Source: a virus
Virus record (IMG/VR): IMGVR_UViG_3300021067_000014
Location: 1 to 34,286 of that record
DNA: 34,286 nucleotides
Reading direction: 5' to 3' (one strand)
Shown: one piece after another, positions 1 through 34,286 of the stretch
Layout of the letters: every line of letters begins with the position of its first letter
Numbering within the stretch: position 1 is the first letter of the stretch
The notes under the pieces: model-generated
What the model was told of the DNA's origin: nothing
The model's database searches: none
What the model saw: only the letters and a program-made list of their open reading frames with translations
Program-made: the position numbers and the translations under genes

Positions 1-917
1 ACACCACAACTGAGTTTATAGATTCTTGTGAGCGAGTAGGACATATACCCGTTTCTCAAAGTCCTTTTAGACCTGCGGACATTCTGGCTATTGCTGATCA
101 GCAACTGCAAACCGGAATACTAAGACAGATTCTCTCTACCAGAGAAAACTTTTATCTTACCTATAAGGACAATGACGTTAATGCCACTGGGATTTATAAC
201 ATTCCTCCCAGAGCTATTGGGGGAGCGTTAGCGGATATCCAACTGGTTGTCAGCGGAGTCATTCAACCAGTGGTGAGAAGCGAGATTCATGAGCAGTTTT
301 CTACTAATTCTAGTCCTAACGGAGTCTATAGTTTTTATATTAAGGGCAATCAGATTGTCATTGTACCTTACCCTACCGTTGGTACGGTTAGGCTTTGGTA
401 CTATCAACGGCCCAATAATTTGGTCGCTACTAGTGAATGTTCTCAGATAACTGCTATTAGTTCAGGCACTTTAACGGTCGACCAGACGTCGACAACTGAT
501 ATATCGACCTCGACTCCTTGCGATTTAATCAAGGACCAACCGTTTTTTGATACTCTGACAACAGATATAACTCCATCTTCTGTGAGCGCTACCCAGATCG
601 TCTTCTCCTCTAGTGATGTGCCAACTACCCTAGCGGTAGGTGATTGGGTGGCGCGCGCAGGACAATCTCCCATCATTCAAATTCCCGTAGAGTTCTATCC
701 ACTTTTAGTTCAACGCGTGGTGGTCAAGTACTACGAGATTCAGGGGTACTTGGACAAGATGAAAGCGGCGCAGATGAAGCTTGAGGAGATGGAAAAGGAT
801 ACCTTTTTACTCATTAATCCTAGAGTTGTTGAAGCACCAAAAACCATTTCGCCATCAGCTGACTTAATTGGAGGCTTTTCTAACTGGCGCAGATGGTTAG
901 TTAGTTCGAGTACTTAA
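1..917 (+). CDS. Head-tail adaptor protein, 5' partial
   Basis: The reading frame is open from base 3 to the stop at 915-917, so the gene runs off the left edge; the first in-frame GTG (270) is internal. About 305 residues are visible. The start of the visible part (TTEFIDSCERVGHIPVSQS, then an ADQQLQTGIL helix) resembles the N-terminus of podovirus adaptor/connector proteins that bind under the portal, so perhaps only a handful of residues are missing. A central Ser/Thr-rich beta region (about 150-215) is followed by a C-terminal helix rich in Lys, Met and Glu. It lies directly before the gp10-like gene, 4 bases away. Role assigned from position and N-terminal pattern; the fold is inferred. 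Confidence 0.65.
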   Translation, partial: TTTEFIDSCERVGHIPVSQSPFRPADILAIADQQLQTGILRQILSTRENFYLTYKDNDVNATGIYNIPPRAIGGALADIQLVVSGVIQPVVRSEIHEQFSTNSSPNGVYSFYIKGNQIVIVPYPTVGTVRLWYYQRPNNLVATSECSQITAISSGTLTVDQTSTTDISTSTPCDLIKDQPFFDTLTTDITPSSVSATQIVFSSSDVPTTLAVGDWVARAGQSPIIQIPVEFYPLLVQRVVVKYYEIQGYLDKMKAAQMKLEEMEKDTFLLINPRVVEAPKTISPSADLIGGFSNWRRWLVSSST

Positions 918-921
918 AATC

Positions 922-3858
922 ATGGGATATCAGCAGCAAAGTTTAACGCTTGAAATCTCTGGCCTCTACACATCGGCCAATAGTTTCACCGGAGTACCGA
1001 AAGGGGCATTAGATCAGGCTGAAAACATTGTTATTGATCACAAAAACATTGCAGAGAGTCGGCGTGGATTTGAATACGAAACAGGAACTTTTGGCACTGA
1101 TAGCGATCGCTGCAATGCAATTACAAGTTATCAATCATCTAGGATTATCCATTATGGCACAACTGGACTCGCTTATTATAATAGCGGTTGGACTAATTAC
1201 TCTGGTTCTTATACAGCACCTGATGCGGCCCTAGGAGCACGGGTTAGGTTCTACCAAGCTAATAAAAACCTTTATATCGCTACTTCTACAGGGGTAAAAA
1301 AGTTAGATGTCTATAACGGCACCCCAGTCGCTGCAGGAGTTCCCAAAGCTCTTGATTTACAGGCTACTTTAAGTGGGTCATCTGGGTTTTTTGACCCTAA
1401 CGTGCAGGTTTCTACAACTGCAAGTACCACAAATACCAGCACTTCTTTAAGCAGAATCAACAGTGTTACTGGAATAGAGGTCGGTCAGTACATTTATGGA
1501 ACAGGGATTCCTAGTGGAACGACAGTTTCTGCAATTACTCAAAGTTCCACTGCTGCGGTTACTACCGGGAACACGACTATTGGAACGACTAATATTGCCA
1601 ATATCGCTTCTAATAGTGGGTTAGCAGTCGGCAGATTTGTAGTTGCGGTAAATTCCTCTGGCACTACGATTTCTCAGCCCTACACTCGAATCACCGCAGT
1701 GAATGGGGCTGGACCGTATAATATCGATGTCGATTTAGCTCTTCTAAGTACCGAAACTGCCGCAAAGCTTACTGTTTCAACCGACAACACAATTACAATG
1801 AGTGCAGCTGCTACAGCCACAGCTAGTGGTGTCGCGATAGATTTCAGTGATGGCTCGCAGGTCGCTTACCGAGGACTTTTTGGTTATAGAGACGCTAATA
1901 ACAATGTTCTTTATGGAGCTCCCTCTCAATTTACTGCAATCACAAATACGAATGGCGTAACAAGTGATGTCGCAGTCACCATGACCATTCCTAGTGGAGT
2001 GACGACCTCTTACTTCTGGCAGCTATATCGCTCTTCTCAGACTGCAGACGCTTCTATTACCCCTACTGATGACATGCAGCTTGTTTATGAAGCTTCAGTT
2101 TCAAGTTCCGACATCACAAATGGGTATGTCACAGTTACAGATAGTATTTCAGACTCGCTTCGTGGAGCTTTTCTTTACACAGGGGTGGGACAAGAAGGTA
2201 TCGCGCAGGCTAATTATCAGCCCCCGTTTTGCAAAGACTTCTGCGCGTTTAAGAACTTTGGCCTGTACGCTAATGTGAAGTTTAAACAACGAAAAAAGCT
2301 GACTATCCTAGCAGTTGGAGGCAGTAACGGAATTGCTCTTGATGACACTCTCACTATTGCGGGAGTGACTTTTACTGCAAAAGCGTCCGAAACGATCGCT
2401 TCAGGCCAGTACAAGCTCTTCACCTCAGGCACTGCCGCGCAAAACATCACTGACACTACCAATAGCCTGATTCGGGTCATTAATCGGTACGCTTCTAATA
2501 CCGCAACCTATGCGACTCTGATCTCTGGGCCCACTGATTTACCGGGTCAAATACTCTTAGAAGAAAGAAGTTTAAGTAGTTCAAGTTTTGCTATTACAGT
2601 GAGTGCTCGGGGTAGTGCATTCTCCCCTACCCTTCCCACTTCTGGAACCTCTGTCAGTAGTGCTCAGGATACTTATAAAAACGGTATCGTTGTCTCTAAA
2701 GACGGTCAGCCGGAAGCCTGTCCTGAAGTAAACCTCTTCTTTGCAGGGGACGCCAATAAAGAAATCTTAAGAATCATTCCACTTCGAGAGTACGTCTTAG
2801 TCCTCAAACAAGATGGAATCTATAGAATCACTGGCAATACCGTATCAACCATGTCGGTCGCTCCCTTTGATCTGACTACCAATTTAATTGCCCCTAATTC
2901 AGTAGCTACTTTAGGCAATGAAGTCTGGGGACTCTTTGATCAAGGGGTCTGTGCGGTCAGCGACACAGGAGTGTCTTTAAAAAGCTATCCCATTGATGAC
3001 ATTATCAGGGAGCTAGTTGGAACAGCGCTATCTGACTTAAAGACCGTATCGTTTGGAGTGGGTTATGAGACCGACAGGCGATACATTTTAGGGGTGCCTA
3101 CCGCTTCAGGAGATACAACCTGCGAAGCACAGTACACCTTTAGCACTATTACCAATGCCTGGACCAAATGGACTAGAAACGCCACAGTAGGATTTGTTGA
3201 TCCTTCAAATGATAATCTTTACTTGGGGAATGGCGGCTCTAATACTGTTAGTAAGGAAAGAAAATCCTTCACCTATACCGATTTTGCCGATGAGAGCATT
3301 GCAGTCACGATTTCTTCGAGCTCTAGTTATAGCGTGACTCTTTCTAGTGTCTCAGGAGTCAGTGTTGGAGATGTCCTTTTACAGGGGAGCAGCTTCGCTA
3401 CTATTACTGCTATCAGTAACAACACTCTGACGGTTTCCAGTCTCATTAGCTGGAGTGCGGGTGCGGCTTCTGTTTATCCCAGTATCGATAACGTTTTAGA
3501 ATGGAAACCCATTGTTGCAGATAATCCGTCTTATGTAAGGCAGTACAGTGAAGGGCAACTGCTCTTTAAGCAGTTGAGATTTAACACTGCGACTATCTCC
3601 TGTTACACGGATATGTCACAGTCCTACTCCGATACCACATTAAGTGGCTTTACTAGCGGGACTTGGGGCAGTTTTGCATGGGGAGAAGAGCCATGGGGTG
3701 GTTCATTTAGACCTCGAGGTATAAGATTCTTAGTTCCTCAAGGTAAGCAGATGGGCTCACAATTCTCAGCCAAGCTTACTATCAATAACGCGTATAGTGA
3801 CTGGCAGTCGGAAGGTATCAGACTTTCCTATAGCCCAGTCAGTCAGGAGACCATCTAA
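922..3858 (+). CDS. Large tail protein, gp10-like (packaged-DNA stabilisation / tail hub)
   Basis: A 978-residue protein rich in Ser, Thr, Gly and Ala with long beta-strand patterns. N-terminal residues 1-70 (GVPKGALDQAENIVID, then SRRGFE) match the opening of phage proteins related to P22 gp10, which plugs the portal-adaptor complex. Residues about 620-760 look like beta-propeller repeats (REYVLVLKQDGIYRITG, NEVWGLFDQGVCAVSD). Two Ser/Thr-rich inserts (about 165-300 and 800-855) look like beta-domains. It is much longer than P22 gp10 (under 500 residues), so extra domains have been added. The ATG is 4 bases after the adaptor stop; the next gene overlaps its stop by one base (TAATG), implying coupled translation. 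Not a classical tail fibre. Confidence 0.7.
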   Translation: MGYQQQSLTLEISGLYTSANSFTGVPKGALDQAENIVIDHKNIAESRRGFEYETGTFGTDSDRCNAITSYQSSRIIHYGTTGLAYYNSGWTNYSGSYTAPDAALGARVRFYQANKNLYIATSTGVKKLDVYNGTPVAAGVPKALDLQATLSGSSGFFDPNVQVSTTASTTNTSTSLSRINSVTGIEVGQYIYGTGIPSGTTVSAITQSSTAAVTTGNTTIGTTNIANIASNSGLAVGRFVVAVNSSGTTISQPYTRITAVNGAGPYNIDVDLALLSTETAAKLTVSTDNTITMSAAATATASGVAIDFSDGSQVAYRGLFGYRDANNNVLYGAPSQFTAITNTNGVTSDVAVTMTIPSGVTTSYFWQLYRSSQTADASITPTDDMQLVYEASVSSSDITNGYVTVTDSISDSLRGAFLYTGVGQEGIAQANYQPPFCKDFCAFKNFGLYANVKFKQRKKLTILAVGGSNGIALDDTLTIAGVTFTAKASETIASGQYKLFTSGTAAQNITDTTNSLIRVINRYASNTATYATLISGPTDLPGQILLEERSLSSSSFAITVSARGSAFSPTLPTSGTSVSSAQDTYKNGIVVSKDGQPEACPEVNLFFAGDANKEILRIIPLREYVLVLKQDGIYRITGNTVSTMSVAPFDLTTNLIAPNSVATLGNEVWGLFDQGVCAVSDTGVSLKSYPIDDIIRELVGTALSDLKTVSFGVGYETDRRYILGVPTASGDTTCEAQYTFSTITNAWTKWTRNATVGFVDPSNDNLYLGNGGSNTVSKERKSFTYTDFADESIAVTISSSSSYSVTLSSVSGVSVGDVLLQGSSFATITAISNNTLTVSSLISWSAGAASVYPSIDNVLEWKPIVADNPSYVRQYSEGQLLFKQLRFNTATISCYTDMSQSYSDTTLSGFTSGTWGSFAWGEEPWGGSFRPRGIRFLVPQGKQMGSQFSAKLTINNAYSDWQSEGIRLSYSPVSQETI

Positions 3859-4271
3859 TGGCCCTTATTGGTAGCATCACCTCACTAAGAGTTGAGGACT
3901 TTCCAGGGCAAAATAGCTGGATAGGAAAACTTCTTTTTCCGTTAAACCAAGCTTTAAGTGCATTCACAAACGCCTTAAACGGAAATATTACTTACGGGGA
4001 TAATATTCCCTGTCAGACTATTTCTCTTAGGTTTACCTATGGCGGTACTACCGATTTTCCAAAGCCTATTAAATGGCAGTACATGGCAACTCCTGTGGAA
4101 CTAAGAGTTTGCTCAGCGACAGAAGATGAAACAGCTATTGGGGTTTTACCTATTTGGTACTTCTCAAACGGACAGATTTATATCTCTAATATTGTAAAAG
4201 TAGGCACCGGAGCGGTTTCAACGCTGGCCAGCGGCAGTGTCTACAATATTGTTTTAAGGGCGCAGCCTTAA
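3858..4271 (+). CDS. Small tail/virion protein of unknown function
   Basis: A 137-residue protein whose ATG shares one base with the previous stop (TAATG), so it is probably translationally coupled to the gp10-like gene. It has an N-terminal helical segment (about 20-45, FPLNQALSAFTNALNG) followed by a beta-rich domain (45-137) with many aromatic residues and no charged low-complexity tail. Position between a tail-hub protein and ejection-type proteins suggests a virion component, perhaps a needle or tail-completion part. I recognise no named family; the function is inferred from context only. Confidence 0.6.
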   Translation: MALIGSITSLRVEDFPGQNSWIGKLLFPLNQALSAFTNALNGNITYGDNIPCQTISLRFTYGGTTDFPKPIKWQYMATPVELRVCSATEDETAIGVLPIWYFSNGQIYISNIVKVGTGAVSTLASGSVYNIVLRAQP

Positions 4272-4283
4272 GGGGGAACAAAA

Positions 4284-5792
4284 ATGCCTGGTCTATATGA
4301 TCCAAATCTAGATGATGATGAAAATGATGAATCATCCCCACAGTTGGCTAGTGGCGGAACTTTAATTGGATCTCAATCGTCCAGTGGTGCTCAAAGCCAG
4401 GAAAAAGGCAGTGGCAGGTTTCAAAACCTTCAGGATTACCTAAGCGCTAATCAAGGTGGAGCGACCGGTGAGAAGTTTTCTCAGAAGCTAAATGAAGATA
4501 TCGCAGGAGCGCAGCCTAAGATCCAGCAGGCTGAAACCGCGTTTAAATCACAAAGCGATGTAGGCACTACTAAGTATAACGCCGATCTTGTGAATCGAGC
4601 GGTAGGTAATCCAAATGAGTTTGTAGGGGCTCAGGATTTTATCAAAAATCAATCCGATGTTGATGCCTTTAAAAAACAACGCGATGCTCAGTACAAAGGA
4701 AAGCACTCGCTCGCTGAAGATAATGACTCTTATCAACAAGCTTACGGGGCGGCTCAAAAGGCTCAATCGACCGCGAATGCCGCTCAAAAAGAGGGAGGAC
4801 GGTTTGCTTTACTTAATGAATATTTTGGTTCGCCTTCTCAAAGAGAGTCTAAACAAAGCTACTCTCAAGGGGAAAAGAACTTAGATCAGCTTCTAGTAAG
4901 CCGTGATCCGAAGGCTCAGGCAGGGATTGCCCAAGCAAAGGCCAATGCCCAAGCAGTGCAACAGTCTTTCGACCAGACTCAAAAGAATGTAGCTGACTAT
5001 GCCCTTCAAAATGCAAAGGCAACTCAAGAAGCGAGAAACAAGACCCGTGAAGCGCTCGGAATCAATGATAAGGGTGAGTACTTAGATAAAGGCGCAGTGG
5101 GTTCCTCTAAGGGTTCTCTGCAGAATATTTTGTCGGGTAGCCAGGCCAAAAATAACGCTGAATTTAAAACGCTAAAGGACAGGTTTGATAATCGTCAGCC
5201 TACCCTTTCAGATTTACGTAACTTAGGTCTACTAGGTGCCAATGACGATAGCTCCATTGAGTACTATCAATCTAATCCATTGTCTGAGTACCTGACTCAG
5301 GCCAGAAATCCAGAGACGTTGGCTGATGTGGCTGATCCCAACAAAGTGGCTTATATGAAGGCGCTTCAGCAGTTAGCAGATGGTGGGGATATCATTAATT
5401 ATGAGGCAAAAAGCCTCTATGACCCCAAAGCCAGTGCAAGATTTGATCAAAGTAAGTTTAGACAGGATTCCAAAGATGCTTACAGCGATAAACTATTACC
5501 TGCTTATCTTGTGGGAAGTGACTCGCCAATTTCTCGCCCAGGATTAAACCTCACCCCTGGACAAAGAAAGCCTGATTACTTTGATGGCCGATCGGTTCCT
5601 GAGATGCCGGTGAATGCAGACCCAGTCGTGTCGCCATCATCTCCAAATCCGACACCGGTTCCGTATATTCCTGTTCAAGACGCCGATCCCGACAAGAATA
5701 AGCTCAACGTGCCTGCGACTACTCCTGTAGTTACCAGTAACGGTAAGGTAGTAAATCTACCTCCAGGGACTCGTTTTAATAGAAGGTTTTAA
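4284..5792 (+). CDS. Probable ejection / internal virion protein, Gln-Ala-rich
   Basis: A 502-residue hydrophilic protein. The N-terminus has an acidic patch (DPNLDDDENDESS). Residues 60-270 are rich in Ala, Gln, Lys and Asp with heptad-like helices; the C-terminal 90 residues are Pro-rich and look disordered. The ribosome binding site is a GGGGG run (4272-4276), 7 bases before the ATG. Composition and place between the tail hub and the other Ala/Gln-rich proteins fit a DNA-ejection protein of the P22 gp7/gp20/gp16 type, but I see no signature motif. The next gene starts on the base after its stop. Confidence 0.55.
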   Translation: MPGLYDPNLDDDENDESSPQLASGGTLIGSQSSSGAQSQEKGSGRFQNLQDYLSANQGGATGEKFSQKLNEDIAGAQPKIQQAETAFKSQSDVGTTKYNADLVNRAVGNPNEFVGAQDFIKNQSDVDAFKKQRDAQYKGKHSLAEDNDSYQQAYGAAQKAQSTANAAQKEGGRFALLNEYFGSPSQRESKQSYSQGEKNLDQLLVSRDPKAQAGIAQAKANAQAVQQSFDQTQKNVADYALQNAKATQEARNKTREALGINDKGEYLDKGAVGSSKGSLQNILSGSQAKNNAEFKTLKDRFDNRQPTLSDLRNLGLLGANDDSSIEYYQSNPLSEYLTQARNPETLADVADPNKVAYMKALQQLADGGDIINYEAKSLYDPKASARFDQSKFRQDSKDAYSDKLLPAYLVGSDSPISRPGLNLTPGQRKPDYFDGRSVPEMPVNADPVVSPSSPNPTPVPYIPVQDADPDKNKLNVPATTPVVTSNGKVVNLPPGTRFNRRF

Positions 5793-6191
5793 ATGATTCG
5801 ACGATATAGAACAGACGATTATGAAATGCTCTGCGACTGGTGGCGAGAAGCGGGAATGACTCCGCCTACTCGCAATATGCTGCCTGAGCAAACAACTTGG
5901 ATCTGTGAACGATTAGGCGTTCCGATGGTATCGGCCTGTTTATATCTGATGAATTGTAAAGACGCGTCGATGGTGGAGCATGTCATTGGAAACCCTAAGT
6001 ATAAAGGGATTGAAAGAAGTAACGCGTTAGATGAACTCCTTCATCATTTAGAAAAAGAAGCTAAAGATAGAGGGTATCGCGTGCTTGTGATTTTTTCTTA
6101 TAATGAAAAGGTCAAAGCTAGATACCTAGAGCTTGGATTCAAAAACACTTTAAACAACGTTTCAACATTCGCGAAAGCGATAGGAGGTTAA
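5793..6191 (+). CDS. GNAT-family N-acetyltransferase
   Basis: A 132-residue protein with the shape of a compact GNAT enzyme: opening MIRRYRTDDYEMLCDWW as in many phage GNATs, a central strand region (GVPMVSACLYLMNC), an acetyl-CoA-binding turn region (IGNPKYKGIERSNALDELLHHL, about 66-87), and a C-terminal YLELGFK motif near residue 112, typical of motif B. GNAT enzymes move an acetyl group from acetyl-CoA to an amine. The gene sits without spacing between two ejection-type genes, a place where podoviruses often carry a GNAT. A substrate cannot be read; modification of a virion or host protein is a guess. Confidence 0.8.
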   Translation: MIRRYRTDDYEMLCDWWREAGMTPPTRNMLPEQTTWICERLGVPMVSACLYLMNCKDASMVEHVIGNPKYKGIERSNALDELLHHLEKEAKDRGYRVLVIFSYNEKVKARYLELGFKNTLNNVSTFAKAIGG

Positions 6192-6193
6192 CA

Positions 6194-7228
6194 ATGCCGT
6201 GGATGGTAGCAGCTGCAGCTGGAGCCAGCGTATTAGGTGGAATGATCGGAGCAGCGGAATCTGCTGCCGATAGAGAACAAGCGCTAAAAATGCATCAAGA
6301 TGCCATTAAAGCGTGGCTCGATTTACAGGTTCCTAATCCAGTTCAGCAAAAGCTTTTGCTTGAACGCTATATCCAGACAGGGCGCTTAACCCCAGAGCTA
6401 GAACAACAGGTTCAACAAGACGCCTCTCAGTTTGAGCAGATTAAGACGGATCCTAGGTTTAAAGAAGCTCAGCTTCAGGCATTAGGACAGATGCAGGAAA
6501 TCGGAAAAGGTGGACTCACTCTTTCCGATAGAGCTGCAAATGAAAAAGCACTTTCAGATATTGAGGCTCAAGATCGTGGTCGTCGCGAGGCCATCTTACA
6601 ACAATATGGGGCCAGAGGCCTTGGGGGGAGCGGTCTTGAGCTTCAAGCGCAAATGATGGCTCAACAACAAGCTACTAACAGAGCCTCTCAACAGCAACTA
6701 GACATGCTTGGAAGTGCTAGAGACAGGGCTCTTAACGCTATTATCCAAAGTGGAGACCTTGGTGGAAAATTAAGAGGCCAAGAGTTCGATGAGCAATCGA
6801 AAGTTGCTGCTGCACGAGATGCTATTAATCGATTCAATACTCAAAATAAGCAGGATGTACTTAGCCGCAATGTTGGGATCAAAAATGCTGCACAACAATA
6901 TAATCTAGATAGGCAGCAGCAGATTGCGAATGCAAATGTTGAGTTGGGTAATAAAGAGCAACAGTACAACAAAGAGCTACTTCAACAGCAGTTTCAAAAT
7001 AAAGCGCAAATTGCGGCAGGTAAAAGCGGTCAATATCGGTTGTCTGCGGATGCACTTAACCAATCAGCTGATAGGACAGCTAATAAGTGGGCAGGAATTG
7101 GAGATGCCGTAAACAAGGGCTTCTCAACCATCGGAGTGGCAGAAATGAAAAAGAAATCAGGCTCCACATCAGATGATGACGATTTGTGGGGTGCCGACTG
7201 GAATAAAGGGGGAAACCGATATGTATGA
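6194..7228 (+). CDS. Probable ejection / internal virion protein
   Basis: A 344-residue protein with an Ala/Gly-rich hydrophobic N-terminus (VAAAAGASVLGGMIGAAESAA, about 4-24) followed by long Gln-rich helices (70-300) and a short acidic tail. This layout, glycine-zipper-like N-terminus plus Gln-rich coil, is typical of T7 gp14-like and P22 gp7-like proteins that leave the capsid with the DNA and help form a channel across the envelope. The start is the ATG at 6194, 8 bases after an AGGAGG ribosome binding site (6181-6186 region). Its end overlaps the next gene by 8 bases. Family assignment rests on layout, not on a catalytic motif. Confidence 0.6.
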   Translation: MPWMVAAAAGASVLGGMIGAAESAADREQALKMHQDAIKAWLDLQVPNPVQQKLLLERYIQTGRLTPELEQQVQQDASQFEQIKTDPRFKEAQLQALGQMQEIGKGGLTLSDRAANEKALSDIEAQDRGRREAILQQYGARGLGGSGLELQAQMMAQQQATNRASQQQLDMLGSARDRALNAIIQSGDLGGKLRGQEFDEQSKVAAARDAINRFNTQNKQDVLSRNVGIKNAAQQYNLDRQQQIANANVELGNKEQQYNKELLQQQFQNKAQIAAGKSGQYRLSADALNQSADRTANKWAGIGDAVNKGFSTIGVAEMKKKSGSTSDDDDLWGADWNKGGNRYV

Positions 7229-8222
7229 CGAAGAAGTCTATAAAAAAATAAAAGATAAGTACGGTTACCCATCAGAAATAGATGACGCGGCTATTATGCA
7301 AGCGCAGGCGGCCGCAAACGATACTCGTCTTTATGCTGGTCTTGGCGAGGCCTTCAGTGGGCTTGGAAGATCGATAGCAGGAGCCACGCAACCTGCTGAT
7401 AATTCTTTCTACCGAGAATTAGCTAAGAATGCAGACCAGCCAGTTCAGGATATCTTGCAGCAAAGAAAAGCGATGCAGGACGAAGCTGGATTTAAAGAAA
7501 TGCAGGCGCTTCAAGATCCAGAGTCAATGCAATCTCAAGTAGCACAACGAATCGCTTCTCAGATGGGATATGACTTATCAGGTCTGCCCATGAGCCAAGT
7601 GAAAAATGTAAAAGACTTGATGTCGGCTGACCTAAATGCCAAGGCCAGGGCTGAAACGCTTGCCGCGCTCAATTCGAATCGAGCGCAATCCAAGGAAACC
7701 AGAAATGTTCAGCGTTCGAACATGGATGAATCTCAGCTTCGAAAAGAGTTGAACGCTCTACCTACTTCCAAAGCTACTCAAGACGTGTCTGTGGCGTATC
7801 AAAAGATCATAAAGGCTGCTGAGAGTCCCAGCGCTGCGGGAGACTTATCACTTATTTTCTCCTACATGAAGATATTAGACCCGGGATCGACAGTTCGAGA
7901 GGGTGAACAGGCGAGTGCTTCTAATGCTGCCGGAGTTCCAGACAAAATCAGAAATACATACAACCGGATCATGTCTGGAGAGAGATTAGTTCCAGCTCAG
8001 AGAGCAGATTTTGTGAACCAGGCCGGAAAGATCTTCGACTCTCAGATGCAGCAACAGCAGCAGGTCAATAAACAGTATGCTGAAATAGCGAAGCGTAAGG
8101 GAATTGATGAGAAAAATGTTATCGTTGATTTTGGACAACCAAGACCGCAGCAACCTCAAAAATCTTTGGGAGTGGATCAATCCGCAGTCGACGCAGAAAT
8201 GAAGCGTAGAGGGTTCAAGTAA
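7221..8222 (+). CDS. Probable ejection / internal virion protein
   Basis: A 333-residue protein from the ATG at 7221, chosen because a GGGGG ribosome binding site lies at 7208-7212; an upstream in-frame ATG at 7173 is inside the previous gene and lacks such a site. Residues 35-60 contain a Gly/Ala-rich amphipathic stretch (YAGLGEAFSGLGRSIAGAT). The rest is Gln-, Ala- and Ser-rich helix with a C-terminal poly-Gln run near 270-280 (QMQQQQQVNKQ). It overlaps both neighbours (8 bases before, 1 base after), so the three Ala/Gln-rich genes form one translational unit. No enzyme motif is seen. Confidence 0.6.
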   Translation: MYDEEVYKKIKDKYGYPSEIDDAAIMQAQAAANDTRLYAGLGEAFSGLGRSIAGATQPADNSFYRELAKNADQPVQDILQQRKAMQDEAGFKEMQALQDPESMQSQVAQRIASQMGYDLSGLPMSQVKNVKDLMSADLNAKARAETLAALNSNRAQSKETRNVQRSNMDESQLRKELNALPTSKATQDVSVAYQKIIKAAESPSAAGDLSLIFSYMKILDPGSTVREGEQASASNAAGVPDKIRNTYNRIMSGERLVPAQRADFVNQAGKIFDSQMQQQQQVNKQYAEIAKRKGIDEKNVIVDFGQPRPQQPQKSLGVDQSAVDAEMKRRGFK

Positions 8223-9904
8223 TGGATCTAACTAAGCTTAGTGATGATGATTTAAAGGCTCTTCACGCGAATGATTACTCTCAGCTGAGCGATGAAGGAT
8301 TAAAGCATCTTTCAGGGGGTTCTTCCCCGGAACAGCCAGGGGTTCTATCTCAAATCGGAGATGCCGCGCTCAGTGGGCTTGGTAAAGTTGTAAATTTTGT
8401 GGATTCCTATACAGGGGCGCCGGTAAGAGCTGGAGTGGGAAAATTACAATCGGGTGGAACTCTCTCTGATGCCGCACAAGCTTATAAGAACCAGTTCGGT
8501 GAAGATGCGTCCCTTGCCCCCAGTGGGAAAGAGATAGCACAAAAAATAGGAGTGCCAGACAGCGCGTTATCCGGTCTAGTTCCAGGAGCCTTTAATGAAA
8601 CAGGAGAGGGTTGGAAACTTCAAAAAGGTGGAATTGCCGATATTACAAGCTCAGGAGTAGCTGGATTAGGAGTAGATTTAGCCACTGATCCGACAAGTTA
8701 CATCCCACTCGGAGCGGTAGCTAAAGGGATTGGAAAAATCACTGCAGCAGCCAAGCCTTCAGTAATCAAGGGGATGGCTAGAGCTGGTGAAGCCTTTACG
8801 GGAGCTCCAGCCCGTGAATTTGAAACCTACATGAAGCACATGCCTGAGGTGAATCAGAGTATCGCTAAGTACGGTGGCGATACGAGTGTGGCGGCGGACG
8901 AAGTGCGAAAACGCTTCATGGGTGACATTCAAAAAACTCGGCGCGGAGCTAACGAAGAGATAGAAAAAGCAATCATGGCTGCAGATCCCGATAAGCACTT
9001 CATTGAATTGGGACCAGTACTCGAAGCTATGGAAGTAGAGAAACTAAAGATTAATTCCACACTAAAACCAGAAGCTATTGCCGAAATAGATGAAATAATA
9101 GCGAAGGTGCGAAGTCTTTCGGATTCTAACCGGGTTGATATCAGAAACGGAATGGACCTTAAACAATGGCTGCAGGATATTGCCGAAGGTGAATACCGTA
9201 AGGACGGGCAAATATTTACACCTGGAAAAGAATTAGCTAGAGCCGCAAAAAGCGGTGCTTTTCATGCTAGAGCGGGACTCAATCAAATCTCTCCCGAAAT
9301 CGCGGCAGCTAATAAGAAACTCTCCCTACTAAGAACCATCGAAAAAAGAATCAATAAAAACGTAATCGGCGAGGGTCGACCGGAAGCAGCTCTTTTATCT
9401 GCCGGAGGGAGTAATTTAAGAAACAGACAAATGCTAGAGTCTTTAGGCGAAATGACCGGAACTAACATGGTCGAAGAAGCGGAAAAACTAGCCGCCATGC
9501 GCCGATTTGCGAAGCCTGAGATATTGCCAGTCGACACGACTGGAAAAACGGCAACCAGGCTGGCTGTTGCTTATGCTTTAGGTGGAAAACCAGCGATGGT
9601 TGCTACTTCTCCTATGGCCTGGAAATACGGTCTAAATGCAGGTCAAAAAATAGCAGAAGCCGCACCTATGGTAGGAAAAGCAATGCAGTCTCCATTAGCA
9701 AAACCTGTGCAGCTCGGGGCGATGGAAGCGGGTCGGCAGAAGTCATTAATGGATAGAGTTTCTCAGGCTCCAAACGGTCAAAAATTTTTAGGCGTATTGC
9801 AGTCAGCGGAACAAAAAGGGCCGGAGGCAGTTTCTACAGTGAACTTTATTCTTCAGCAAACAGACCCTGAGTATCAACGCATCATGGAAGAAACTGGACA
9901 GTAA
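8222..9904 (+). CDS. Large ejection / internal virion protein (P22 gp16-like position)
   Basis: A 560-residue protein starting at a TAATG overlap. Residues 1-30 hold a repeated L-S-D-D-x-L-K/E pattern (KLSDDDLKALHANDYSQLSD), a short motif often found at the start of phage internal proteins. Residues 35-200 have Gly/Ala-rich stretches (TDPTSYIPLGAVAKGIGK) resembling membrane-active segments. Residues 200-450 are charged helices. The last 100 residues are Ala/Met/Pro-rich. It is the largest of the ejection-type proteins and precedes the lysis genes. I see no transglycosylase (SLT) catalytic motif, so a peptidoglycan-cleaving role is not supported. Confidence 0.6.
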   Translation: MDLTKLSDDDLKALHANDYSQLSDEGLKHLSGGSSPEQPGVLSQIGDAALSGLGKVVNFVDSYTGAPVRAGVGKLQSGGTLSDAAQAYKNQFGEDASLAPSGKEIAQKIGVPDSALSGLVPGAFNETGEGWKLQKGGIADITSSGVAGLGVDLATDPTSYIPLGAVAKGIGKITAAAKPSVIKGMARAGEAFTGAPAREFETYMKHMPEVNQSIAKYGGDTSVAADEVRKRFMGDIQKTRRGANEEIEKAIMAADPDKHFIELGPVLEAMEVEKLKINSTLKPEAIAEIDEIIAKVRSLSDSNRVDIRNGMDLKQWLQDIAEGEYRKDGQIFTPGKELARAAKSGAFHARAGLNQISPEIAAANKKLSLLRTIEKRINKNVIGEGRPEAALLSAGGSNLRNRQMLESLGEMTGTNMVEEAEKLAAMRRFAKPEILPVDTTGKTATRLAVAYALGGKPAMVATSPMAWKYGLNAGQKIAEAAPMVGKAMQSPLAKPVQLGAMEAGRQKSLMDRVSQAPNGQKFLGVLQSAEQKGPEAVSTVNFILQQTDPEYQRIMEETGQ

Positions 9905-9905
9905 A

Positions 9906-10082
9906 ATGAAAAACGTGAACTCAATTATTGGAATGGTTATTTCAATACTGATTGCAGCGAATGCGTTTTTCATAGTGCGGTTAGTTGATAAGTTAGAAAA
10001 AGTGGAAGAATCGGCTTATCGAATAGCGCAGTCACTGGCAGTGTTAGAAGCCCGTTTTGAAAGCTTCACTAAAAAGCACTAA
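9906..10082 (+). CDS. Small one-TM membrane protein, holin- or i-spanin-like
   Basis: A 58-residue protein: residues 6-25 form a single hydrophobic transmembrane helix (IIGMVISILIAANAFFIVRL) and residues 26-58 a charged amphipathic helix with coiled-coil spacing. The ATG lies 1 base after the previous stop. It sits just before the M15 endolysin, the usual place for a holin or Rz-type spanin. With one TM and a short charged tail it could be a class III holin, a pinholin-type protein or a spanin subunit; the sequence does not decide. A second holin candidate lies at 27534-27842. Confidence 0.65.
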   Translation: MKNVNSIIGMVISILIAANAFFIVRLVDKLEKVEESAYRIAQSLAVLEARFESFTKKH

Positions 10083-10096
10083 GTCAAAAATAAGCC

Positions 10097-10122
10097 ATGA
10101 CTAGTCATTAATTTCTTATGCT
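10097..10122 (+). promoter_or_regulatory. 12-bp perfect palindrome and -10-like box before the endolysin gene
   Basis: ATGACTAGTCAT at 10097-10108 is a perfect palindrome, followed by TATGCT at 10117-10122, 13 bases before the endolysin ATG. No good -35 hexamer is seen at 16-18 bases, so a bound activator at the palindrome could replace it. The palindrome could equally be a repressor operator. Both functions are inferred. Confidence 0.4.
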
Positions 10123-10135
10123 ACCATTTCTTTAA

Positions 10136-10525
10136 ATGGTCATAAGAATCGCTAAAGGAATAAGCCAAGAGATTTCTAGGAACATCAATAGCAGTCAGTT
10201 TGACTGTAAGTGTGACTTCCCAGAATGTGACTCGACACTATACGACACCGACTTAGTTAGTTACTTGGACCATCTAGACGACCTCTTTGGGATGATTACG
10301 ATCACCTCAGGGTATCGTTGTAAAAAACATAATAATGCGGTTGGCGGAGAACCTGGAAGCTTCCACATGAAAGGACAAGCCGCTGACATAAAGACAGAAC
10401 TTGCGACGACAAAAGAACTGTATCACGCAATTGAGGGGCTGCTTGGAAAAAGCGGTGGATTGGGGCTTTACTCGACCTTCTGTCATTTGGATGTACGGGA
10501 AGGGTGTGCGAGGTGGGGAATTTAG
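10136..10525 (+). CDS. Endolysin, M15-type peptidase (Peptidase_M15_3-like)
   Basis: A 129-residue peptidase predicted to cut peptide cross-links in the host cell wall at lysis. The zinc-peptidase signature is clear: ITSGYRCKKHNNAVGG (56-71), SFHMKGQAADI with ligands His77 and Asp84, and CHLDVREG with ligand His117, ending ARWGI. The N-terminal domain has four Cys (24, 26, 31, 62) that may form an extra metal site or disulfides. There is no signal peptide, so it needs a holin for export. The ATG at 10136 has no ribosome binding site upstream and lies close behind a -10-like box, hinting at a very short or leaderless message. Confidence 0.9.
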   Translation: MVIRIAKGISQEISRNINSSQFDCKCDFPECDSTLYDTDLVSYLDHLDDLFGMITITSGYRCKKHNNAVGGEPGSFHMKGQAADIKTELATTKELYHAIEGLLGKSGGLGLYSTFCHLDVREGCARWGI

Positions 10526-10692
10526 TAACGCTATGCAGTGGGTGTAAGAAGCTTATTCACGCTAATCCTGTTGTCATAACAAGTCCAAAAGGTAAGCAGC
10601 GTTCTTTTCATCAAGAATGTATCGACATTAAAAATGTGGACGTGCAGACTAAGTCTGATTCACGTAGAATAAGTCGACCGCAGCCGCTTTAA
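10513..10692 (+). CDS. Small zinc-ribbon-like protein
   Basis: From the GTG at 10513 (chosen because GGGAAGGG lies 8 bases upstream at 10497-10504) the protein has 59 residues; an earlier GTG at 10504 would add three. It contains a C-x2-C pair (CSGCKKLIH) and a later H-x2-C pair (SFHQEC) about 20 residues on, a pattern that can bind one zinc ion, then a polar Arg/Ser tail. It overlaps the endolysin end by 13 bases, so the two are probably translated together. Function unknown; a small zinc-binding adaptor is the most that can be said. Confidence 0.6.
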   Translation: MGNLVTLCSGCKKLIHANPVVITSPKGKQRSFHQECIDIKNVDVQTKSDSRRISRPQPL

Positions 10693-10704
10693 GGGGGAAA
10701 ACAA

Positions 10705-11031
10705 ATGAAAGAACTAAAAAGTTTAGTTGGATTTGGGTTAGCTTGTGCTGAGTTAGTTGCAGACTTAGCCGATGGAGTGAGCTTCTCGTTAATATCTAAG
10801 GTGGTTCAGGTAGCTAAAGAAGCAAAGCCTGCGTTTAAGGGCGCAGAAGTTGCCTTTGAGCAGTATGTTGGAATGACCGATGAAGCGGCCCTTGAGATTG
10901 AGCAGTGGGTGGTGAGTGAATTTGATATCGATAATGAAAAAGTGGAACTCGCAATTGAATCCGCTTTAAAAGCCATTATCCAGCTTCGTGTAATCGTAGA
11001 ACTCTTAGTACCTAAGAAACAAATAGCTTAA
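10705..11031 (+). CDS. Small helical protein of unknown function
   Basis: A 108-residue protein with alternating hydrophobic and acidic helices (LVGFGLACAELVADLADGV at 7-25; IESALKAIIQLRVIVELLV at 84-102). The segments are amphipathic rather than clear transmembrane helices. It starts 7 bases after a GGGGG ribosome binding site (10693-10697) and overlaps the next gene by one base (TAATG). It belongs to the block between endolysin and papain-like protease whose other members carry signal peptides or hydrophobic segments; a lysis or envelope role is possible but not shown. Confidence 0.55.
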   Translation: MKELKSLVGFGLACAELVADLADGVSFSLISKVVQVAKEAKPAFKGAEVAFEQYVGMTDEAALEIEQWVVSEFDIDNEKVELAIESALKAIIQLRVIVELLVPKKQIA

Positions 11032-11711
11032 TGACATTACTAATTAGCCTCATTTTTAGCTTTTATGCCTACTCTTGTGAAAACACAGGAGAGCCGAATG
11101 CTTGTCATCATGGAGCACCGCCAGAGGTGTCTGACCATTCTAGGAGAGTAGCTAGGCGATTTGAAAGAGATATGGAAGACGGCCGTCTTCGAGAACGCAC
11201 AAATGGCGCACTAGATGCCATGATTCGTTTAGGGGCTCATAAGCTTCGAAAAGCGGGTCATAAGAAAGAAGCTAAAAAGCTTTTAGATGAATGGGATAAC
11301 CAATATCGGTTTCATCTACTTCGTCGGGACCTTGGAGACCACAAACCACTCTCTCAATGGTTAAAGAAAAAATATGAGGAACTAGAAGCCCTTTTAGGTC
11401 CTGAGGTGTGTCACGCGCTTCGTTTAGACGACATTAAGATTATTAATTTTGGGATCCCGGTGGTCTTCTCCTGCGTCGATGATGTGGATGAACTGGAATA
11501 CTCAAAGCACTTTGTGCCGCTAGCTGGAACCGTCATCTATTGGACCACGTTTTTTAGCTGCGTTGGGTTTACCTGGGGAACTGGGTTTTTGTACTGCTCG
11601 CCTTTAAGCTGGGGAGCTGAGTTTTTAACTGAAAAGTACATTGCACCACGCTTGAACGAGCCCATTTGGAAACTTTCCTGTCATCAAGAGGAACTCTCAT
11701 GTCGGCGATAA
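11031..11711 (+). CDS. Secreted Cys-rich protein with signal peptide
   Basis: A 226-residue protein with an N-terminal hydrophobic signal segment (MTLLISLIFSFYAYS) before CENTGEPNACHHG, so it is probably exported; the Cys at 16 follows a poor lipobox, and cleavage by signal peptidase I is as likely. Residues 35-130 are charged helices rich in Arg, Lys and Glu. Residues 150-200 are hydrophobic and aromatic with several Cys (VIYWTTFFSCVGFTWG), perhaps a membrane hairpin. The C-terminus has two more Cys. It overlaps its upstream neighbour by 1 base and the next gene by 13. No known family recognised. Confidence 0.6.
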   Translation: MTLLISLIFSFYAYSCENTGEPNACHHGAPPEVSDHSRRVARRFERDMEDGRLRERTNGALDAMIRLGAHKLRKAGHKKEAKKLLDEWDNQYRFHLLRRDLGDHKPLSQWLKKKYEELEALLGPEVCHALRLDDIKIINFGIPVVFSCVDDVDELEYSKHFVPLAGTVIYWTTFFSCVGFTWGTGFLYCSPLSWGAEFLTEKYIAPRLNEPIWKLSCHQEELSCRR

Positions 11712-12007
11712 TCAAGATCGTTTGGGCTGTCATTGGTCCTACAGTGGTTGAAATGGCGCTTAGCTTCGGACTTCCAAAGGCTATGGAATGGCTACTTAAA
11801 AAGGGCCTTCCAAAGTGGATTGTGGATGGCCTTGTAAAGATTATTAAAGAGGCGCTGGAGAAGATTTCAGAAGTGAAAGAGAGCTTGGAGCTCTCTCCTG
11901 AAGAAAAACGACAAAAGGTGAAGTTTTTAAAAAGAGAAGCCAAAGCCAAGGCTAAATATCACTGTTCGGGAGTTGCCTGTACTTCTGAAACTAAGGGGCT
12001 TGGGTGA
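11699..12007 (+). CDS. Small membrane-associated protein
   Basis: From the ATG at 11699 (AGAGGAAC ribosome binding site just upstream) the product has 102 residues; an earlier in-frame ATG at 11666 lies deep in the previous gene and lacks a site. The N-terminus (IIKIVWAVIGPTVVEMALSF) is hydrophobic and could span or enter the membrane; residues 25-55 form an amphipathic helix, and 60-90 a charged Lys/Glu coil. Two Cys lie near the C-terminus (HCSGVACTS). It sits between the exported Cys-rich protein and the papain-like lipoprotein, so a shared envelope role is likely. Specific function unknown. Confidence 0.55.
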   Translation: MSAIIKIVWAVIGPTVVEMALSFGLPKAMEWLLKKGLPKWIVDGLVKIIKEALEKISEVKESLELSPEEKRQKVKFLKREAKAKAKYHCSGVACTSETKGLG

Positions 12008-12010
12008 TTT

Positions 12011-13360
12011 ATGTTTAAATGGATTATCGCTTTTATCCTCATTATCGCGGGTTGTGAAAGACTCGTTACTAACAATGTAGAAGTAACTAAAGAAGTTCCC
12101 GTAAAAAAGCTTCAGGACTTCCCATGGGCTGAACAAGAGGTCATGGAGCATATCGCTCTTTGTGGAGTTGGGGTTGTAGAAGGCCAAGAGGGCCCTAACA
12201 AGTGCAGCTACCATATCAAGGTAGACGATCTCATGTATCAACACCCTTCCCTAAAAACGGGTCTTTTACATGATCCGGAATTTGCCTTTAAAGGGGCTAG
12301 TTTCTATGAGCCCGATGACATGAAAGAAGAGGATATTCCTGATTCTTTCGATTTAAGAGACCTCATGAAAAATGGAGTGCCTGATATCAGACAGCAGAAC
12401 TGTGGAGACTGCTGGGCCTGGGCTACTCATCATGGATTAGAGATTGTGAGAGCCGTTCACGATCAAAAAAATTTTGATCACAGTGTGCAGACCGTTCTTT
12501 CTTGCTCCAAACACGGAAGCTGTAACGGTGGGTATATGAGTGCCCCCGACTTCTTACTTAATCGCGGTCTTCCCTATGAGCCTGACTTCTCGTATCAGGG
12601 AAAGGATGCGAGATGTAAGTTTTCATCAGATGAATTAGCAAAAGGATGGGAAGGAAAGGTCATTTCCGCTCCCTATATCGGTAAAAGTAGCTGGCACTCT
12701 AGAGGGGCTCCCGAGAGAGAGGGAACTAAAGTAAAGGCCATGATGGAGGCGATGCTAAAGCTTAAGTCTCCTTTAGTCGTAACTGTGGCGGCCTATTCGT
12801 CCAGTGGTGGGGTGGTGGATAGCTGCTCTGCTATTAATAGCGGTGGAAATCACATGGTCGCTATTGTGGGTTGGGAGATGTGGAAAGGTAAAAGAGTCGC
12901 TCATGTGTGGAACTCCTGGGGTAAGTCGCACGGAGAAAATGGCGTTTCAAAAATTGTCTGGGAATGTGGAGACGGAAGACTGAATCGAGGTCTTGGAGTA
13001 GACGCCAGGGTCTATGAATATAAAGGGGTAAACCCGCCTGATCCCTGTGAGCTACCAGAAAACGTAATTGAGAAGCCAAAACACATGATGTTTTTGGGTA
13101 GTAGTGTGAAACTTGGAAGAGCTCCTAAGAAGGCTCAAACTTGTAAATGGATCCCGGCAGACGGAATAGATAATCCGAATAGCTGTGAGACCTATGCAAG
13201 TCCCAATAGATCGACTGAATATCATTTAGAAGCTTCCAATGCCTGTGGGAAAGTAAGCGGTATCTCTCAGGTGGATGTGTATGGACCCATGGGTAAGCTA
13301 GATGACTCTGTGCTGACCCCGTTTGGAATAATTAATCGCAATAAAAAGGAGAATAAATAA
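12011..13360 (+). CDS. Papain-family (C1A) cysteine protease, lipoprotein, with C-terminal Ig/PKD-like domain
   Basis: A 449-residue protease with all papain landmarks: Gln128 of the oxyanion hole and Cys134 in QQNCGDCWAW, the CNGGYMSAPDFLLNRGLPYE segment (171-190), His281 in GGNHMVAIVGW, and Asn301 in VWNSWG. The N-terminus (FILIIAGC, Cys15) is a lipobox, so the mature protein should be lipid-anchored outside the inner membrane. Residues 20-125 resemble a propeptide. Residues about 350-430 resemble a PKD/Ig-like beta domain (TCKWIPADGIDN, then TEYHLEASNACG). Papain-like enzymes are rare in phages. It may process envelope or virion proteins, act in lysis, or alter the surface of a lysogen; the sequence does not decide. 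Confidence 0.88.
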   Translation: MFKWIIAFILIIAGCERLVTNNVEVTKEVPVKKLQDFPWAEQEVMEHIALCGVGVVEGQEGPNKCSYHIKVDDLMYQHPSLKTGLLHDPEFAFKGASFYEPDDMKEEDIPDSFDLRDLMKNGVPDIRQQNCGDCWAWATHHGLEIVRAVHDQKNFDHSVQTVLSCSKHGSCNGGYMSAPDFLLNRGLPYEPDFSYQGKDARCKFSSDELAKGWEGKVISAPYIGKSSWHSRGAPEREGTKVKAMMEAMLKLKSPLVVTVAAYSSSGGVVDSCSAINSGGNHMVAIVGWEMWKGKRVAHVWNSWGKSHGENGVSKIVWECGDGRLNRGLGVDARVYEYKGVNPPDPCELPENVIEKPKHMMFLGSSVKLGRAPKKAQTCKWIPADGIDNPNSCETYASPNRSTEYHLEASNACGKVSGISQVDVYGPMGKLDDSVLTPFGIINRNKKENK

Positions 13361-13361
13361 A

Positions 13362-14024
13362 ATGGCTGGCATCGCTTCTTACTTTCAACTCGTTAATAGT
13401 ATCGACCCAACATGGGTTACGTTTAAGGACGATTTTTTTACTACTTTAGATGAAACCAATGTTTGGAACGTGGTAAAGGATGCTGGAGCGACCGCTGCTA
13501 TCGGTGCTGATGCAGCTAATGGAACTCTTGTCATTTCAAGTGCCGCTACTACGGACAATGACGGTGGACTCGTTCAAAGTATTCAGGAATATATCGTTGG
13601 TAGCGCTAATAAGGCTATTTATCTTGAAACTAAAGTGAAACTTAGCGACGCTACTCAGACTGATTTTTATTTTGGTTTATCGGCCCAGGCTGAAACCGAT
13701 CCAGAAAATATTCTATCGGCTGCTTCCAGAATTGGGTTTGAAAAGCTCGATGGAACCGCGGAACTTTCCGCTGTTTGCACAGCCTCCAGCGTCACCACGA
13801 AGTCCAGCTGTCAAAGAAGCTTAAGCGATGCAACCTATGCAGTGCTCAGTATCTATTTCGATGGCACTACAGCTTTCTTCTACGTCAATGGAAACCAGGT
13901 TCAGAGCATTGCAACGAATGTTCCTGCCGATGAAATGGCAGTGGCGATGTTCCACCTAAGCGGAAACAACAGCGGCACAAAAACCAGCACTTGGGACTAT
14001 GTGTTCTACGCTGGTCAACGATAA
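13362..14024 (+). CDS. Virion-surface protein with concanavalin/LamG-like beta-sandwich
   Basis: A 220-residue protein of alternating beta-strands. The opening DDFFTTLDETNVWNVVKDAG, the NGTLVISSAATTDNDGG strand pair, the middle YLETKVKLSD-TDFYFGLS, and AVLSIYFDGTTAFFYVNGNQV are typical of jelly-roll (concanavalin-like) domains in phage decoration and fibre proteins. The ATG follows AAAAAGGAG by about 12 bases. It is near the end of the late operon with another small virion-type protein after it, where receptor-binding or capsid-decorating proteins are common. Carbohydrate binding is possible but no binding residues can be assigned. Confidence 0.65.
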   Translation: MAGIASYFQLVNSIDPTWVTFKDDFFTTLDETNVWNVVKDAGATAAIGADAANGTLVISSAATTDNDGGLVQSIQEYIVGSANKAIYLETKVKLSDATQTDFYFGLSAQAETDPENILSAASRIGFEKLDGTAELSAVCTASSVTTKSSCQRSLSDATYAVLSIYFDGTTAFFYVNGNQVQSIATNVPADEMAVAMFHLSGNNSGTKTSTWDYVFYAGQR

Positions 14025-14035
14025 ACGGAGGACTC

Positions 14036-14509
14036 ATGCAGTCAGTAGCCGGTATTTTTACGACTGTGGTCGAGCAGCCCACGATCTCTATAGCCGCTTA
14101 TTCTTCTGGGGACCAGTTGGGAGGGCTACAAACACTCTCCCAAGCAGCCCTTGGGGATGGTTTGTACTGTACGCTTAAGGATTTAGTCGTTGTGGACTTA
14201 GCAAAGCAAAAATCAGCATTGGAAGTTTTGTTTTTCAATAAGTCACCAACACTGATTTCAGGTGACAATGAACCTCTGAATATCAGTGATGCTGATGTGG
14301 CAGAGTATTTCGTTGGAAACGTGTCTGTAGCCGCAGCGGATTACAAAGACTTAAGCGCAAGTAGTGTTGCCACGGTGGTTGCTGATCTCAGTATGAACGC
14401 ACTGGGTGGACAAGGTACTCTTTACGCAGTTGCCATGTCTGCTGGAACGCCGACATACACTTCTTCGGGAAGTTTGTACTTTAAGTTCACTTTCTCAAAA
14501 CAATATTAG
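14036..14509 (+). CDS. Small virion-type beta protein
   Basis: A 157-residue protein from the ATG at 14036, chosen for the CGGAGG site at 14025-14030. It has an alternating strand pattern (LKDLVVVDLAKQKSALEVLFFN at 45-66, then TLYAVAMSAGTPTYTSSGSLYFKF near the C-terminus). This layout is familiar from small phage proteins thought to decorate heads or fibres. It is the last gene of the late operon and ends 30 bases before a strong terminator. The pattern loosely resembles the protein at 33743-34240, but I cannot show homology by eye. Confidence 0.6.
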   Translation: MQSVAGIFTTVVEQPTISIAAYSSGDQLGGLQTLSQAALGDGLYCTLKDLVVVDLAKQKSALEVLFFNKSPTLISGDNEPLNISDADVAEYFVGNVSVAAADYKDLSASSVATVVADLSMNALGGQGTLYAVAMSAGTPTYTSSGSLYFKFTFSKQY

Positions 14510-14539
14510 GTTCCGATCGGATCCCAATCAGAGTACTTA

Positions 14540-14578
14540 GGGCGGGAAGTCTGTGGACTTTCTGCCCTTTGTATTTTT
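14540..14578 (+). terminator. Rho-independent terminator of the late operon
   Basis: A 12-bp stem (GGGCGGGAAGTC at 14540-14551 with GACTTTCTGCCC at 14556-14567, two G-U pairs) with a TGTG loop, followed by TTTGTATTTTT. It lies 30 bases after the last late gene. The minus-strand gene stops at 14577, so the hairpin could also serve transcription from the other side, though the T-run fits the plus direction best. Confidence 0.9.
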
Positions 14579-14807
14579 AATGGTAAGGAGAAAGGTGTCG
14601 CGCATCCTTAAAGCACTTTGCATAGGGATGCTGGAGCTTAGCTGCCTTCCAAAGCTCATTCACTGCTTCATCTAAAGTCTCGTAAGTTCCATCCCACTCC
14701 CACCCTACATCTTCGTCCCCTAGGGCGACTGATACCCCATAAGATGAGTCGAAAATGATTTCGAAATTGATGTCAGAGGCGATGAGTTTATTGAGTTTCG
14801 TGGACAT
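14577..14807 (-). CDS. Small protein of unknown function
   Basis: A 76-residue protein from the ATG at 14807, preceded by a GGGGAATAGGA ribosome binding region; a TTG at 14825 is a weaker alternative. It contains a beta-strand region (FEIIFDSSYGVSVALG) and an aromatic acidic stretch (DVGWEWDGTYETLDEAVNELW) followed by a helix. It resembles small single-domain phage accessory proteins but I cannot name the family. Its promoter region carries an 8-bp inverted repeat (14828-14857). It stands alone at the downstream end of the minus-strand cluster, separated from it by about 570 bases. Confidence 0.6.
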   Translation of the reverse strand: MSTKLNKLIASDINFEIIFDSSYGVSVALGDEDVGWEWDGTYETLDEAVNELWKAAKLQHPYAKCFKDARHLSPYH

Positions 14808-14827
14808 GTGAATCCTATTCCCCAACT

Positions 14828-14857
14828 ACTGAAGTTTTTTTCAAAATATACTTCAGT
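14828..14857. promoter_or_regulatory. Operator-like inverted repeat with minus-strand promoter
   Basis: ACTGAAGT (14828-14835) and ACTTCAGT (14850-14857) are perfect 8-bp arms separated by 14 A/T-rich bases. On the minus strand, TTGGAA, 16 bases and TATTTT overlap this repeat and point at the gene ending at 14577. A protein binding here could control that promoter and also the plus-strand direction. Function inferred from symmetry and position. Confidence 0.45.
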
Positions 14858-14914
14858 GACTTGGTTCCAAACTTAAATTATGGGGCCGCAATCAATAAAT
14901 AAAAAGGTCATAAC

Positions 14915-15028
14915 ATGTGGGATTTTTTGGTTAAGTTATGGTTTGACGCGGATCGGCGCGTAATGACGGATGAGCCAAATTCAGAAATGATTTTTATGCA
15001 ACGGAGTCCTTTGAAGACGTGCATCTAG
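14915..15028 (+). CDS. Tiny ORF, 37 residues, doubtful
   Basis: An ATG-started ORF with an aromatic N-terminus (MWDFLVKLWFDADRR) and a polar remainder. The upstream AAAAAGG is a weak ribosome binding site. It lies in an otherwise gene-poor stretch, in the same direction as the better-supported small ORF at 15113. It could be a leader peptide for that transcript or chance. Confidence 0.25.
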   Translation: MWDFLVKLWFDADRRVMTDEPNSEMIFMQRSPLKTCI

Positions 15029-15112
15029 CAGTCTTTTAATTCCATGAGCCTCTTTTCGTCGAGTGATGTTCCCTGAACTGTGGCGGGGAATTCCCGAAGA
15101 AAGGGGAACAAC

Positions 15113-15223
15113 ATGGACGAGCTAAATAAATTGCTGGTTGTCGCGGCTGGAGCAGTGGGACTGTTGCGGCAGGTGGTTAAGCTCCTTAAAGAGCTAACCA
15201 CCCGTAAAAACTTACCCAAATAA
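15113..15223 (+). CDS. 36-residue hydrophobic peptide with its own terminator
   Basis: Translates to a short hydrophobic, basic peptide: residues 7-20 (LLVVAAGAVGLLRQ) then VVKLLKELTTRKN. It has a good ribosome binding site (GAAAGGGGAAC, ATG 4 bases later) and is followed 5 bases after the stop by a strong terminator. The gene faces against the surrounding minus-strand genes, so it is a separate transcription unit. The upstream GTTCCC (15068-15073) can pair with GGGAAC of the ribosome binding site. This format recalls type I toxin peptides or small membrane regulators; a mini-holin is another option. Confidence 0.5.
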   Translation: MDELNKLLVVAAGAVGLLRQVVKLLKELTTRKNLPK

Positions 15224-15228
15224 GACGA

Positions 15229-15262
15229 GAGCTCAGTGACTTCAACACTGGGCTCTATTTTT
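15229..15262 (+). terminator. Rho-independent terminator of the small-peptide transcript
   Basis: GAGCTCAGTG (15229-15238) pairs with CACTGGGCTC (15246-15255), 10 bp with one G-U, 7-base loop, followed by TATTTTT. It lies just after the stop of the 36-residue peptide ORF and on the same strand, which argues that this short unit is really transcribed. Confidence 0.88.
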
Positions 15263-15375
15263 ACGGTAGTCCGATTCTAAAAATAAAGCAAACTTCATTA
15301 AAATTGCTCAAATTCAAATGAAAATCAGAGAATTCCCCCCCAGCCACACCATTGTGACCGGGGGTATTCGAACTC

Positions 15376-15648
15376 TTACACTAACCCGATTAAATAGGTT
15401 AAGCCTCTATTATAAAAGTAACGCGCTTTCCCATTCAGCAGGTGAAATGCTAACTTCTTTTGAGATTGTTCAATGAGTTTTACGATTTCTTCTGGAGACT
15501 GGGTGAACTGCATGACATCGCCATTGTCCAGGGTGAGAGTGCTCACGATCTTACCGTCTACAATGTTGGGGAGAATCATTCGGATTTTGTCAGTGTTGAT
15601 GAAGTAAGGGCTTTTCTCGCCTAAGTTCAGCTTAATAAAGGACGGCAT
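15376..15648 (-). CDS. Small protein with FlbD-like N-terminal pattern
   Basis: A 90-residue protein beginning MPSFIKLNLGEKSPYFINTDKI, then beta-strands (IVSTLTLDNGDVMQF) and a helix ending in SPEEIVKLIEQSQ. This strand-strand-strand-helix layout (a residue-specific I-x-x-D-K-I, N-G-x-x, and E-E-I-V-x-L-I) resembles the short FlbD/swarming-motility-type fold found in many phage genomes. The C-terminal 25 residues are aromatic and basic. It is the last gene of the long minus-strand cluster. Function unknown. Confidence 0.6.
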   Translation of the reverse strand: MPSFIKLNLGEKSPYFINTDKIRMILPNIVDGKIVSTLTLDNGDVMQFTQSPEEIVKLIEQSQKKLAFHLLNGKARYFYNRGLTYLIGLV

Positions 15649-15659
15649 TTACAGATTCC

Positions 15660-15878
15660 TCATATATCGACCTCATTTTCGTTCAATATCGCATGGAACT
15701 TTTCCCATATTTCTTCGAGTAGTTCTTCTGGCTTTTTATTAGATACGTCGGAATGTTTCCTTAAAGAACGTAAGTAATGATGAAAGTCATTTAGTGCAGA
15801 AAGATAAGACGGTGCGTCTTGAGCGAGTTTGAACTCGTCTTGTTCTTCAGGAAGTTTAAACTTTAGAATGCCTATCAC
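15660..15878 (-). CDS. Small phage accessory protein (LPEE-E-F family pattern)
   Basis: A 72-residue helical protein starting at a GTG whose bases overlap the previous stop (GTGA). The N-terminus ILKFKLPEEQDEFKLAQDA, then ALNDFHHYLRSLRK, is a pattern I have seen in many small phage proteins of unknown role, where an LPEE-E-F strand-turn is followed by a helix with a conserved D/x-Y-L-R. The rest is acidic. A GGAGGAAAA site lies inside the end of the upstream coding sequence. Member of the chained early/accessory cluster. Confidence 0.65.
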   Translation of the reverse strand: MIGILKFKLPEEQDEFKLAQDAPSYLSALNDFHHYLRSLRKHSDVSNKKPEELLEEIWEKFHAILNENEVDI

Positions 15879-16019
15879 TTTTCCTCCGATTTTGCGCGGA
15901 TGTGGGTTAGGTTTTCGATTAGCTTTAATATTTCTTCCGTTGTTTCAGTTACGCCGCAAGAACCACTTTCCCCCTGTCGCCTCCCTCGCAAACTTCTTCC
16001 ATAGTTCGAGTTTGGTCAC
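15875..16019 (-). pseudogene. Frameshifted short Ea22-like paralog
   Basis: A GTG at 16019 overlapping the upstream stop (GTGA) opens a frame reading MTKLELWKKFAREATGGKWF that stops after 24 codons (15945). In the +1 frame the same DNA reads TETTEEILKLIENLTHIRAKSEEK and stops at 15875, again in a GTGA overlap with the next gene. Both halves match the ends of the intact neighbour at 16423-16740 (SRLDKWKKLADEAATGPW at the start, EEIRAKLEEK at the end). The frames meet at a GGGGGAAA run (about 15966-15973), so a single extra base, a sequencing slip, or a programmed +1 shift would explain it. The middle of the family is deleted. Confidence 0.65.
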
Positions 16020-16426
16020 TTCTGCTCCAGTTTCTCACCACACAATTTTAATGCGGCGAGACATATCGCATAGGGGGCCGTGGCTGCTTGAGCTATTATT
16101 CCTTGGACTACACAGGAAAATTCCTCGGCAATAGTCCATTCACCTTGAAAGATTCCCATCGCATAATTTTCCAGAAGTTTAGTTTTCTCTACCACTTCCC
16201 ACGCGGCACTGATGTCGGTGGAGTAGTGGGGGATTTGCATAAGCAGTTTTTCTTTTTTAAGTAACAGGGTATGTAACTCAACACCAGAATTGGTTTTTGC
16301 AACATCAAATTGTTGTTCTACATAGTGGACGAATTGAGTCATTGGACATGGTCCATTCCCAACATCAAACGTCATTCCAAATATTTTCTCCGCCACTAAA
16401 GCATCAAGTTCACGCCCTGGGTTCAC
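16016..16426 (-). CDS. Phage ABA-sandwich-domain protein
   Basis: A 136-residue protein with landmarks of this small phage family: RELDALVAEKIFG (5-17), PHYSTDISAAWEVVEK (about 66-81) and TAPYAICLAALKLCG (about 116-130). In the family these flank an alpha-beta-alpha sandwich; the biochemical role is not known. It starts at a GTG inside the GTGA overlap with the upstream gene, whose last codons supply the GGAGGAGAA ribosome binding site. Its own end supplies the same kind of signal to the frameshifted gene downstream. Confidence 0.75.
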   Translation of the reverse strand: MNPGRELDALVAEKIFGMTFDVGNGPCPMTQFVHYVEQQFDVAKTNSGVELHTLLLKKEKLLMQIPHYSTDISAAWEVVEKTKLLENYAMGIFQGEWTIAEEFSCVVQGIIAQAATAPYAICLAALKLCGEKLEQK

Positions 16427-16740
16427 TTCTCCTCCAGTTTCGCGCGGATTTCTTCACAAATTGGATGGTGTTTCTGGGTGCAATATTCACTGTGAATGAT
16501 GTCTAAGGCCTTCTCTAAAGATTCAATCAGCACAGGGACAGCTTCGCGTGATGCAGCGATGAATTCCCCTGTAGCGTCATTCACTTCCCGGTGCCGCTCA
16601 ATATATTGATCATAGCAACCATCCATCGAGCATATGCGAGTATCAATACTGTCATTTATTACATCCTTGAAGTTATCAAATGTCCACGGTCCGGTTGCCG
16701 CCTCATCCGCTAGCTTTTTCCATTTATCGAGCCTGCTCAC
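16423..16740 (-). CDS. Ea22-like phage accessory protein
   Basis: A 105-residue protein. The opening RLDKWKKLADEAATGPWTFDN and the segment TGEFIAASREAVPVLIESLEKAL (about 57-79) match the Ea22-like pattern, where a start containing A-x-x-A-T-x-G-P-W is followed by a later F-I-A-A-S-R-x-A-V-P helix. The family is common in the early regions of temperate phages; its function is unknown. It starts at a GTG in a GTGA overlap. A frameshifted short paralog lies at 15875-16019. Four Cys in the middle and end are of unknown significance. Confidence 0.75.
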   Translation of the reverse strand: MSRLDKWKKLADEAATGPWTFDNFKDVINDSIDTRICSMDGCYDQYIERHREVNDATGEFIAASREAVPVLIESLEKALDIIHSEYCTQKHHPICEEIRAKLEEK

Positions 16741-16976
16741 TTCTCCTCCACCGGTATCAAATAACAGCTAAACTTATAGGTCGGCGGCACGCTATGCGGC
16801 TCGCATTTCATCCAAATGCTATTGTGCTGAATCATGGAATAGGCTTTCGGCTGTTGGGATAGCCATTCATCGAATTTCTTCTGAGCTATCTGTGCAATAG
16901 ACTCTGGGAAGCTAGTCTTGCCTGGTGTTACGTCGATATTTGAGAAGTCTGAAGACTCGTACTTAAGCATTTTCAT
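16737..16976 (-). CDS. Small protein of unknown function
   Basis: About 79 residues from the ATG at 16976 (next in-frame ATG at 16970); longer versions starting as far as 17021 would be coded inside the upstream gene and look unnatural. The middle (FPESIAQIAQKKFDEWLSQQ) is a helix with an aromatic W; the end (PPTYKFSCYLIPVEEK) is beta-like. The last codons GAG-GAG-AAG plus GTGA form the start signal for the next gene. It overlaps the upstream gene by 14 bases. No family recognised. Confidence 0.6.
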   Translation of the reverse strand: MKMLKYESSDFSNIDVTPGKTSFPESIAQIAQKKFDEWLSQQPKAYSMIQHNSIWMKCEPHSVPPTYKFSCYLIPVEEK

Positions 16977-17262
16977 AAAACACATGAAATTCATTATTCG
17001 GGACTGTTGCGGTACCCACATAGTTATAGCCTGCAGGAACCTTTTCGCCAGTCTTAAAGAGCTTAAAGTGCATGGGCGTCTTTTCTTTCTCCTCTTCGAT
17101 CATGGCGTAGACCATAACCTGAAAAGTAGCCACCGCTTGATTAGGAGTCAGTGCAATCTGACTGCGATGAATCTGAGTTCCTACTCGAAGGATAGTTGCG
17201 TCTTTCGGTAGCTCAATAGTGCAATCAGGTTCTGGGAGTCTGTATGCGAGAATTTGTTTCAT
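16963..17262 (-). CDS. DUF7352-like small phage protein
   Basis: A 99-residue protein beginning MKQILAYRLPEPDCTIELPKD, followed by ATILRVGTQ, then IALTPNQAVATFQVMVYAMI and the ending YNYVGTATVPNNEFHVFYE. The order (x-Y-x-L-P ... L-P-x-D/G-A-x-I-L-x-V ... Y-x-G-T ... H-V-F) matches a widespread phage and bacterial family of unknown function that I recall as DUF7352. All the strand landmarks are present and the length is normal. It lies in the accessory cluster just after a 62-residue gene, 3 bases apart. Confidence 0.75.
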   Translation of the reverse strand: MKQILAYRLPEPDCTIELPKDATILRVGTQIHRSQIALTPNQAVATFQVMVYAMIEEEKEKTPMHFKLFKTGEKVPAGYNYVGTATVPNNEFHVFYENA

Positions 17263-17265
17263 TGG

Positions 17266-17454
17266 TTAGTCTTCCTCACAATAGCTACTTAGCTGTGGCA
17301 GGATTTGGCTAATGGGCTCCCCTTTGAGGGTGTTCTTTAGTTCCTCGCAATACTGAATCACGTTTCTGCAAGCGTCAGCTGGGGATGGGTTGCCACACAT
17401 TGCCTGGATATGTTCTAGGACCGATTGCCAATGGATAAAGTCGGATAGTCTCAT
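17266..17454 (-). CDS. Small helical protein of unknown function
   Basis: A 62-residue protein, mostly helical, with four Cys (19, 29, 36, 59). It starts at an ATG in an ATGA overlap with the upstream gene and ends 3 bases before the next start, so it is a full member of the chained cluster. I do not recognise a family. Length and coupling make it a credible gene despite its size. Confidence 0.6.
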   Translation of the reverse strand: MRLSDFIHWQSVLEHIQAMCGNPSPADACRNVIQYCEELKNTLKGEPISQILPQLSSYCEED

Positions 17455-17735
17455 TTCTTAGCCTTCTTACGTACAGACTTTGTTTGAAGCAGTGATTGGG
17501 CCCTTTCATATCTGTTTTTGGTAACTTCAAGCGCGAGTCGATTAATGCTGTGAGACAGTGTGTTGATAGCAATTTTAACATCTTTTCCATGGTAAAACAC
17601 ACGATTTGCTAGCACTAAAATGGCTGATTGAAGCGACTCTTTCCTGTTAGGTCCGATGCACCTGTTGTAGTCGTAAATTTCCCTAGACATGTCACCCCCG
17701 ATACTTTCGCAATGTTTTGATCTTTTGGGTCGCAT
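17451..17735 (-). CDS. Small basic protein of unknown function
   Basis: A 94-residue basic protein from the ATG at 17735, supported by GGAGAGG (17739-17745) just upstream; an internal ATG at 17690 with a GGGGGTGAC site would give 79 residues and may be used as well. The middle is a helix (SLQSAILVLANRVFYHGKD, then INTLSHSINRLALEV) and the C-terminus is very basic (KSVRKKAKK), a hint of nucleic-acid contact. It follows the ribbon-helix-helix gene. No family recognised. Confidence 0.6.
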   Translation of the reverse strand: MRPKRSKHCESIGGDMSREIYDYNRCIGPNRKESLQSAILVLANRVFYHGKDVKIAINTLSHSINRLALEVTKNRYERAQSLLQTKSVRKKAKK

Positions 17736-17744
17736 TCACCTCTC

Positions 17745-17969
17745 CTAGGATTTTTTAGCCTTCTTACTCTTTGCTTCACTTAACTCTACTGCTTCTTTCA
17801 TCCATTCTTGAACTGCAGCAGAAGTCGATATCGGGCCACATAATTTACTGAATTTATCGTAGATGGATCGGGAGAGGTAAAGGGTAATTCGTTCCCCATC
17901 GTTTATCTGCCGTTTTTGTACATCCTCAATGATGTCTATAGCAGTGCGTTTCTTCTTGGTGCGGGCCAT
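17745..17969 (-). CDS. Ribbon-helix-helix transcription regulator
   Basis: A 74-residue protein from the ATG at 17969 (AAAGGAG site upstream; a longer start at 18002 would run through the operator). The strand GERITLYLSRSIYDKFSKLCG (about 24-44) followed by TSAAVQEWMKEAVELSEAK is the beta-strand plus two-helix layout of Arc/CopG-type dimers, which place the strand in the DNA major groove. Both ends are Lys-rich. It is the first gene of the minus cluster, and an ATGTATG-N10-CATACAT repeat lies 14 bases upstream, so it probably controls its own operon and perhaps the divergent recombination genes. Confidence 0.75.
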   Translation of the reverse strand: MARTKKKRTAIDIIEDVQKRQINDGERITLYLSRSIYDKFSKLCGPISTSAAVQEWMKEAVELSEAKSKKAKKS

Positions 17970-17982
17970 CTTCGCTCCTTTG

Positions 17983-18006
17983 ATGTATGAAGTTAATAGC
18001 ATACAT
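17983..18006. promoter_or_regulatory. Operator-like inverted repeat upstream of the RHH gene
   Basis: ATGTATG (17983-17989) and CATACAT (18000-18006) form perfect 7-bp arms with a 10-base AT-rich spacer, so the half-sites are 17 bases apart. The site covers the region where the minus-strand -10 box should be (TATGCT or TAATGT). The ribbon-helix-helix protein encoded next to it is the natural candidate to bind here. Confidence 0.55.
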
Positions 18007-18022
18007 TAGTGCATAATACCAG

Positions 18023-18051
18023 TGGACAATTCACAAGACACATGGCATAAA
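18023..18051 (+). promoter_or_regulatory. Sigma70-like promoter for the annealing-protein / integrase genes
   Basis: TGGACA (18023-18028), a 17-base spacer and CATAAA (18046-18051), with the ATG of the annealing protein at 18066. On the other strand, TTGTCC at 18024-18029 could serve as -35 for the ribbon-helix-helix operon, so the two divergent promoters may share bases. The inverted repeat at 17983-18006 lies just beside it. Confidence 0.5.
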
Positions 18052-18065
18052 AATTGAGAAATCTT

Positions 18066-18686
18066 ATGAGTCGAGCGATTAAAACTCCAAAAGGGACCGA
18101 GCTACAGCTGAGAGATATTCATGGTCAAGACTATCTGGATGTTAAGTATCGGATCGTATGGTTTAGGGAGGAGTACCCGCTTTGGTCTATTGAGACTGAG
18201 TTTGTAGAAAAAAGCGAGAAACACGCGCTAATCAAAGCCACCGTGAAGGATGAAAATGGCAGAGTAAGGGCTACTGGGCACGGACATGAGAACCAACAGG
18301 GATTTAAAGACTTCAGAGAGAAGGCTGAAACAGCTGCGATCGGAAGGGCATTAGCGCATATAGGAATTGGTACGGTTAACGCGATTGAGCTCGAAGAGGG
18401 CGAAAAGATAGTTGATGCTCCAGCGTTTAAAAGAGCCCATGGGAGTCAGCCTGTTATTCATCCGGTTTCTCACTACTATCCGCCTGTTGAGGCTCCGAGG
18501 TTAGAGACTTATATCGTTCCTTTTGGAAAAAAGTATAAAGGTAGAAAGTTAACCGAGATTCCTAAAGAAGAAGTGCAAAAGTATTTGGACTGGCTACAAG
18601 AGGAAATCGATAAATCTGGGGAAGTTCCTAATAGTCAGACCAAAGATTTTATCCTTATGGCAGATAAGTATTTAGAAAAAGAGTGA
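18066..18686 (+). CDS. Rad52/Sak-like single-strand annealing protein with ExoX-like C-terminal domain
   Basis: A 206-residue protein from the ATG at 18066; a TTG at 18054 is possible but too close to the promoter. Residues 25-102 (VKYRIVWFREEYPLWSIETE, then ATVKDENGRVRATG, then KAETAAIGRALAHIGIG) follow the pattern of phage annealing proteins: a strand layer and a helix with A-E-T-x-A-x-G-R-A-L. Residues about 155-185 (VPFGKKYKGRKLTEIPKEE) match the small C-terminal domain seen in exodeoxyribonuclease X-like proteins, where G-K-x-K-G-x-x-L is the signature. It probably pairs complementary DNA ends for recombination or genome circularisation. No matching exonuclease is adjacent; the VRR-NUC protein (25000) is the only nuclease seen. 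Confidence 0.6.
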   Translation: MSRAIKTPKGTELQLRDIHGQDYLDVKYRIVWFREEYPLWSIETEFVEKSEKHALIKATVKDENGRVRATGHGHENQQGFKDFREKAETAAIGRALAHIGIGTVNAIELEEGEKIVDAPAFKRAHGSQPVIHPVSHYYPPVEAPRLETYIVPFGKKYKGRKLTEIPKEEVQKYLDWLQEEIDKSGEVPNSQTKDFILMADKYLEKE

Positions 18687-18757
18687 ACGTCTCTGAACTC
18701 TGCCTAATAACTGCCTCTTTATAAATTAGAAGGCCCACCGATAAGATAAGTGGGACT

Positions 18758-19639
18758 ATGCCGAACAACCTTGCTAGAGAGCTGTCTACAGTCATGCCAC
18801 AGCCTCAGTCCGAGTTGTGTGATCGCTTTGTTCGAGAAGTCTTACTGGGAAAGGTCTGTTGGGGCGAGCGAACGAATCACTTCTTACAACTTTGTAACTA
18901 TTGGACCACTGCACAAAAAGTCATTGAAGAGCTAAACCTTCCTCCTAGTGAATGGTCCGATCATAGAAATCTCATCTACCAATACTTCAGAAAACGCCGT
19001 CTAAGCGTCTCCTATGCACAAAAGGTTATTCGGGTATTAAACCTATGGGGAAGATTCTATTCTAGGCGAACCAATACGTTTTACGAGGAGGTTCCAAAGC
19101 CCCGGGGCGAAGCTTCAGTGAAGATTCAAGAGGCTTATTTTGAGAAGCGTCCTCATGGGCTAGTTTCTAAGGCGTTGAGCTGGGAACAGCTAAAATCTGT
19201 TAAAGACAAGATGCTAATTGAAAACTGGAACTGGCTTTATTTGACTCTTTGGTTTGGACTTAGGCCCAGTGAGTTAAATAATCTTAAGTGGGGAATAGAA
19301 GAATACAAAGGAGTAATGGTACTAGCAGTGTTCCAACACAAACTTGTACGTATTCCTACCGATCAGAGATGGAAGTTCATACCCATACTTTTTGAGGAAC
19401 AAAGAGCCGCTATTGATATTTTGGTAACCAAGAACTACCGAGTGCCTTTGGTTAAAACGCTACGTCGTCATATTGGTCCTAGGGTGACTCTCCGTGCAGG
19501 AAGAAAGGGTTTTGTGGCCCTAATGTGGGAGCAAGGTAAATACCCAAAGGAAGTATCCTACAGGTGGCTTGGGCATAAGAGCGTTAGAACGACCAATAAC
19601 CACTACACACAAGGGATTCAGCAGGCGTGTGAGTTTTAA
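18758..19639 (+). CDS. Tyrosine recombinase / integrase
   Basis: A 293-residue recombinase. Residues 20-110 form an N-terminal SAM-like DNA-binding region. Catalytic residues visible: Arg169 (FGLRPSEL), Lys195 (HKLVRIP), Arg246 (VTLRAGRKG), His273 (WLGHKSVRTTNNHY) and nucleophile Tyr283. The His of the usual H-x-x-R box is Val243, an unusual replacement. The 3' end from codon 285 to the stop is part of a 28-bp sequence repeated at 20133-20160. It probably inserts the phage genome into the host chromosome; no excisionase is recognised, though several small basic proteins are candidates. Confidence 0.88.
   Translation: MPNNLARELSTVMPQPQSELCDRFVREVLLGKVCWGERTNHFLQLCNYWTTAQKVIEELNLPPSEWSDHRNLIYQYFRKRRLSVSYAQKVIRVLNLWGRFYSRRTNTFYEEVPKPRGEASVKIQEAYFEKRPHGLVSKALSWEQLKSVKDKMLIENWNWLYLTLWFGLRPSELNNLKWGIEEYKGVMVLAVFQHKLVRIPTDQRWKFIPILFEEQRAAIDILVTKNYRVPLVKTLRRHIGPRVTLRAGRKGFVALMWEQGKYPKEVSYRWLGHKSVRTTNNHYTQGIQQACEF
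19611..19638 (+). repeat. 28-bp direct repeat, copy 1 (3' end of integrase gene)
   Basis: Identical over 28 bases to 20133-20160. This copy codes the last residues of the integrase (QGIQQACEF) and most of its stop codon. Flanks differ (C before and A after here; A before and G after in copy 2). It could be the core of an attachment site or the scar of a cassette insertion. Confidence 0.9.
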
Positions 19640-19671
19640 ATAGGATTCGTATCGGCGGTATATTCGTGCTA

Positions 19672-20133
19672 ATGGCAGTTCCTATGACGCAAGAACAGGC
19701 GGAACTGGTTAAAACCCCGATTTTGAGAGTAAGAGCGCTCAGCGGAAGATGTAGATCGGCCCTAGCAAATATGGCCTGGGGCCTTGGTTTTGATGGGGTA
19801 CGGCTTCGCGGTAAGGAAATTTTGTTAGAAGATGTTTTGACTATGGGTGCTCATAAACTGCTCCAAGTTAAGGGCTTTGGACGGAAATCCCTTAAAGAGC
19901 TTCTGGGTTTCATAGAAAAAAATCGATTCAATTTGGCCCCTGGACCTGATGTTAATCTCGAAGAATCCCCCAAAAGAGGTACGAAGCCATATAAAAGAAA
20001 ATACCTCTGGATTCCCAACCAAGAGGTAAAGCGGTGGGAAAAACGCATGAATGGAAAAGGTTATACCCAGGTATTGGTTTATGCCATTGACGGAAAACTC
20101 ACGACTAAATATAAAAAACGCGGATCGTTCTAA
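19672..20133 (+). CDS. RNA polymerase alpha-CTD-like protein
   Basis: A 153-residue protein from the ATG at 19672. Residues 16-85 follow the bacterial alpha-subunit C-terminal domain: RVRALSGRCRSALANMAW resembles the S-x-R-x-x-N-x-L-x-x-A segment, then LEDVLTMGAHKLLQVKGFGRKSLKELLGFI gives the helix-hairpin-helix with G-F-G-R-K-S-L-x-E. In RNA polymerase this domain contacts UP-element DNA and activators. No alpha N-terminal domain is present. The C-terminal 70 residues are basic. TATATT (19659-19664) ends 7 bases before the ATG and no ribosome binding site is seen, so the message may be leaderless. The gene lies between two identical 28-bp repeats. It may redirect or inhibit host transcription; other HhH DNA-binding roles remain possible. 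Confidence 0.75.
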   Translation: MAVPMTQEQAELVKTPILRVRALSGRCRSALANMAWGLGFDGVRLRGKEILLEDVLTMGAHKLLQVKGFGRKSLKELLGFIEKNRFNLAPGPDVNLEESPKRGTKPYKRKYLWIPNQEVKRWEKRMNGKGYTQVLVYAIDGKLTTKYKKRGSF

Positions 20134-20160
20134 AGGGATTCAGCAGGCGTGTGAGTTTTA
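20133..20160 (+). repeat. 28-bp direct repeat, copy 2 (after the alpha-CTD-like gene)
   Basis: Exact copy of 19611-19638. It begins in the stop codon of the alpha-CTD-like gene and its last three bases (20158-20160) form the stop codon of a convergent minus-strand gene. Together the copies bracket a 522-base unit. Confidence 0.9.
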
Positions 20161-20334
20161 GCGTTTAGGCTTTTTCCCAAATACTTGCTTATGCACCTTG
20201 CGGGCTAGCTCGCCAAAGGTATGTTCAACGAATTTAATGTGCCTCAATAAAGCGGCTTTCTTGCCCTTTAAATGAGGTACGAACTGTAGGCTATATTCTA
20301 TTTGTTTCTCGAGTTTAGTCTTTTTATTTGCCAA
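20158..20334 (-). CDS. Small very basic protein
   Basis: A 58-residue ORF starting at a TTG (20334) that overlaps the end of the upstream lipoprotein gene by 11 bases. Composition is strongly basic (Lys, Arg, His), with a helical middle (KAALLRHIKFVEHTFGELARKVHKQ). No ATG is available and no clear ribosome binding site, so it may rely on coupled translation. Its stop codon is supplied by copy 2 of the 28-bp repeat, which means the repeat boundary sets the C-terminus. Function unknown. Confidence 0.45.
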   Translation of the reverse strand: MANKKTKLEKQIEYSLQFVPHLKGKKAALLRHIKFVEHTFGELARKVHKQVFGKKPKR

Positions 20335-20542
20335 GCGGTTTCTTCACATCTGGATCTACATATGCCGGAATAAAGCACAGCGGATCTGCAGTCTTGCCCC
20401 CGGCAACCGAGTTCGCCTTGCAATAAAGTAATCTAGTATCCGTTGTCCAAACCCATGCTTCTTGTTTGTCGGACAGCATCACTGCTGTTTGAGTGCACGA
20501 AACTAATAAAGACACTGATGCTGCCAAAAGAACGTTTCTCAT
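20324..20542 (-). CDS. Small lipoprotein
   Basis: A 72-residue protein with a short signal (MRNVLLAASVSLLVSC) ending in a lipobox Cys16, so it should be lipid-anchored in the envelope. The mature part has two further Cys (about 41 and 56), perhaps a disulfide, and a Pro-rich C-terminus. An AAGGGGAG site precedes the ATG. It could be an o-spanin (Rz1-like) by size and anchor, but it is far from the lysis genes and not strongly Pro-rich; a superinfection-exclusion lipoprotein is the other common possibility. Confidence 0.7.
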   Translation of the reverse strand: MRNVLLAASVSLLVSCTQTAVMLSDKQEAWVWTTDTRLLYCKANSVAGGKTADPLCFIPAYVDPDVKKPLGK

Positions 20543-20552
20543 GAGCTCCCCT

Positions 20553-20909
20553 TTAATTATCCGCCAGGATGTATTTATCGCCTCTTTTTAGAATCTCTCC
20601 GCGCTTTTTGAGCCCCGAGAGCTCGATATGGACCCTGCTGGACAACGGGGTCTTCCCTACTACCGTAAACCCGGAGTCTTTTAGCTTTTCCACGAGTTTC
20701 ACAGAGGTAAGGCCGCTAGGGTACGATTTAAGCATGCTTCTAATGGCTTCCCGCAGGCCAGTCCCTTCAATCGCAGGTTTGGCTGATTTAGGTGGAACTT
20801 CAGCTTCAATTTTCTCTGCTCCGTCCAGGATGGTCTCGTAGGCGGATACGAGTTTTCTAGCCGCTTCCAGTTTGGCCTTTATTTCTGAGTAGAATGAGTC
20901 GGGTTTCAT
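20553..20909 (-). CDS. Winged-helix-type DNA-binding protein
   Basis: A 118-residue protein. Residues 1-35 are a coiled-coil-like helix (SEIKAKLEAARKLVSAYETIL). Residues 48-116 look like a winged helix: GLREAIRSMLKSYPSGLTSVKLVEKLKDSG as helices 1-3 and the wing SGLKKRGEILKRGDKYIL. The format (N-terminal dimer helix plus wHTH) suits a small regulator. It starts at an ATG overlapping the upstream stop by 4 bases. It could regulate the divergent early genes or lysogeny, but no target site is evident. Confidence 0.65.
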   Translation of the reverse strand: MKPDSFYSEIKAKLEAARKLVSAYETILDGAEKIEAEVPPKSAKPAIEGTGLREAIRSMLKSYPSGLTSVKLVEKLKDSGFTVVGKTPLSSRVHIELSGLKKRGEILKRGDKYILADN

Positions 20910-21211
20910 GGCTGCCTCTCTGTGGTATCGTTCTTAATAACCTTTAACTGGGGGCCCGATGTGCGATTGTCCTTGTCATTACTACTCTCAAGATCAGCTA
21001 GAGACTCTAGCAGCAAGGCTAGCCGCGTATTTGGAATATTGTCGGGAGACAGGCAAGATAGGGCTGTGGAGTAGGTCGATTCGAGAGCACTACGGTATAC
21101 CTCCCAGGAGCCAAGATGCTTCTCTCTGTCCCTCTGAAAAAGAACCAGAAGTCCAGCCATAGTAAACTGCTCGAAATCTTCGAGCCATTTGAGTAATTCC
21201 TTGTTGTCCAA
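20906..21211 (-). CDS. Small protein of unknown function, overlapped by an antisense ORF
   Basis: From the TTG at 21211 (GGGGGG site 5 bases upstream) it has 101 residues; a GTG at 21310 would add 33. Helical pattern LLKWLEDFEQFTMAGLLVLFQRD, then a polar C-terminus. It ends in a 4-base ATGA overlap with the winged-helix gene, which supports its reality. A 15-codon ORF (21213-21260) stops one base before the TTG, suggesting coupled translation. The + strand ORF 20959-21162, with similarity to the portal protein, lies entirely inside it, so one of the two may not be expressed. Confidence 0.5.
   Translation of the reverse strand: MDNKELLKWLEDFEQFTMAGLLVLFQRDREKHLGSWEVYRSALESTYSTALSCLSPDNIPNTRLALLLESLADLESSNDKDNRTSGPQLKVIKNDTTERQP
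20959..21162 (+). CDS. Portal N-terminus mimic, small protein
   Basis: A 67-residue ORF with a GGGGG site 4 bases before its ATG. Residues 7-47 align without gaps to residues 14-54 of this phage's portal protein with 17 of 41 identities, including YYS, Y-x-x-YC, TGK/SGK-x-G-x-W, RS-x-R and YGI. The DNA differs mostly at synonymous positions in the shared motif, which points to selection on the protein. The N-terminus adds C-x-C-x3-... Cys residues (MCDCPCHYYS). It lies antisense inside the minus gene 20906-21211. It might bind the portal's partner or the portal ring itself; expression is unproven. Confidence 0.5.
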   Translation: MCDCPCHYYSQDQLETLAARLAAYLEYCRETGKIGLWSRSIREHYGIPPRSQDASLCPSEKEPEVQP

Positions 21212-21212
21212 T

Positions 21213-21260
21213 TTATCCCCCCTGTTGAGAGGGTCTGACGACGGGGTAGCTGCGAGACAT
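21213..21260 (-). CDS. 15-codon leader peptide (putative)
   Basis: ATG at 21260 preceded by CAAAGGAACTACC; reads MSRSYPVVRPSQQGG and stops one base before the TTG of the minus gene 20906-21211. The RBS and first five codons (M-x-R-S-Y) mirror those of the divergent plus-strand ORF at 21404. A coupling or attenuation leader is plausible. Confidence 0.35.
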   Translation of the reverse strand: MSRSYPVVRPSQQGG

Positions 21261-21263
21261 TGG

Positions 21264-21400
21264 GGTAGTTCCTTTGCTATCTCACCCGCTCCTACTCTCT
21301 GCGGAACCACCTTAAAGATGTCTTGACAGATTTAGAAGCCAGTTCGAAAGTTGCCTCATCGATTCTCTTCGCAGGAGAATCGATAAACAAAGGAACTACC
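21264..21400. repeat. 13-bp inverted repeat pair in a divergent control region
   Basis: GGTAGTTCCTTTG (21264-21276) and CAAAGGAACTACC (21388-21400) are perfect inverse copies. Read outward, each is the ribosome binding region of a small ORF starting M-x-R-S-Y. The 111 bases between contain the perfect hairpin 21358-21384. I could not find a convincing promoter in either direction. Confidence 0.75.
21358..21384. other. Perfect 10-bp hairpin
   Basis: ATCGATTCTC (21358-21367) and GAGAATCGAT (21375-21384) with loop TTCGCAG. No T-run follows, so it is not a normal terminator; it may be an operator or an RNA structure in the leader of the plus-strand genes. Confidence 0.75.
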
Positions 21401-21403
21401 GAA

Positions 21404-21601
21404 ATGCCCAGAAGTTACTTTAGAATAACCCGCCTAATCAAACCCTTTCTTTTTCTTTCTTCTTTCATTCGCCTGAAGACACTGTGTCTTAGGCGGTTAA
21501 ATAGCTGGGGAGGGACTAGAACCTCTAGACCAAGCCTACCGTTTTTAGTTCAGCTTGCTTTTTATCAAGACGATCGCTCCGTCAGGGAGGGTCGATGGTA
21601 A
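21404..21601 (+). CDS. Small basic/hydrophobic ORF
   Basis: From the ATG at 21404 (AAAGGA site 9 bases upstream) it gives 65 residues: MPRSYFRITRLIKPFLFLSS, then Arg-rich and Ser/Thr-rich segments. The hydrophobic part (residues 11-23) is short. A strong hairpin (21470-21495) lies inside it and may be RNA structure rather than coding. Its end overlaps the next ATG by 7 bases. The start resembles the divergent 15-codon leader. Reality as a protein is uncertain; a structured leader transcript is the alternative. Confidence 0.35.
   Translation: MPRSYFRITRLIKPFLFLSSFIRLKTLCLRRLNSWGGTRTSRPSLPFLVQLAFYQDDRSVREGRW
21470..21495 (+). other. Strong hairpin (CGCCT/AGGCG with AAGACA/TGTCTT)
   Basis: CGCCT, one bulged G, AAGACA, a CTG loop, TGTCTT and AGGCG make an 11-bp stem. 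It is followed by GTTAAATAG and not by a T-run. Together with the hairpin at 21358-21384 and the region from 21784 onward it marks this part as RNA-structure-rich. Confidence 0.65.
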
Positions 21602-21774
21602 GAGAATCCTTCATTCTACAAAAAGCGGCCAAGATTATCGCCGATAACAAAAAGAACACATTAAAAGCCGCCAAACAGATTTTTGATCTTCTAGAACAAA
21701 ACCGCTTACTCGATTGGAGCCGGCTCGATCCGGATTATCCCAAGAAAGAAAAAGGAGGTTCTAGAGGACGTTAA
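21595..21774 (+). CDS. Small helical protein of unknown function
   Basis: A 59-residue protein with a good CAGGGAGGG ribosome binding site before its ATG. The N-terminal 40 residues form a basic amphipathic helix (LQKAAKIIADNKKNTLKAAKQ, then IFDLLEQNRLLDW), and the tail is polar (KKEKGGSRGR). It lies between two structured stretches and at the head of the plus-strand early region. Small basic helical proteins here can be regulators or excisionases, but there is no motif to choose. Confidence 0.55.
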   Translation: MVRESFILQKAAKIIADNKKNTLKAAKQIFDLLEQNRLLDWSRLDPDYPKKEKGGSRGR

Positions 21775-21783
21775 TAGAGGGCA

Positions 21784-22152
21784 TGGGTGGTCCTAACCGC
21801 CCACAGTGATGGAGGCGTATAGCGCCCAAGAAGTCATGGACTCGTGAGGGTCTACCACGATTTGGTTCGTGTAAGCATAGCTTCAGTGAGCTGTTACTCA
21901 GCTGAAGCATTAGGTGTCCGAAGGTTGATAGGCCGACGGGTAGTGAACACTAGGAGAGCACCATCGATAAGCGACAGGGGCGCCTCGATGCTTGGGCCAC
22001 AGTACTGTGCCTGCGTCTACCTATGGAGAAGTTGTTTTTGTTGAAGTTGGGCTAACTCGAATCAGTAAGAGGGCTTACAGGTGTACTGGCTAGAGAATAC
22101 GGAATGGGGATTGGGGGGCATTCTTATGTCCTCAGGAATCCTGACCTCTGGG
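21784..22152 (+). ncRNA. Candidate structured noncoding RNA or structured DNA element
   Basis: About 370 bases with no convincing ORF and a chain of hairpins: TGGGTGG/CCGCCCA (21784-21803), GGCG/CGCC (21814-21826), TCGTG/CACGA (21842-21860), GCTTCAG-TGAG/CTCA-G-CTGAAGC (21880-21908), CATCGA/TCGATG with inner GCG/CGC (21962-21990), CACAG/CTGTG (21998-22009), GTAAG/CTTAC (22065-22078), TCAGG/CCTGA (22132-22144) and CTGGG/CCCGG (about 22148-22160). Composition is more G-rich than the flanking genes. It lies between short plus-strand genes. I do not recognise tmRNA, RNase P, 6S or intron cores. Phages are known to carry large ornate RNAs (GOLLD, ROOL); membership cannot be judged by eye. A replication origin is the other option. 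Strand is inferred from the neighbours. Confidence 0.5.
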
Positions 22153-22164
22153 TAGCCCGGGTTT

Positions 22165-22341
22165 ATGAGCAGTAAAGAAGGCAGAAGTGAGAAGCAGACT
22201 AATGAAAGTACAAAAGAAAGGCTGTGTAAGGTTTGTAAAGCAAGACTCAGATCATCCATCGGTCCTTACAGAGAGAAGTACTGGAAAAGCAGACTTTGTA
22301 GGTTCCATTTCCACAGAAGGCCAAAAACGGAGGATAGATGA
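22165..22341 (+). CDS. Small Cys/His protein, zinc-finger-like
   Basis: A 58-residue protein from the ATG at 22165. It has CKVCKARLRSSIGPYREKYW followed by LCRFHFHRR, i.e. C-x2-C and C-x2-H-x-H pairs that could bind one zinc ion, in a strongly basic context. Its stop overlaps the next ATG (ATGA), supporting this frame over the longer overlapping frame starting at 22187. Possibly a DNA-binding early protein. No clear ribosome binding site; the end of the structured region lies directly upstream. Confidence 0.6.
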   Translation: MSSKEGRSEKQTNESTKERLCKVCKARLRSSIGPYREKYWKSRLCRFHFHRRPKTEDR

Positions 22342-22526
22342 CAAAGCTAAAACTCTTAAAAGGCCTATTAGAGATGAAGATCCAAGCGATTCTTTATGTT
22401 GGACGGGAGGACGGAATGTTAACCCCTGAGCAACACCAGAGATGGAAGATTTACAAAGACTTACTAGAGGTTATTGAGACTATAGAGGACATCGAGGATC
22501 TTAACGGACACGATAAGGCGGCATAG
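22338..22526 (+). CDS. Small helical protein of unknown function
   Basis: A 62-residue protein starting in an ATGA overlap with the zinc-finger-like gene. The N-terminal half is hydrophobic-basic (LKLLKGLLEMKIQAILYVG); then PEQHQRWKIYKDLLEVIETIEDIEDL forms an acidic helix. The gene ends 1 base before an AGGAGG ribosome binding site for the next. No family recognised. Confidence 0.55.
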   Translation: MTKLKLLKGLLEMKIQAILYVGREDGMLTPEQHQRWKIYKDLLEVIETIEDIEDLNGHDKAA

Positions 22527-22539
22527 GAGGTATGAATGA

Positions 22540-22908
22540 ATGCCATATAAGGATAAAGACAAACAAAGAGCAGCGCAGTTGGCCTATTATTATCGCCGAA
22601 AGGAAGCCTGTAACCGAAGGCAGAAGGAATGGAGAGAAAAAAATAAAGAACGCAAGCTGGAATATGACAGGGAATATGCCAAGACTCACAGAGATATACG
22701 CAACAGAATTTCCCGAGCATATGAAGCCAGAAACCCCGGAAGAAAAATTCGATCACATATTCGATGTCGATATGGGACGGAATGGTTAGAGGCTGTATTA
22801 GCCCTACAAAAGCTAGAGGAGGAAATACGTGGACGCAAAAAAGAAACTAACAGCAACGAATCTAAAGGAGGAGCTTTGGAAGGCTCTAATGGATCTACAG
22901 AAAGGTAA
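22540..22908 (+). CDS. Basic phage protein, MPYKDKDKQRAAQ-type start
   Basis: A 122-residue, very basic helical protein. The opening MPYKDKDKQRAAQLAYYYRRKEA is a recurrent N-terminal pattern of phage proteins that often precede HNH-like or DNA-binding domains; here 35-75 is an Arg/Lys/Glu-rich helix (RREWREKNKERKLEYDREYA-like) and no HNH residues follow. An AGGAGG site lies 7-12 bases upstream. Its last 27 codons overlap the next gene in another frame and look low-complexity, so the C-terminus is probably constrained by that gene. Nucleic-acid binding is a fair guess. Confidence 0.6.
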   Translation: MPYKDKDKQRAAQLAYYYRRKEACNRRQKEWREKNKERKLEYDREYAKTHRDIRNRISRAYEARNPGRKIRSHIRCRYGTEWLEAVLALQKLEEEIRGRKKETNSNESKGGALEGSNGSTER

Positions 22909-23098
22909 AATCGAGCCCGGTGACGCAAATGCTGTTGCTTATCAGGCCAGGGCCATTACTTCGGTCATAAAGCTCGAACTACAGATTAATAAAGCTAGTA
23001 ACAGACGACCGGGAAAAGAGTTACAGGAGTTTACCCAAGTGGGAGAAGTTCTGGAACCTCAGTTACCTAAGCAGCTAGAAAAAGGTAAGAAGGAGTGA
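22829..23098 (+). CDS. Small phage protein of unknown function
   Basis: An 89-residue protein starting at a GTG with GGAGG nearby (22818-22822). Residues 10-55 (ATNLKEELWKALMDLQKGKI, then EPGDANAVAYQARAITSVIKLELQI) match a common small phage protein in which L-x-x-x-L-x-x-L-x-x-G-K-I/x-P-x-D-A-x-A is followed by an I-x-x-V-I-K-x-E-L helix; its role is unknown. It overlaps the upstream gene by 80 bases, an unusually long overlap, and is followed 3 bases later by the next gene. Confidence 0.65.
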   Translation: MDAKKKLTATNLKEELWKALMDLQKGKIEPGDANAVAYQARAITSVIKLELQINKASNRRPGKELQEFTQVGEVLEPQLPKQLEKGKKE

Positions 23099-23101
23099 GA
23101 A

Positions 23102-23293
23102 ATGGAAAACGAAGACTTAGTAAAAGTACTGTTACGTATTGACCAAAGGCTGGATGCTTTAGAACACTTTGCAGAACAAGCAACAACGCTTATTAATGCG
23201 CTTATTGAGATTCAGACACCCAAACAGCAAGGTCCGAAAGTGGACTTTCCACCTGAATTTGGACATTTGCTTAACCGAATGGATGGAAAATGA
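23102..23293 (+). CDS. Small helical protein of unknown function
   Basis: A 63-residue acidic protein with a heptad-like helix (LVKVLLRIDQRLDALEHFAEQ, then ATTLINALIEI), suggestive of a short coiled coil, and a polar C-terminus. An AAGAAGGAGTGAG region ahead of its ATG can act as ribosome binding site. The stop overlaps the next start (ATGATGG). It belongs to the chained early operon. No family recognised. Confidence 0.55.
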   Translation: MENEDLVKVLLRIDQRLDALEHFAEQATTLINALIEIQTPKQQGPKVDFPPEFGHLLNRMDGK

Positions 23294-23550
23294 TGGATAA
23301 ATCACTAAGCACTAAACTTTTTTCAGGCGAGGAATTTCGACAAATTACCGGTCTTTCCGCTGACGAAATTAACGATATCTTTCGATATCGAAATATTAAG
23401 ACTGCTGTTACGCCAGATGGATCTGGCTATCCTCGGAAATTCTCCATATATGATGTGGGAATAGGCATTGCTTATGTTGTATTGAAAAAGTATCAAATCA
23501 AAAAATCAAATCTCTTATATAAAGAACTACAAGAGGCATATGTACGATGA
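23290..23550 (+). CDS. MerR-like small DNA-binding protein
   Basis: An 86-residue protein. Residues 11-55 (FSGEEFRQITGLSADEINDIFRYRNI, then GYPRKFSIYDVGIGIAYVVL) resemble the winged-helix start of MerR-type proteins: a helix-turn-helix followed by a Y-x-x-x-D-V segment and helix, as in small phage regulators. Length covers only the DNA-binding part. It starts 4 bases inside the previous gene and overlaps the replication-initiator candidate by 11. It could regulate early transcription or take part in initiation. Confidence 0.6.
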   Translation: MMDKSLSTKLFSGEEFRQITGLSADEINDIFRYRNIKTAVTPDGSGYPRKFSIYDVGIGIAYVVLKKYQIKKSNLLYKELQEAYVR

Positions 23551-24097
23551 AGAAACCAAAGAAATCCTTAGAAGAATCGAACGACACCTGGGTGTTATTA
23601 GACAGTATGTCGACACCAGACTTACAGGAGTGGCTGACAGAGTCGGTGCCCAATCTGATAAAAAAGACACGCCAAATGGTGGAGCAGAACATCGAAAGCC
23701 TGTCCTCTCTAGACCTGCTACTAAGACAGATAAAAAAAATACTTCGGTCGCGGCGCTCATCGGCTGCTACGTTAAGCACTGGCAAGAGAGGTACCAAACC
23801 AAAGCAAGACCAGACACTATTAGCGCCCCCGCCATCTTCAAAGCGCTCCTTAAAGACCGCACCCAAGAAAAACTCGAAGCGCTCCTCCAAATCTACTGCC
23901 AAATGGAAGACCGTTGGTTTACGGAAAAGAGGCACGACCTCGCGACATTCAAGTTCAATATTGGTAAAGTAGACTTAGCGCTTCACGCTGGTCACGAAAA
24001 CACGGGTCTCAACATGGGTAAGGTTTTTGGGGGGATCGGGGATGGACAAAAGCGTCTTTCTGATGCAGATAGACAGAATGATGAAGACGTGGGGTGA
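23540..24097 (+). CDS. Probable replication initiator
   Basis: A 185-residue protein. Residues 1-25 form a charged helix (YDEETKEILRRIERHLGVIR); 35-68 look like a flexible linker; 69-140 (SVAALIGCYVKHWQERYQTKA, then APAIFKALLKDRTQEKLEALLQIYCQMEDRWF) resemble the small helical domain of phage replication proteins that precede a helicase loader gene. The following gene fits a loader, strengthening this. AGAGG lies only 3 bases before its ATG, a short spacing. A second frame starting at 23547 overlaps it. No catalytic motif; assignment from pattern and position. Confidence 0.6.
   Translation: MYDEETKEILRRIERHLGVIRQYVDTRLTGVADRVGAQSDKKDTPNGGAEHRKPVLSRPATKTDKKNTSVAALIGCYVKHWQERYQTKARPDTISAPAIFKALLKDRTQEKLEALLQIYCQMEDRWFTEKRHDLATFKFNIGKVDLALHAGHENTGLNMGKVFGGIGDGQKRLSDADRQNDEDVG
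23547..23972 (+). CDS. Overlapping frame inside the initiator gene, doubtful
   Basis: A 141-residue frame whose ATG is 7 bases after that of the initiator candidate and better spaced from AGAGG (10 bases). Its first 70 residues (SNDTWVLLDSMSTPDLQEWL, then KKTRQMVEQNIESLSSLDLL) look like a real helical protein, while the last 70 are Ser/Lys/Arg low-complexity as expected for a shadow frame. It may be an overprinted gene, or chance. Confidence 0.25.
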   Translation: MKKPKKSLEESNDTWVLLDSMSTPDLQEWLTESVPNLIKKTRQMVEQNIESLSSLDLLLRQIKKILRSRRSSAATLSTGKRGTKPKQDQTLLAPPPSSKRSLKTAPKKNSKRSSKSTAKWKTVGLRKRGTTSRHSSSILVK

Positions 24098-24497
24098 CAA
24101 CCACTACAAACCCGAAAGGGTCAGCTTGTTTTGGAGAAGTTTTCACTCAGTAGCGAACGAATGGTTTGAAAGTGCCATCGATTACCTCATCGGTAATCAC
24201 CGAAGTGCTCCAATGGTCGAAGAAATCGCAAAAGCGATCGATCAGGCTAAGAACAGACATTATAGCGAACGTAGTGACAGAGGTATGGAGGATATCATCT
24301 CTAATGCTGAGACTAACTCAATGGCTGATAGAGACTTAGTCCAGCAGTGTAACCAGGTCAGAAAAGACTATCTCACCGGAAAGCTCACAAAAGATCAGTT
24401 TCTAAAGTACTGCGATGAGTTAGAGAGTTTGGCGAAACACATTGCCCAAGCGAAACGAATGCCAGAGAGTCCCCGAGAGCGACAATTCGCTAGTTAA
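24042..24497 (+). CDS. Probable helicase loader (G39P / lambda P-type)
   Basis: A 151-residue protein from the ATG at 24042 with a GGGG site just upstream (a TTG at 24027 is less likely). Residues 8-70 (QIDRMMKTWGDNHYKPERVSL, then FWRSFHSVANEWFESAIDYLIGNHRSAP and MVEEIAKAI) match the compact helical pattern of phage proteins that load or inhibit the replicative helicase, where a W-x-x-x-L/F core and a P-x-x-x-E-I end are typical. The C-terminus is a charged helix. No helicase gene is present, so it would load the host DnaB. Confidence 0.6.
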   Translation: MDKSVFLMQIDRMMKTWGDNHYKPERVSLFWRSFHSVANEWFESAIDYLIGNHRSAPMVEEIAKAIDQAKNRHYSERSDRGMEDIISNAETNSMADRDLVQQCNQVRKDYLTGKLTKDQFLKYCDELESLAKHIAQAKRMPESPRERQFAS

Positions 24498-24500
24498 GCC

Positions 24501-24938
24501 ATGAGTAAGCCGTCTGACCGCTATGAGACTCCTCCGGAAATATTCGAGTACTTAAATCACATCCACGGGCCATTCGATCTTGATGTGTGTGCTGAAGTTT
24601 CAACGGCCAAATGCAGCACATTTATAACTTTAGAAGCGAATTCACTCGCTGCGGAATGGCACCAGTTTGGAAAACGCGCTTGGATGAATCCTCCCTACTC
24701 GAACATTCGACCTTGGGTAGAAAAGGCTATCAATGAGTCTAAAAAGGGAGTTGTAACCTGTGCACTTCTACCAGCAGATACTTCCACTCGGGTCTTTCAC
24801 GACTGTATCTATGGGAAACCGGGCGTCATCAGCTATTTTTATCCAAAGAGGATCAAGTTTCTGCTGGATGGAACTCGTCAGCAATCAGCGAAGTTCGGAA
24901 GCTTAGTCACTCTGTTTTACCCAAATTATCGCGTTTAA
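24501..24938 (+). CDS. dam: Phage DNA N6-adenine methyltransferase (Dam-like)
   Basis: A 145-residue enzyme of the phage N6A-methylase group (PF05869-like). It has FDLDVCAE (25-32) for the S-adenosylmethionine pocket, catalytic NPPY (63-66, WMNPPYSNIRPWVEKAI), and the late FYPKRIKFLLDGTR segment with G-S-L-V-x-L-F-Y-P at the end. It would methylate adenine in phage DNA, protecting it from restriction or timing replication and packaging. It starts 3 bases after the loader gene. The target site cannot be read from the sequence. No cognate nuclease of a restriction system is adjacent except the VRR-NUC protein. Confidence 0.88.
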   Translation: MSKPSDRYETPPEIFEYLNHIHGPFDLDVCAEVSTAKCSTFITLEANSLAAEWHQFGKRAWMNPPYSNIRPWVEKAINESKKGVVTCALLPADTSTRVFHDCIYGKPGVISYFYPKRIKFLLDGTRQQSAKFGSLVTLFYPNYRV

Positions 24939-24999
24939 TGCGCCGCTATTGCAAACTTATTACAAACTAAGACATAGTGTATAGGTTGGGGGAATAAGC

Positions 25000-25404
25000 T
25001 TGTCCTATCCCATGTCTGAGGCAGCAGTACTAGCCGGCTGCAAACACTTACTTGAACTATTACGTAATGAAGGCCTACTCGTTTGGAAAAGAATATCCAC
25101 CACTGGTATTCCAGTAGGGGATCAGACAAGGCGCGCCATCTTTGTGAAAAACCCAGCTCAAGGGATGGCCGATATCATGGTCTTTCTAAAGTCCGATCCC
25201 CCAAAGACCCTACATATAGAACTAAAAAGTAAAACTGGCAGGCTCAGCGAAGCTCAAGAGAAGTGGAGAGATGAGCTAAAAGCTATGGGGCATGACACCT
25301 ACTACCTTGTGCGAAGTGTACAAGAGCTAGAAAAGGTGCTCATAGATAATGGAGTAGTCCATTGGTCGTTGAACAGAAGGGCCCACGAATGCGCGGGGGA
25401 CTAA
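25000..25404 (+). CDS. VRR-NUC-type nuclease
   Basis: A 134-residue nuclease from the TTG at 25000, preferred because GGGGGA lies 7 bases upstream; the ATG at 25012 is the alternative. The PD-(D/E)xK core is visible: GMADIMVF with Asp58, then LHIELKSKTG with Glu74 and Lys76, followed by LSEAQEKWRDELKAMGHDTYYL. VRR-NUC proteins act on branched or junction DNA; in phages they may resolve recombination intermediates or replace RusA. It closes the early operon and is followed by the iteron-like repeats. Confidence 0.82.
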   Translation: MSYPMSEAAVLAGCKHLLELLRNEGLLVWKRISTTGIPVGDQTRRAIFVKNPAQGMADIMVFLKSDPPKTLHIELKSKTGRLSEAQEKWRDELKAMGHDTYYLVRSVQELEKVLIDNGVVHWSLNRRAHECAGD

Positions 25405-25405
25405 G

Positions 25406-25443
25406 GGGAGACTGGCGGGAGACAGGGGAGACTTTGGAGAGAC
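25406..25443 (+). repeat. Iteron-like GGGAGAC repeats
   Basis: GGGAGAC occurs at 25406-25412, 25417-25423 and 25426-25432, with a degenerate copy ending in GAGAC at 25436-25443. Spacing is close to one helical turn, so a protein would see all copies on one face. They sit just after the early operon and before an AT-rich stretch. Candidates are a replication origin bound by the initiator, a packaging site or an operator. Confidence 0.55.
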
Positions 25444-25624
25444 AACGAAACAAACCTTATACGACATCAGTATCTAAAATATGACTTATCAAGACAACTG
25501 CTCGATCGGTAACCCCCCTTATCAGACTTATTGCTCATTTTGGGAGATTAATTCCGATTGCTATCTGGAATGGGCATTGATAAATGCAGATAAAAGTCAT
25601 TGATCGAATAAAGCATAAAGAATC

Positions 25625-25667
25625 TCCCCGGATTTGCTCTTATGGGGCAAACTCCGGGGATTTTCTT
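25625..25667 (+). terminator. Rho-independent terminator after the early operon
   Basis: TCCCCGGA-TTTGC (25625-25637) pairs with GCAAA-c-TCCGGGGA (25647-25660), 13 bp with one bulge, followed by TTTTCTT. It separates the early genes from the small-terminase promoter. Confidence 0.88.
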
Positions 25668-25683
25668 ATCCGAGGTCGTTTGT

Positions 25684-25711
25684 CTTAACTATGTCGTGTG
25701 TATAGTATACT
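25684..25711 (+). promoter_or_regulatory. Promoter of the packaging/late operon, probably leaderless
   Basis: TTAACT (25684-25689), 16 bases, TATACT (25706-25711); TTGTCT (25680-25685) with TATAGT (25701-25706) is a second possible pair. The ATG lies at 25718, so transcription should begin at or within a few bases of the start codon. No ribosome binding site is present. Confidence 0.6.
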
Positions 25712-25717
25712 GCACTA

Positions 25718-26167
25718 ATGGGGGATAAGACTAAGTCTGCTCGTATGGGCAGACCTTCTAAATACAAGCCGGAATATTGTGAACGACTTATTGAGTGGAT
25801 GAGTCAGGGTAAGTCATTTGAAGCCTTTGGTGCTGAGATTGATGTTACTCGTGATTGTCTCTACAAGTGGTGCGAACAATTTCCAGAGTTTTTATACGCT
25901 AAAAGCAAAGGAAAGCTGAAGAGCCTTCGCTATTATGAAGATTTAGCCAGGGACTACATCCAAGGAGTGCAGCCCAATCCTCAAGGATCGATGCTGATGT
26001 TTCTTCTCAAATGTCGATTCAGAGAGTTTGGATATCGAGATAAATTTCCAGATGATCCACAGGAAACTCAAGTAGTTGTTCAGAATTCATCGGTTGACTT
26101 ATCTAAGCAATCTACTGAAAAATTAGTCTCTCTGCTTATTGAATCTAAGAAGACTAAGTCAGACTAA
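25718..26167 (+). CDS. Terminase small subunit
   Basis: A 149-residue protein that probably recognises the packaging site and recruits the large terminase. Residues 9-60 (RMGRPSKYKPEYCERLIEWM, then GKSFEAFGAEIDVTRDCLYKWCEQFPEF) form the G-R-P-S-K-Y-x-P helix-turn-helix typical of phage small terminases. Residues 65-110 (LRYYEDLARDYIQG, then NPQGSMLMFLLKCRFREFGYRDK) give the oligomerisation region. The polar C-terminus would contact the large subunit. The ATG follows the promoter directly without a ribosome binding site. The large terminase gene lies about 1.65 kb downstream, an unusual gap filled with small genes. Confidence 0.8.
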   Translation: MGDKTKSARMGRPSKYKPEYCERLIEWMSQGKSFEAFGAEIDVTRDCLYKWCEQFPEFLYAKSKGKLKSLRYYEDLARDYIQGVQPNPQGSMLMFLLKCRFREFGYRDKFPDDPQETQVVVQNSSVDLSKQSTEKLVSLLIESKKTKSD

Positions 26168-26179
26168 TGGGGGGAATTT

Positions 26180-26386
26180 ATGGCTGACGACAAAGAATTG
26201 TCTAATGAAGAGAAGCTTCAAAACTCGATCAAACTACTAGATGTAGCCATCTATGTTGTTGGGGATAGGCCTCTTACTACAGAAAACCTAGAGGCTGTGA
26301 GTCAGTGTGTGAACTTTCTAAAACAGATTAGACAAAATGCAGTTAATGAACTGGAACAGATTAAAGCGCAGTCTGCCAAGGCCTAG
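26180..26386 (+). CDS. Small helical protein of unknown function
   Basis: A 68-residue acidic protein, all helix by composition (NEEKLQNSIKLLDVAIYVVG, then NLEAVSQCVNFLKQIRQNAV). A GGGGGG ribosome binding site (26169-26174) lies 5 bases before its ATG. It is between the small and large terminase genes in the late transcript. No family recognised. Confidence 0.6.
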   Translation: MADDKELSNEEKLQNSIKLLDVAIYVVGDRPLTTENLEAVSQCVNFLKQIRQNAVNELEQIKAQSAKA

Positions 26387-26396
26387 TCTGGGTTGG

Positions 26397-26795
26397 ATGT
26401 CTATTTCAGATATCGTTTATCTTAGAAATAGGCTTTTAGCTCTGTATTTGAACCCTGGAGAGAAATTATCGGTCAATAATCCAGACAACTGGGTGAGTTG
26501 CCCCACACAGATAGAAATATTCTTTCACGGGTCTACACCGGTGTTTCGATTTAATCGTTTCTGGATTGATAAAGAGGGAACAATTCAGTCTCGTGTGATG
26601 ACTGCGTGGCTCAAGCTTCAGGGGGCGAATGTTCCTAACTGGCATCTTCAGGAGTTAGATGGGCCCATAGAAGCCGTGCCCTTTAATTCTAAAGAGGTTA
26701 AGCCTCTAGTGAAATTACTGCGACAGTTTAAGAAGTACTTCCCGTTTACGCCGACAAATAACTTCTTACTCAATAACGGGGAGGTGATCGTATGA
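26397..26795 (+). CDS. Protein of unknown function, 132 residues
   Basis: From the ATG at 26397; an earlier in-frame ATG (26337) lies inside the upstream gene and its extra 20 residues look like a frame shadow. The protein mixes strands and aromatic residues (TQIEIFFHGSTPVFRFNRFW, then SRVMTAWLKLQGANVPNWHL) and ends in KKYFPFTPTNNFLLNNG. The stop overlaps the next ATG by 4 bases (ATGA). I do not recognise the family. Position in the packaging operon is its only functional hint. Confidence 0.55.
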   Translation: MSISDIVYLRNRLLALYLNPGEKLSVNNPDNWVSCPTQIEIFFHGSTPVFRFNRFWIDKEGTIQSRVMTAWLKLQGANVPNWHLQELDGPIEAVPFNSKEVKPLVKLLRQFKKYFPFTPTNNFLLNNGEVIV

Positions 26796-26953
26796 AGTGG
26801 CTGCTTGCCATTGTTTGCTGGTTTCGAACCCACGATTTTGAGCGGATATGGATATGGCCGTATCATGAGCAAAAAGAAAATACTTCAAACGATTTCTTCA
26901 TATGTAAACGTTGCGGCTATTTCACTACTGATGACAGTCAGGTAAATGTTTAA
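26792..26953 (+). CDS. 53-residue CxxC protein
   Basis: Starts in an ATGA overlap, with GGGGAGGTG ahead. The N-terminus is hydrophobic and aromatic (KWLLAIVCWFRTHDF), then ERIWIWPYHEQ; near the end ICKRCGYF gives a C-x2-C pair. Phages commonly carry such W-rich minimal zinc-ribbon proteins with a second metal-ligand pair formed by Cys10/His14. It overlaps the next gene by 8 bases. Function unknown. Confidence 0.6.
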   Translation: MKWLLAIVCWFRTHDFERIWIWPYHEQKENTSNDFFICKRCGYFTTDDSQVNV

Positions 26954-27332
26954 CATTAAGCACAAAAAATGGTTTGAGGATGTCAAAGTAGAGGATTTAG
27001 ACCCTACTAAGTACATCGGTAAGTTTGTGGATGTGACCGATGACCATGGCAGAAGAATCAAAATCGAAATAGAACGCATTGTAGGAAGTGCCGTGCCAAA
27101 GCACTTTAATAAGTGGGAGATTAACGGTAAGTACCTCATCACTTTTATCGACTTCTATAATCAAATGAATGGCGGCAAGATCGAGCAAAAAGACATTGAT
27201 GCCTTCAATGACATGGTTTGCGCAGTAGTAACCAAAAACACCAACTATGCGACTAGGTACATTCCTGGTCGTGATGAGGAGAAGGTATGGCGTCCAGAAG
27301 TAAGACCGTTCAACCTGAAGAGACAGCTATAG
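26946..27332 (+). CDS. Protein of unknown function, 128 residues
   Basis: A mostly beta-like N-terminal half (KYIGKFVDVTDDHGRRIKIEIER at about 19-41) and a basic C-terminal half. The strand pairs around 20-75 could form a small barrel. It overlaps the preceding CxxC gene by 8 bases and the next gene by 46. Its last 15 residues lie in the overlap and are Arg-rich, probably shaped by the other frame. No family recognised. Confidence 0.55.
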   Translation: MFNIKHKKWFEDVKVEDLDPTKYIGKFVDVTDDHGRRIKIEIERIVGSAVPKHFNKWEINGKYLITFIDFYNQMNGGKIEQKDIDAFNDMVCAVVTKNTNYATRYIPGRDEEKVWRPEVRPFNLKRQL

Positions 27333-27592
27333 AAAAGGTCTCTCCCAGTGAGTCCTACAAAATAGCTCCAAAGGACTTAAACTGTGAGGTGCACACCCTG
27401 CTCTACCGTCCTCATAATGGCTTTGCGAACTACACGATAGCTACGATTAAGATAGAAGAAGGTATCGTAACTGATATTCAGTACTCTGATCCGTATAACG
27501 GTGCAGAGGCTTTATGGAGAATGGACGTATTAAATGGAAGACTCCTTGAAAAACTCAGGCGTAATTACCCAACTGGCTTCCAACACGGCTAA
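27287..27592 (+). CDS. Protein of unknown function, 101 residues
   Basis: ATG at 27287 preceded by GAGGAGAAGG. The N-terminal 30 residues are polar; 35-90 (CEVHTLLYRPHNGFANYTIA, then TIKIEEGIVTDIQYSDPYNG) are strand-rich. The end includes a helix. It overlaps the holin-like gene by 59 bases and the upstream gene by 46, so this part of the genome is tightly compressed. No family recognised. Confidence 0.55.
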   Translation: MASRSKTVQPEETAIEKVSPSESYKIAPKDLNCEVHTLLYRPHNGFANYTIATIKIEEGIVTDIQYSDPYNGAEALWRMDVLNGRLLEKLRRNYPTGFQHG

Positions 27593-27842
27593 GTTATTCC
27601 CATTAGCGATAGCCCTTTTACTGGCAAAGCTCCTGCTCACAGTGGACCTATCCACCCAGGAGTGTGTGCTCTATGTGGTAACGATCCTAGGCTTTGTGGC
27701 TATTTTTGCGATCAGGGAATTCATAAAGGCAAAGCAGCTCTATAAGGCAGAGATAGATGAGCTCAAAGAGGATATGCAGGAGCTTAAAAATCAAATGAAC
27801 GCATTCCAATTACGGTATGGCTTTGAAGGCCGAATCCCTTAA
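27534..27842 (+). CDS. Two-TM membrane protein, holin-like
   Basis: A 102-residue protein with two hydrophobic helices (about 22-37, LFPLAIALLLAKLLLT; about 44-61, VLYVVTILGFVAIFAI) and a charged C-terminal coiled coil (KAEIDELKEDMQELKNQ). Two TMs with a short loop and a charged tail are the layout of a class II holin. It lies directly before the large terminase, overlapping it by 26 bases, and far from the endolysin. If it is the holin, the small TM protein at 9906 may be an antiholin or spanin. Confidence 0.6.
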   Translation: MEDSLKNSGVITQLASNTAKLFPLAIALLLAKLLLTVDLSTQECVLYVVTILGFVAIFAIREFIKAKQLYKAEIDELKEDMQELKNQMNAFQLRYGFEGRIP

Positions 27843-29241
27843 TAGTGATCTCATAGAACAGGAACTCTTTAGAAGAGGCGTTCTAACCTATAAACTGCAT
27901 GCAGGGCAGTTAGTTATTGAACAATCTTTTAATCAATTAAACGGAAAGTTATTCGTAGCTGACTGCTCAAGACAACTTGGAAAGTCCACTTGGGCAGCCT
28001 GTAAGGCTATTGAAACCGCTATTCGTATTCCTAACTGTAGAATCAGAGTAGCGACTGCTTTTTTAACTGACTTAGAGCAGTTCATTATGCCGGCTTTTGA
28101 GTTTGCTCTAGATAACTGTCCACAGGATATTGAGCCTAGGTTTTATGCTCAGAAGAAGGAATATTACTTTCCCAATGGTTCTAAGATCCGCTTGGTGGGC
28201 TTGGATCGTAAGCCTAATGGTTTGCGTGGAAACCGTCTGGATCTCGTCATTTTGGATGAAGCTGGATACATCTCTCGTTTGGATTATCTTTACGGCTCTG
28301 TGCTTATCCCTGCTACTACTCATACTCCACATGCCAGAATAATCATGCTTTCCACACAACCTGCGTCTCCAGATCATGAATTTATTGTGTTTTGTGACAG
28401 AGCTGAAGCGGAAGGGGGCTATGTTAAACTGGATATATTCAAAAATCCGCTTCTTAATAAAGAACAGATTGATAAGCTTGCAGAAGAATGTGGGGGATAT
28501 GAATCAACCGCTTTCAGAAGAGAGTATCTATGCGAACGCGTTGTGGAGGAAGGTCGAGCTATCATCCCGGAGTTTAGAGAAAGACATCATGTCGCTCCTA
28601 CGGTCATTGGACCGTATCACCACTTCTGGCATAAGATCGAAAGCCTCGACTCGGGCGTTCGTGATCAGACGGCTTGCTTATTTGGATACTATGATTTCCT
28701 TAATGCAAAACTCGTTATCGAACATGAGTTCTATCTCCAGGGAGATAAAGTTACTACAAAAGCCATCGCCCAAAAGGTCACCCAAGTTGAAAGTGAACTT
28801 GGATGGACAAGTGTTTATCGACGAGTAGCCGATAACGATAACCTCATTCTAGTGCAAGACCTAGACAGTGAGTTTAATCTCAGTTTTTACCCTACCAATA
28901 AGGATGAATTACACGCCATGGTCAACAAAGTGCGTCTATGGATGCAAGCCGGGCGTATTCAGATACATCCTAGATGCACACACTTAATCGGGAACTTAAA
29001 GTCTGGTATCTGGGATAAGAATAAGAAACAGTTCGATAGGTCTAGGACTTATGGGCATTTTGATGCACTAAGTGCACTTGTTTACATGGTTAGAAATGTC
29101 CCTGATAATGATAACCCGGTTCCTGTTGGATATGGCATGCCGATGAGTGATACACTTATTATCACTAAGCCTAATCAAGTTAGCGATACCGCATTAGAGA
29201 TTCAAAGGGGGTTTAATAATGCTTGGGGTGGACAGACTTAA
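27817..29241 (+). CDS. Terminase large subunit
   Basis: A 474-residue packaging motor. ATPase: Walker A variant SRQLGKST (51-58), Walker B LVILDE (143-148) and the coupling motif LSTQP (179-183). Nuclease: Asp278 (SLDSGVRDQT), the DND triplet at about 339-341 and HFDALSALVY (Asp416), the acidic residues expected of the RNase H-like fold. It cuts concatemers and pumps DNA into the procapsid through the portal. It overlaps the holin-like gene by 26 bases and the portal gene by 23. Size and motif spacing are normal for phages with a headful or similar mechanism. Confidence 0.93.
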   Translation: MALKAESLNSDLIEQELFRRGVLTYKLHAGQLVIEQSFNQLNGKLFVADCSRQLGKSTWAACKAIETAIRIPNCRIRVATAFLTDLEQFIMPAFEFALDNCPQDIEPRFYAQKKEYYFPNGSKIRLVGLDRKPNGLRGNRLDLVILDEAGYISRLDYLYGSVLIPATTHTPHARIIMLSTQPASPDHEFIVFCDRAEAEGGYVKLDIFKNPLLNKEQIDKLAEECGGYESTAFRREYLCERVVEEGRAIIPEFRERHHVAPTVIGPYHHFWHKIESLDSGVRDQTACLFGYYDFLNAKLVIEHEFYLQGDKVTTKAIAQKVTQVESELGWTSVYRRVADNDNLILVQDLDSEFNLSFYPTNKDELHAMVNKVRLWMQAGRIQIHPRCTHLIGNLKSGIWDKNKKQFDRSRTYGHFDALSALVYMVRNVPDNDNPVPVGYGMPMSDTLIITKPNQVSDTALEIQRGFNNAWGGQT

Positions 29242-31282
29242 GTACTTTGCTGCTGAAGATTACTACTCCGACGCATTTTTAAACGCAGTCTTAGACAAAA
29301 TTCAAAAATACAGAGATTACTGCAATCAGTCAGGAAAGACTGGTAAATGGTTTAGAAGTTTAAGAAACTATTACGGCATTTCTTCAGATGGCAATAAGTC
29401 ATCTAACCTTACTACTCGGGGCGGGGAGAGTGGACAGCTTCTTCTTGGAAAAGTTGCGGATTACCGTAACCTTATCCAACACCAACTGATTCTCATTACA
29501 TCCCAGCGACCTGCTGGTGAAGCAAAGGCAATCAATTCAGACCCCGCATCTCTCCATCAAGCTCGTATCGGCTCTTCTTTAGTCGAGTACTATCTCTCTC
29601 AAGCGGGTTGGGAAGCTAAGTTTGTTCGTGGACAAGAGTTTGCTCAAGTCGTCGATGAAGGCTTCTATGTTCTAGACTGGGATGCCACAGCTGGAGATCC
29701 CGTTCGACCTAAAGTAGATGAAATGGGCATGCCAACGGGTGAAATGATCATGTCTGGGGATGCGATATTACGAGTAGTGCCACCTTGGTACATGGCTCGC
29801 GATGTTTATATGGATAGCCCAGACAGCATGAAATGGGGTATTTTTAACTACAGAGTAAATAAATTTGATTTAGCAGCTAAGTTTCCCAATCACCGAGATG
29901 AAATACTTAACACCCAAGACTCAAAACGAATCTCAGACTATCTCTTTAACCTGTATAGGGACGGAGATACAGACATGGTTACGGTCTTTTGTCTGTGTCA
30001 CGATAAGACCCCAAGTGTCCCAGAAGGCAGATACACGCTGTTTATTCCCGATGCTGTCTTAATGGACGGCCCCCTTCCCTACGCAGAATTTAATATCTAT
30101 AGAAACGCTCAAAACGACATTATCGGAACAGGCTTTGGCTACACGAATAATAATGATTTACTTCAGCTAGAAGAATGCACCGACGCTATTCATAGCGCTA
30201 TTATGACCAATCAAGTCACCTTTGGAGTGCAAGGGATTATTGCGCCTAAAGGCTCTGGCTTAAGTTATCAACAGCTTGGTAAAGGATTGCCCTTCTTTGA
30301 AGTAGACCCAGTACATGTGGATAAGATTCGTCCATTGGAACTCGTGCGCACGGCTCCTGAGCTTTTTAATTATCAGCAGACCATCAGAAGCTTTAAAAGA
30401 AACATCGCAGGCATTGATTCAGTCACTGCAGGAGACCCAGAAGGGGCGTTAAAGTCTAACTCGGGAAGCGCATTAGCGCTCATTCAGTCCCAAAGTTTAA
30501 GATTTAACAGTGGTGCACAAAGAGCTTATTACAACTCTCTTTCAAAGGTCTGCACAGGCCTTATTAAGCTACTTCAACGCTACGCGGATAGTGAACGCGT
30601 CATCCAGGTCACTGGAAAAGTACAAGCTCAGTACCTAAACGAGTTTAAATACTCCAAAGACGATCTAACCAATGTGTCTAGTGTCGTATTCCACATGGTC
30701 GACCCAGTGTCTAAGACCCCTGGAGGAGCTCTAGCCTTTGCTCAAGACCTACTTAATCAGGGCATGATCAAAGACCCGAAACAGTACATTACGGTTGCGA
30801 GAACTGGCTCTTTGGATGTGTTTACAGAGGATGATGAGGACGATCAGACAGCAATCAAAGAAGAAAATGCGAATCTTCGAGACGGTAAGCCAGTTCAAGT
30901 TGTTGCCACAGAGAATCACAAGAACCATATAGCGAGCCACAGTAGCGTAATCGCATCCCCTGCAAGTAAAGATAATTTTGAACTAGTTCAAGCCACCTCA
31001 GATCATATTCAGCAGCATATTGATATGTGGTTGGAATTATCAATGAGTAACCCAGCACTTCTTATCGCCACAGGACAAGATGTGCTCCCTGTTGCACAAA
31101 TGGGGATGATGACAGCACCGCCACCACCCCCAGATCAATCCATATCTTCGGGTACGAATGAAAACGACAATAACATGGCACGTGCGTTGGGTCCAGAAAC
31201 ACCCATCGAAACAAAAGCCGAAACAGTTAAGCAACCACTTAGTCCCGTGAATCCACTAACTGGACAGCGCGTGGCGCTATAA
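29219..31282 (+). CDS. Portal protein
   Basis: A 687-residue protein of podovirus portal size (P22 gp1 has about 725). Start ATG 29219 with GGGGG at 29207-29211. Helical N-terminus with YRDYCNQSGKTGKW, RSLRNYYGIS (31-56), a wing/stem region with many Trp, Tyr and Asp, and the C-terminal helical part (SQSLRFNSGAQRAYYNSLSK, about 420-440). It forms the ring at one capsid vertex through which DNA passes and binds the terminase and adaptor. Residues 14-54 are closely matched by the small ORF at 20959-21162. The C-terminal 60 residues are Pro- and Gln-rich and probably disordered. Confidence 0.88.
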   Translation: MLGVDRLKYFAAEDYYSDAFLNAVLDKIQKYRDYCNQSGKTGKWFRSLRNYYGISSDGNKSSNLTTRGGESGQLLLGKVADYRNLIQHQLILITSQRPAGEAKAINSDPASLHQARIGSSLVEYYLSQAGWEAKFVRGQEFAQVVDEGFYVLDWDATAGDPVRPKVDEMGMPTGEMIMSGDAILRVVPPWYMARDVYMDSPDSMKWGIFNYRVNKFDLAAKFPNHRDEILNTQDSKRISDYLFNLYRDGDTDMVTVFCLCHDKTPSVPEGRYTLFIPDAVLMDGPLPYAEFNIYRNAQNDIIGTGFGYTNNNDLLQLEECTDAIHSAIMTNQVTFGVQGIIAPKGSGLSYQQLGKGLPFFEVDPVHVDKIRPLELVRTAPELFNYQQTIRSFKRNIAGIDSVTAGDPEGALKSNSGSALALIQSQSLRFNSGAQRAYYNSLSKVCTGLIKLLQRYADSERVIQVTGKVQAQYLNEFKYSKDDLTNVSSVVFHMVDPVSKTPGGALAFAQDLLNQGMIKDPKQYITVARTGSLDVFTEDDEDDQTAIKEENANLRDGKPVQVVATENHKNHIASHSSVIASPASKDNFELVQATSDHIQQHIDMWLELSMSNPALLIATGQDVLPVAQMGMMTAPPPPPDQSISSGTNENDNNMARALGPETPIETKAETVKQPLSPVNPLTGQRVAL

Positions 31283-31314
31283 CTGTTTTTTTCATTTAAA
31301 TTTAATGGGGGAAC

Positions 31315-32238
31315 ATGTCCGAAGGTACTCAGGTAGCTTCTGCTACCACTATGGGAAATACTGCGACAGAGACACCAGCAGTACAACAAAACCAACAAAA
31401 CTTACAAGTAGAAGAAACTTCACAGACACAGGATCATGCAAAGAAGGTTCCACAAGAGCCAGAATACTATGAACTAAAAGTAAATGGCGCTGTTAAGCGT
31501 TACACAAAAGAGCAGCTCCTAGCTAAAGCTTCTTTAGGAGAAGCCGCCAATGAACGCTTTGAGCAGGCTGCCCGTCTTCGGCAGCAATACGAGGCTGAGC
31601 AAAAGGAAATGGCTCAGGACTTTATCAAAGTCTTAGAAAAAAGAGGCCTCTCAAAGGAACAAATCAGAACCAGAATGGAACAGTGGTATCACGAAAACTT
31701 TATTGAACCTGAAATGCTCACTGAAGAGCAAAGAAAAACTCGCGAACTAGAAAGACGCCTTAAGCAATACGAAGAGGAAAAGGCTCGGCAAGAACAGGAG
31801 TTTAAGCTTAAGGAAGAGCAAGTCGTCCAACAGCACGCTGCAAAGGAAGTTCAAACGCAAATTATTCAAGCTATGGAGAAGTCTGGACTTCCAAAGACAA
31901 GGGAGACAGCTAGGAAAATAGCTTATTGGATGCGCCATAACCTGCAGTACGGCTTTGACGCACCTATGGAAGTCATTATTCAGCAGGTGAAGGACTCCGA
32001 TCGGGAAACTCTACAGACGCAGATCAAAGATGCACCCATTGAGTATATTTTAGAGCTTTTTGGAGACGATCTTACTAATAAACTCAGACAGTATGACGTA
32101 GCAAAACATCAGCAAAAGTTTCAACAGCCTGGTGTAGATAAATCCCAACCGACTAAGACGCGTGTCAAACGAGATGAACCAAAGACAATGCGTGATGTTG
32201 ATAGATATTTTGCAGAACTTCGAAGAACTAAGTCTTAA
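31315..32238 (+). CDS. Scaffolding protein
   Basis: A 307-residue, almost wholly hydrophilic protein, close in length to P22 gp8 (303). Disordered acidic/Gln-rich N-terminus (1-50), long charged helices rich in Glu, Gln, Lys (80-190), and a basic C-terminal part (KTRVKRDEPKTMRDVDRYF, then AELRRTKS), as needed to bind coat subunits. It lies between portal and coat genes. GGGGG at 31307-31311 is only 3 bases before the ATG. It should guide procapsid assembly and then leave. Confidence 0.8.
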   Translation: MSEGTQVASATTMGNTATETPAVQQNQQNLQVEETSQTQDHAKKVPQEPEYYELKVNGAVKRYTKEQLLAKASLGEAANERFEQAARLRQQYEAEQKEMAQDFIKVLEKRGLSKEQIRTRMEQWYHENFIEPEMLTEEQRKTRELERRLKQYEEEKARQEQEFKLKEEQVVQQHAAKEVQTQIIQAMEKSGLPKTRETARKIAYWMRHNLQYGFDAPMEVIIQQVKDSDRETLQTQIKDAPIEYILELFGDDLTNKLRQYDVAKHQQKFQQPGVDKSQPTKTRVKRDEPKTMRDVDRYFAELRRTKS

Positions 32239-32243
32239 ACAAA

Positions 32244-32272
32244 TTGAGACATATTATAGACTAAGTTATATT
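32244..32272 (+). promoter_or_regulatory. Promoter of the major capsid gene
   Basis: TTGAGA (32244-32249), 17 bases, TATATT (32267-32272), near the consensus for sigma70. It would give a leader of about 150 bases before the capsid ATG. The leader contains short repeats (GACAAGC at 32342 and 32355) and small hairpins. With the terminator at 33689 it makes the capsid gene an independent, probably strongly expressed unit. Confidence 0.65.
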
Positions 32273-32429
32273 TAGTGTATCTATTGGCACTTTCGCCTCG
32301 GGATAGCCTCAAACCGATAAGCTTTAATAAGCCTCGGCATTGACAAGCGAACCGACAAGCCATCAACGCCAAGAACCAAACACAATTTTTAACTTTTAAA
32401 CAACTTTTTACGCAAAGGGAGACTAGCGC

Positions 32430-33671
32430 ATGGCTACGACTAATACTCCTACGTCATTAGCTGGAGACTTTAAAAACCTGTATCAGGAATCAGGTTTAGT
32501 CCAAGCAATTCCGACGTGGGCAATTTTACAAGACAGATTCAAATTTGAAGAGGCTCAGAGCCTTGGACAGTACTTCATCTTCGGTGTGGTGCTGCAAAAA
32601 GAAAACGGAGTGACCTATGCTCCTTCTAGCTCTACCGGCTCAGGTGCAGTTACGCTTAATGCTTCGGTTGCTGGTTTTGTTGGTCAAGCTCAGGTCGAAG
32701 GTTACGCAATTTATATGCGTTCTCGCCTCAGCTACGATGCAGCTGCAAAAGCTTCACGAGCTGGAAAGAAAGCTTTCGCACAAGCCTACGGAGCCATCCT
32801 TAAAAACCTAAAAGAGTCGCACCAGTTCCGTCTTGAGTGCTCGCTCCTTTATGGTCAGGTGGGACTTGGCGTTGTGAGTGCAAACTCTTCGGGCGCTTTG
32901 ACCCTTACCTCGGCCTCTTGGGCGACCGGTATCTGGGCCGCGGGTCTTAAAGACGCGGTTCTAGAAGCTTGGACAACCACAGCTGCCACCTCCACTCAAC
33001 ATGATGGAGACTTAACCATTAGCGCCATTGATATCGCTAATAAAAAAGTCACTGTCACTGGAACTTCGACTGCGGTTGTTGCTAACGACATCCTTTACTT
33101 CAAAGGATCTCGAACCTCCAGCACCTGGTACGAAACTCCAGGACTCGACAAAATCATGCAGAACACAGGCACACTGTTTAACATTGCCGGTGCTTCTTAT
33201 GATGCGTGGATTTCTCAAAGCTACGCAGTTGGCGGAAACTTAAGCATGTCCGCTATCCTACAGGCCGCTTCTGTGGGCATGAGCTATGGCCTTGAAAAAG
33301 GTTTACTGCTTGTCGCTCCTGAGAAGTTCGCTCAGTTAGGACTCGATGAAGCTGCACTTCGTCGGTACGTCAGTGACTCGGATGCCAAAAACACCAAGCG
33401 TGGTGTTCGTGGTGTTGAGTTCATGCTGGGACCTGTGAGCATTGAAGTCATGGCTCACCCATTAGTGAAACAAGGTACGCCGCTTTTAGTTGCTGAGGAT
33501 TATGTCCGACGCACTGGAGCTACGGATATCACCTTCGCTATGCCTGGCAGTGAAGAGCCCATGGAAGTGCATGTGACCGATGTGACCGCCCTTGAAATCC
33601 GCAGTATGTCGGATCAGGCGATCTTCGTCGAGAAGCCTGCACAGTGTGTGCGTCTTACGGGAGTAACCTGA
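32430..33671 (+). CDS. Major capsid protein
   Basis: A 413-residue protein, near the length of P22 coat (430). Position between scaffold and head-decoration genes, a helical N-terminal arm (FKNLYQESGLVQAIPTWAIL), a long helix-forming stretch (AKASRAGKKAFAQAYGAILKNL) and a C-terminal strand segment (IRSMSDQAIFVEKPAQCVRL) fit the HK97-type coat fold. A Ser/Thr-rich insert (about 150-230) may be an extra domain of the I-domain type. A GGGAGAC site lies near the start. It has its own promoter and terminator. Confidence 0.85.
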   Translation: MATTNTPTSLAGDFKNLYQESGLVQAIPTWAILQDRFKFEEAQSLGQYFIFGVVLQKENGVTYAPSSSTGSGAVTLNASVAGFVGQAQVEGYAIYMRSRLSYDAAAKASRAGKKAFAQAYGAILKNLKESHQFRLECSLLYGQVGLGVVSANSSGALTLTSASWATGIWAAGLKDAVLEAWTTTAATSTQHDGDLTISAIDIANKKVTVTGTSTAVVANDILYFKGSRTSSTWYETPGLDKIMQNTGTLFNIAGASYDAWISQSYAVGGNLSMSAILQAASVGMSYGLEKGLLLVAPEKFAQLGLDEAALRRYVSDSDAKNTKRGVRGVEFMLGPVSIEVMAHPLVKQGTPLLVAEDYVRRTGATDITFAMPGSEEPMEVHVTDVTALEIRSMSDQAIFVEKPAQCVRLTGVT

Positions 33672-33688
33672 TAACGATTTAAGGTAAG

Positions 33689-33719
33689 CCCGCCTACTTT
33701 TTGAGTGGGCGGGTTTTCT
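33689..33719 (+). terminator. Rho-independent terminator after the major capsid gene
   Basis: CCCGCCTAC (33689-33697) pairs with GTGGGCGGG (33705-33713), 9 bp with one G-U, loop TTTTTGA, followed by TTTTCTT. It lies 17 bases after the coat stop. Downstream genes would depend on partial read-through or another promoter. Confidence 0.9.
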
Positions 33720-33742
33720 TACTTAAAAAGGAGAAACCAAAT

Positions 33743-34240
33743 ATGCCACAACTATCATTTAACAGTTTGGATCCTAGAAACTCGCTTCGTATGTTTGGTT
33801 GGGTTGGGGAGAATGTTCTTGCGAGCAATCTTCTTAGGACTCAGCTGAATTTTGTAGATTTTACGTTAAGCGCTGCTCAAATGAATACTCTGAATGCCAC
33901 CCCTGTAACGCTTTTAGCGGCTCCAGGTGCTGGACTCATGAACATTGTCGAGTATGTCGTCACGTTCATTGATGCCGGAGCTACTGCATTTGAACTGGGT
34001 GCTGGGGTTCTTAGTTTCTTATACACAGACGGCAGTGGGGACAAGGTTGCAACCGATGTTCCTAACGCCACTGTGGAGAGTGCTACAGACGTTTACTACC
34101 GTTCGGTAGGCCTGGCTGTAGCCCCTCTCGTTAATGCTCTTATCTGTGCAAAAACTTCGACGGATGTCACCGCTGGGGATGGCACAGTCTATGGACGCAT
34201 TGCTTATAGAACTATTACGGTTGCCGATTTGCTTCTGTAA
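33743..34240 (+). CDS. Head decoration / capsid-associated protein
   Basis: A 165-residue protein from the ATG at 33743, chosen because AAGGAG lies upstream and the earlier TTG at 33701 is inside the terminator. The segment VTLLAAPGAGLMNIVEYVVTFID (48-70) and SFLYTDGSG match a pattern common in phage jelly-roll-like proteins near coat genes (A-A-P-G-A-G, a strand, then D-x-x-A). The end is strand-rich (YGRIAYRTITVADL). It probably decorates or stabilises the head. It is followed by a terminator at the window end. Confidence 0.6.
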   Translation: MPQLSFNSLDPRNSLRMFGWVGENVLASNLLRTQLNFVDFTLSAAQMNTLNATPVTLLAAPGAGLMNIVEYVVTFIDAGATAFELGAGVLSFLYTDGSGDKVATDVPNATVESATDVYYRSVGLAVAPLVNALICAKTSTDVTAGDGTVYGRIAYRTITVADLLL

Positions 34241-34248
34241 TTAGCGAG

Positions 34249-34286
34249 GGGGAGAGATACCCTCATTTCTCTCCCCTTTGCTTTAA
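34249..34286 (+). terminator. Rho-independent terminator at the right edge
   Basis: GGGGAGAGA (34249-34257) pairs with TCTCTCCCC (34268-34276), 9 bp, loop of 10 bases, followed by TTTGCTTTAA. It closes the head-decoration transcript just before the window ends. In a circular genome it lies between that gene and the adaptor gene at the left edge. Confidence 0.8.

Follow-up and report, generated by a model that had tools for sequence, protein, structure and literature searches.

Why would a tailed phage carry a papain-like protease, apparently destined for export, among its late genes? This question is raised by positions 12011 to 13360 of the window, by which we mean the whole 34,286-bp stretch analyzed here (IMG/VR record IMGVR_UViG_3300021067_000014). 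Genes for terminase, portal, and major head protein mark the window as a tailed phage, with PHROG matches to the large terminase (phrog_2, E 5.9e-25), portal (phrog_156, E 5.3e-5), and major head protein (phrog_14242, E 9e-12). Also present are a small terminase gene and one for an integrase-like protein (phrog_1, E 5.9e-9). The features on which our analysis draws are the following.

9906..10082, + strand: 58-aa candidate holin-like or i-spanin-like protein; a single hydrophobic segment at the N terminus, charged tail
10136..10525, + strand: M15 peptidase endolysin (PF08291, E 9.9e-16; phrog_894 "endolysin", E 1e-24)
10705..11031, + strand: 108-aa operon member, role unassigned; its stop overlaps the start of the partner by one base
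11031..11711, + strand: the "partner," an exported, all-helical protein of 226 aa from an uncharacterized phage family found beside C1 genes in other phages
11699..12007, + strand: 102-aa protein with a hydrophobic N-terminal half; overlaps the end of the partner
12011..13360 (including the stop codon), + strand: exported C1 (papain-family) peptidase P0001, 449 aa (PF00112, papain fold)
12011..12055, + strand: signal peptide with lipobox of P0001, residues 1-15 (MFKWIIAFILIIAGC), a hydrophobic stretch followed by IAGC15
12335..12958, + strand: catalytic C1 domain of P0001, residues 109-316 (Pfam match range)
12395-12397, 12410..12412, 12851-12853, and 12911-12913, + strand: codons of Gln129, the catalytic Cys134, His281, and Asn301, respectively (motif positions)
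13043..13357, + strand: C-terminal Ig-like domain of P0001, residues 345-449 (beta strands in the model, profile match)
13362..14024, + strand: late protein with a weak ConA-like lectin match (PF13385, E 0.0016, under the cut-off)
14036..14509, + strand: final late gene ahead of the terminator, function unassigned
14539..14568, + strand: 13-pair intrinsic-terminator-like hairpin followed by TTGTATTTTT; the late operon probably ends here

The P0001 open reading frame starts with ATG and is free of internal stops. The Peptidase_C1 profile (PF00112) matched residues 109-316 with 96.5 bits (E 3.2e-27; curated cut-off 20.7), and a phmmer search of the PDB returned cathepsins and plant papains at E of about 4e-12. 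A preliminary description of the locus had called the catalytic Gln, Cys, His, and Asn intact; they are indeed Q129, C134 (in QNCGDCW), H281 (GNHMV), and N301 (WNSWG), and the four columns are invariant across 17 aligned, divergent phage C1 proteins. An AlphaFold2 model built on 15 aligned phage proteins (mean pLDDT 71.6) matched papain-fold chains with Z of 23-25 over about 205-242 residues, and Der f 1 with Z 25.4 and an rmsd of 2.2 over 214 residues. With a score above the cut-off, the four active-site residues, and the papain fold, all shared with papain and the cathepsins, P0001 is by its sequence and model a C1A (papain-family) peptidase with predicted activity. It differs from those enzymes in its bacterial-type lipobox, its C-terminal Ig-like domain, and its location in a phage late operon.

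The two additional elements had also been proposed in the preliminary description, and both hold up. I-A-G-C15 follows a hydrophobic signal, as the pattern rule for bacterial lipoproteins requires, and thus lipidation is predicted. Under strict criteria applied to six frames and any start codon, P0001 is the only lipobox protein of the window; a looser rule adds two, neither within the late operon. One is a 72-aa minus-strand lipoprotein outside that operon (20324-20542), which may be an o-spanin or a conversion lipoprotein, and the other is a doubtful 75-aa frame. The Ig-like domain is predicted to form beta strands, and a profile of eight phage C1 C-terminal domains matched the GhpA grappling hook (E 6e-6) and titin Ig (E 3.8e-4) in the PDB; in Pfam, nothing matched this domain of P0001.

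The papain gene lies downstream of the M15 endolysin and upstream of the terminator, within a run of + strand genes from 9906 to 14509 that abut or almost abut, several stops and starts overlapping or lying a few bases apart. A scan for sigma-70-type promoters found no + strand promoter-like site at 9800-15000. The late position beside an endolysin and an exported protein, as initially described, therefore stands. As to the other members of this operon, the 9906-10082 protein gave weak PHROG matches and has a homologue upstream of the endolysin in the related phage G001 (E 1e-10), the 10705-11031 protein was unmatched in Pfam and PHROG, and PADLOC returned no match for four window proteins. 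The papain gene itself contains a 9-pair terminator-like hairpin (12588-12613, +), one kind of site of which the region holds 9 against 4.3 expected.

A search of IMG/VR with the terminase of the window recovered G001 (60% identity) and eight more records. Among cultured phages, the closest terminase is that of a Silvanigrella aquatica phage (25.6% identity, E 2e-29). In bacterial genomes, the terminase alignment turned up one clear relative, on a 6.4-kb contig assigned to a Methylococcaceae bin, along with four weak relatives. G001 and the window have capsid, portal, tail, and endolysin genes in common. As in the window, the exported C1 gene of G001 falls between the endolysin and an early gene, but it runs against the direction of the late genes. 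The G001 enzyme is 33% identical to P0001 over 214 residues, and its gene adjoins one for a lipoprotein that weakly matched a phage metallopeptidase (E 4.4e-5). PF00112 is present in only 1 of 10 terminase-related records, several of which are fragments, and the gene thus appears dispensable in the lineage of the window. The preliminary description would have been undermined had C1 peptidases turned out to be a regular feature of these phages, serving a known role. This is not what we see, and a search of the open-licence literature likewise found no paper naming a role for such a phage enzyme.

How common are such enzymes in phages? The rarity claimed at the outset was confirmed: tblastn with P0001 found none in the 50,697 records of INPHARED, and two other phage C1 enzymes found 3 and 4 unannotated gut-phage records there. 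In IMG/VR, a close-relative scan with P0001 alone, which relied on exact 8-residue patterns and was too strict, returned nothing. A search with an alignment including the G001 enzyme uncovered 16 contigs, the very set that came back from a rescan with 17 proteins; two of these contigs encode full-length relatives of P0001 (49% and 44% identity). A canonical active-site DNA pattern, which is blind to noncanonical enzymes including that of the window, occurred in 53 of about 2.9 million IMG/VR contigs. Twelve of the 53 were already in the 16-contig set, 5 had no ORF, and L071, L108, L116, L104, and L090 were dropped for an absent or weak match, an uncertain start, or truncation. The kept set comprised 48 phage C1 proteins including that of the window, or 38 contigs after removal of 10 near-identical copies; L120 was also removed for the tree and the near-neighbor scan (37 contigs including the window).

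By a simple hydropathy rule, 46 of the 48 proteins have a signal-like N-terminal segment, in some cases from an internal Met, and the other 2 are cut at the 5' end. The large-terminase family was found in 25 of the 37 C1 records, so most are clearly tailed phages. Collectively, C1 enzymes in phages are already known as such, and exported ones are rare but recurrent. Two individual proteins are of separate note. L025 (7911-10895) encodes a 994-aa exported phage protein that combines C1 peptidase, Ig-like, GDSL lipase-like, and GH5 cellulase-like domains, and L044 (7772-8545, -) encodes a C1 peptidase that lacks an evident signal peptide; its phage has an M15-like gene and the partner as well.

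Of the bacterial genomes sampled, 34 of 149 from Acidobacteriota and 8 of 398 from Pseudomonadota encode C1 peptidases. P0001 itself matched none of the 398 Pseudomonadota genomes at E 1e-6, in a search run without a positive control, and its single plasmid match was a Deinococcus C1 peptidase. We then built a tree from the 37 phage rows and 28 of 38 bacterial rows, drawn from Acidobacteriota and Pseudomonadota only; the excluded rows were those below 60 bits plus L145, L153, L123, and L124. The tree placed 33 of the 37 phage rows in one phage-only group (support 100/97), with L032, L034, L068, and L115 outside it; the window groups with L035 and L036 (100/99) and next with L037 (99/91). Short, cytoplasmic-looking bacterial C1 proteins fall far from the phage-only group. 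Bacterial L146, L152, and L156, short proteins that we take to be of the xylellain type, have no evident signal segment and stand apart from the phage group. The phylogeny that had been proposed for tracing a donor lineage thus yielded no donor: among the phages and the two bacterial phyla sampled, the nearest relatives of P0001 are other phages. Since the phage rows were recruited by patterns derived from phage proteins, and Bdellovibrionota, Myxococcota, and Bacteroidota lay outside the bacterial sample, a bacterial origin inside the phage group may still apply.

The general kind of enzyme has precedents. A 2023 survey (PMC10380794) reports C1A peptidases of the short xylellain type as acquisitions of Myoviridae and Siphoviridae, and C1A enzymes in tailed phages are in this sense already published. 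In contrast to those short proteins, P0001 has 449 aa, a signal segment, and an Ig-like domain, and it lies apart from the short bacterial rows of our tree; it does not group with these presumed xylellain-type sequences. Xanthomonas jumbo phage XacN1 has a C1 family peptidase, ORF382, listed among its potential lytic enzymes (PMC5852040). It resembles P0001 in being a phage C1 peptidase, a likeness drawn from its description, and differs in its jumbo-phage setting; the portion of that paper available to us mentions no export signal or partner link.

Clustering of 659 neighbor ORFs from the 38 contigs revealed three recurrent adjacent families: the partner (8 contigs), an Amidase_2 endolysin (7 contigs), and an exported protein with a metallopeptidase-like motif (5 contigs, 53-88 nt downstream of the C1 gene). 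The amidase gene lies 11-45 nt upstream of the C1 gene in L024, L026, L030, and L069. Members of the third family carry HEIGH (L024, 6337-7158) or HQIGH (L026, 4714-5520; L028, 9127-9705), and judging from these motifs the family may be a metallopeptidase that has lost its activity. The 1.6 kb around the C1 genes of the 37 contigs contain 244 ORFs of at least 60 aa, and from the 193 of at least 80 aa among them, 137 near neighbors were picked by eye; the picks are mostly of at least 105 aa, omit some long ORFs including terminases, and include two corrected window starts. Among these 137, Amidase_2 was the commonest Pfam family (6), followed by M15_3 (3, tied with others), and endolysin was the commonest PHROG category (6). 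The C1 gene has an M15-type endolysin no more than 1.6 kb away in the window, L029, L070, L096, and L097; L032 has a GH108 and L033 a weak M15_4 match. In G001, L023, L027, L029, and L033, some or all of the near neighbors of the C1 gene are encoded on the other strand. Genes for thioredoxin-like proteins are found at about 1 kb or less from the C1 gene in L033 (9430-9903), L109 (11539-12045), and L037 (6321-7037), with apparent export signals in L033 and L037; they perhaps serve disulfides or the active-site Cys.

The partner merits closer description. In an alignment of ten members of its family, Cys, His, Asp, Glu, and Pro positions are conserved, and its AlphaFold2 model is all-helical (mean pLDDT 78.7, about half of the residues above 90). 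It matched nothing in Pfam or PHROG, and its fold had no PDB match at E <= 0.001 among the 52 matches listed at E <= 10 and one match in BFVD, an uncharacterized phage protein. The partner profile found none in the 398 Pseudomonadota genomes at E 1e-5, in a search run without a control. In 6 of the 8 contigs in which it is near a C1 gene, the two are on the same strand and at most 300 nt apart; the partner precedes the C1 gene in the window, L029, and L031 and follows it in L075, L097, and L117. The probability of such proximity by chance is 2.6e-9 in a naive calculation, or 3e-6 for 4 of 6 lineages.

The survey from the partner side covered 17 of 23 loci, 16 of which gave an ORF. An adjacent exported protease was found at 2 of these 16 and at none of the other 14, and 11 of the 16 represent another conserved setting, near packaging genes. 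Since most loci have no adjacent protease, we conclude that the partner is an independent late gene, with an exported protease alongside it at some loci but not at all. In L159, an exported C1 gene lies 81 nt downstream of the partner. In L039 (6595-7539; the contig is the same as L162), an exported trypsin (PF00089, E 4.5e-19) begins 3-4 nt after the partner homologue. L160 has no C1 gene; there, the partner is directly followed by a homologue of the window's 11699-12007 protein (38.6% identity, E 8e-21), together with an M15-like endolysin. The joint module of three neighbors suggested earlier is therefore retained in part: the partner recurs, the 11699-12007 protein is linked to the partner in that one contig, and the 10705-11031 protein showed no link. 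Two roles considered for the partner were set aside, namely a dedicated protease inhibitor, given that it also occurs beside a trypsin and mostly beside no protease at all, and a colicin-like pore former, which was suggested by a hydrophobic helical region near the C terminus and found no support in the fold.

What, then, might P0001 do? We postulate that it is a protease anchored in the envelope and produced alongside the lysis proteins, where it would clear envelope or surface proteins at lysis, and we give this reading a probability of roughly 0.45. The active-site residues, the papain fold, the lipobox, the place in the operon, and a neighborhood that recurs in other phages are established, and from them we infer the rest of the role. 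P0001 would be exported by Sec and lipidated at Cys15 by signal peptidase II, so that its catalytic and Ig-like domains would sit, lipid-held, in the periplasm or on the cell surface; the Ig-like domain might also anchor it by binding a surface polymer. Once holin and endolysin have opened the inner membrane and wall, P0001 would cut envelope or surface proteins, the candidate substrates being tethers between outer membrane and peptidoglycan, S-layer, and matrix proteins, and progeny would be helped out and away. The partner and the 11699-12007 protein would be accessory envelope proteins of the same lysis block. A Gram-negative envelope is an assumption of this model.

Several observations argue for this lysis role: the tight one-strand operon shared with the endolysin, with no internal + promoter-like site and a terminator at its end; the lipobox, together with signal-like starts throughout almost all phage C1 proteins; the predominance of endolysin-type families among near neighbors, with an amidase gene abutting the C1 gene in four phages; the recurrence of the partner beside C1 genes and once beside an exported trypsin; and L160, in which the partner and the 11699-12007 homologue are next to an M15-like endolysin. 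Other observations argue against it: the five opposite-strand C1 genes are better explained as accessory genes under separate expression than as lysis genes, most partner loci are without an adjacent protease, and the C1 gene is found in a single terminase-related record out of ten.

The comparison with spanins is relevant here. According to a spanin survey (PMC6139136), spanins are exported lysis-cassette lipoproteins, of which the o-spanins have a lipobox like that of P0001, but they are small fusion-type proteins without enzyme domains. P0001 has the lipobox, but its 449 aa, enzyme domain, and polar C terminus set it apart from o- and u-spanins. The same source recognized no spanin in 91 of 677 phages and asked for an alternative route (PMC6139136). 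The window may have an unrecognized spanin of its own, for which the i-spanin-like 9906-10082 protein and the minus-strand 20324-20542 lipoprotein are candidates, and this also counts against the lysis role of P0001.

The strand of the C1 genes in G001, L023, L027, and L029 could instead point to a moron-type surface protease, which would act independently of lysis and trim host surface proteins for superinfection exclusion or lysogenic conversion. The integrase-like gene of the window, the patchy presence of C1 genes among its relatives, and the exported or lipid-anchored nature of the C1 proteins predicted from sequence are in line with this idea. However, the window gene lies inside the late operon that runs from endolysin to terminator, with no + strand promoter-like site nearby, and amidase genes abut C1 genes in four other phages; we therefore regard a moron as rather unlikely.

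A different use at the end of infection is suggested by the insect viruses. The V-CATH protease of baculoviruses helps liquefy the host, and a chitinase gene neighbors its own. By analogy, P0001 would be freed at burst as a dispersal enzyme that digests extracellular matrix, biofilm, or proteins of neighboring cells. Like V-CATH, P0001 would be an exported viral papain that aids exit, whereas V-CATH belongs to an insect virus and is of eukaryotic cathepsin origin, as stated in the 2023 survey (PMC10380794), and the window gene has no adjacent chitinase. The L025 fusion of C1 with GDSL-lipase and GH5-like domains and the resemblance of the Ig-like domain to the GhpA grappling hook domain are consistent with dispersal, as is XacN1, in which the C1 peptidase adjoins a chitinase and a lipase and biofilm breaking is proposed by the authors for the enzymes of its virions (PMC5852040). 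On the other hand, the lipobox would retain the enzyme on membrane fragments, and the recurrent neighbor families listed above contain no glycosidase except endolysins. We consider post-lysis dispersal unlikely.

That the gene was acquired from a host by chance and brings the phage no benefit is very unlikely and already disfavored. C1 peptidases are indeed available in Acidobacteriota and Pseudomonadota genomes, and C1A transfer to Caudoviricetes is reported in the 2023 survey (PMC10380794), but the phage-only group, the active site kept in 17 divergent proteins, and the recurring neighbors speak against a chance passenger. Most improbable of all is a virion-associated protease acting during entry, also raised in the preliminary description, because the lipobox and signal segment predict export to the envelope, away from assembly, and because the virion enzymes named in the available portion of the XacN1 paper are a chitinase, a lipase, and one M23 peptidase and not the C1 peptidase (PMC5852040), even though phages do carry enzymes in virions and the downstream genes at 13362 and 14036 could, on weak grounds, encode virion decoration proteins. 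Of the original proposal, the exported lipoprotein papain, its intact catalytic residues, and its late position are supported, and a surface protease acting at lysis is the reading that we favor.

Exported lipobox C1 enzymes in lysis neighborhoods with the partner were not found in the open-licence literature. Generalizing from them is doubtful at present: many uncultured phages might lyse Gram-negative hosts with a proteolytic step, in which a papain that is exported and in many cases lipid-anchored (one contig may use a trypsin instead) would be produced alongside an endolysin and the partner family and replace or assist spanins by cutting protein links of the outer membrane or surface layer. 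How phages without recognizable spanins open the outer envelope is stated to be an open question in section 15 of the spanin survey (PMC6139136), and the phage-only exported papains beside endolysins and the partner family are a concrete candidate for that step. If this is true, ending an infection with an exported cathepsin would be a viral strategy that extends beyond insect viruses, and the exported phage papain may be an overlooked tool for cell exit, one that recurs in phages known from environmental DNA.

Follow-up and report, generated by a model that had tools for sequence, protein, structure and literature searches.

Small genes and their repeated joints

The window, i.e. the whole stretch of DNA that was analysed, comprises 34,286 bases and is the IMG/VR virus record of an uncultured phage; its minus strand carries, between ≈ 15.4 and 18.0 kb, a run of small genes, part of which is compiled in Table 1 together with the features discussed below. 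Gene C matches the family PF18066 (Phage_ABA_S) with 52.1 bits, above the Pfam gathering threshold of 27 (E 1.1e-13). Gene A encodes a small phage protein with the stretches ATGPW ... EFIAASREAVP, which matches PHROG families of unknown function (best phrog_722, E 2.1e-5) and has no Pfam match, and for gene D both Pfam and PHROG matches are absent at E values up to 1. Elsewhere in the window, a papain-family cysteine protease (PF00112, E 3.2e-27) is encoded at 12011-13360, with a similar gene in the relative G001, and a 155-aa protein at 19666-20133 gives a weak match to the C-terminal domain of the RNA polymerase alpha subunit (PF03118, E 0.0015, under the curated cut-off).

Table 1. Genes, joints and direct repeats of the small-gene cluster, in the order of the minus strand (SD, Shine-Dalgarno sequence)
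Feature	Position	Strand	Description	Sequence
Gene D	16737..16976	minus	~78 aa; start uncertain, either the ATG at 16973 or a codon slightly upstream of it	
Joint J1	16737..16749	minus	closes gene D (...PVEEK stop) and carries SD and GTG of gene A; 13-mer without mismatch	GGAGGAGAAGTGA
Gene A	16423..16740	minus	105 aa, GTG start	
19-nt direct repeat, copy at start of gene C	16423..16441	minus		GAAACTGGAGGAGAAGTGA
Joint J2	16423..16435	minus	closes gene A (...RAKLEEK stop) and carries SD and GTG of gene C; 13-mer without mismatch	GGAGGAGAAGTGA
Gene C	16016..16426	minus	136 aa, GTG start; PF18066 Phage_ABA_S	
19-nt direct repeat, copy at end of gene C	16016..16034	minus	18/19 identical	GAAACTGGAGCAGAAGTGA
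Joint J3	16016..16028	minus	closes gene C (...GEKLEQK stop) and carries SD and GTG of relic A'; one mismatch	GGAGCAGAAGTGA
Relic A'	15875..16019	minus	putative decayed paralogue of gene A; 145 nt vs 318 nt	
Joint J4	15875..15887	minus	closes relic A' (...RAKSEEK stop) and carries SD and GTG of gene E; one mismatch	GGAGGAAAAGTGA
Gene E	15660..15878	minus	72 aa, GTG start; no confident family	

An earlier note on this DNA had described a 13-mer at four successive gene boundaries of the cluster. All four copies were found on the minus strand, two of them exact and two with one mismatch. Each reads E-E-K or E-Q-K followed by a stop codon in one frame and holds a Shine-Dalgarno sequence and GTGA in the next, so that the overlap of stop and start is GTGA at all four joints. 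The double role that the note had assigned to the 13-mer, end of one gene and ribosome binding site plus GTG of the next, is thus seen at every joint, except that J3 opens no intact gene: its frame stops early, which leaves four joints with just three intact downstream genes (A, C and E). Further copies with up to two mismatches are absent from both strands of the window. In shuffled sequence, a mean of 1.09 matches occurs at this tolerance, and four matches, counted anywhere in the window, were reached in one of 100 shuffles. According to a rough gene table, the other genes of the window mostly start with ATG behind varied upstream sequences, which makes four like joints in succession unusual for this phage.

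For some pairs of joints the repeat is longer than 13 nt. J1 and J2 are identical over 14 nt, where their homology stops, and the common descent of these two joints consequently rests on the survey of other loci described below. In the same cluster, two gene ends at 17453-17470 and 17750-17767 have 17 of 18 nt in common (...KKAKK), the former being an ATGA joint as well; their longest exact run of 13 nt falls under the 14 nt required in the survey.

Relic of gene A and the repeat around gene C

No intact gene lies between genes C and E. Read from the GTG of J3, the frame runs into a stop after 24 codons; it is a different frame that reaches J4 with HIRAKSEEK. The start of this stretch resembles that of gene A (VTKLELWKKFAREATGGKW vs VSRLDKWKKLADEAATGPW), with 35 of the 56 nt after GTGA in agreement, which is unique among 68,460 window positions except for the start itself; a local alignment of both starts, motif included, scores 40 vs a maximum of 29 in 200 shuffles. 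At the other end, the tail HIRAKSEEK is like the tail EIRAKLEEK of gene A, but lies in a different frame. Without the 13-mer, 12 of 24 nt of the two ends agree in register, which is equalled at 439 of 68,524 window positions and is not significant alone, while the local alignment of the ends, motif included, scores 32 vs a maximum of 27 in 200 shuffles. From these likenesses, the stretch 15875-16019 is read as a decayed and internally shortened copy of gene A, termed A', and the gene list of the window is corrected such that one supposed gene becomes a relic. Part of the repetition of the joints is inherited via the duplicated gene (A and A') and does not reflect exchange.

Gene C sits between A and A' and is flanked on both sides by the 19-nt direct repeat, which comprises the last codons of gene A, the Shine-Dalgarno sequence and GTGA, with one mismatch between the copies. 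As a consequence, the 3' end of gene C repeats the 3' end of the upstream gene A at the DNA level (18 of 19 nt).

Relatives of the cluster and of the 13-mer

Searches with single proteins confirmed no relatives of genes A and C among viral contigs, and genome contigs yielded none of gene C; in the phage collection, neither tblastn with genes A and C nor a search with the DNA of the cluster gave a match. Two relatives were recognized through the terminase at first, and nine in total with a profile, one of the nine being weak. In a whole comparison with the first two, the proteins of the minus-strand cluster were unmatched at E 0.01, and the plus-strand neighbour p18054 had a match in the terminase relative G001. 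Among ten records, i.e. the nine terminase relatives and the window, PF18066 occurs in three (window, G006 and G007) and a match like gene A in two (window and G008, E 2.5e-4), so that distant relatives carry single members of the families of the cluster. A relative with the same cluster was found in none of the viral, genome and phage collections searched, and hence no empty site was observed for C or A'. Likewise, these searches brought up no second isolate of the window phage with a reordered cluster, and neither close relatives in which the same genes lack the 13-mer nor relatives that carry it with unrelated genes at the locus.

The expectation of the earlier note that the same 13-mer would recur at gene boundaries of related phages was not borne out. 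Its tight pattern is missing from both of the first two terminase relatives, matches in four of the nine all have two mismatches, and among 602 joints of the other loci surveyed one lies within one mismatch of the 13-mer and four within two. Because the joint sequences are specific to their loci, the 13-mer is no shared exchange site. A scan of IMG/VR with a 17-nt motif matched 25 contigs, 17 of which keep both frames open over 40 codons or more at the match, and the copy is nearly always single. Such single copies at the joints of scattered contigs indicate that the sequence does arise independently.

The stretch 1-6001 of locus L059, part of the distant terminase relative G008, is an accessory region full of direct repeats of 20-65 nt, which lie at gene ends, at gene starts and within genes; a linker, RRTPSLSEPSQTEA, occurs there in three proteins with different surroundings. 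PF18066 was found in none of five bacterial genomes and in three of a further set of 369, two of these above the cut-off. In the bacterial genomes L062, L063 and L064, which were kept out of the survey, PF18066-like open frames lie on the minus strand near the middle, in two of the three cases beside a regulator-like frame; they possibly belong to a non-phage branch of the family.

Joint repeats in loci with relatives of gene C

A profile scan, with relatives identified by tblastn, provided at least 80 viral loci that encode relatives of gene C. Of the 80 listed, one was dropped for want of a start codon, and with the window the number again came to 80, of which 67 are non-redundant. The survey compares the 36 nt around same-strand gene joints, from -30 to +6 relative to the start, relies on a simple and crude gene caller of our own, and was designed after outliers had been noticed in the same loci. 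Within the 67 listed loci, window included, an exact 14-mer or longer is common to 19 of 2,779 joint pairs, vs none of 39,961 pairs between non-homologous, GC-matched loci and 12 of 6,120 pairs between loci with detectable DNA similarity. Exact 13-mers occur in 21 of the 2,779 pairs within a locus and in two of the 39,961 pairs between unrelated loci. The 19 pairs are spread over 15 of the 67 loci; when the zones were shifted off the joints as a null, 62 shifts yielded 0.73 pairs on average and no more than 3. In a recount of exact repeats with both midpoints inside a joint zone, 20 of 158 repeats, from 16 loci, qualified, while random placement predicts 0.70.

In 14 of the 19 pairs the two joints are neighbours with one gene between them, as compared with 449 of 2,771 pairs overall (binomial p 4e-8, with the pairs treated as independent though L100 and L126 contribute several). 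The bodies of the upstream genes are similar (E < 0.001) in one of the 19 pairs, from locus L077, and those of the downstream genes in none, the shared tail in L126 aside. In L126, two unrelated neighbouring proteins both end in KEIEKRITGDE; along these lines, two proteins of L083 end in AVETRTA and AVETRSA, and two of L116 in LQGGNE. The repeated joint sequences differ between phages.

Since the survey was set up after outliers had been noticed, other sets of sequences matter. The 25 viral loci of the motif scan gave two pairs vs a null mean of 0.03, one of them involving the scanned motif itself (L009); eleven terminase-relative sources gave the window's own pair only (1 vs a null mean of 0.23), and four loci with gene A-like proteins gave three pairs in two loci vs a null of 0.00. 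Joint repeats are absent from five loci of bacterial genomes (0 at 45 junctions) and from two annotated Arthrobacter phages (0 at 63 and 47 joints). A bacterial control, in which 25 of 26 stretches had gene calls and two more of ≈ 0.5 kb were excluded, gave two of 793 pairs vs a null mean of 0.44; with so few pairs, a difference between phages and bacteria is unsupported. Thus, the enrichment of joint repeats is real in this kind of locus, and it is not universal. In L007, an unrelated viral contig, a 25-nt exact repeat lies at two ATGA joints and a third joint shares 14 nt of it (around 11231, 11590 and 13900).

Gain and loss of genes from start codon to start codon

When 51 pairs of similar loci were scanned, six clean insertions or deletions of a single gene came up, five of them from the pair L136/L144, whose sequences are 85-95% identical across blocks of more than 100 nt. 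In L144 the gene C relative and the gene next to it are separated by a complete 63-aa gene that L136 lacks; this insert spans start codon to start codon, and at its ends stands the 14-mer TGACCGACAACGAA, which is present twice in L144 and has no exact copy in L136, where a single TGAGCGACAACGA is found. The ribosome site of the old neighbour now serves the new gene, which brings a site of its own with the core GACGAAAGGCGGGCG; that core also stands ahead of a later gene. Two other events of this pair run from start to start, one with a 266-aa gene containing a DNA methylase domain (PF01555), where ATGAAG is repeated, and one with a 69-aa gene, where ATGA is repeated; of the remaining two, one lies inside a gene and one is intergenic.

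The automatic test for start-to-start events requires a downstream frame of 40 codons and therefore missed the 69-aa case (34 codons). It succeeded for two of the five events in L136/L144 and for both in the phages Auxilium and BenchScraper, whose event ends coincide with starts annotated for Auxilium. Four of seven events are hence start-to-start automatically, or five of seven with the one read by eye, and as the test succeeds in 12-34% of trials with random placement, this constitutes modest support. The clean events of both annotated phages run from start to start despite 0 joint repeats, so that repeats are not needed for such turnover. The event in L076/L102, a tandem copy of the gene C relative, was excluded from the count of seven: at 2535-3348 of L102, tandem relatives of gene C have near-identical tails (AVMDGEDKHG) where the matching stretch of L076 has one copy, and the end of the first copy holds the ribosome site of the second.

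Origin of the joints

Taken together, the joints of the window are probably local copies that arose from a duplication of gene A and from a unit, gene C being the most plausible one, that came to sit between A and A'. The cluster would be an array of small accessory genes with coupled translation, in which a unit extends from one GTGA start to the next and closes with its own C-terminal tail and with the ribosome site of the gene that follows. All the repeated 13- to 19-mers would then be local copies of one joint made up of tail, Shine-Dalgarno sequence and start. Gene A may have been duplicated together with its joint, one copy decaying to A', and another unit, for which gene C is the best candidate, may have come between the two, with the joint repeated on either side. 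It can be rationalized that events which start and end at a joint keep both frames and the coupling, such that they survive. What is observed in the window are the joints, the relic and the 19-nt repeat flanking gene C, and in other phage loci an excess of joint repeats on both sides of single genes, together with a close pair of contigs of which just one has a gene that spans start to start; the order of events in the cluster and the status of gene C as the newcomer are inferred, and the short repeats may have aided recombination rather than being mere leftovers of it. In this context, 13-19 nt is below the length that general recombination usually uses.

Convergence would dispense with recombination altogether: a GTGA overlap combined with a strong Shine-Dalgarno sequence forces GGAGG, the frame then gives E-E-K, and selection for coupled translation does the rest. 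In line with this, the motif occurs singly at stop/start joints of other viral contigs (the 17 of 25 mentioned above), and GTGA, ATGA and TTGA junctions with a Shine-Dalgarno sequence are nearer to the motif than those lacking one, in a set that includes loci chosen by the motif. Furthermore, seven of 178 between-locus pairs of unselected GGAG junctions in the same register match at 12 or 13 of 13 positions (8 of 4,160 for all unselected Shine-Dalgarno junctions), so that a chance near-match between two given joints is no rarity in a fixed register. Set against this are the rarity of the 13-mer at the 602 other junctions, which makes four consecutive copies by convergence alone unlikely, the excess of exact 13-mers within loci over unrelated loci, and the J2/J3 repeat, which reaches 6 nt further upstream than the 13-mer. 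As an explanation, convergence on a good ribosome site is accordingly already strained, and distinctly unlikely as the sole cause.

A plain tandem duplication of gene A, with one copy decayed, gene C already present and nothing slotted in, is an unlikely account of the whole. The paralogy of A and A' explains the likeness of J1 with J3 and of J2 with J4, but leaves unexplained that J1 equals J2 at the two ends of A itself and that the ends of A and C are alike over 19 nt. A conserved gene-start element with a role in translation, such as the start-associated sequence of cluster K mycobacteriophages, would also be 13 nt long, contain a Shine-Dalgarno sequence and lie directly before the starts of unrelated small genes outside the structural module, and the window copies are indeed confined to such starts at up to two mismatches. 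We nevertheless regard this as very unlikely, in view of four copies within 0.9 kb vs 11-19 per genome in cluster K, of repeats that pass through the start codon and, for J2/J3, into the tail codons of the upstream gene, of relatives that yielded no copy with fewer than two mismatches, and of the lack of a fold common to the four joints: folded singly, only J3 is markedly better than shuffles (z -2.26, the others 0.35, 0.42 and -0.89), and its fold is a hairpin inside gene C, upstream of the joint.

Coming back to the duplication of gene A followed by the arrival of a unit, the proposal of the earlier note that the cluster is an array of swappable cassettes is partly supported. The repetition of the joints is hard to reconcile with plain convergence, joint repeats flank single genes elsewhere, and L136/L144 documents turnover of a gene; on the other side, the 13-mer is not shared with the relatives, part of its repetition stems from the A/A' duplication, and no reordered isolate was found, such that gene swapping within the window phage itself is putative. 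As a wider and rather doubtful generalization, such arrays might generate their own cassettes: copying of a joint would make single-gene cassettes from start to start, and recombination between the copies would add, drop or re-tail genes while the coupling is kept. The joint sequence would in this case differ from genome to genome, and the window would show such an array at a single moment.

Comparison with known systems

Repeated 13-nt start-associated sequences with an internal Shine-Dalgarno sequence have been described before the starts of unrelated non-structural genes, where the upstream stop codon may lie within the repeat; many copies are spread over the genome, typically 3-7 bp before the start codon, and are conserved among related phages (PMC3203893). 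They were reported too in the Microbacterium phage AnnaSerena (PMC7302621). The joints of the window share with them a repeat containing a Shine-Dalgarno sequence directly before the starts of unrelated non-structural genes, but differ in having 4 copies in 0.9 kb, as opposed to about ten or more, and in having no copy with fewer than two mismatches in the relatives.

Closest in anatomy is gene 68 of Island3, a mycobacteriophage of cluster I, so that the arrangement in the window has in this respect already been published. Its C-terminal 18 residues are closely related to those of gene 67, at the DNA level too, Brujita has one copy of the shared end and lacks the gene, and the case was interpreted in 2011 as recombination at the shared end and likened to the boundary-sequence model; in LRRHood, 1.35 kb lie between 29-bp repeats (PMC3029335). 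As in Island3 gene 68, the end of gene C repeats the end of the gene upstream. In Island3, however, the repeat is about 50-60 bp long and a very close relative has a single copy and no gene, whereas the window has 13-19 nt at several consecutive joints and a decayed paralogue, and no empty site was found for its cluster, for which no relatives came up; an empty site like that of Brujita was seen solely in another pair, L136/L144.

For Gumball gene 51 and Troll4 gene 52, gene replacement was recognized by sequence alignment, with module boundaries that run from start codon to start codon (PMC3233612). The units in L136/L144 and in Auxilium/BenchScraper likewise start and stop exactly at start codons; the passages on Gumball and Troll4 in that article do not mention a repeated joint. 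Two models of exchange at boundaries have been put forward, namely that short sequences at the boundaries serve as sites of recombination, or that joining is random and selection acts on the products (PMC3233612), and in lambdoid phages short conserved boundary sequences between genes were proposed as sites of single-gene exchange (PMC3233612, PMC3029335). The lambdoid sequences were proposed to be common to different phages, whereas the joint repeats described here are found within one locus and differ among phages. A count of joint repeats within phage genomes was not found in the open-access literature. Reshuffling of spare genes, copied and inserted at their start points, is known in phages but rarely counted, and it is most likely the cause of the joints in the window. 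Single-gene exchange at gene boundaries is an old question; joint repeats within one genome offer a countable signature of it, present in 15 of 67 loci and above two nulls, which makes the model of recombination at boundary sequences testable on public genomes.

Follow-up and report, generated by a model that had tools for sequence, protein, structure and literature searches.

The final codons of the integrase gene (int) of this virus recur exactly just beyond the next gene downstream, and the two direct copies frame a single small gene whose product resembles half of an RNA polymerase alpha-CTD. The reading that we favour, tentatively and at somewhat less than an even chance, is that the framed DNA is a 522-base cassette carrying one gene, taken up at the 3' end of int through site-specific recombination that Int itself would have mediated. 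A scar of passive recombination is only slightly less likely; both weights are our judgements and were not computed. The window, which is the whole virus record of 34,286 bases, contains recognisable terminase, portal and capsid families. The features of the region are summarized in Table 1.

Table 1. Positions, in the window, of the features at and beyond the 3' end of int
Feature	Position	Strand	Basis or description
int, tyrosine recombinase, 293 aa, stop TAA (19637-19639)	18758..19639	+	PHROG, Foldseek, catalytic residues
Repeat copy 1	19611-19638	+	final 28 bases of int, stopping within the stop codon
alpha-CTD-like gene, 155 aa with a GTG start (153 aa if begun at the ATG of 19672)	19666..20133	+	PF03118, hhalign
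Repeat copy 2	20133-20160	+	runs from the stop of the alpha-CTD-like gene into that of the convergent ORF
522-base unit (cassette plus one repeat copy)	19639..20160 (equivalently 19611-20132)	+	spacing; in-silico removal
Convergent ORF, putative, 58 codons, TTG start	20158..20334	-	stop within copy 2

The repeat, AAGGGATTCAGCAGGCGTGTGAGTTTTA, is exact over 28 bases and its two copies are spaced by 522. When up to three mismatches are allowed, the whole record yields these two copies and no others, and the third-best ungapped match (19/28) is at the level of shuffled sequence. No other exact direct repeat in the record reaches 18 nt, and the longest in mononucleotide shuffles (n=20) measured 13-17 nt. 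The initial annotation, which had drawn attention to an exact 28-base direct repeat containing the int 3' end and bounding a 522-base unit, is thus borne out, with both copies located and unique. Its count of nine repeated int codons is slightly too high: only eight codons (GIQQACEF) are complete in copy 1, which also takes in two bases of the ninth and, as the annotation had stated for most of the stop, the TA of TAA. The 5' edge of the 28-mer falls inside the second codon past that of Tyr283. The first base of copy 2 is the third base of the stop of the alpha-CTD-like gene (20131-20133), and its final three bases (20158-20160), read on the minus strand, are the TAA stop of the convergent ORF. 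Both junctions are as originally described, except that the convergent "gene" is only putative; its product matches nothing in Pfam above cut-off. A search of the 28-mer for inverted core arms found none: in an 11-6-11 arrangement the arms match at 2/11 positions, by which a dif or pdif site is rejected, and the best inverted arms are no better than those of shuffles (1392/2000). Phage cores may be very imperfect.

When one 522-base unit is removed in silico, int encodes an identical 293-aa integrase with TAG as its stop, and the convergent ORF keeps its own stop, now overlapping that TAG. The present state therefore resembles an insertion into a tight tail-to-tail gene pair, in which copy 1 looks like the restored end of int and copy 2 like the displaced original end. 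The unit has direct copies at both sides and no integrase gene, and as a 522-base circle it would keep the cassette reading frame whole. A direct repeat lying at the 3' end of a gene, with int intact both before and after removal, is the pattern of a 3'-end-restoring insertion. The initial proposal, entry of a cassette at the 3' end of int with regeneration of the terminus, fits this geometry through the joined flanks; mobility of the cassette is unsupported.

The adjoining gene was called an integrase, and it is indeed a tyrosine recombinase by PHROG (phrog_1 integrase, E 5.9e-9) and by structure, although its catalytic box II His is replaced. The Pfam match to PF00589 (15 bits) is under the cut-off. 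An AF2 model for which 23 further phage integrases were supplied (mean pLDDT 64.9) retrieves XerA, Cre and IntI by Foldseek at probability 1.00, and the P2 Int catalytic domain aligns with it at TM 0.64 (on target); matches of int to HLA among PDB sequences were dismissed as chance. Alignments to 34 and to 23 phage integrases show in the protein the catalytic R169 (box I), R249 (box II), H273 (box III) and the nucleophile Y283. The first residue of box II is Arg246, not the His found in 33 of the 34 compared integrases; substitutions of this His are known in the tyrosine recombinase family. Around residues 192-206 the alignment of the beta-hairpin Lys region is ambiguous.

The framed protein matches Pfam PF03118 at E 0.0015 and 18.7 bits, under the 23.8 cut-off, and over profile positions 36-62 of 67 only, so the whole two-part HhH domain is not matched. 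Aligned by hhalign with 30 RpoA C-terminal domains it reaches 80.8% probability (E 1.3e-5); the best other ORF of the window reaches 2.3% among 90 ORF readings with a result, two of which are the framed protein itself. The second HhH motif, GxGRKSLxEL, is satisfied (GFGRKSLKEL). In a scan of 398 genomes of one phylum both int and the framed protein gave weak matches (top score at locus L054, E 8.9e-6), and one of those of the framed protein lies inside an RpoA gene (E 0.0014). Because of the PF03118 match, the hhalign result and the match in the RpoA gene, the framed protein can fairly be read from its sequence as carrying half an alpha-CTD, including GFGRKSLKEL, on a match that is weak but specific. 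The alpha-CTD-like identity first given to it thus holds for half of the domain and not for a full domain over the cut-off. AF2, run on the protein without relatives, gives a mean pLDDT of 43.7. Neither composition nor codon usage marks the gene as foreign, and by codon usage it cannot be told from its neighbours. Lying downstream of int on the same strand, it may encode a small protein that contacts DNA or RNA polymerase.

The closest relative found, G001 (60% identity in terminase, 74% in capsid), has a 98-base end repeat; no end repeats were found in the record. A capsid-profile scan recovered the known relative alone. Where the ends of the window would join, G001 has a 792-aa tail-fibre-like ORF, situated between the post-capsid gene and the first window ORF, and the record is without that stretch; we therefore take the window to be an almost complete genome that is opened at this place. 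Since the contig passes through int with phage genes on either side, a reading of the pair as attL and attR of this phage is rejected, and the window shows the free-phage side, where attP is expected. attP often adjoins the recombinase gene. No integrase was found in the relatives by Pfam (0/9, with a model that is weak even for the int of the window), in the other records with this int as query (0/9), or with a phage-integrase profile (0/6); the profile included the int of the window, whose own match is by construction. The nearest cultured phage by terminase (25.6%) is that of Silvanigrella aquatica, with three proteins in common; it has an integrase, and the 3' end of that gene is repeated over at most 13 nt in the readable DNA.

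Elsewhere in the window, positions 21310-22530 are poor in ORFs and contain strong local hairpins at 21358-21384 (z -4.4), 21469-21496 (z -3.3) and 21880-21908 (z -2.8); a 301-nt fold there is no better than shuffles on the plus strand, and the stretch matches no Rfam family. It is a candidate attP, origin or RNA region, and a rival place for attP. At 12011-13360 the phage carries a gene for a papain-family (C1) cysteine peptidase (E 3.2e-27), an unusual phage cargo with a related stretch in G001 (34% identity over 214 aa), and at 24501-25404 a Dam-type adenine methylase (E 2.3e-29) is followed by a VRR-NUC nuclease (E 1.5e-5). The related phage record G007 (L102, 1261-2077) has a long imperfect array of hexamer-based repeats of the GTCGAG/GTCGAT type. 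Clusters of small ORFs with identical patches of 23-60 bases occur in G008 (L104/L105, 8772-12932) and G004 (L100, 15599-16258), the patches falling at inner segments and at 3' ends of ORFs that otherwise differ or are paralogous.

Traces of movement were sought in several collections. The 28-mer is absent from other IMG/VR viral contigs, which also yielded no single-copy (empty) junction, and no relatives of int or of the cassette were found in viral contigs, phages or plasmids; cassette DNA compared with phages gave short, chance-level pieces only. No second cassette or attB was found. A 19-base core searched in 257 Gb of species genomes gave one match, where about two would be expected by chance on both strands; this match (L005) was rejected as a host site on account of the chance-level count and its position within a coding sequence, which we take to encode a secretin. 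A tRNA-derived core was likewise discarded: there is no tRNA, and Rfam gives no match at the site and none at gathering in the window. The search first proposed for the 28-mer, in other attachment sites, tRNA genes or relatives, thus gave no copy in other viral contigs and no tRNA link. Nor is there support for the idea that the phage recombinase excises or swaps the cassette, for which an empty junction, a related cassette, a credible host site and inverted arms are all lacking. In the open PMC literature we found no description of such an arrangement, which is not proof of its absence.

For comparison, 37 integrase control loci were fetched by pattern, 36 of which were readable to the stop. 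Of the 33 whose ORFs have 280 aa or more, 23 come with fetched DNA past the stop, and the 10 that do not were left out. The 3' end of these 23 (the last 60 nt and 10 nt beyond) showed no repeat longer than 14 nt in the fetched DNA, so a repeat of the int end is not a routine feature. Among 43 control sources (543,571 bases), 8 contain isolated exact repeats of at least 22 nt at spacings of 150-3000, and the repeats examined closely (G004, L044, L045) lie within paralogous genes.

We infer from this arrangement that the 28 bases may be, or may contain, the core site of the integrase, placed within the last codons of int itself. A core on incoming DNA would recombine with the core in int, and the cassette would come to lie with a direct copy at either side; copy 1 would then restore int, and copy 2 would be the displaced original end, still abutting the convergent ORF. 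A likely route would be accretion, in which an integrase-less, core-flanked element sits beside the phage in a host attachment site and is excised together with it. Host DNA between two neighbouring attB sites, co-excised with the phage, could be an alternative source. An attachment site is favoured by the location at the int end, the uniqueness of the repeat, its direct orientation and the clean restoration of int; it is weakened by the absence of inverted arms, the missing box II His and the want of an empty site or relative. Capture is also opposed by the codon usage of the framed gene, which is like that of its neighbours, and by the rival place for attP at 21310-22530.

Almost as probable is a passive scar, in which one phage's int-alpha-CTD arrangement became fused, through illegitimate or annealing-mediated recombination, with the 3' end of int and the convergent ORF of a close relative, the 28 bases being the remnant of a second int and Int having no part. 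Mosaicism is general among phages, and this one carries at 18054-18686 a gene, its C-terminal part matching the gene at the corresponding place in G001, whose product is presumably a strand-annealing protein. The frequency of spaced repeats in the control sources, the patches among small accessory ORFs of the relatives G004 and G008, both without a detected integrase, and an int without the box II His all agree with such a history. Yet the closely examined control repeats lie in paralogous genes, and no such kinship links int with the alpha-CTD-like gene. Moreover, a random scar would rarely be both the sole repeat of a genome and placed exactly at the int end (1-2%, on our estimate). A scar accounts for the same facts as capture, save this coincidence of place.

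Two further explanations seem improbable. The 28-mer could be a selected protein-binding site or RNA signal, such as an Int arm site, a terminator or an element of translational coupling, present at two gene ends with no recombination involved; both copies do stand on one strand at the 3' ends of genes, and the RNA may fold into a weak, G-U-rich hairpin (-5.3 kcal/mol, z -1.70). In context, however, the hairpin is not clearly above shuffles (z -1.10 and -0.35 at the copies), terminator calling found none at either copy, there is no third copy, and identity at 28/28 over coding and mainly non-coding positions exceeds what a signal needs. Least probable of the explanations weighed is an assembly artefact that fused two phage variants across a common 28-mer. 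The record is metagenomic and 28 nt is close to assembler k-mer sizes; against this, composition and codon usage are continuous through the region, and the edges match gene ends to within one base.

Capture at the int end has partial parallels in known systems. In Mx8, according to passages of PMC6070905, attP lies inside int, integration gives int a new 3' end, and the phage uses one or the other of a pair of adjacent attB sites. The present phage would likewise be a tyrosine-recombinase phage with its attachment core in its own int, and paired attB sites would permit the pick-up of host DNA; here, unlike in Mx8, the int end is restored exactly instead of altered, and a duplicated core or cassette is not described for Mx8 in those passages of PMC6070905. 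A restored target gene with a displaced fragment is a mark of islands (PMC4383910). Integrase-less, att-flanked elements accrete with mobile ones, ICEs and IMEs (PMC5704250, in extract), and PAISt undergoes modular excision through an internal att copy (PMC4057263, in extract). Such CIMEs share with our case integrase-less DNA between direct copies beside an integrase-bearing element (PMC5704250); as these extracts present them, CIMEs and PAISt are integrated chromosomal islands, with proven sites for PAISt, whereas ours is a putative one-gene unit of 522 bases in the int of a free phage genome. HE-PICIs are satellites inserted in a helper phage gene with direct att copies (PMC10111431, excerpt), and the present unit similarly lies in a phage gene between direct copies; by that excerpt HE-PICIs have their own integrase and late-gene targets, and the 522-base unit is without an integrase and in int. 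The pdif modules of XerC/D are small modules of genes with 28-bp sites as their boundaries (PMC13141974, excerpt); here, by contrast, the repeats are direct, have no XerC/XerD-like inverted arms and belong to a phage, next to its own recombinase gene. Archaeal suicidal integrases of the SSV type have the recombination target inside the integrase gene (PMC8371274, excerpt), and their genes are disrupted on integration, as that excerpt has it, whereas int here stays whole.

A bolder extension of capture, which we consider rather improbable, though less so than a functional signal, is that phage Int uses its own gene end as a docking site for promoterless one-gene cassettes in an integron-like manner, each restoring the int end and being read from the int side, and that the cassette here supplies a free-standing alpha-CTD-like modifier of host transcription. 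As one unreplicated instance, it is of value mainly for a well-defined and easily testable prediction: the unit would occur as a circle of 522 bases and leave an empty junction whose sequence is known. Were the 28-mer to function as a core, the phage integrase could add or remove accessory genes in the phage itself, at the end of its own gene. That would offer a cheap path for the turnover of phage accessory genes and a bacterial counterpart of the integrases whose target lies inside their own gene, and the free-standing alpha-CTD-like phage protein would be a possible modifier of host transcription.

Follow-up and report, generated by a model that had tools for sequence, protein, structure and literature searches.

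The window analyzed here, a 34,286-nucleotide stretch of an IMG/VR virus record taken at its full length, carries head, packaging, tail and lysis genes together with accessory genes and a tyrosine integrase (18758–19639). A small open reading frame (ORF) lies in the accessory, lysogeny-associated region outside the head operon, 1.3 kb beyond the integrase stop codon and 8 kb from the portal gene, with minus-strand genes to its left (Table 1). The sole close relative phage that we found, IMG/VR record 3300030410_000098 (L003), has a portal, terminase and capsid that are 56%, 60% and 74% identical to those of the window, and is without the small ORF, the integrase or the minus-strand cassette; the stretch that holds the small ORF is an accessory insertion between the recombinase and the late genes that is absent from L003. 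A more distant relative is a Silvanigrella phage (portal 25% identical), whose host suggests that the host of the window phage belongs to the same broad bacterial group as Silvanigrella. The window record is open at both ends (1–917 and 34240–34286). Its first gene is about 96 N-terminal residues short compared with L003, and the L003 genes between a head gene and this first gene (a 792-aa tail-fibre-like gene and an 87-aa gene) are missing from the window, so about 3 kb may be absent.

Table 1 Coordinates of the small ORF, its neighbours and the portal region within the window.
Feature	Coordinates	Strand	Remarks
58-aa ORF	20158..20334	-	Basic
72-aa ORF	20324..20542	-	Lipoprotein-like signal (by eye)
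118-aa gene	20553..20909	-	Possible winged-helix DNA-binding protein (by eye); no family match
101-aa ORF antisense to the small ORF	20906..21211	-	TTG start; AGGGGGG ribosome site, -10.2 kcal/mol; gene-like codon score
Possible ribosome site of the small ORF	20944..20958	+	GGGGG, 4 nt before ATG; anti-SD duplex -8.4 kcal/mol
Small ORF	20959..21162	+	67 aa, ATG start; homologous to portal N-terminus
Palindromic hairpin	21169..21185	.	Perfect, 7 bp, loop of 3
Large terminase	27817..29241	+	Terminase_6N E 1.2e-7, phrog_2 E 5.9e-25; overlaps portal start
Portal protein	29219..31282	+	687 aa; SU10_portal Pfam E 9e-5 (below family cut-off), phrog_156 portal E 5e-5
Portal segment homologous to the small ORF	29258..29380	+	Portal residues 14-54; pairwise and six-frame matches

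Ranked by strength among random sites, the possible ribosome site of the small ORF falls between the 1% and 5% points, and it is at least as strong as those of 71% of the reference genes, so that the ORF has the start codon and ribosome site expected of a functional gene. No promoter-like site was found adjoining it. The palindrome, which starts 7 nt past the stop codon and is followed by no run of T, may act as a weak 3' hairpin, serve as an operator or have arisen by chance. Five cysteines are encoded (residues 2, 4, 6, 28 and 57); the protein opens with MCDCPCH (20959–20979), three cysteines and a histidine in seven residues that are absent from the portal, and a metal site there is conceivable.

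A minus-strand gene had been named across the same DNA, and the 101-aa ORF is indeed present. It shares an ATGA overlap with the adjoining 118-aa gene, and its ribosome site is stronger than that of the small ORF. Its codon score ranks at the 7th percentile among real genes and exceeds that of 93–99% of shadow frames; judged on synonymous codons alone, it does not stand out from shadow frames, 36% of which score as high. When the plus protein is recoded synonymously, the minus register is open by chance in 16% of cases; the true portals of the window and L003 have this antisense register closed. Both frames, the small ORF and its antisense ORF, may be used.

The surroundings hold several further elements. 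A perfect 28-nt direct repeat occurs at 19611–19638 and again 522 nt further on at 20133–20160. The first copy makes up the end of the tyrosine integrase, stop codon included; the second sits at the stop codon of a 155-aa gene, in which an RNA polymerase alpha C-terminal-like motif scored under the cut-off (PF03118, E 0.0015). The arrangement resembles a cassette flanked by duplicated attachment sites at the integrase 3' end. An imperfect 31-nt inverted repeat (77%; 21246–21276 and 21388–21418, 111 nt between arms) lies in the divergent region between the minus-strand cassette and the plus-strand early genes and is a possible regulatory site. Between the late genes and the accessory region is a gene recognized by eye as a C1-type (papain-like) cysteine protease (12011–13360), with a counterpart 33% identical in L003 (205–978, minus strand).

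In the virus head, the portal serves as the gateway for DNA. Residues 7–47 of the small protein align without gaps to portal residues 14–54 with 17 of 41 identical, exactly as the original prediction had it, and the codon differences it quoted (CGA/AGA, TCG/AGT and GGT/GGC) can be seen in the sequence; the two genes use different synonymous codons for 12 of the 17 identical residues. BLASTP gave 43.9 bits (E 4e-11) for this pair. The Smith-Waterman score of 101 compares with a mean of 27.4, a standard deviation of 3.6 and a maximum of 49 among 300 shuffles of the small protein, corresponding to a Gumbel P of about 2e-12. A six-frame search of the whole record recovered the same match (E 2.1e-9), and when all window ORFs of at least 40 aa were compared with one another no second strong internal match emerged: this pair has E 1.3e-9, and those ranked after it (7e-4 and 3e-3) are between ORFs of no standing. 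Since the shuffles and the window-wide comparison both set the pair apart, the likeness reflects homology and not chance.

The homology is confined to this segment. When the whole portal was searched by tblastn against 19600–22600 in any frame, no continuation past residue 54 was found; the portal sequence just after residue 54 is a more conserved stretch that is absent downstream of the small ORF, and residues 1–7 and 48–67 of the small protein bear no convincing likeness to the portal. The small ORF is linked to portals by its N-terminal homology, and at 67 aa and with no family match it has nothing of the portal core (wing, stem and clip; PF23899/phrog_156).

In the L003 portal the N-terminal segment is retained as Y-x2-Y-C-x3-G-K-x3-W-x-R-x4-[YH]-Y-G, and the Silvanigrella phage portal keeps the W-x-R-x4-Y-Y core. 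The suggestion that the segment was a former fusion partner added to the portal is thus disfavored: it aligns throughout with the N-terminus of the L003 portal and in part with that of the Silvanigrella phage, and this conservation, together with the hairpin predicted for it, marks it as the first structural element of the portal and not a fused domain. No second copy of the segment outside the portal was found in the L003 record. At the 24 sites where the window and L003 portals differ, the small ORF has the window residue at 8 and the L003 residue at 1; it most likely branched off the lineage of the window phage itself once that lineage and L003 had separated.

Relatives of the small ORF were not found by single-sequence scans of IMG/VR, which likewise returned none for the antisense ORF or the 118-aa gene, nor did tblastn against phages and plasmids reveal a relative of the small or the antisense ORF; with the portal as query it returned only the Silvanigrella phage and two weaker records. 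Portal and terminase profiles, the sole queries used for GTDB, were run against IMG/VR and GTDB genomes and identified the L003 record only, and no prophage; as these scans used few peptide patterns, absence from them is not strong evidence. A degenerate pattern of the hairpin, scanned against all of IMG/VR, matched the L003 portal and one other contig (L008); the latter was judged spurious, with stops upstream in its translation and no other likeness. The fear that the motif is a generic short domain of many unrelated proteins is not borne out, as there was no notable Pfam, PHROG or PDB match and the pattern scan returned only portals of this phage group besides the one spurious frame. The nearest PDB profile match (E 0.027), to the hypothetical hydrolase 3sgg, was put down to chance. 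Because the segment is present in the L003 portal and has no other convincing match in the pattern scan, we regard the likeness as homology and not a generic motif. We conclude from these alignments that the small ORF is a true but much-diverged homologue of the portal N-terminus. A brief search of open-access full text on portal fragments, paralogues and duplications found only a recombinant truncated portal, and we know of no described counterpart to this arrangement.

The codons record in which frame the divergence took place. Identities between the small ORF and the portal at codon positions 1, 2 and 3 number 19, 28 and 12 of 41 (NG86 dN 0.62, dS saturated); since second positions are best conserved and third positions saturated, most of the divergence happened while the plus frame was coding. 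The plus-strand second positions are the wobble (third) positions of the antisense ORF, so selection on the minus strand cannot explain their conservation; by the same token, the antisense ORF is argued to have arisen later than the plus frame. Descent of the small ORF from the portal N-terminus at the protein level and in the plus frame is thus supported. The original prediction had gone further, placing both copies under protein-level selection; the part that stands is selection on the plus frame over most of the divergence, whereas current selection on both does not follow, because a recently captured portal fragment would give the same pattern. The codon usage of the small ORF itself is shadow-like and not that of the phage, with a codon score of -0.10. 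All 47 reference genes and 99.8% of true 67-codon segments score higher, and on synonymous codons alone the ORF ranks at the 1.2 percentile.

An AF2 model of the small protein, built on a shallow alignment, predicts a helix hairpin (residues 11–31 and 34–45) with a mean pLDDT above 90 over residues 11–40, and the end of the homologous stretch coincides with the end of this hairpin. Foldseek of the hairpin in BFVD returned nothing below E 4.5. The corresponding model of the portal, from two sequences, had a mean pLDDT of 32 and was too poor for placing the hairpin.

We tentatively read the small ORF as a portal hairpin that has been exapted to mimic the portal N-terminus or to compete with it, a proposal that we believe nearly as readily as we doubt. 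As a stand-alone descendant of the portal N-terminus, from the phage's own lineage or a close relative, that now resides in the accessory, integrase-side region, the ORF would be translated as a small protein that keeps the N-terminal helix hairpin, with the rest of the subunit gone. By mimicry it might replace the portal N-terminus at its docking site, whether on the neighbouring portal subunit, the scaffold or the capsid, and so lower or block portal ring formation, most usefully in a related superinfecting phage. The homology, the coding history of the plus frame and the 8-to-1 lineage agreement argue for this proposal, as do the homologous stretch that stops where the predicted hairpin does and the intactness of the unit, which has an ATG, a GGGGG site, a stop soon after the hairpin-coding part and a 3' palindrome. 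It is weakened by the poor codon scores, by the confinement of the ORF to this one genome among those searched, by the credible antisense gene and by the want of an adjoining promoter-like site.

The same codon scores and lack of relatives in the collections searched are what would be expected if a piece of a related phage's portal had been captured in the accessory region by illegitimate recombination and had been functionless since, which may quite possibly be the case even if we incline somewhat against it. Its divergence from the resident portal would then measure the difference between two phages and not time spent as a small gene; portal N-termini of the window and L003 differ at about half of their residues, which makes a donor at 43% identity plausible, and the insertion is missing from L003. 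The fragment, however, is bounded just where a single structural unit begins and ends, no trace is left of the conserved sequence that adjoins this segment in the portal, and the fragment has its own ATG and a ribosome site matched by only a few percent of random sites. Since a random fragment would rarely comprise one structural unit together with a start, a ribosome site and a nearby stop, the exapted hairpin is slightly favored over such a relic.

It is improbable, in our judgment, that the working gene is instead the antisense ORF, as first gene of the minus-strand cassette, overprinted on a captured portal fragment with the plus ORF untranslated. Its strong AGGGGGG site, its ATGA coupling to the 118-aa gene, its gene-like codon score and the closure of its register in the true portals speak for this arrangement, but the register can be open by chance, the synonymous codons are not distinctive, no relative was found, and the conservation of plus second positions means that it cannot predate the plus-strand history. 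A chance likeness, or a generic short motif of unrelated proteins, has next to no prospect of being correct: the segment is short (41 aa), but the shuffle and window-wide statistics, its conservation at the same place in the L003 portal and the lack of a match to any other family contradict it.

Extending the exapted-hairpin proposal, this could be a temperate phage with a dedicated micro-portal: the N-terminal hairpin as a free protein, encoded on the strand opposite another small gene, which poisons assembly of the portal rings of related superinfecting phages or times the phage's own head assembly, although we consider this full picture unlikely. If the protein is translated and binds the portal, it would be a phage-encoded fragment of the phage's own DNA gateway acting as an assembly inhibitor, and the portal N-terminus would be a handle for blocking head assembly; if the ORF is a relic, it is the ordinary kind of trace left when related phages recombine.

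Compared with SU10 and P22-like portals (PF23899, PHROG 156), the homologous segment is the start of the window portal, whose central part matches these families weakly, whereas the small ORF would correspond to the first helix hairpin only, without wing, stem, clip or crown. To our knowledge, the interference proteins of satellites and prophages target the major capsid, scaffold or terminase, and none has been recognized as a portal fragment; in this they differ from the small ORF. The candidate would nevertheless resemble them as a small accessory-region protein that acts on the structural proteins of a competitor, as in the interference with another phage's head assembly or packaging by the capsid redirection and packaging-interference proteins of PICI and the capsid remodelling protein of PLE (PMC10945586, PMC12409344). 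With the antisense overlapping genes of bacteria and phages (PMC9927249, PMC7457138), the locus, both frames of which are sequence-based predictions, shares two open frames on opposite strands, each with a ribosome site.

Follow-up and report, generated by a model that had tools for sequence, protein, structure and literature searches.

A candidate orphan structured RNA between two small ORFs of a 34-kb phage genome

The locus and its coding potential

The window analysed here is the whole of the IMG/VR virus record IMGVR_UViG_3300021067_000014, 34,286 bases in length. Its terminase, portal and major head protein genes are recognisable from matches in PHROGs, as is a gene resembling tyrosine integrases, and between two small ORFs of the + strand, ORF A and ORF B, lies the subject of this study, an ORF-free stretch of 390 nt (Table 1). 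The gap is slightly larger than the interval first reported, 21784-22152. Its 3′ limit is less sure than its 5′ limit, since ORF B does not have the codon usage of the phage genes; indeed, ORF B is not certain to be a gene, and the custom gene caller, which had dropped it, gives the gap as 21775-22337. The stop codon of ORF B and the start codon that follows it share the sequence ATGA (22338-22341).

Table 1. Coordinates of the element, its predicted substructures and the genes of the record discussed in the text (p, pair probability)
Feature	Position	Strand	Remarks
Tyrosine-integrase-like gene	18758-19639		phrog_1, E 5.9e-9; 2.1 kb upstream of the element
ORF A, 59 aa, upstream neighbour	21595-21774	+	Shine-Dalgarno-like AGGGAGG precedes ATG; codon score +0.10/codon
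ORF-free candidate element, 390 nt	21775-22164	+	between ORF A and ORF B
Closing stem, outer limits of fold	21779-21782 / 22155-22158	+	GGGC / GCCC; predicted, mean pair probability 0.77
Predicted hairpin, 8 bp including one G-U	21784-21803	+	loop CCUA; p 0.95
Predicted long composite stem	21808-22017	+	GAUG/CGUC, AGGC/GCCU, GCCCAAG/CUUGGGC; strands 21808-21830/21991-22017; p 0.91
Predicted hairpin, 7 bp including two G-U	21837-21854	+	GUGA (GNRA-type) loop; p 0.92
GTG ORF, 66 codons	21844-22044	+	codon score -0.20/codon
Predicted hairpin, 5 bp	21856-21871	+	p 0.93
Predicted hairpin, 7 bp + 4 bp	21880-21908	+	one-base bulge; p 0.97 and 0.88
Predicted weak interrupted hairpin	21917-21955	+	p 0.56-0.71
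Predicted hairpin, 6 bp + 3 bp	21962-21990	+	p 0.60 and 0.47
3′ part, poorly defined	22018-22154	+	stems p 0.28-0.69 except 22107-22142
ORF of at least 60 aa	22062-22259	-	codon score -0.16/codon
Predicted hairpin in 3′ part	22107-22142	+	p 0.91; inner stem 22114-22133, p 0.97
ORF B, 58 aa, downstream neighbour	22165-22341	+	Cys/His-rich middle; codon score -0.11/codon, computed to 22337
Terminase small subunit	25718-26167		PHROGs match
Terminase large subunit	27817-29241		PHROGs match
Portal	29219-31282		PHROGs match
Major head protein (capsid)	32430-33671		PHROGs match

The initial annotation had described the stretch as devoid of a credible ORF in a genome that is otherwise gene-packed. The first part of this description was borne out across 21775-22164. 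Only two ORFs of at least 60 aa touch the gap, and both have low codon scores on a scale that was trained on genes of at least 120 aa and on which the 20 called genes shorter than 130 aa range from +0.01 to +0.16 per codon. Moreover, translation of the gap in all six frames, with X at stops, gave no match in PHROGs or Pfam at E ≤ 1. By codon usage and by six-frame family searches alike, therefore, the stretch is non-coding, and a protein pseudogene was rejected on the same two grounds. The second part of the description holds only partly, in that the custom gene caller leaves 14 other intergenic gaps of at least 100 nt in the record, the largest of them 568 nt.

A simple scan, the counts of which were not above those in shuffled sequences, found no promoter-like or terminator-like site inside 21775-22164. 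Upstream of ORF A there is a further ORF-free gap (21311-21594) that could hold the promoter of an operon. This gap contains a perfect 10-bp hairpin at 21358-21384 (ATCGATTCTC/GAGAATCGAT) and, by eye, a strong hairpin at about 21470-21496 (CGCCTGAAGACAC/GTGTCTTAGGCG), and it may carry divergent promoters. On the - strand, positions 21500-21560, 2 kb from the integrase-like gene, resemble by eye the T-arm and 3′ acceptor of a tRNA; the stretch is not called by ARAGORN and has no Rfam match, and is perhaps an att remnant or a chance likeness. Elsewhere in the record, the 568-nt gap (14808-15375) separates rightward tail genes from a leftward gene block, and the lowest fold z values of the whole record, down to -5.7 on the + strand and -5.2 on the - strand, are those of its 150-nt windows at 15151 and 15226. 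With its several strong hairpins this gap looks, by eye, like a convergent terminator region.

Predicted fold, composition and comparison with chance

Folding calculations suggest that the + strand of the element can form a self-contained, multibranched structure, the minimum-energy form of which has an energy of -138.6 kcal/mol. The predicted fold starts four bases past the stop codon of ORF A and ends six before the ATG of ORF B. Within it, the long composite stem, a further segment of which (21817/22005) has p 0.66, closes a multiloop of five hairpins, three of them at p >0.85. Some of the strong stems contain one or two G-U pairs which, together with the GUGA loop, are specific to the + strand.

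The strongest sign that the element is an RNA gene is its status as an outlier in composition. Its G+C content is 0.528, whereas the 14 other intergenic stretches that reach 100 nt average 0.422 (sd 0.030), with a maximum of 0.484. On the other side, 5 of 3390 overlapping 390-nt windows outside the element are equally rich, those listed beginning near 32600 and 33250 within the capsid coding sequence. The GC-IGR method for discovering structured RNAs (PMC11109978) takes long intergenic regions rich in G+C as its starting candidates, and the element resembles the regions described there in being a long G+C-rich intergenic stretch in a genome of lower G+C content. Taken alone the criterion is a weak one, since Table 1 of that source gives 2948 'known ORFs' against 4714 regions examined, with many others unnamed or low-ranking. 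The pipeline, as the same source describes it, next requires similar sequences in other genomes (PMC11109978); none could be found for the element, and because of this it would stay in the lowest, unclassified grade.

The number of hairpins is less distinctive. At least eight stems had been counted in the initial annotation, several of them said to be perfect and the longest, at 21880-21908, to be of 11 bp. The hairpins are indeed present, 10 of them being non-overlapping and having Watson-Crick stems of 4 bp or more, but their density is little above chance: as many occur in 33 of 500 dinucleotide shuffles and in 19 of 184 other windows of the same size, while the 4 hairpins of at least 5 bp are matched by 43 of the shuffles and 44 of the windows. 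The putative 11-bp stem proves to be 7 bp and 4 bp around a one-base bulge, so that it is not perfect, and the element yielded no Watson-Crick stem of 6 bp or more that is uninterrupted and has a loop of 3-10 nt.

In terms of fold energy, the + strand is ordinary (z -1.39, with 8 of 100 shuffles as good; z -1.13 and 38 of 300 in a second run), and 24 of 88 same-size windows of the genome have a z as low. The - strand is the more unusual of the two, with a z of -3.47 that none of 100 shuffles equalled, a z of about -3.5 in a second run (1 of 300 shuffles) and only 1 of 88 windows as low. In absolute energy the element beats all 88 same-size windows on either strand. This extreme value, set beside the ordinary z of the + strand, means that much of the apparent stability of the element is owed to its G+C content, and the hairpin counts point the same way. 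The shuffles themselves have a mean energy of -131 kcal/mol on the + strand versus -101 kcal/mol on the - strand, which is C+A-rich. The 5′ part (21779-22017), a sub-region picked after the fold had been seen, reaches a z of -2.2 and beats 293 of 300 shuffles. Pair-probability entropy is no better than that of shuffles, either for the whole element (116 of 300) or for the 5′ part (51 of 300), and 150-nt windows across the element have z values of about -2.2 to +1.7, none of them among the 40 lowest of 912.

Known RNA classes, homologues and the phage lineage

The initial annotation had raised the possibility that the stretch belongs to one of the giant phage RNAs, to be looked for with covariance models. 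None of 4227 Rfam families reached its gathering score anywhere in the 34,286-base record, and at E ≤ 10 the interval 21300-22400 returned only two unrelated weak matches, both outside 21784-22152. As no Rfam model matches, membership of GOLLD, ROOL, HEARO, OLE, the group I/II introns or tmRNA is unsupported. Neither the conserved catalytic core and Rfam match of a group I/II intron nor the tRNA-like domain and tag frame of a tmRNA was found at the element, and ARAGORN finds no tRNA or tmRNA in the 34,286-base record. The element is like GOLLD and ROOL in being large, non-coding, hairpin-rich and phage-borne, and unlike GOLLD in its size, about 380 nt as compared with the >800 nt that are given for many members of that class (PMC12286853). 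It differs from both, further, in having no Rfam match at gathering or at E ≤ 10 and no tRNA in the record, the two classes being described as often near tRNA islands (PMC12286853).

Searches for homologues covered the element, its neighbours and its predicted structure. There was no blastn match to 21600-22330 in 50,697 phage records or to 21770-22170 in 72,556 plasmids, and comparison of 21776-22164 with 11 whole records of relatives gave only short, chance-like pieces (11-25 nt) in 2 of the 11. Approaching IMG/VR by way of neighbouring proteins (the integrase, an 89-aa ORF at 22829-23095, and ORF A and ORF B joined) yielded nothing, and in phages neither ORF A nor ORF B nor the capsid had a tblastn match. 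DNA patterns built on loops and junctions, scanned in IMG/VR, gave four matches and then two more. All six were rejected, having no likeness to the element outside the pattern itself; the first four are almost identical and, by eye, protein-coding, and the other two are antisense to a 164-aa ORF.

A covariance model, R1, was made from the single sequence 21824-21997 (effective number 0.73). It found only itself in 23 sources (333,904 bases) and had no match in 10 terminase-related virus or phage records. In 398 bacterial genomes of one phylum it gave five matches at E ≤ 0.1. The best of these, L032, is antisense within a 452-aa ORF, which we take to be GlmU-like, and was rejected, as were three others (L033, L034 and L036), in which the match is limited to one hairpin; the fifth, L035, scores 17.6 bits and has no Rfam family at its position. 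The element is therefore an orphan, with no homologue in the phage, plasmid, IMG/VR, terminase-related or bacterial-genome searches, made in collections that may omit records very near this one, such that closer relatives may exist.

The phage as a whole does have relatives. A terminase search of IMG/VR gave L002 (60% terminase identity, 74% for the capsid) and L003 (46%), to which a three-row terminase alignment, with 9 loci found there, added 7 at 25-43%; a two-row capsid alignment returned the contig of L002 again and nothing else in IMG/VR. Against genome contigs the capsid found nothing and the terminase alignment five distant loci (best 34%), while in 301 genomes of one order the latter found only G003, a locus already known. 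The best terminase match in the phage collection has 25.6% identity, which is consistent with a lineage that has no cultured close relative in the collection searched.

When the 35 ORFs of the record were compared with 15 related loci, those in 18758-25717 had no match at E ≤ 0.05. The nearest flanking ORFs that were matched, 18054-18686 upstream and 26337-26795 downstream, both have their counterparts in L002, and for 25718-26167 the only matches, in L014 and L015, are weak. In other words, the block around the element varies, its ORFs being unmatched in the relatives, and offers no syntenic counterpart of the element for comparison. L002, the nearest relative, contains nothing recognisable as 18687-26336; its capsid, portal and terminase genes align. 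The end and the start of the record are continuous in L002 (position 33692 aligns at 16030 and base 3 at 19354; region 1-2043), which makes the record look like an almost complete genome, circular or permuted. At the joint between its end and its start, up to about 2.7 kb differs from L002. At 12011-13360, in the tail/lysis part, the phage encodes a cysteine protease of the papain family (Pfam PF00112, E 3.2e-27), and a similar protease, with a match to peptidase phrog_16701, lies on the other strand of L002 at 1641-2414.

ORF-poor gaps occur in two of the relatives as well. The one in L012 (2365-3021), between leftward Gam-like and rightward ParB-like genes, has a z of -1.3 on the + strand and of -3.5 on the - strand, where it beats all 100 shuffles, and is possibly a stand-alone RNA gene. 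That of L002 (3240-3870, about 600 nt) stands beside a leftward tRNA-Asn(GTT), with an Erf-like gene after it, and has z values of -3.1 on + and -0.7 on -. On the - strand of each there is a strong hairpin followed by nine T. The proposal that these gaps hold the same element was rejected, as there is no similarity above shuffles, including between the two gaps themselves, and the gene contexts differ; nor does either gap have an Rfam family at gathering or a credible one at E ≤ 5. Sharing no sequence and matching no Rfam family, they lend the element no support. What they do suggest is that these phages repeatedly carry spacers that may hold RNAs.

Interpretation and rival explanations

The best explanation in our judgement, one to which we give a little less than even confidence, is that the stretch is a non-coding orphan of about 380 nt, transcribed on the + strand as part of an operon and folding into a compact, multibranched RNA. 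A structured RNA is plausible but unproven; the reading fits because there is no ORF, the G+C content is an outlier and the predicted + strand fold is compact. Several stems with p >0.9, the agreement of the predicted ends of the fold with those of the gap, the better energy of the 5′ part, the G-U pairs and GUGA loop of the + strand and the empty promoter and terminator scan of the gap count for it, and the ordinary + strand energy, the entropy on a par with shuffles, the more unusual - strand, the lack of a homologue in the searches made and the few equally G+C-rich windows elsewhere count against it.

A serious rival, doubtful on balance and still a real contender, is that this is intergenic DNA, either inert or acquired recently: a fragment of somewhat higher G+C content left by recombination in a mosaic region and carrying hairpins at chance level. 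It would account for a hairpin number and + strand energy barely above those of shuffles, and it agrees with the failure to find any homologue and with the missing counterpart of 18687-26336 in L002, by which the region varies between relatives. Set against this, 390 nt without function would be costly for a 34-kb phage amid tightly spaced + strand ORFs, and the composition of the element is out of line with the other gaps.

We think it improbable that the element acts as DNA, whether as a replication origin, a packaging site or a recombination (att) site. For the origin or packaging element that had been suggested at the outset no positive sign was found. The element is G+C-rich rather than A+T-rich, it has no direct-repeat family within it (four two-copy families occur in 21300-22400, with at most one copy of each inside) and the terminase genes start about 3.6 kb downstream (25718), all of which outweighs, in our estimate, the nearby integrase-like gene and a perfect 12-base palindrome at 21998-22009. 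Very improbable, too, is a structured RNA read from the - strand (22158 to 21779). Despite the stronger energy excess of that strand, such an RNA would run against both neighbouring ORFs, with no - strand promoter-like or terminator-like site in or beside the gap, and the lower z may stem from the C+A-rich strand having shuffles that fold poorly. Least tenable of all is a missed or decayed protein gene in 21775-22164, for which the open GTG frame offers room but the codon score of that frame and the six-frame searches do not.

For the favoured reading, a structured RNA of the + strand, a mechanism may be outlined from the gene order and the predicted fold. ORF A, the element, ORF B and the downstream genes would form a rightward operon with a single + strand transcript; this sense of transcription is suggested by the + orientation of both neighbours, by the lack of a promoter or terminator specific to the RNA and by the ORF-free gap upstream. 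Within the transcript the element would make up an RNA domain comprising the closing stem, one side hairpin, the long stem with its five-hairpin multiloop and a looser 3′ part. In the weakest step of this scheme, the domain would act in cis between the cistrons, setting the processing, stability, read-through or translation of the downstream genes. We consider such a role the likeliest, ahead of a free-standing giant RNA, because the element is flush between two ORFs and has no promoter or terminator of its own, while the promoter, terminator or tRNA neighbours that would be expected of a free-standing giant RNA were not found. By analogy, the element may be likened to phage leaders and antitermination RNAs such as HK022 put in being a structured RNA of an early phage transcript. 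HK022 put is a cis-acting antitermination RNA, and put sites are much shorter than this element.

More tentatively, and at odds that we regard as rather unlikely, the element could be the first member seen of a new phage RNA class, multibranched and medium-sized (about 380 nt), carried in an early operon of an uncultivated siphophage-like lineage and lying outside Rfam. Being a single sequence without relatives, it should be taken as a lead rather than a discovery. Should it prove real, the small set of large RNAs known from phages would gain an orphan structured member.
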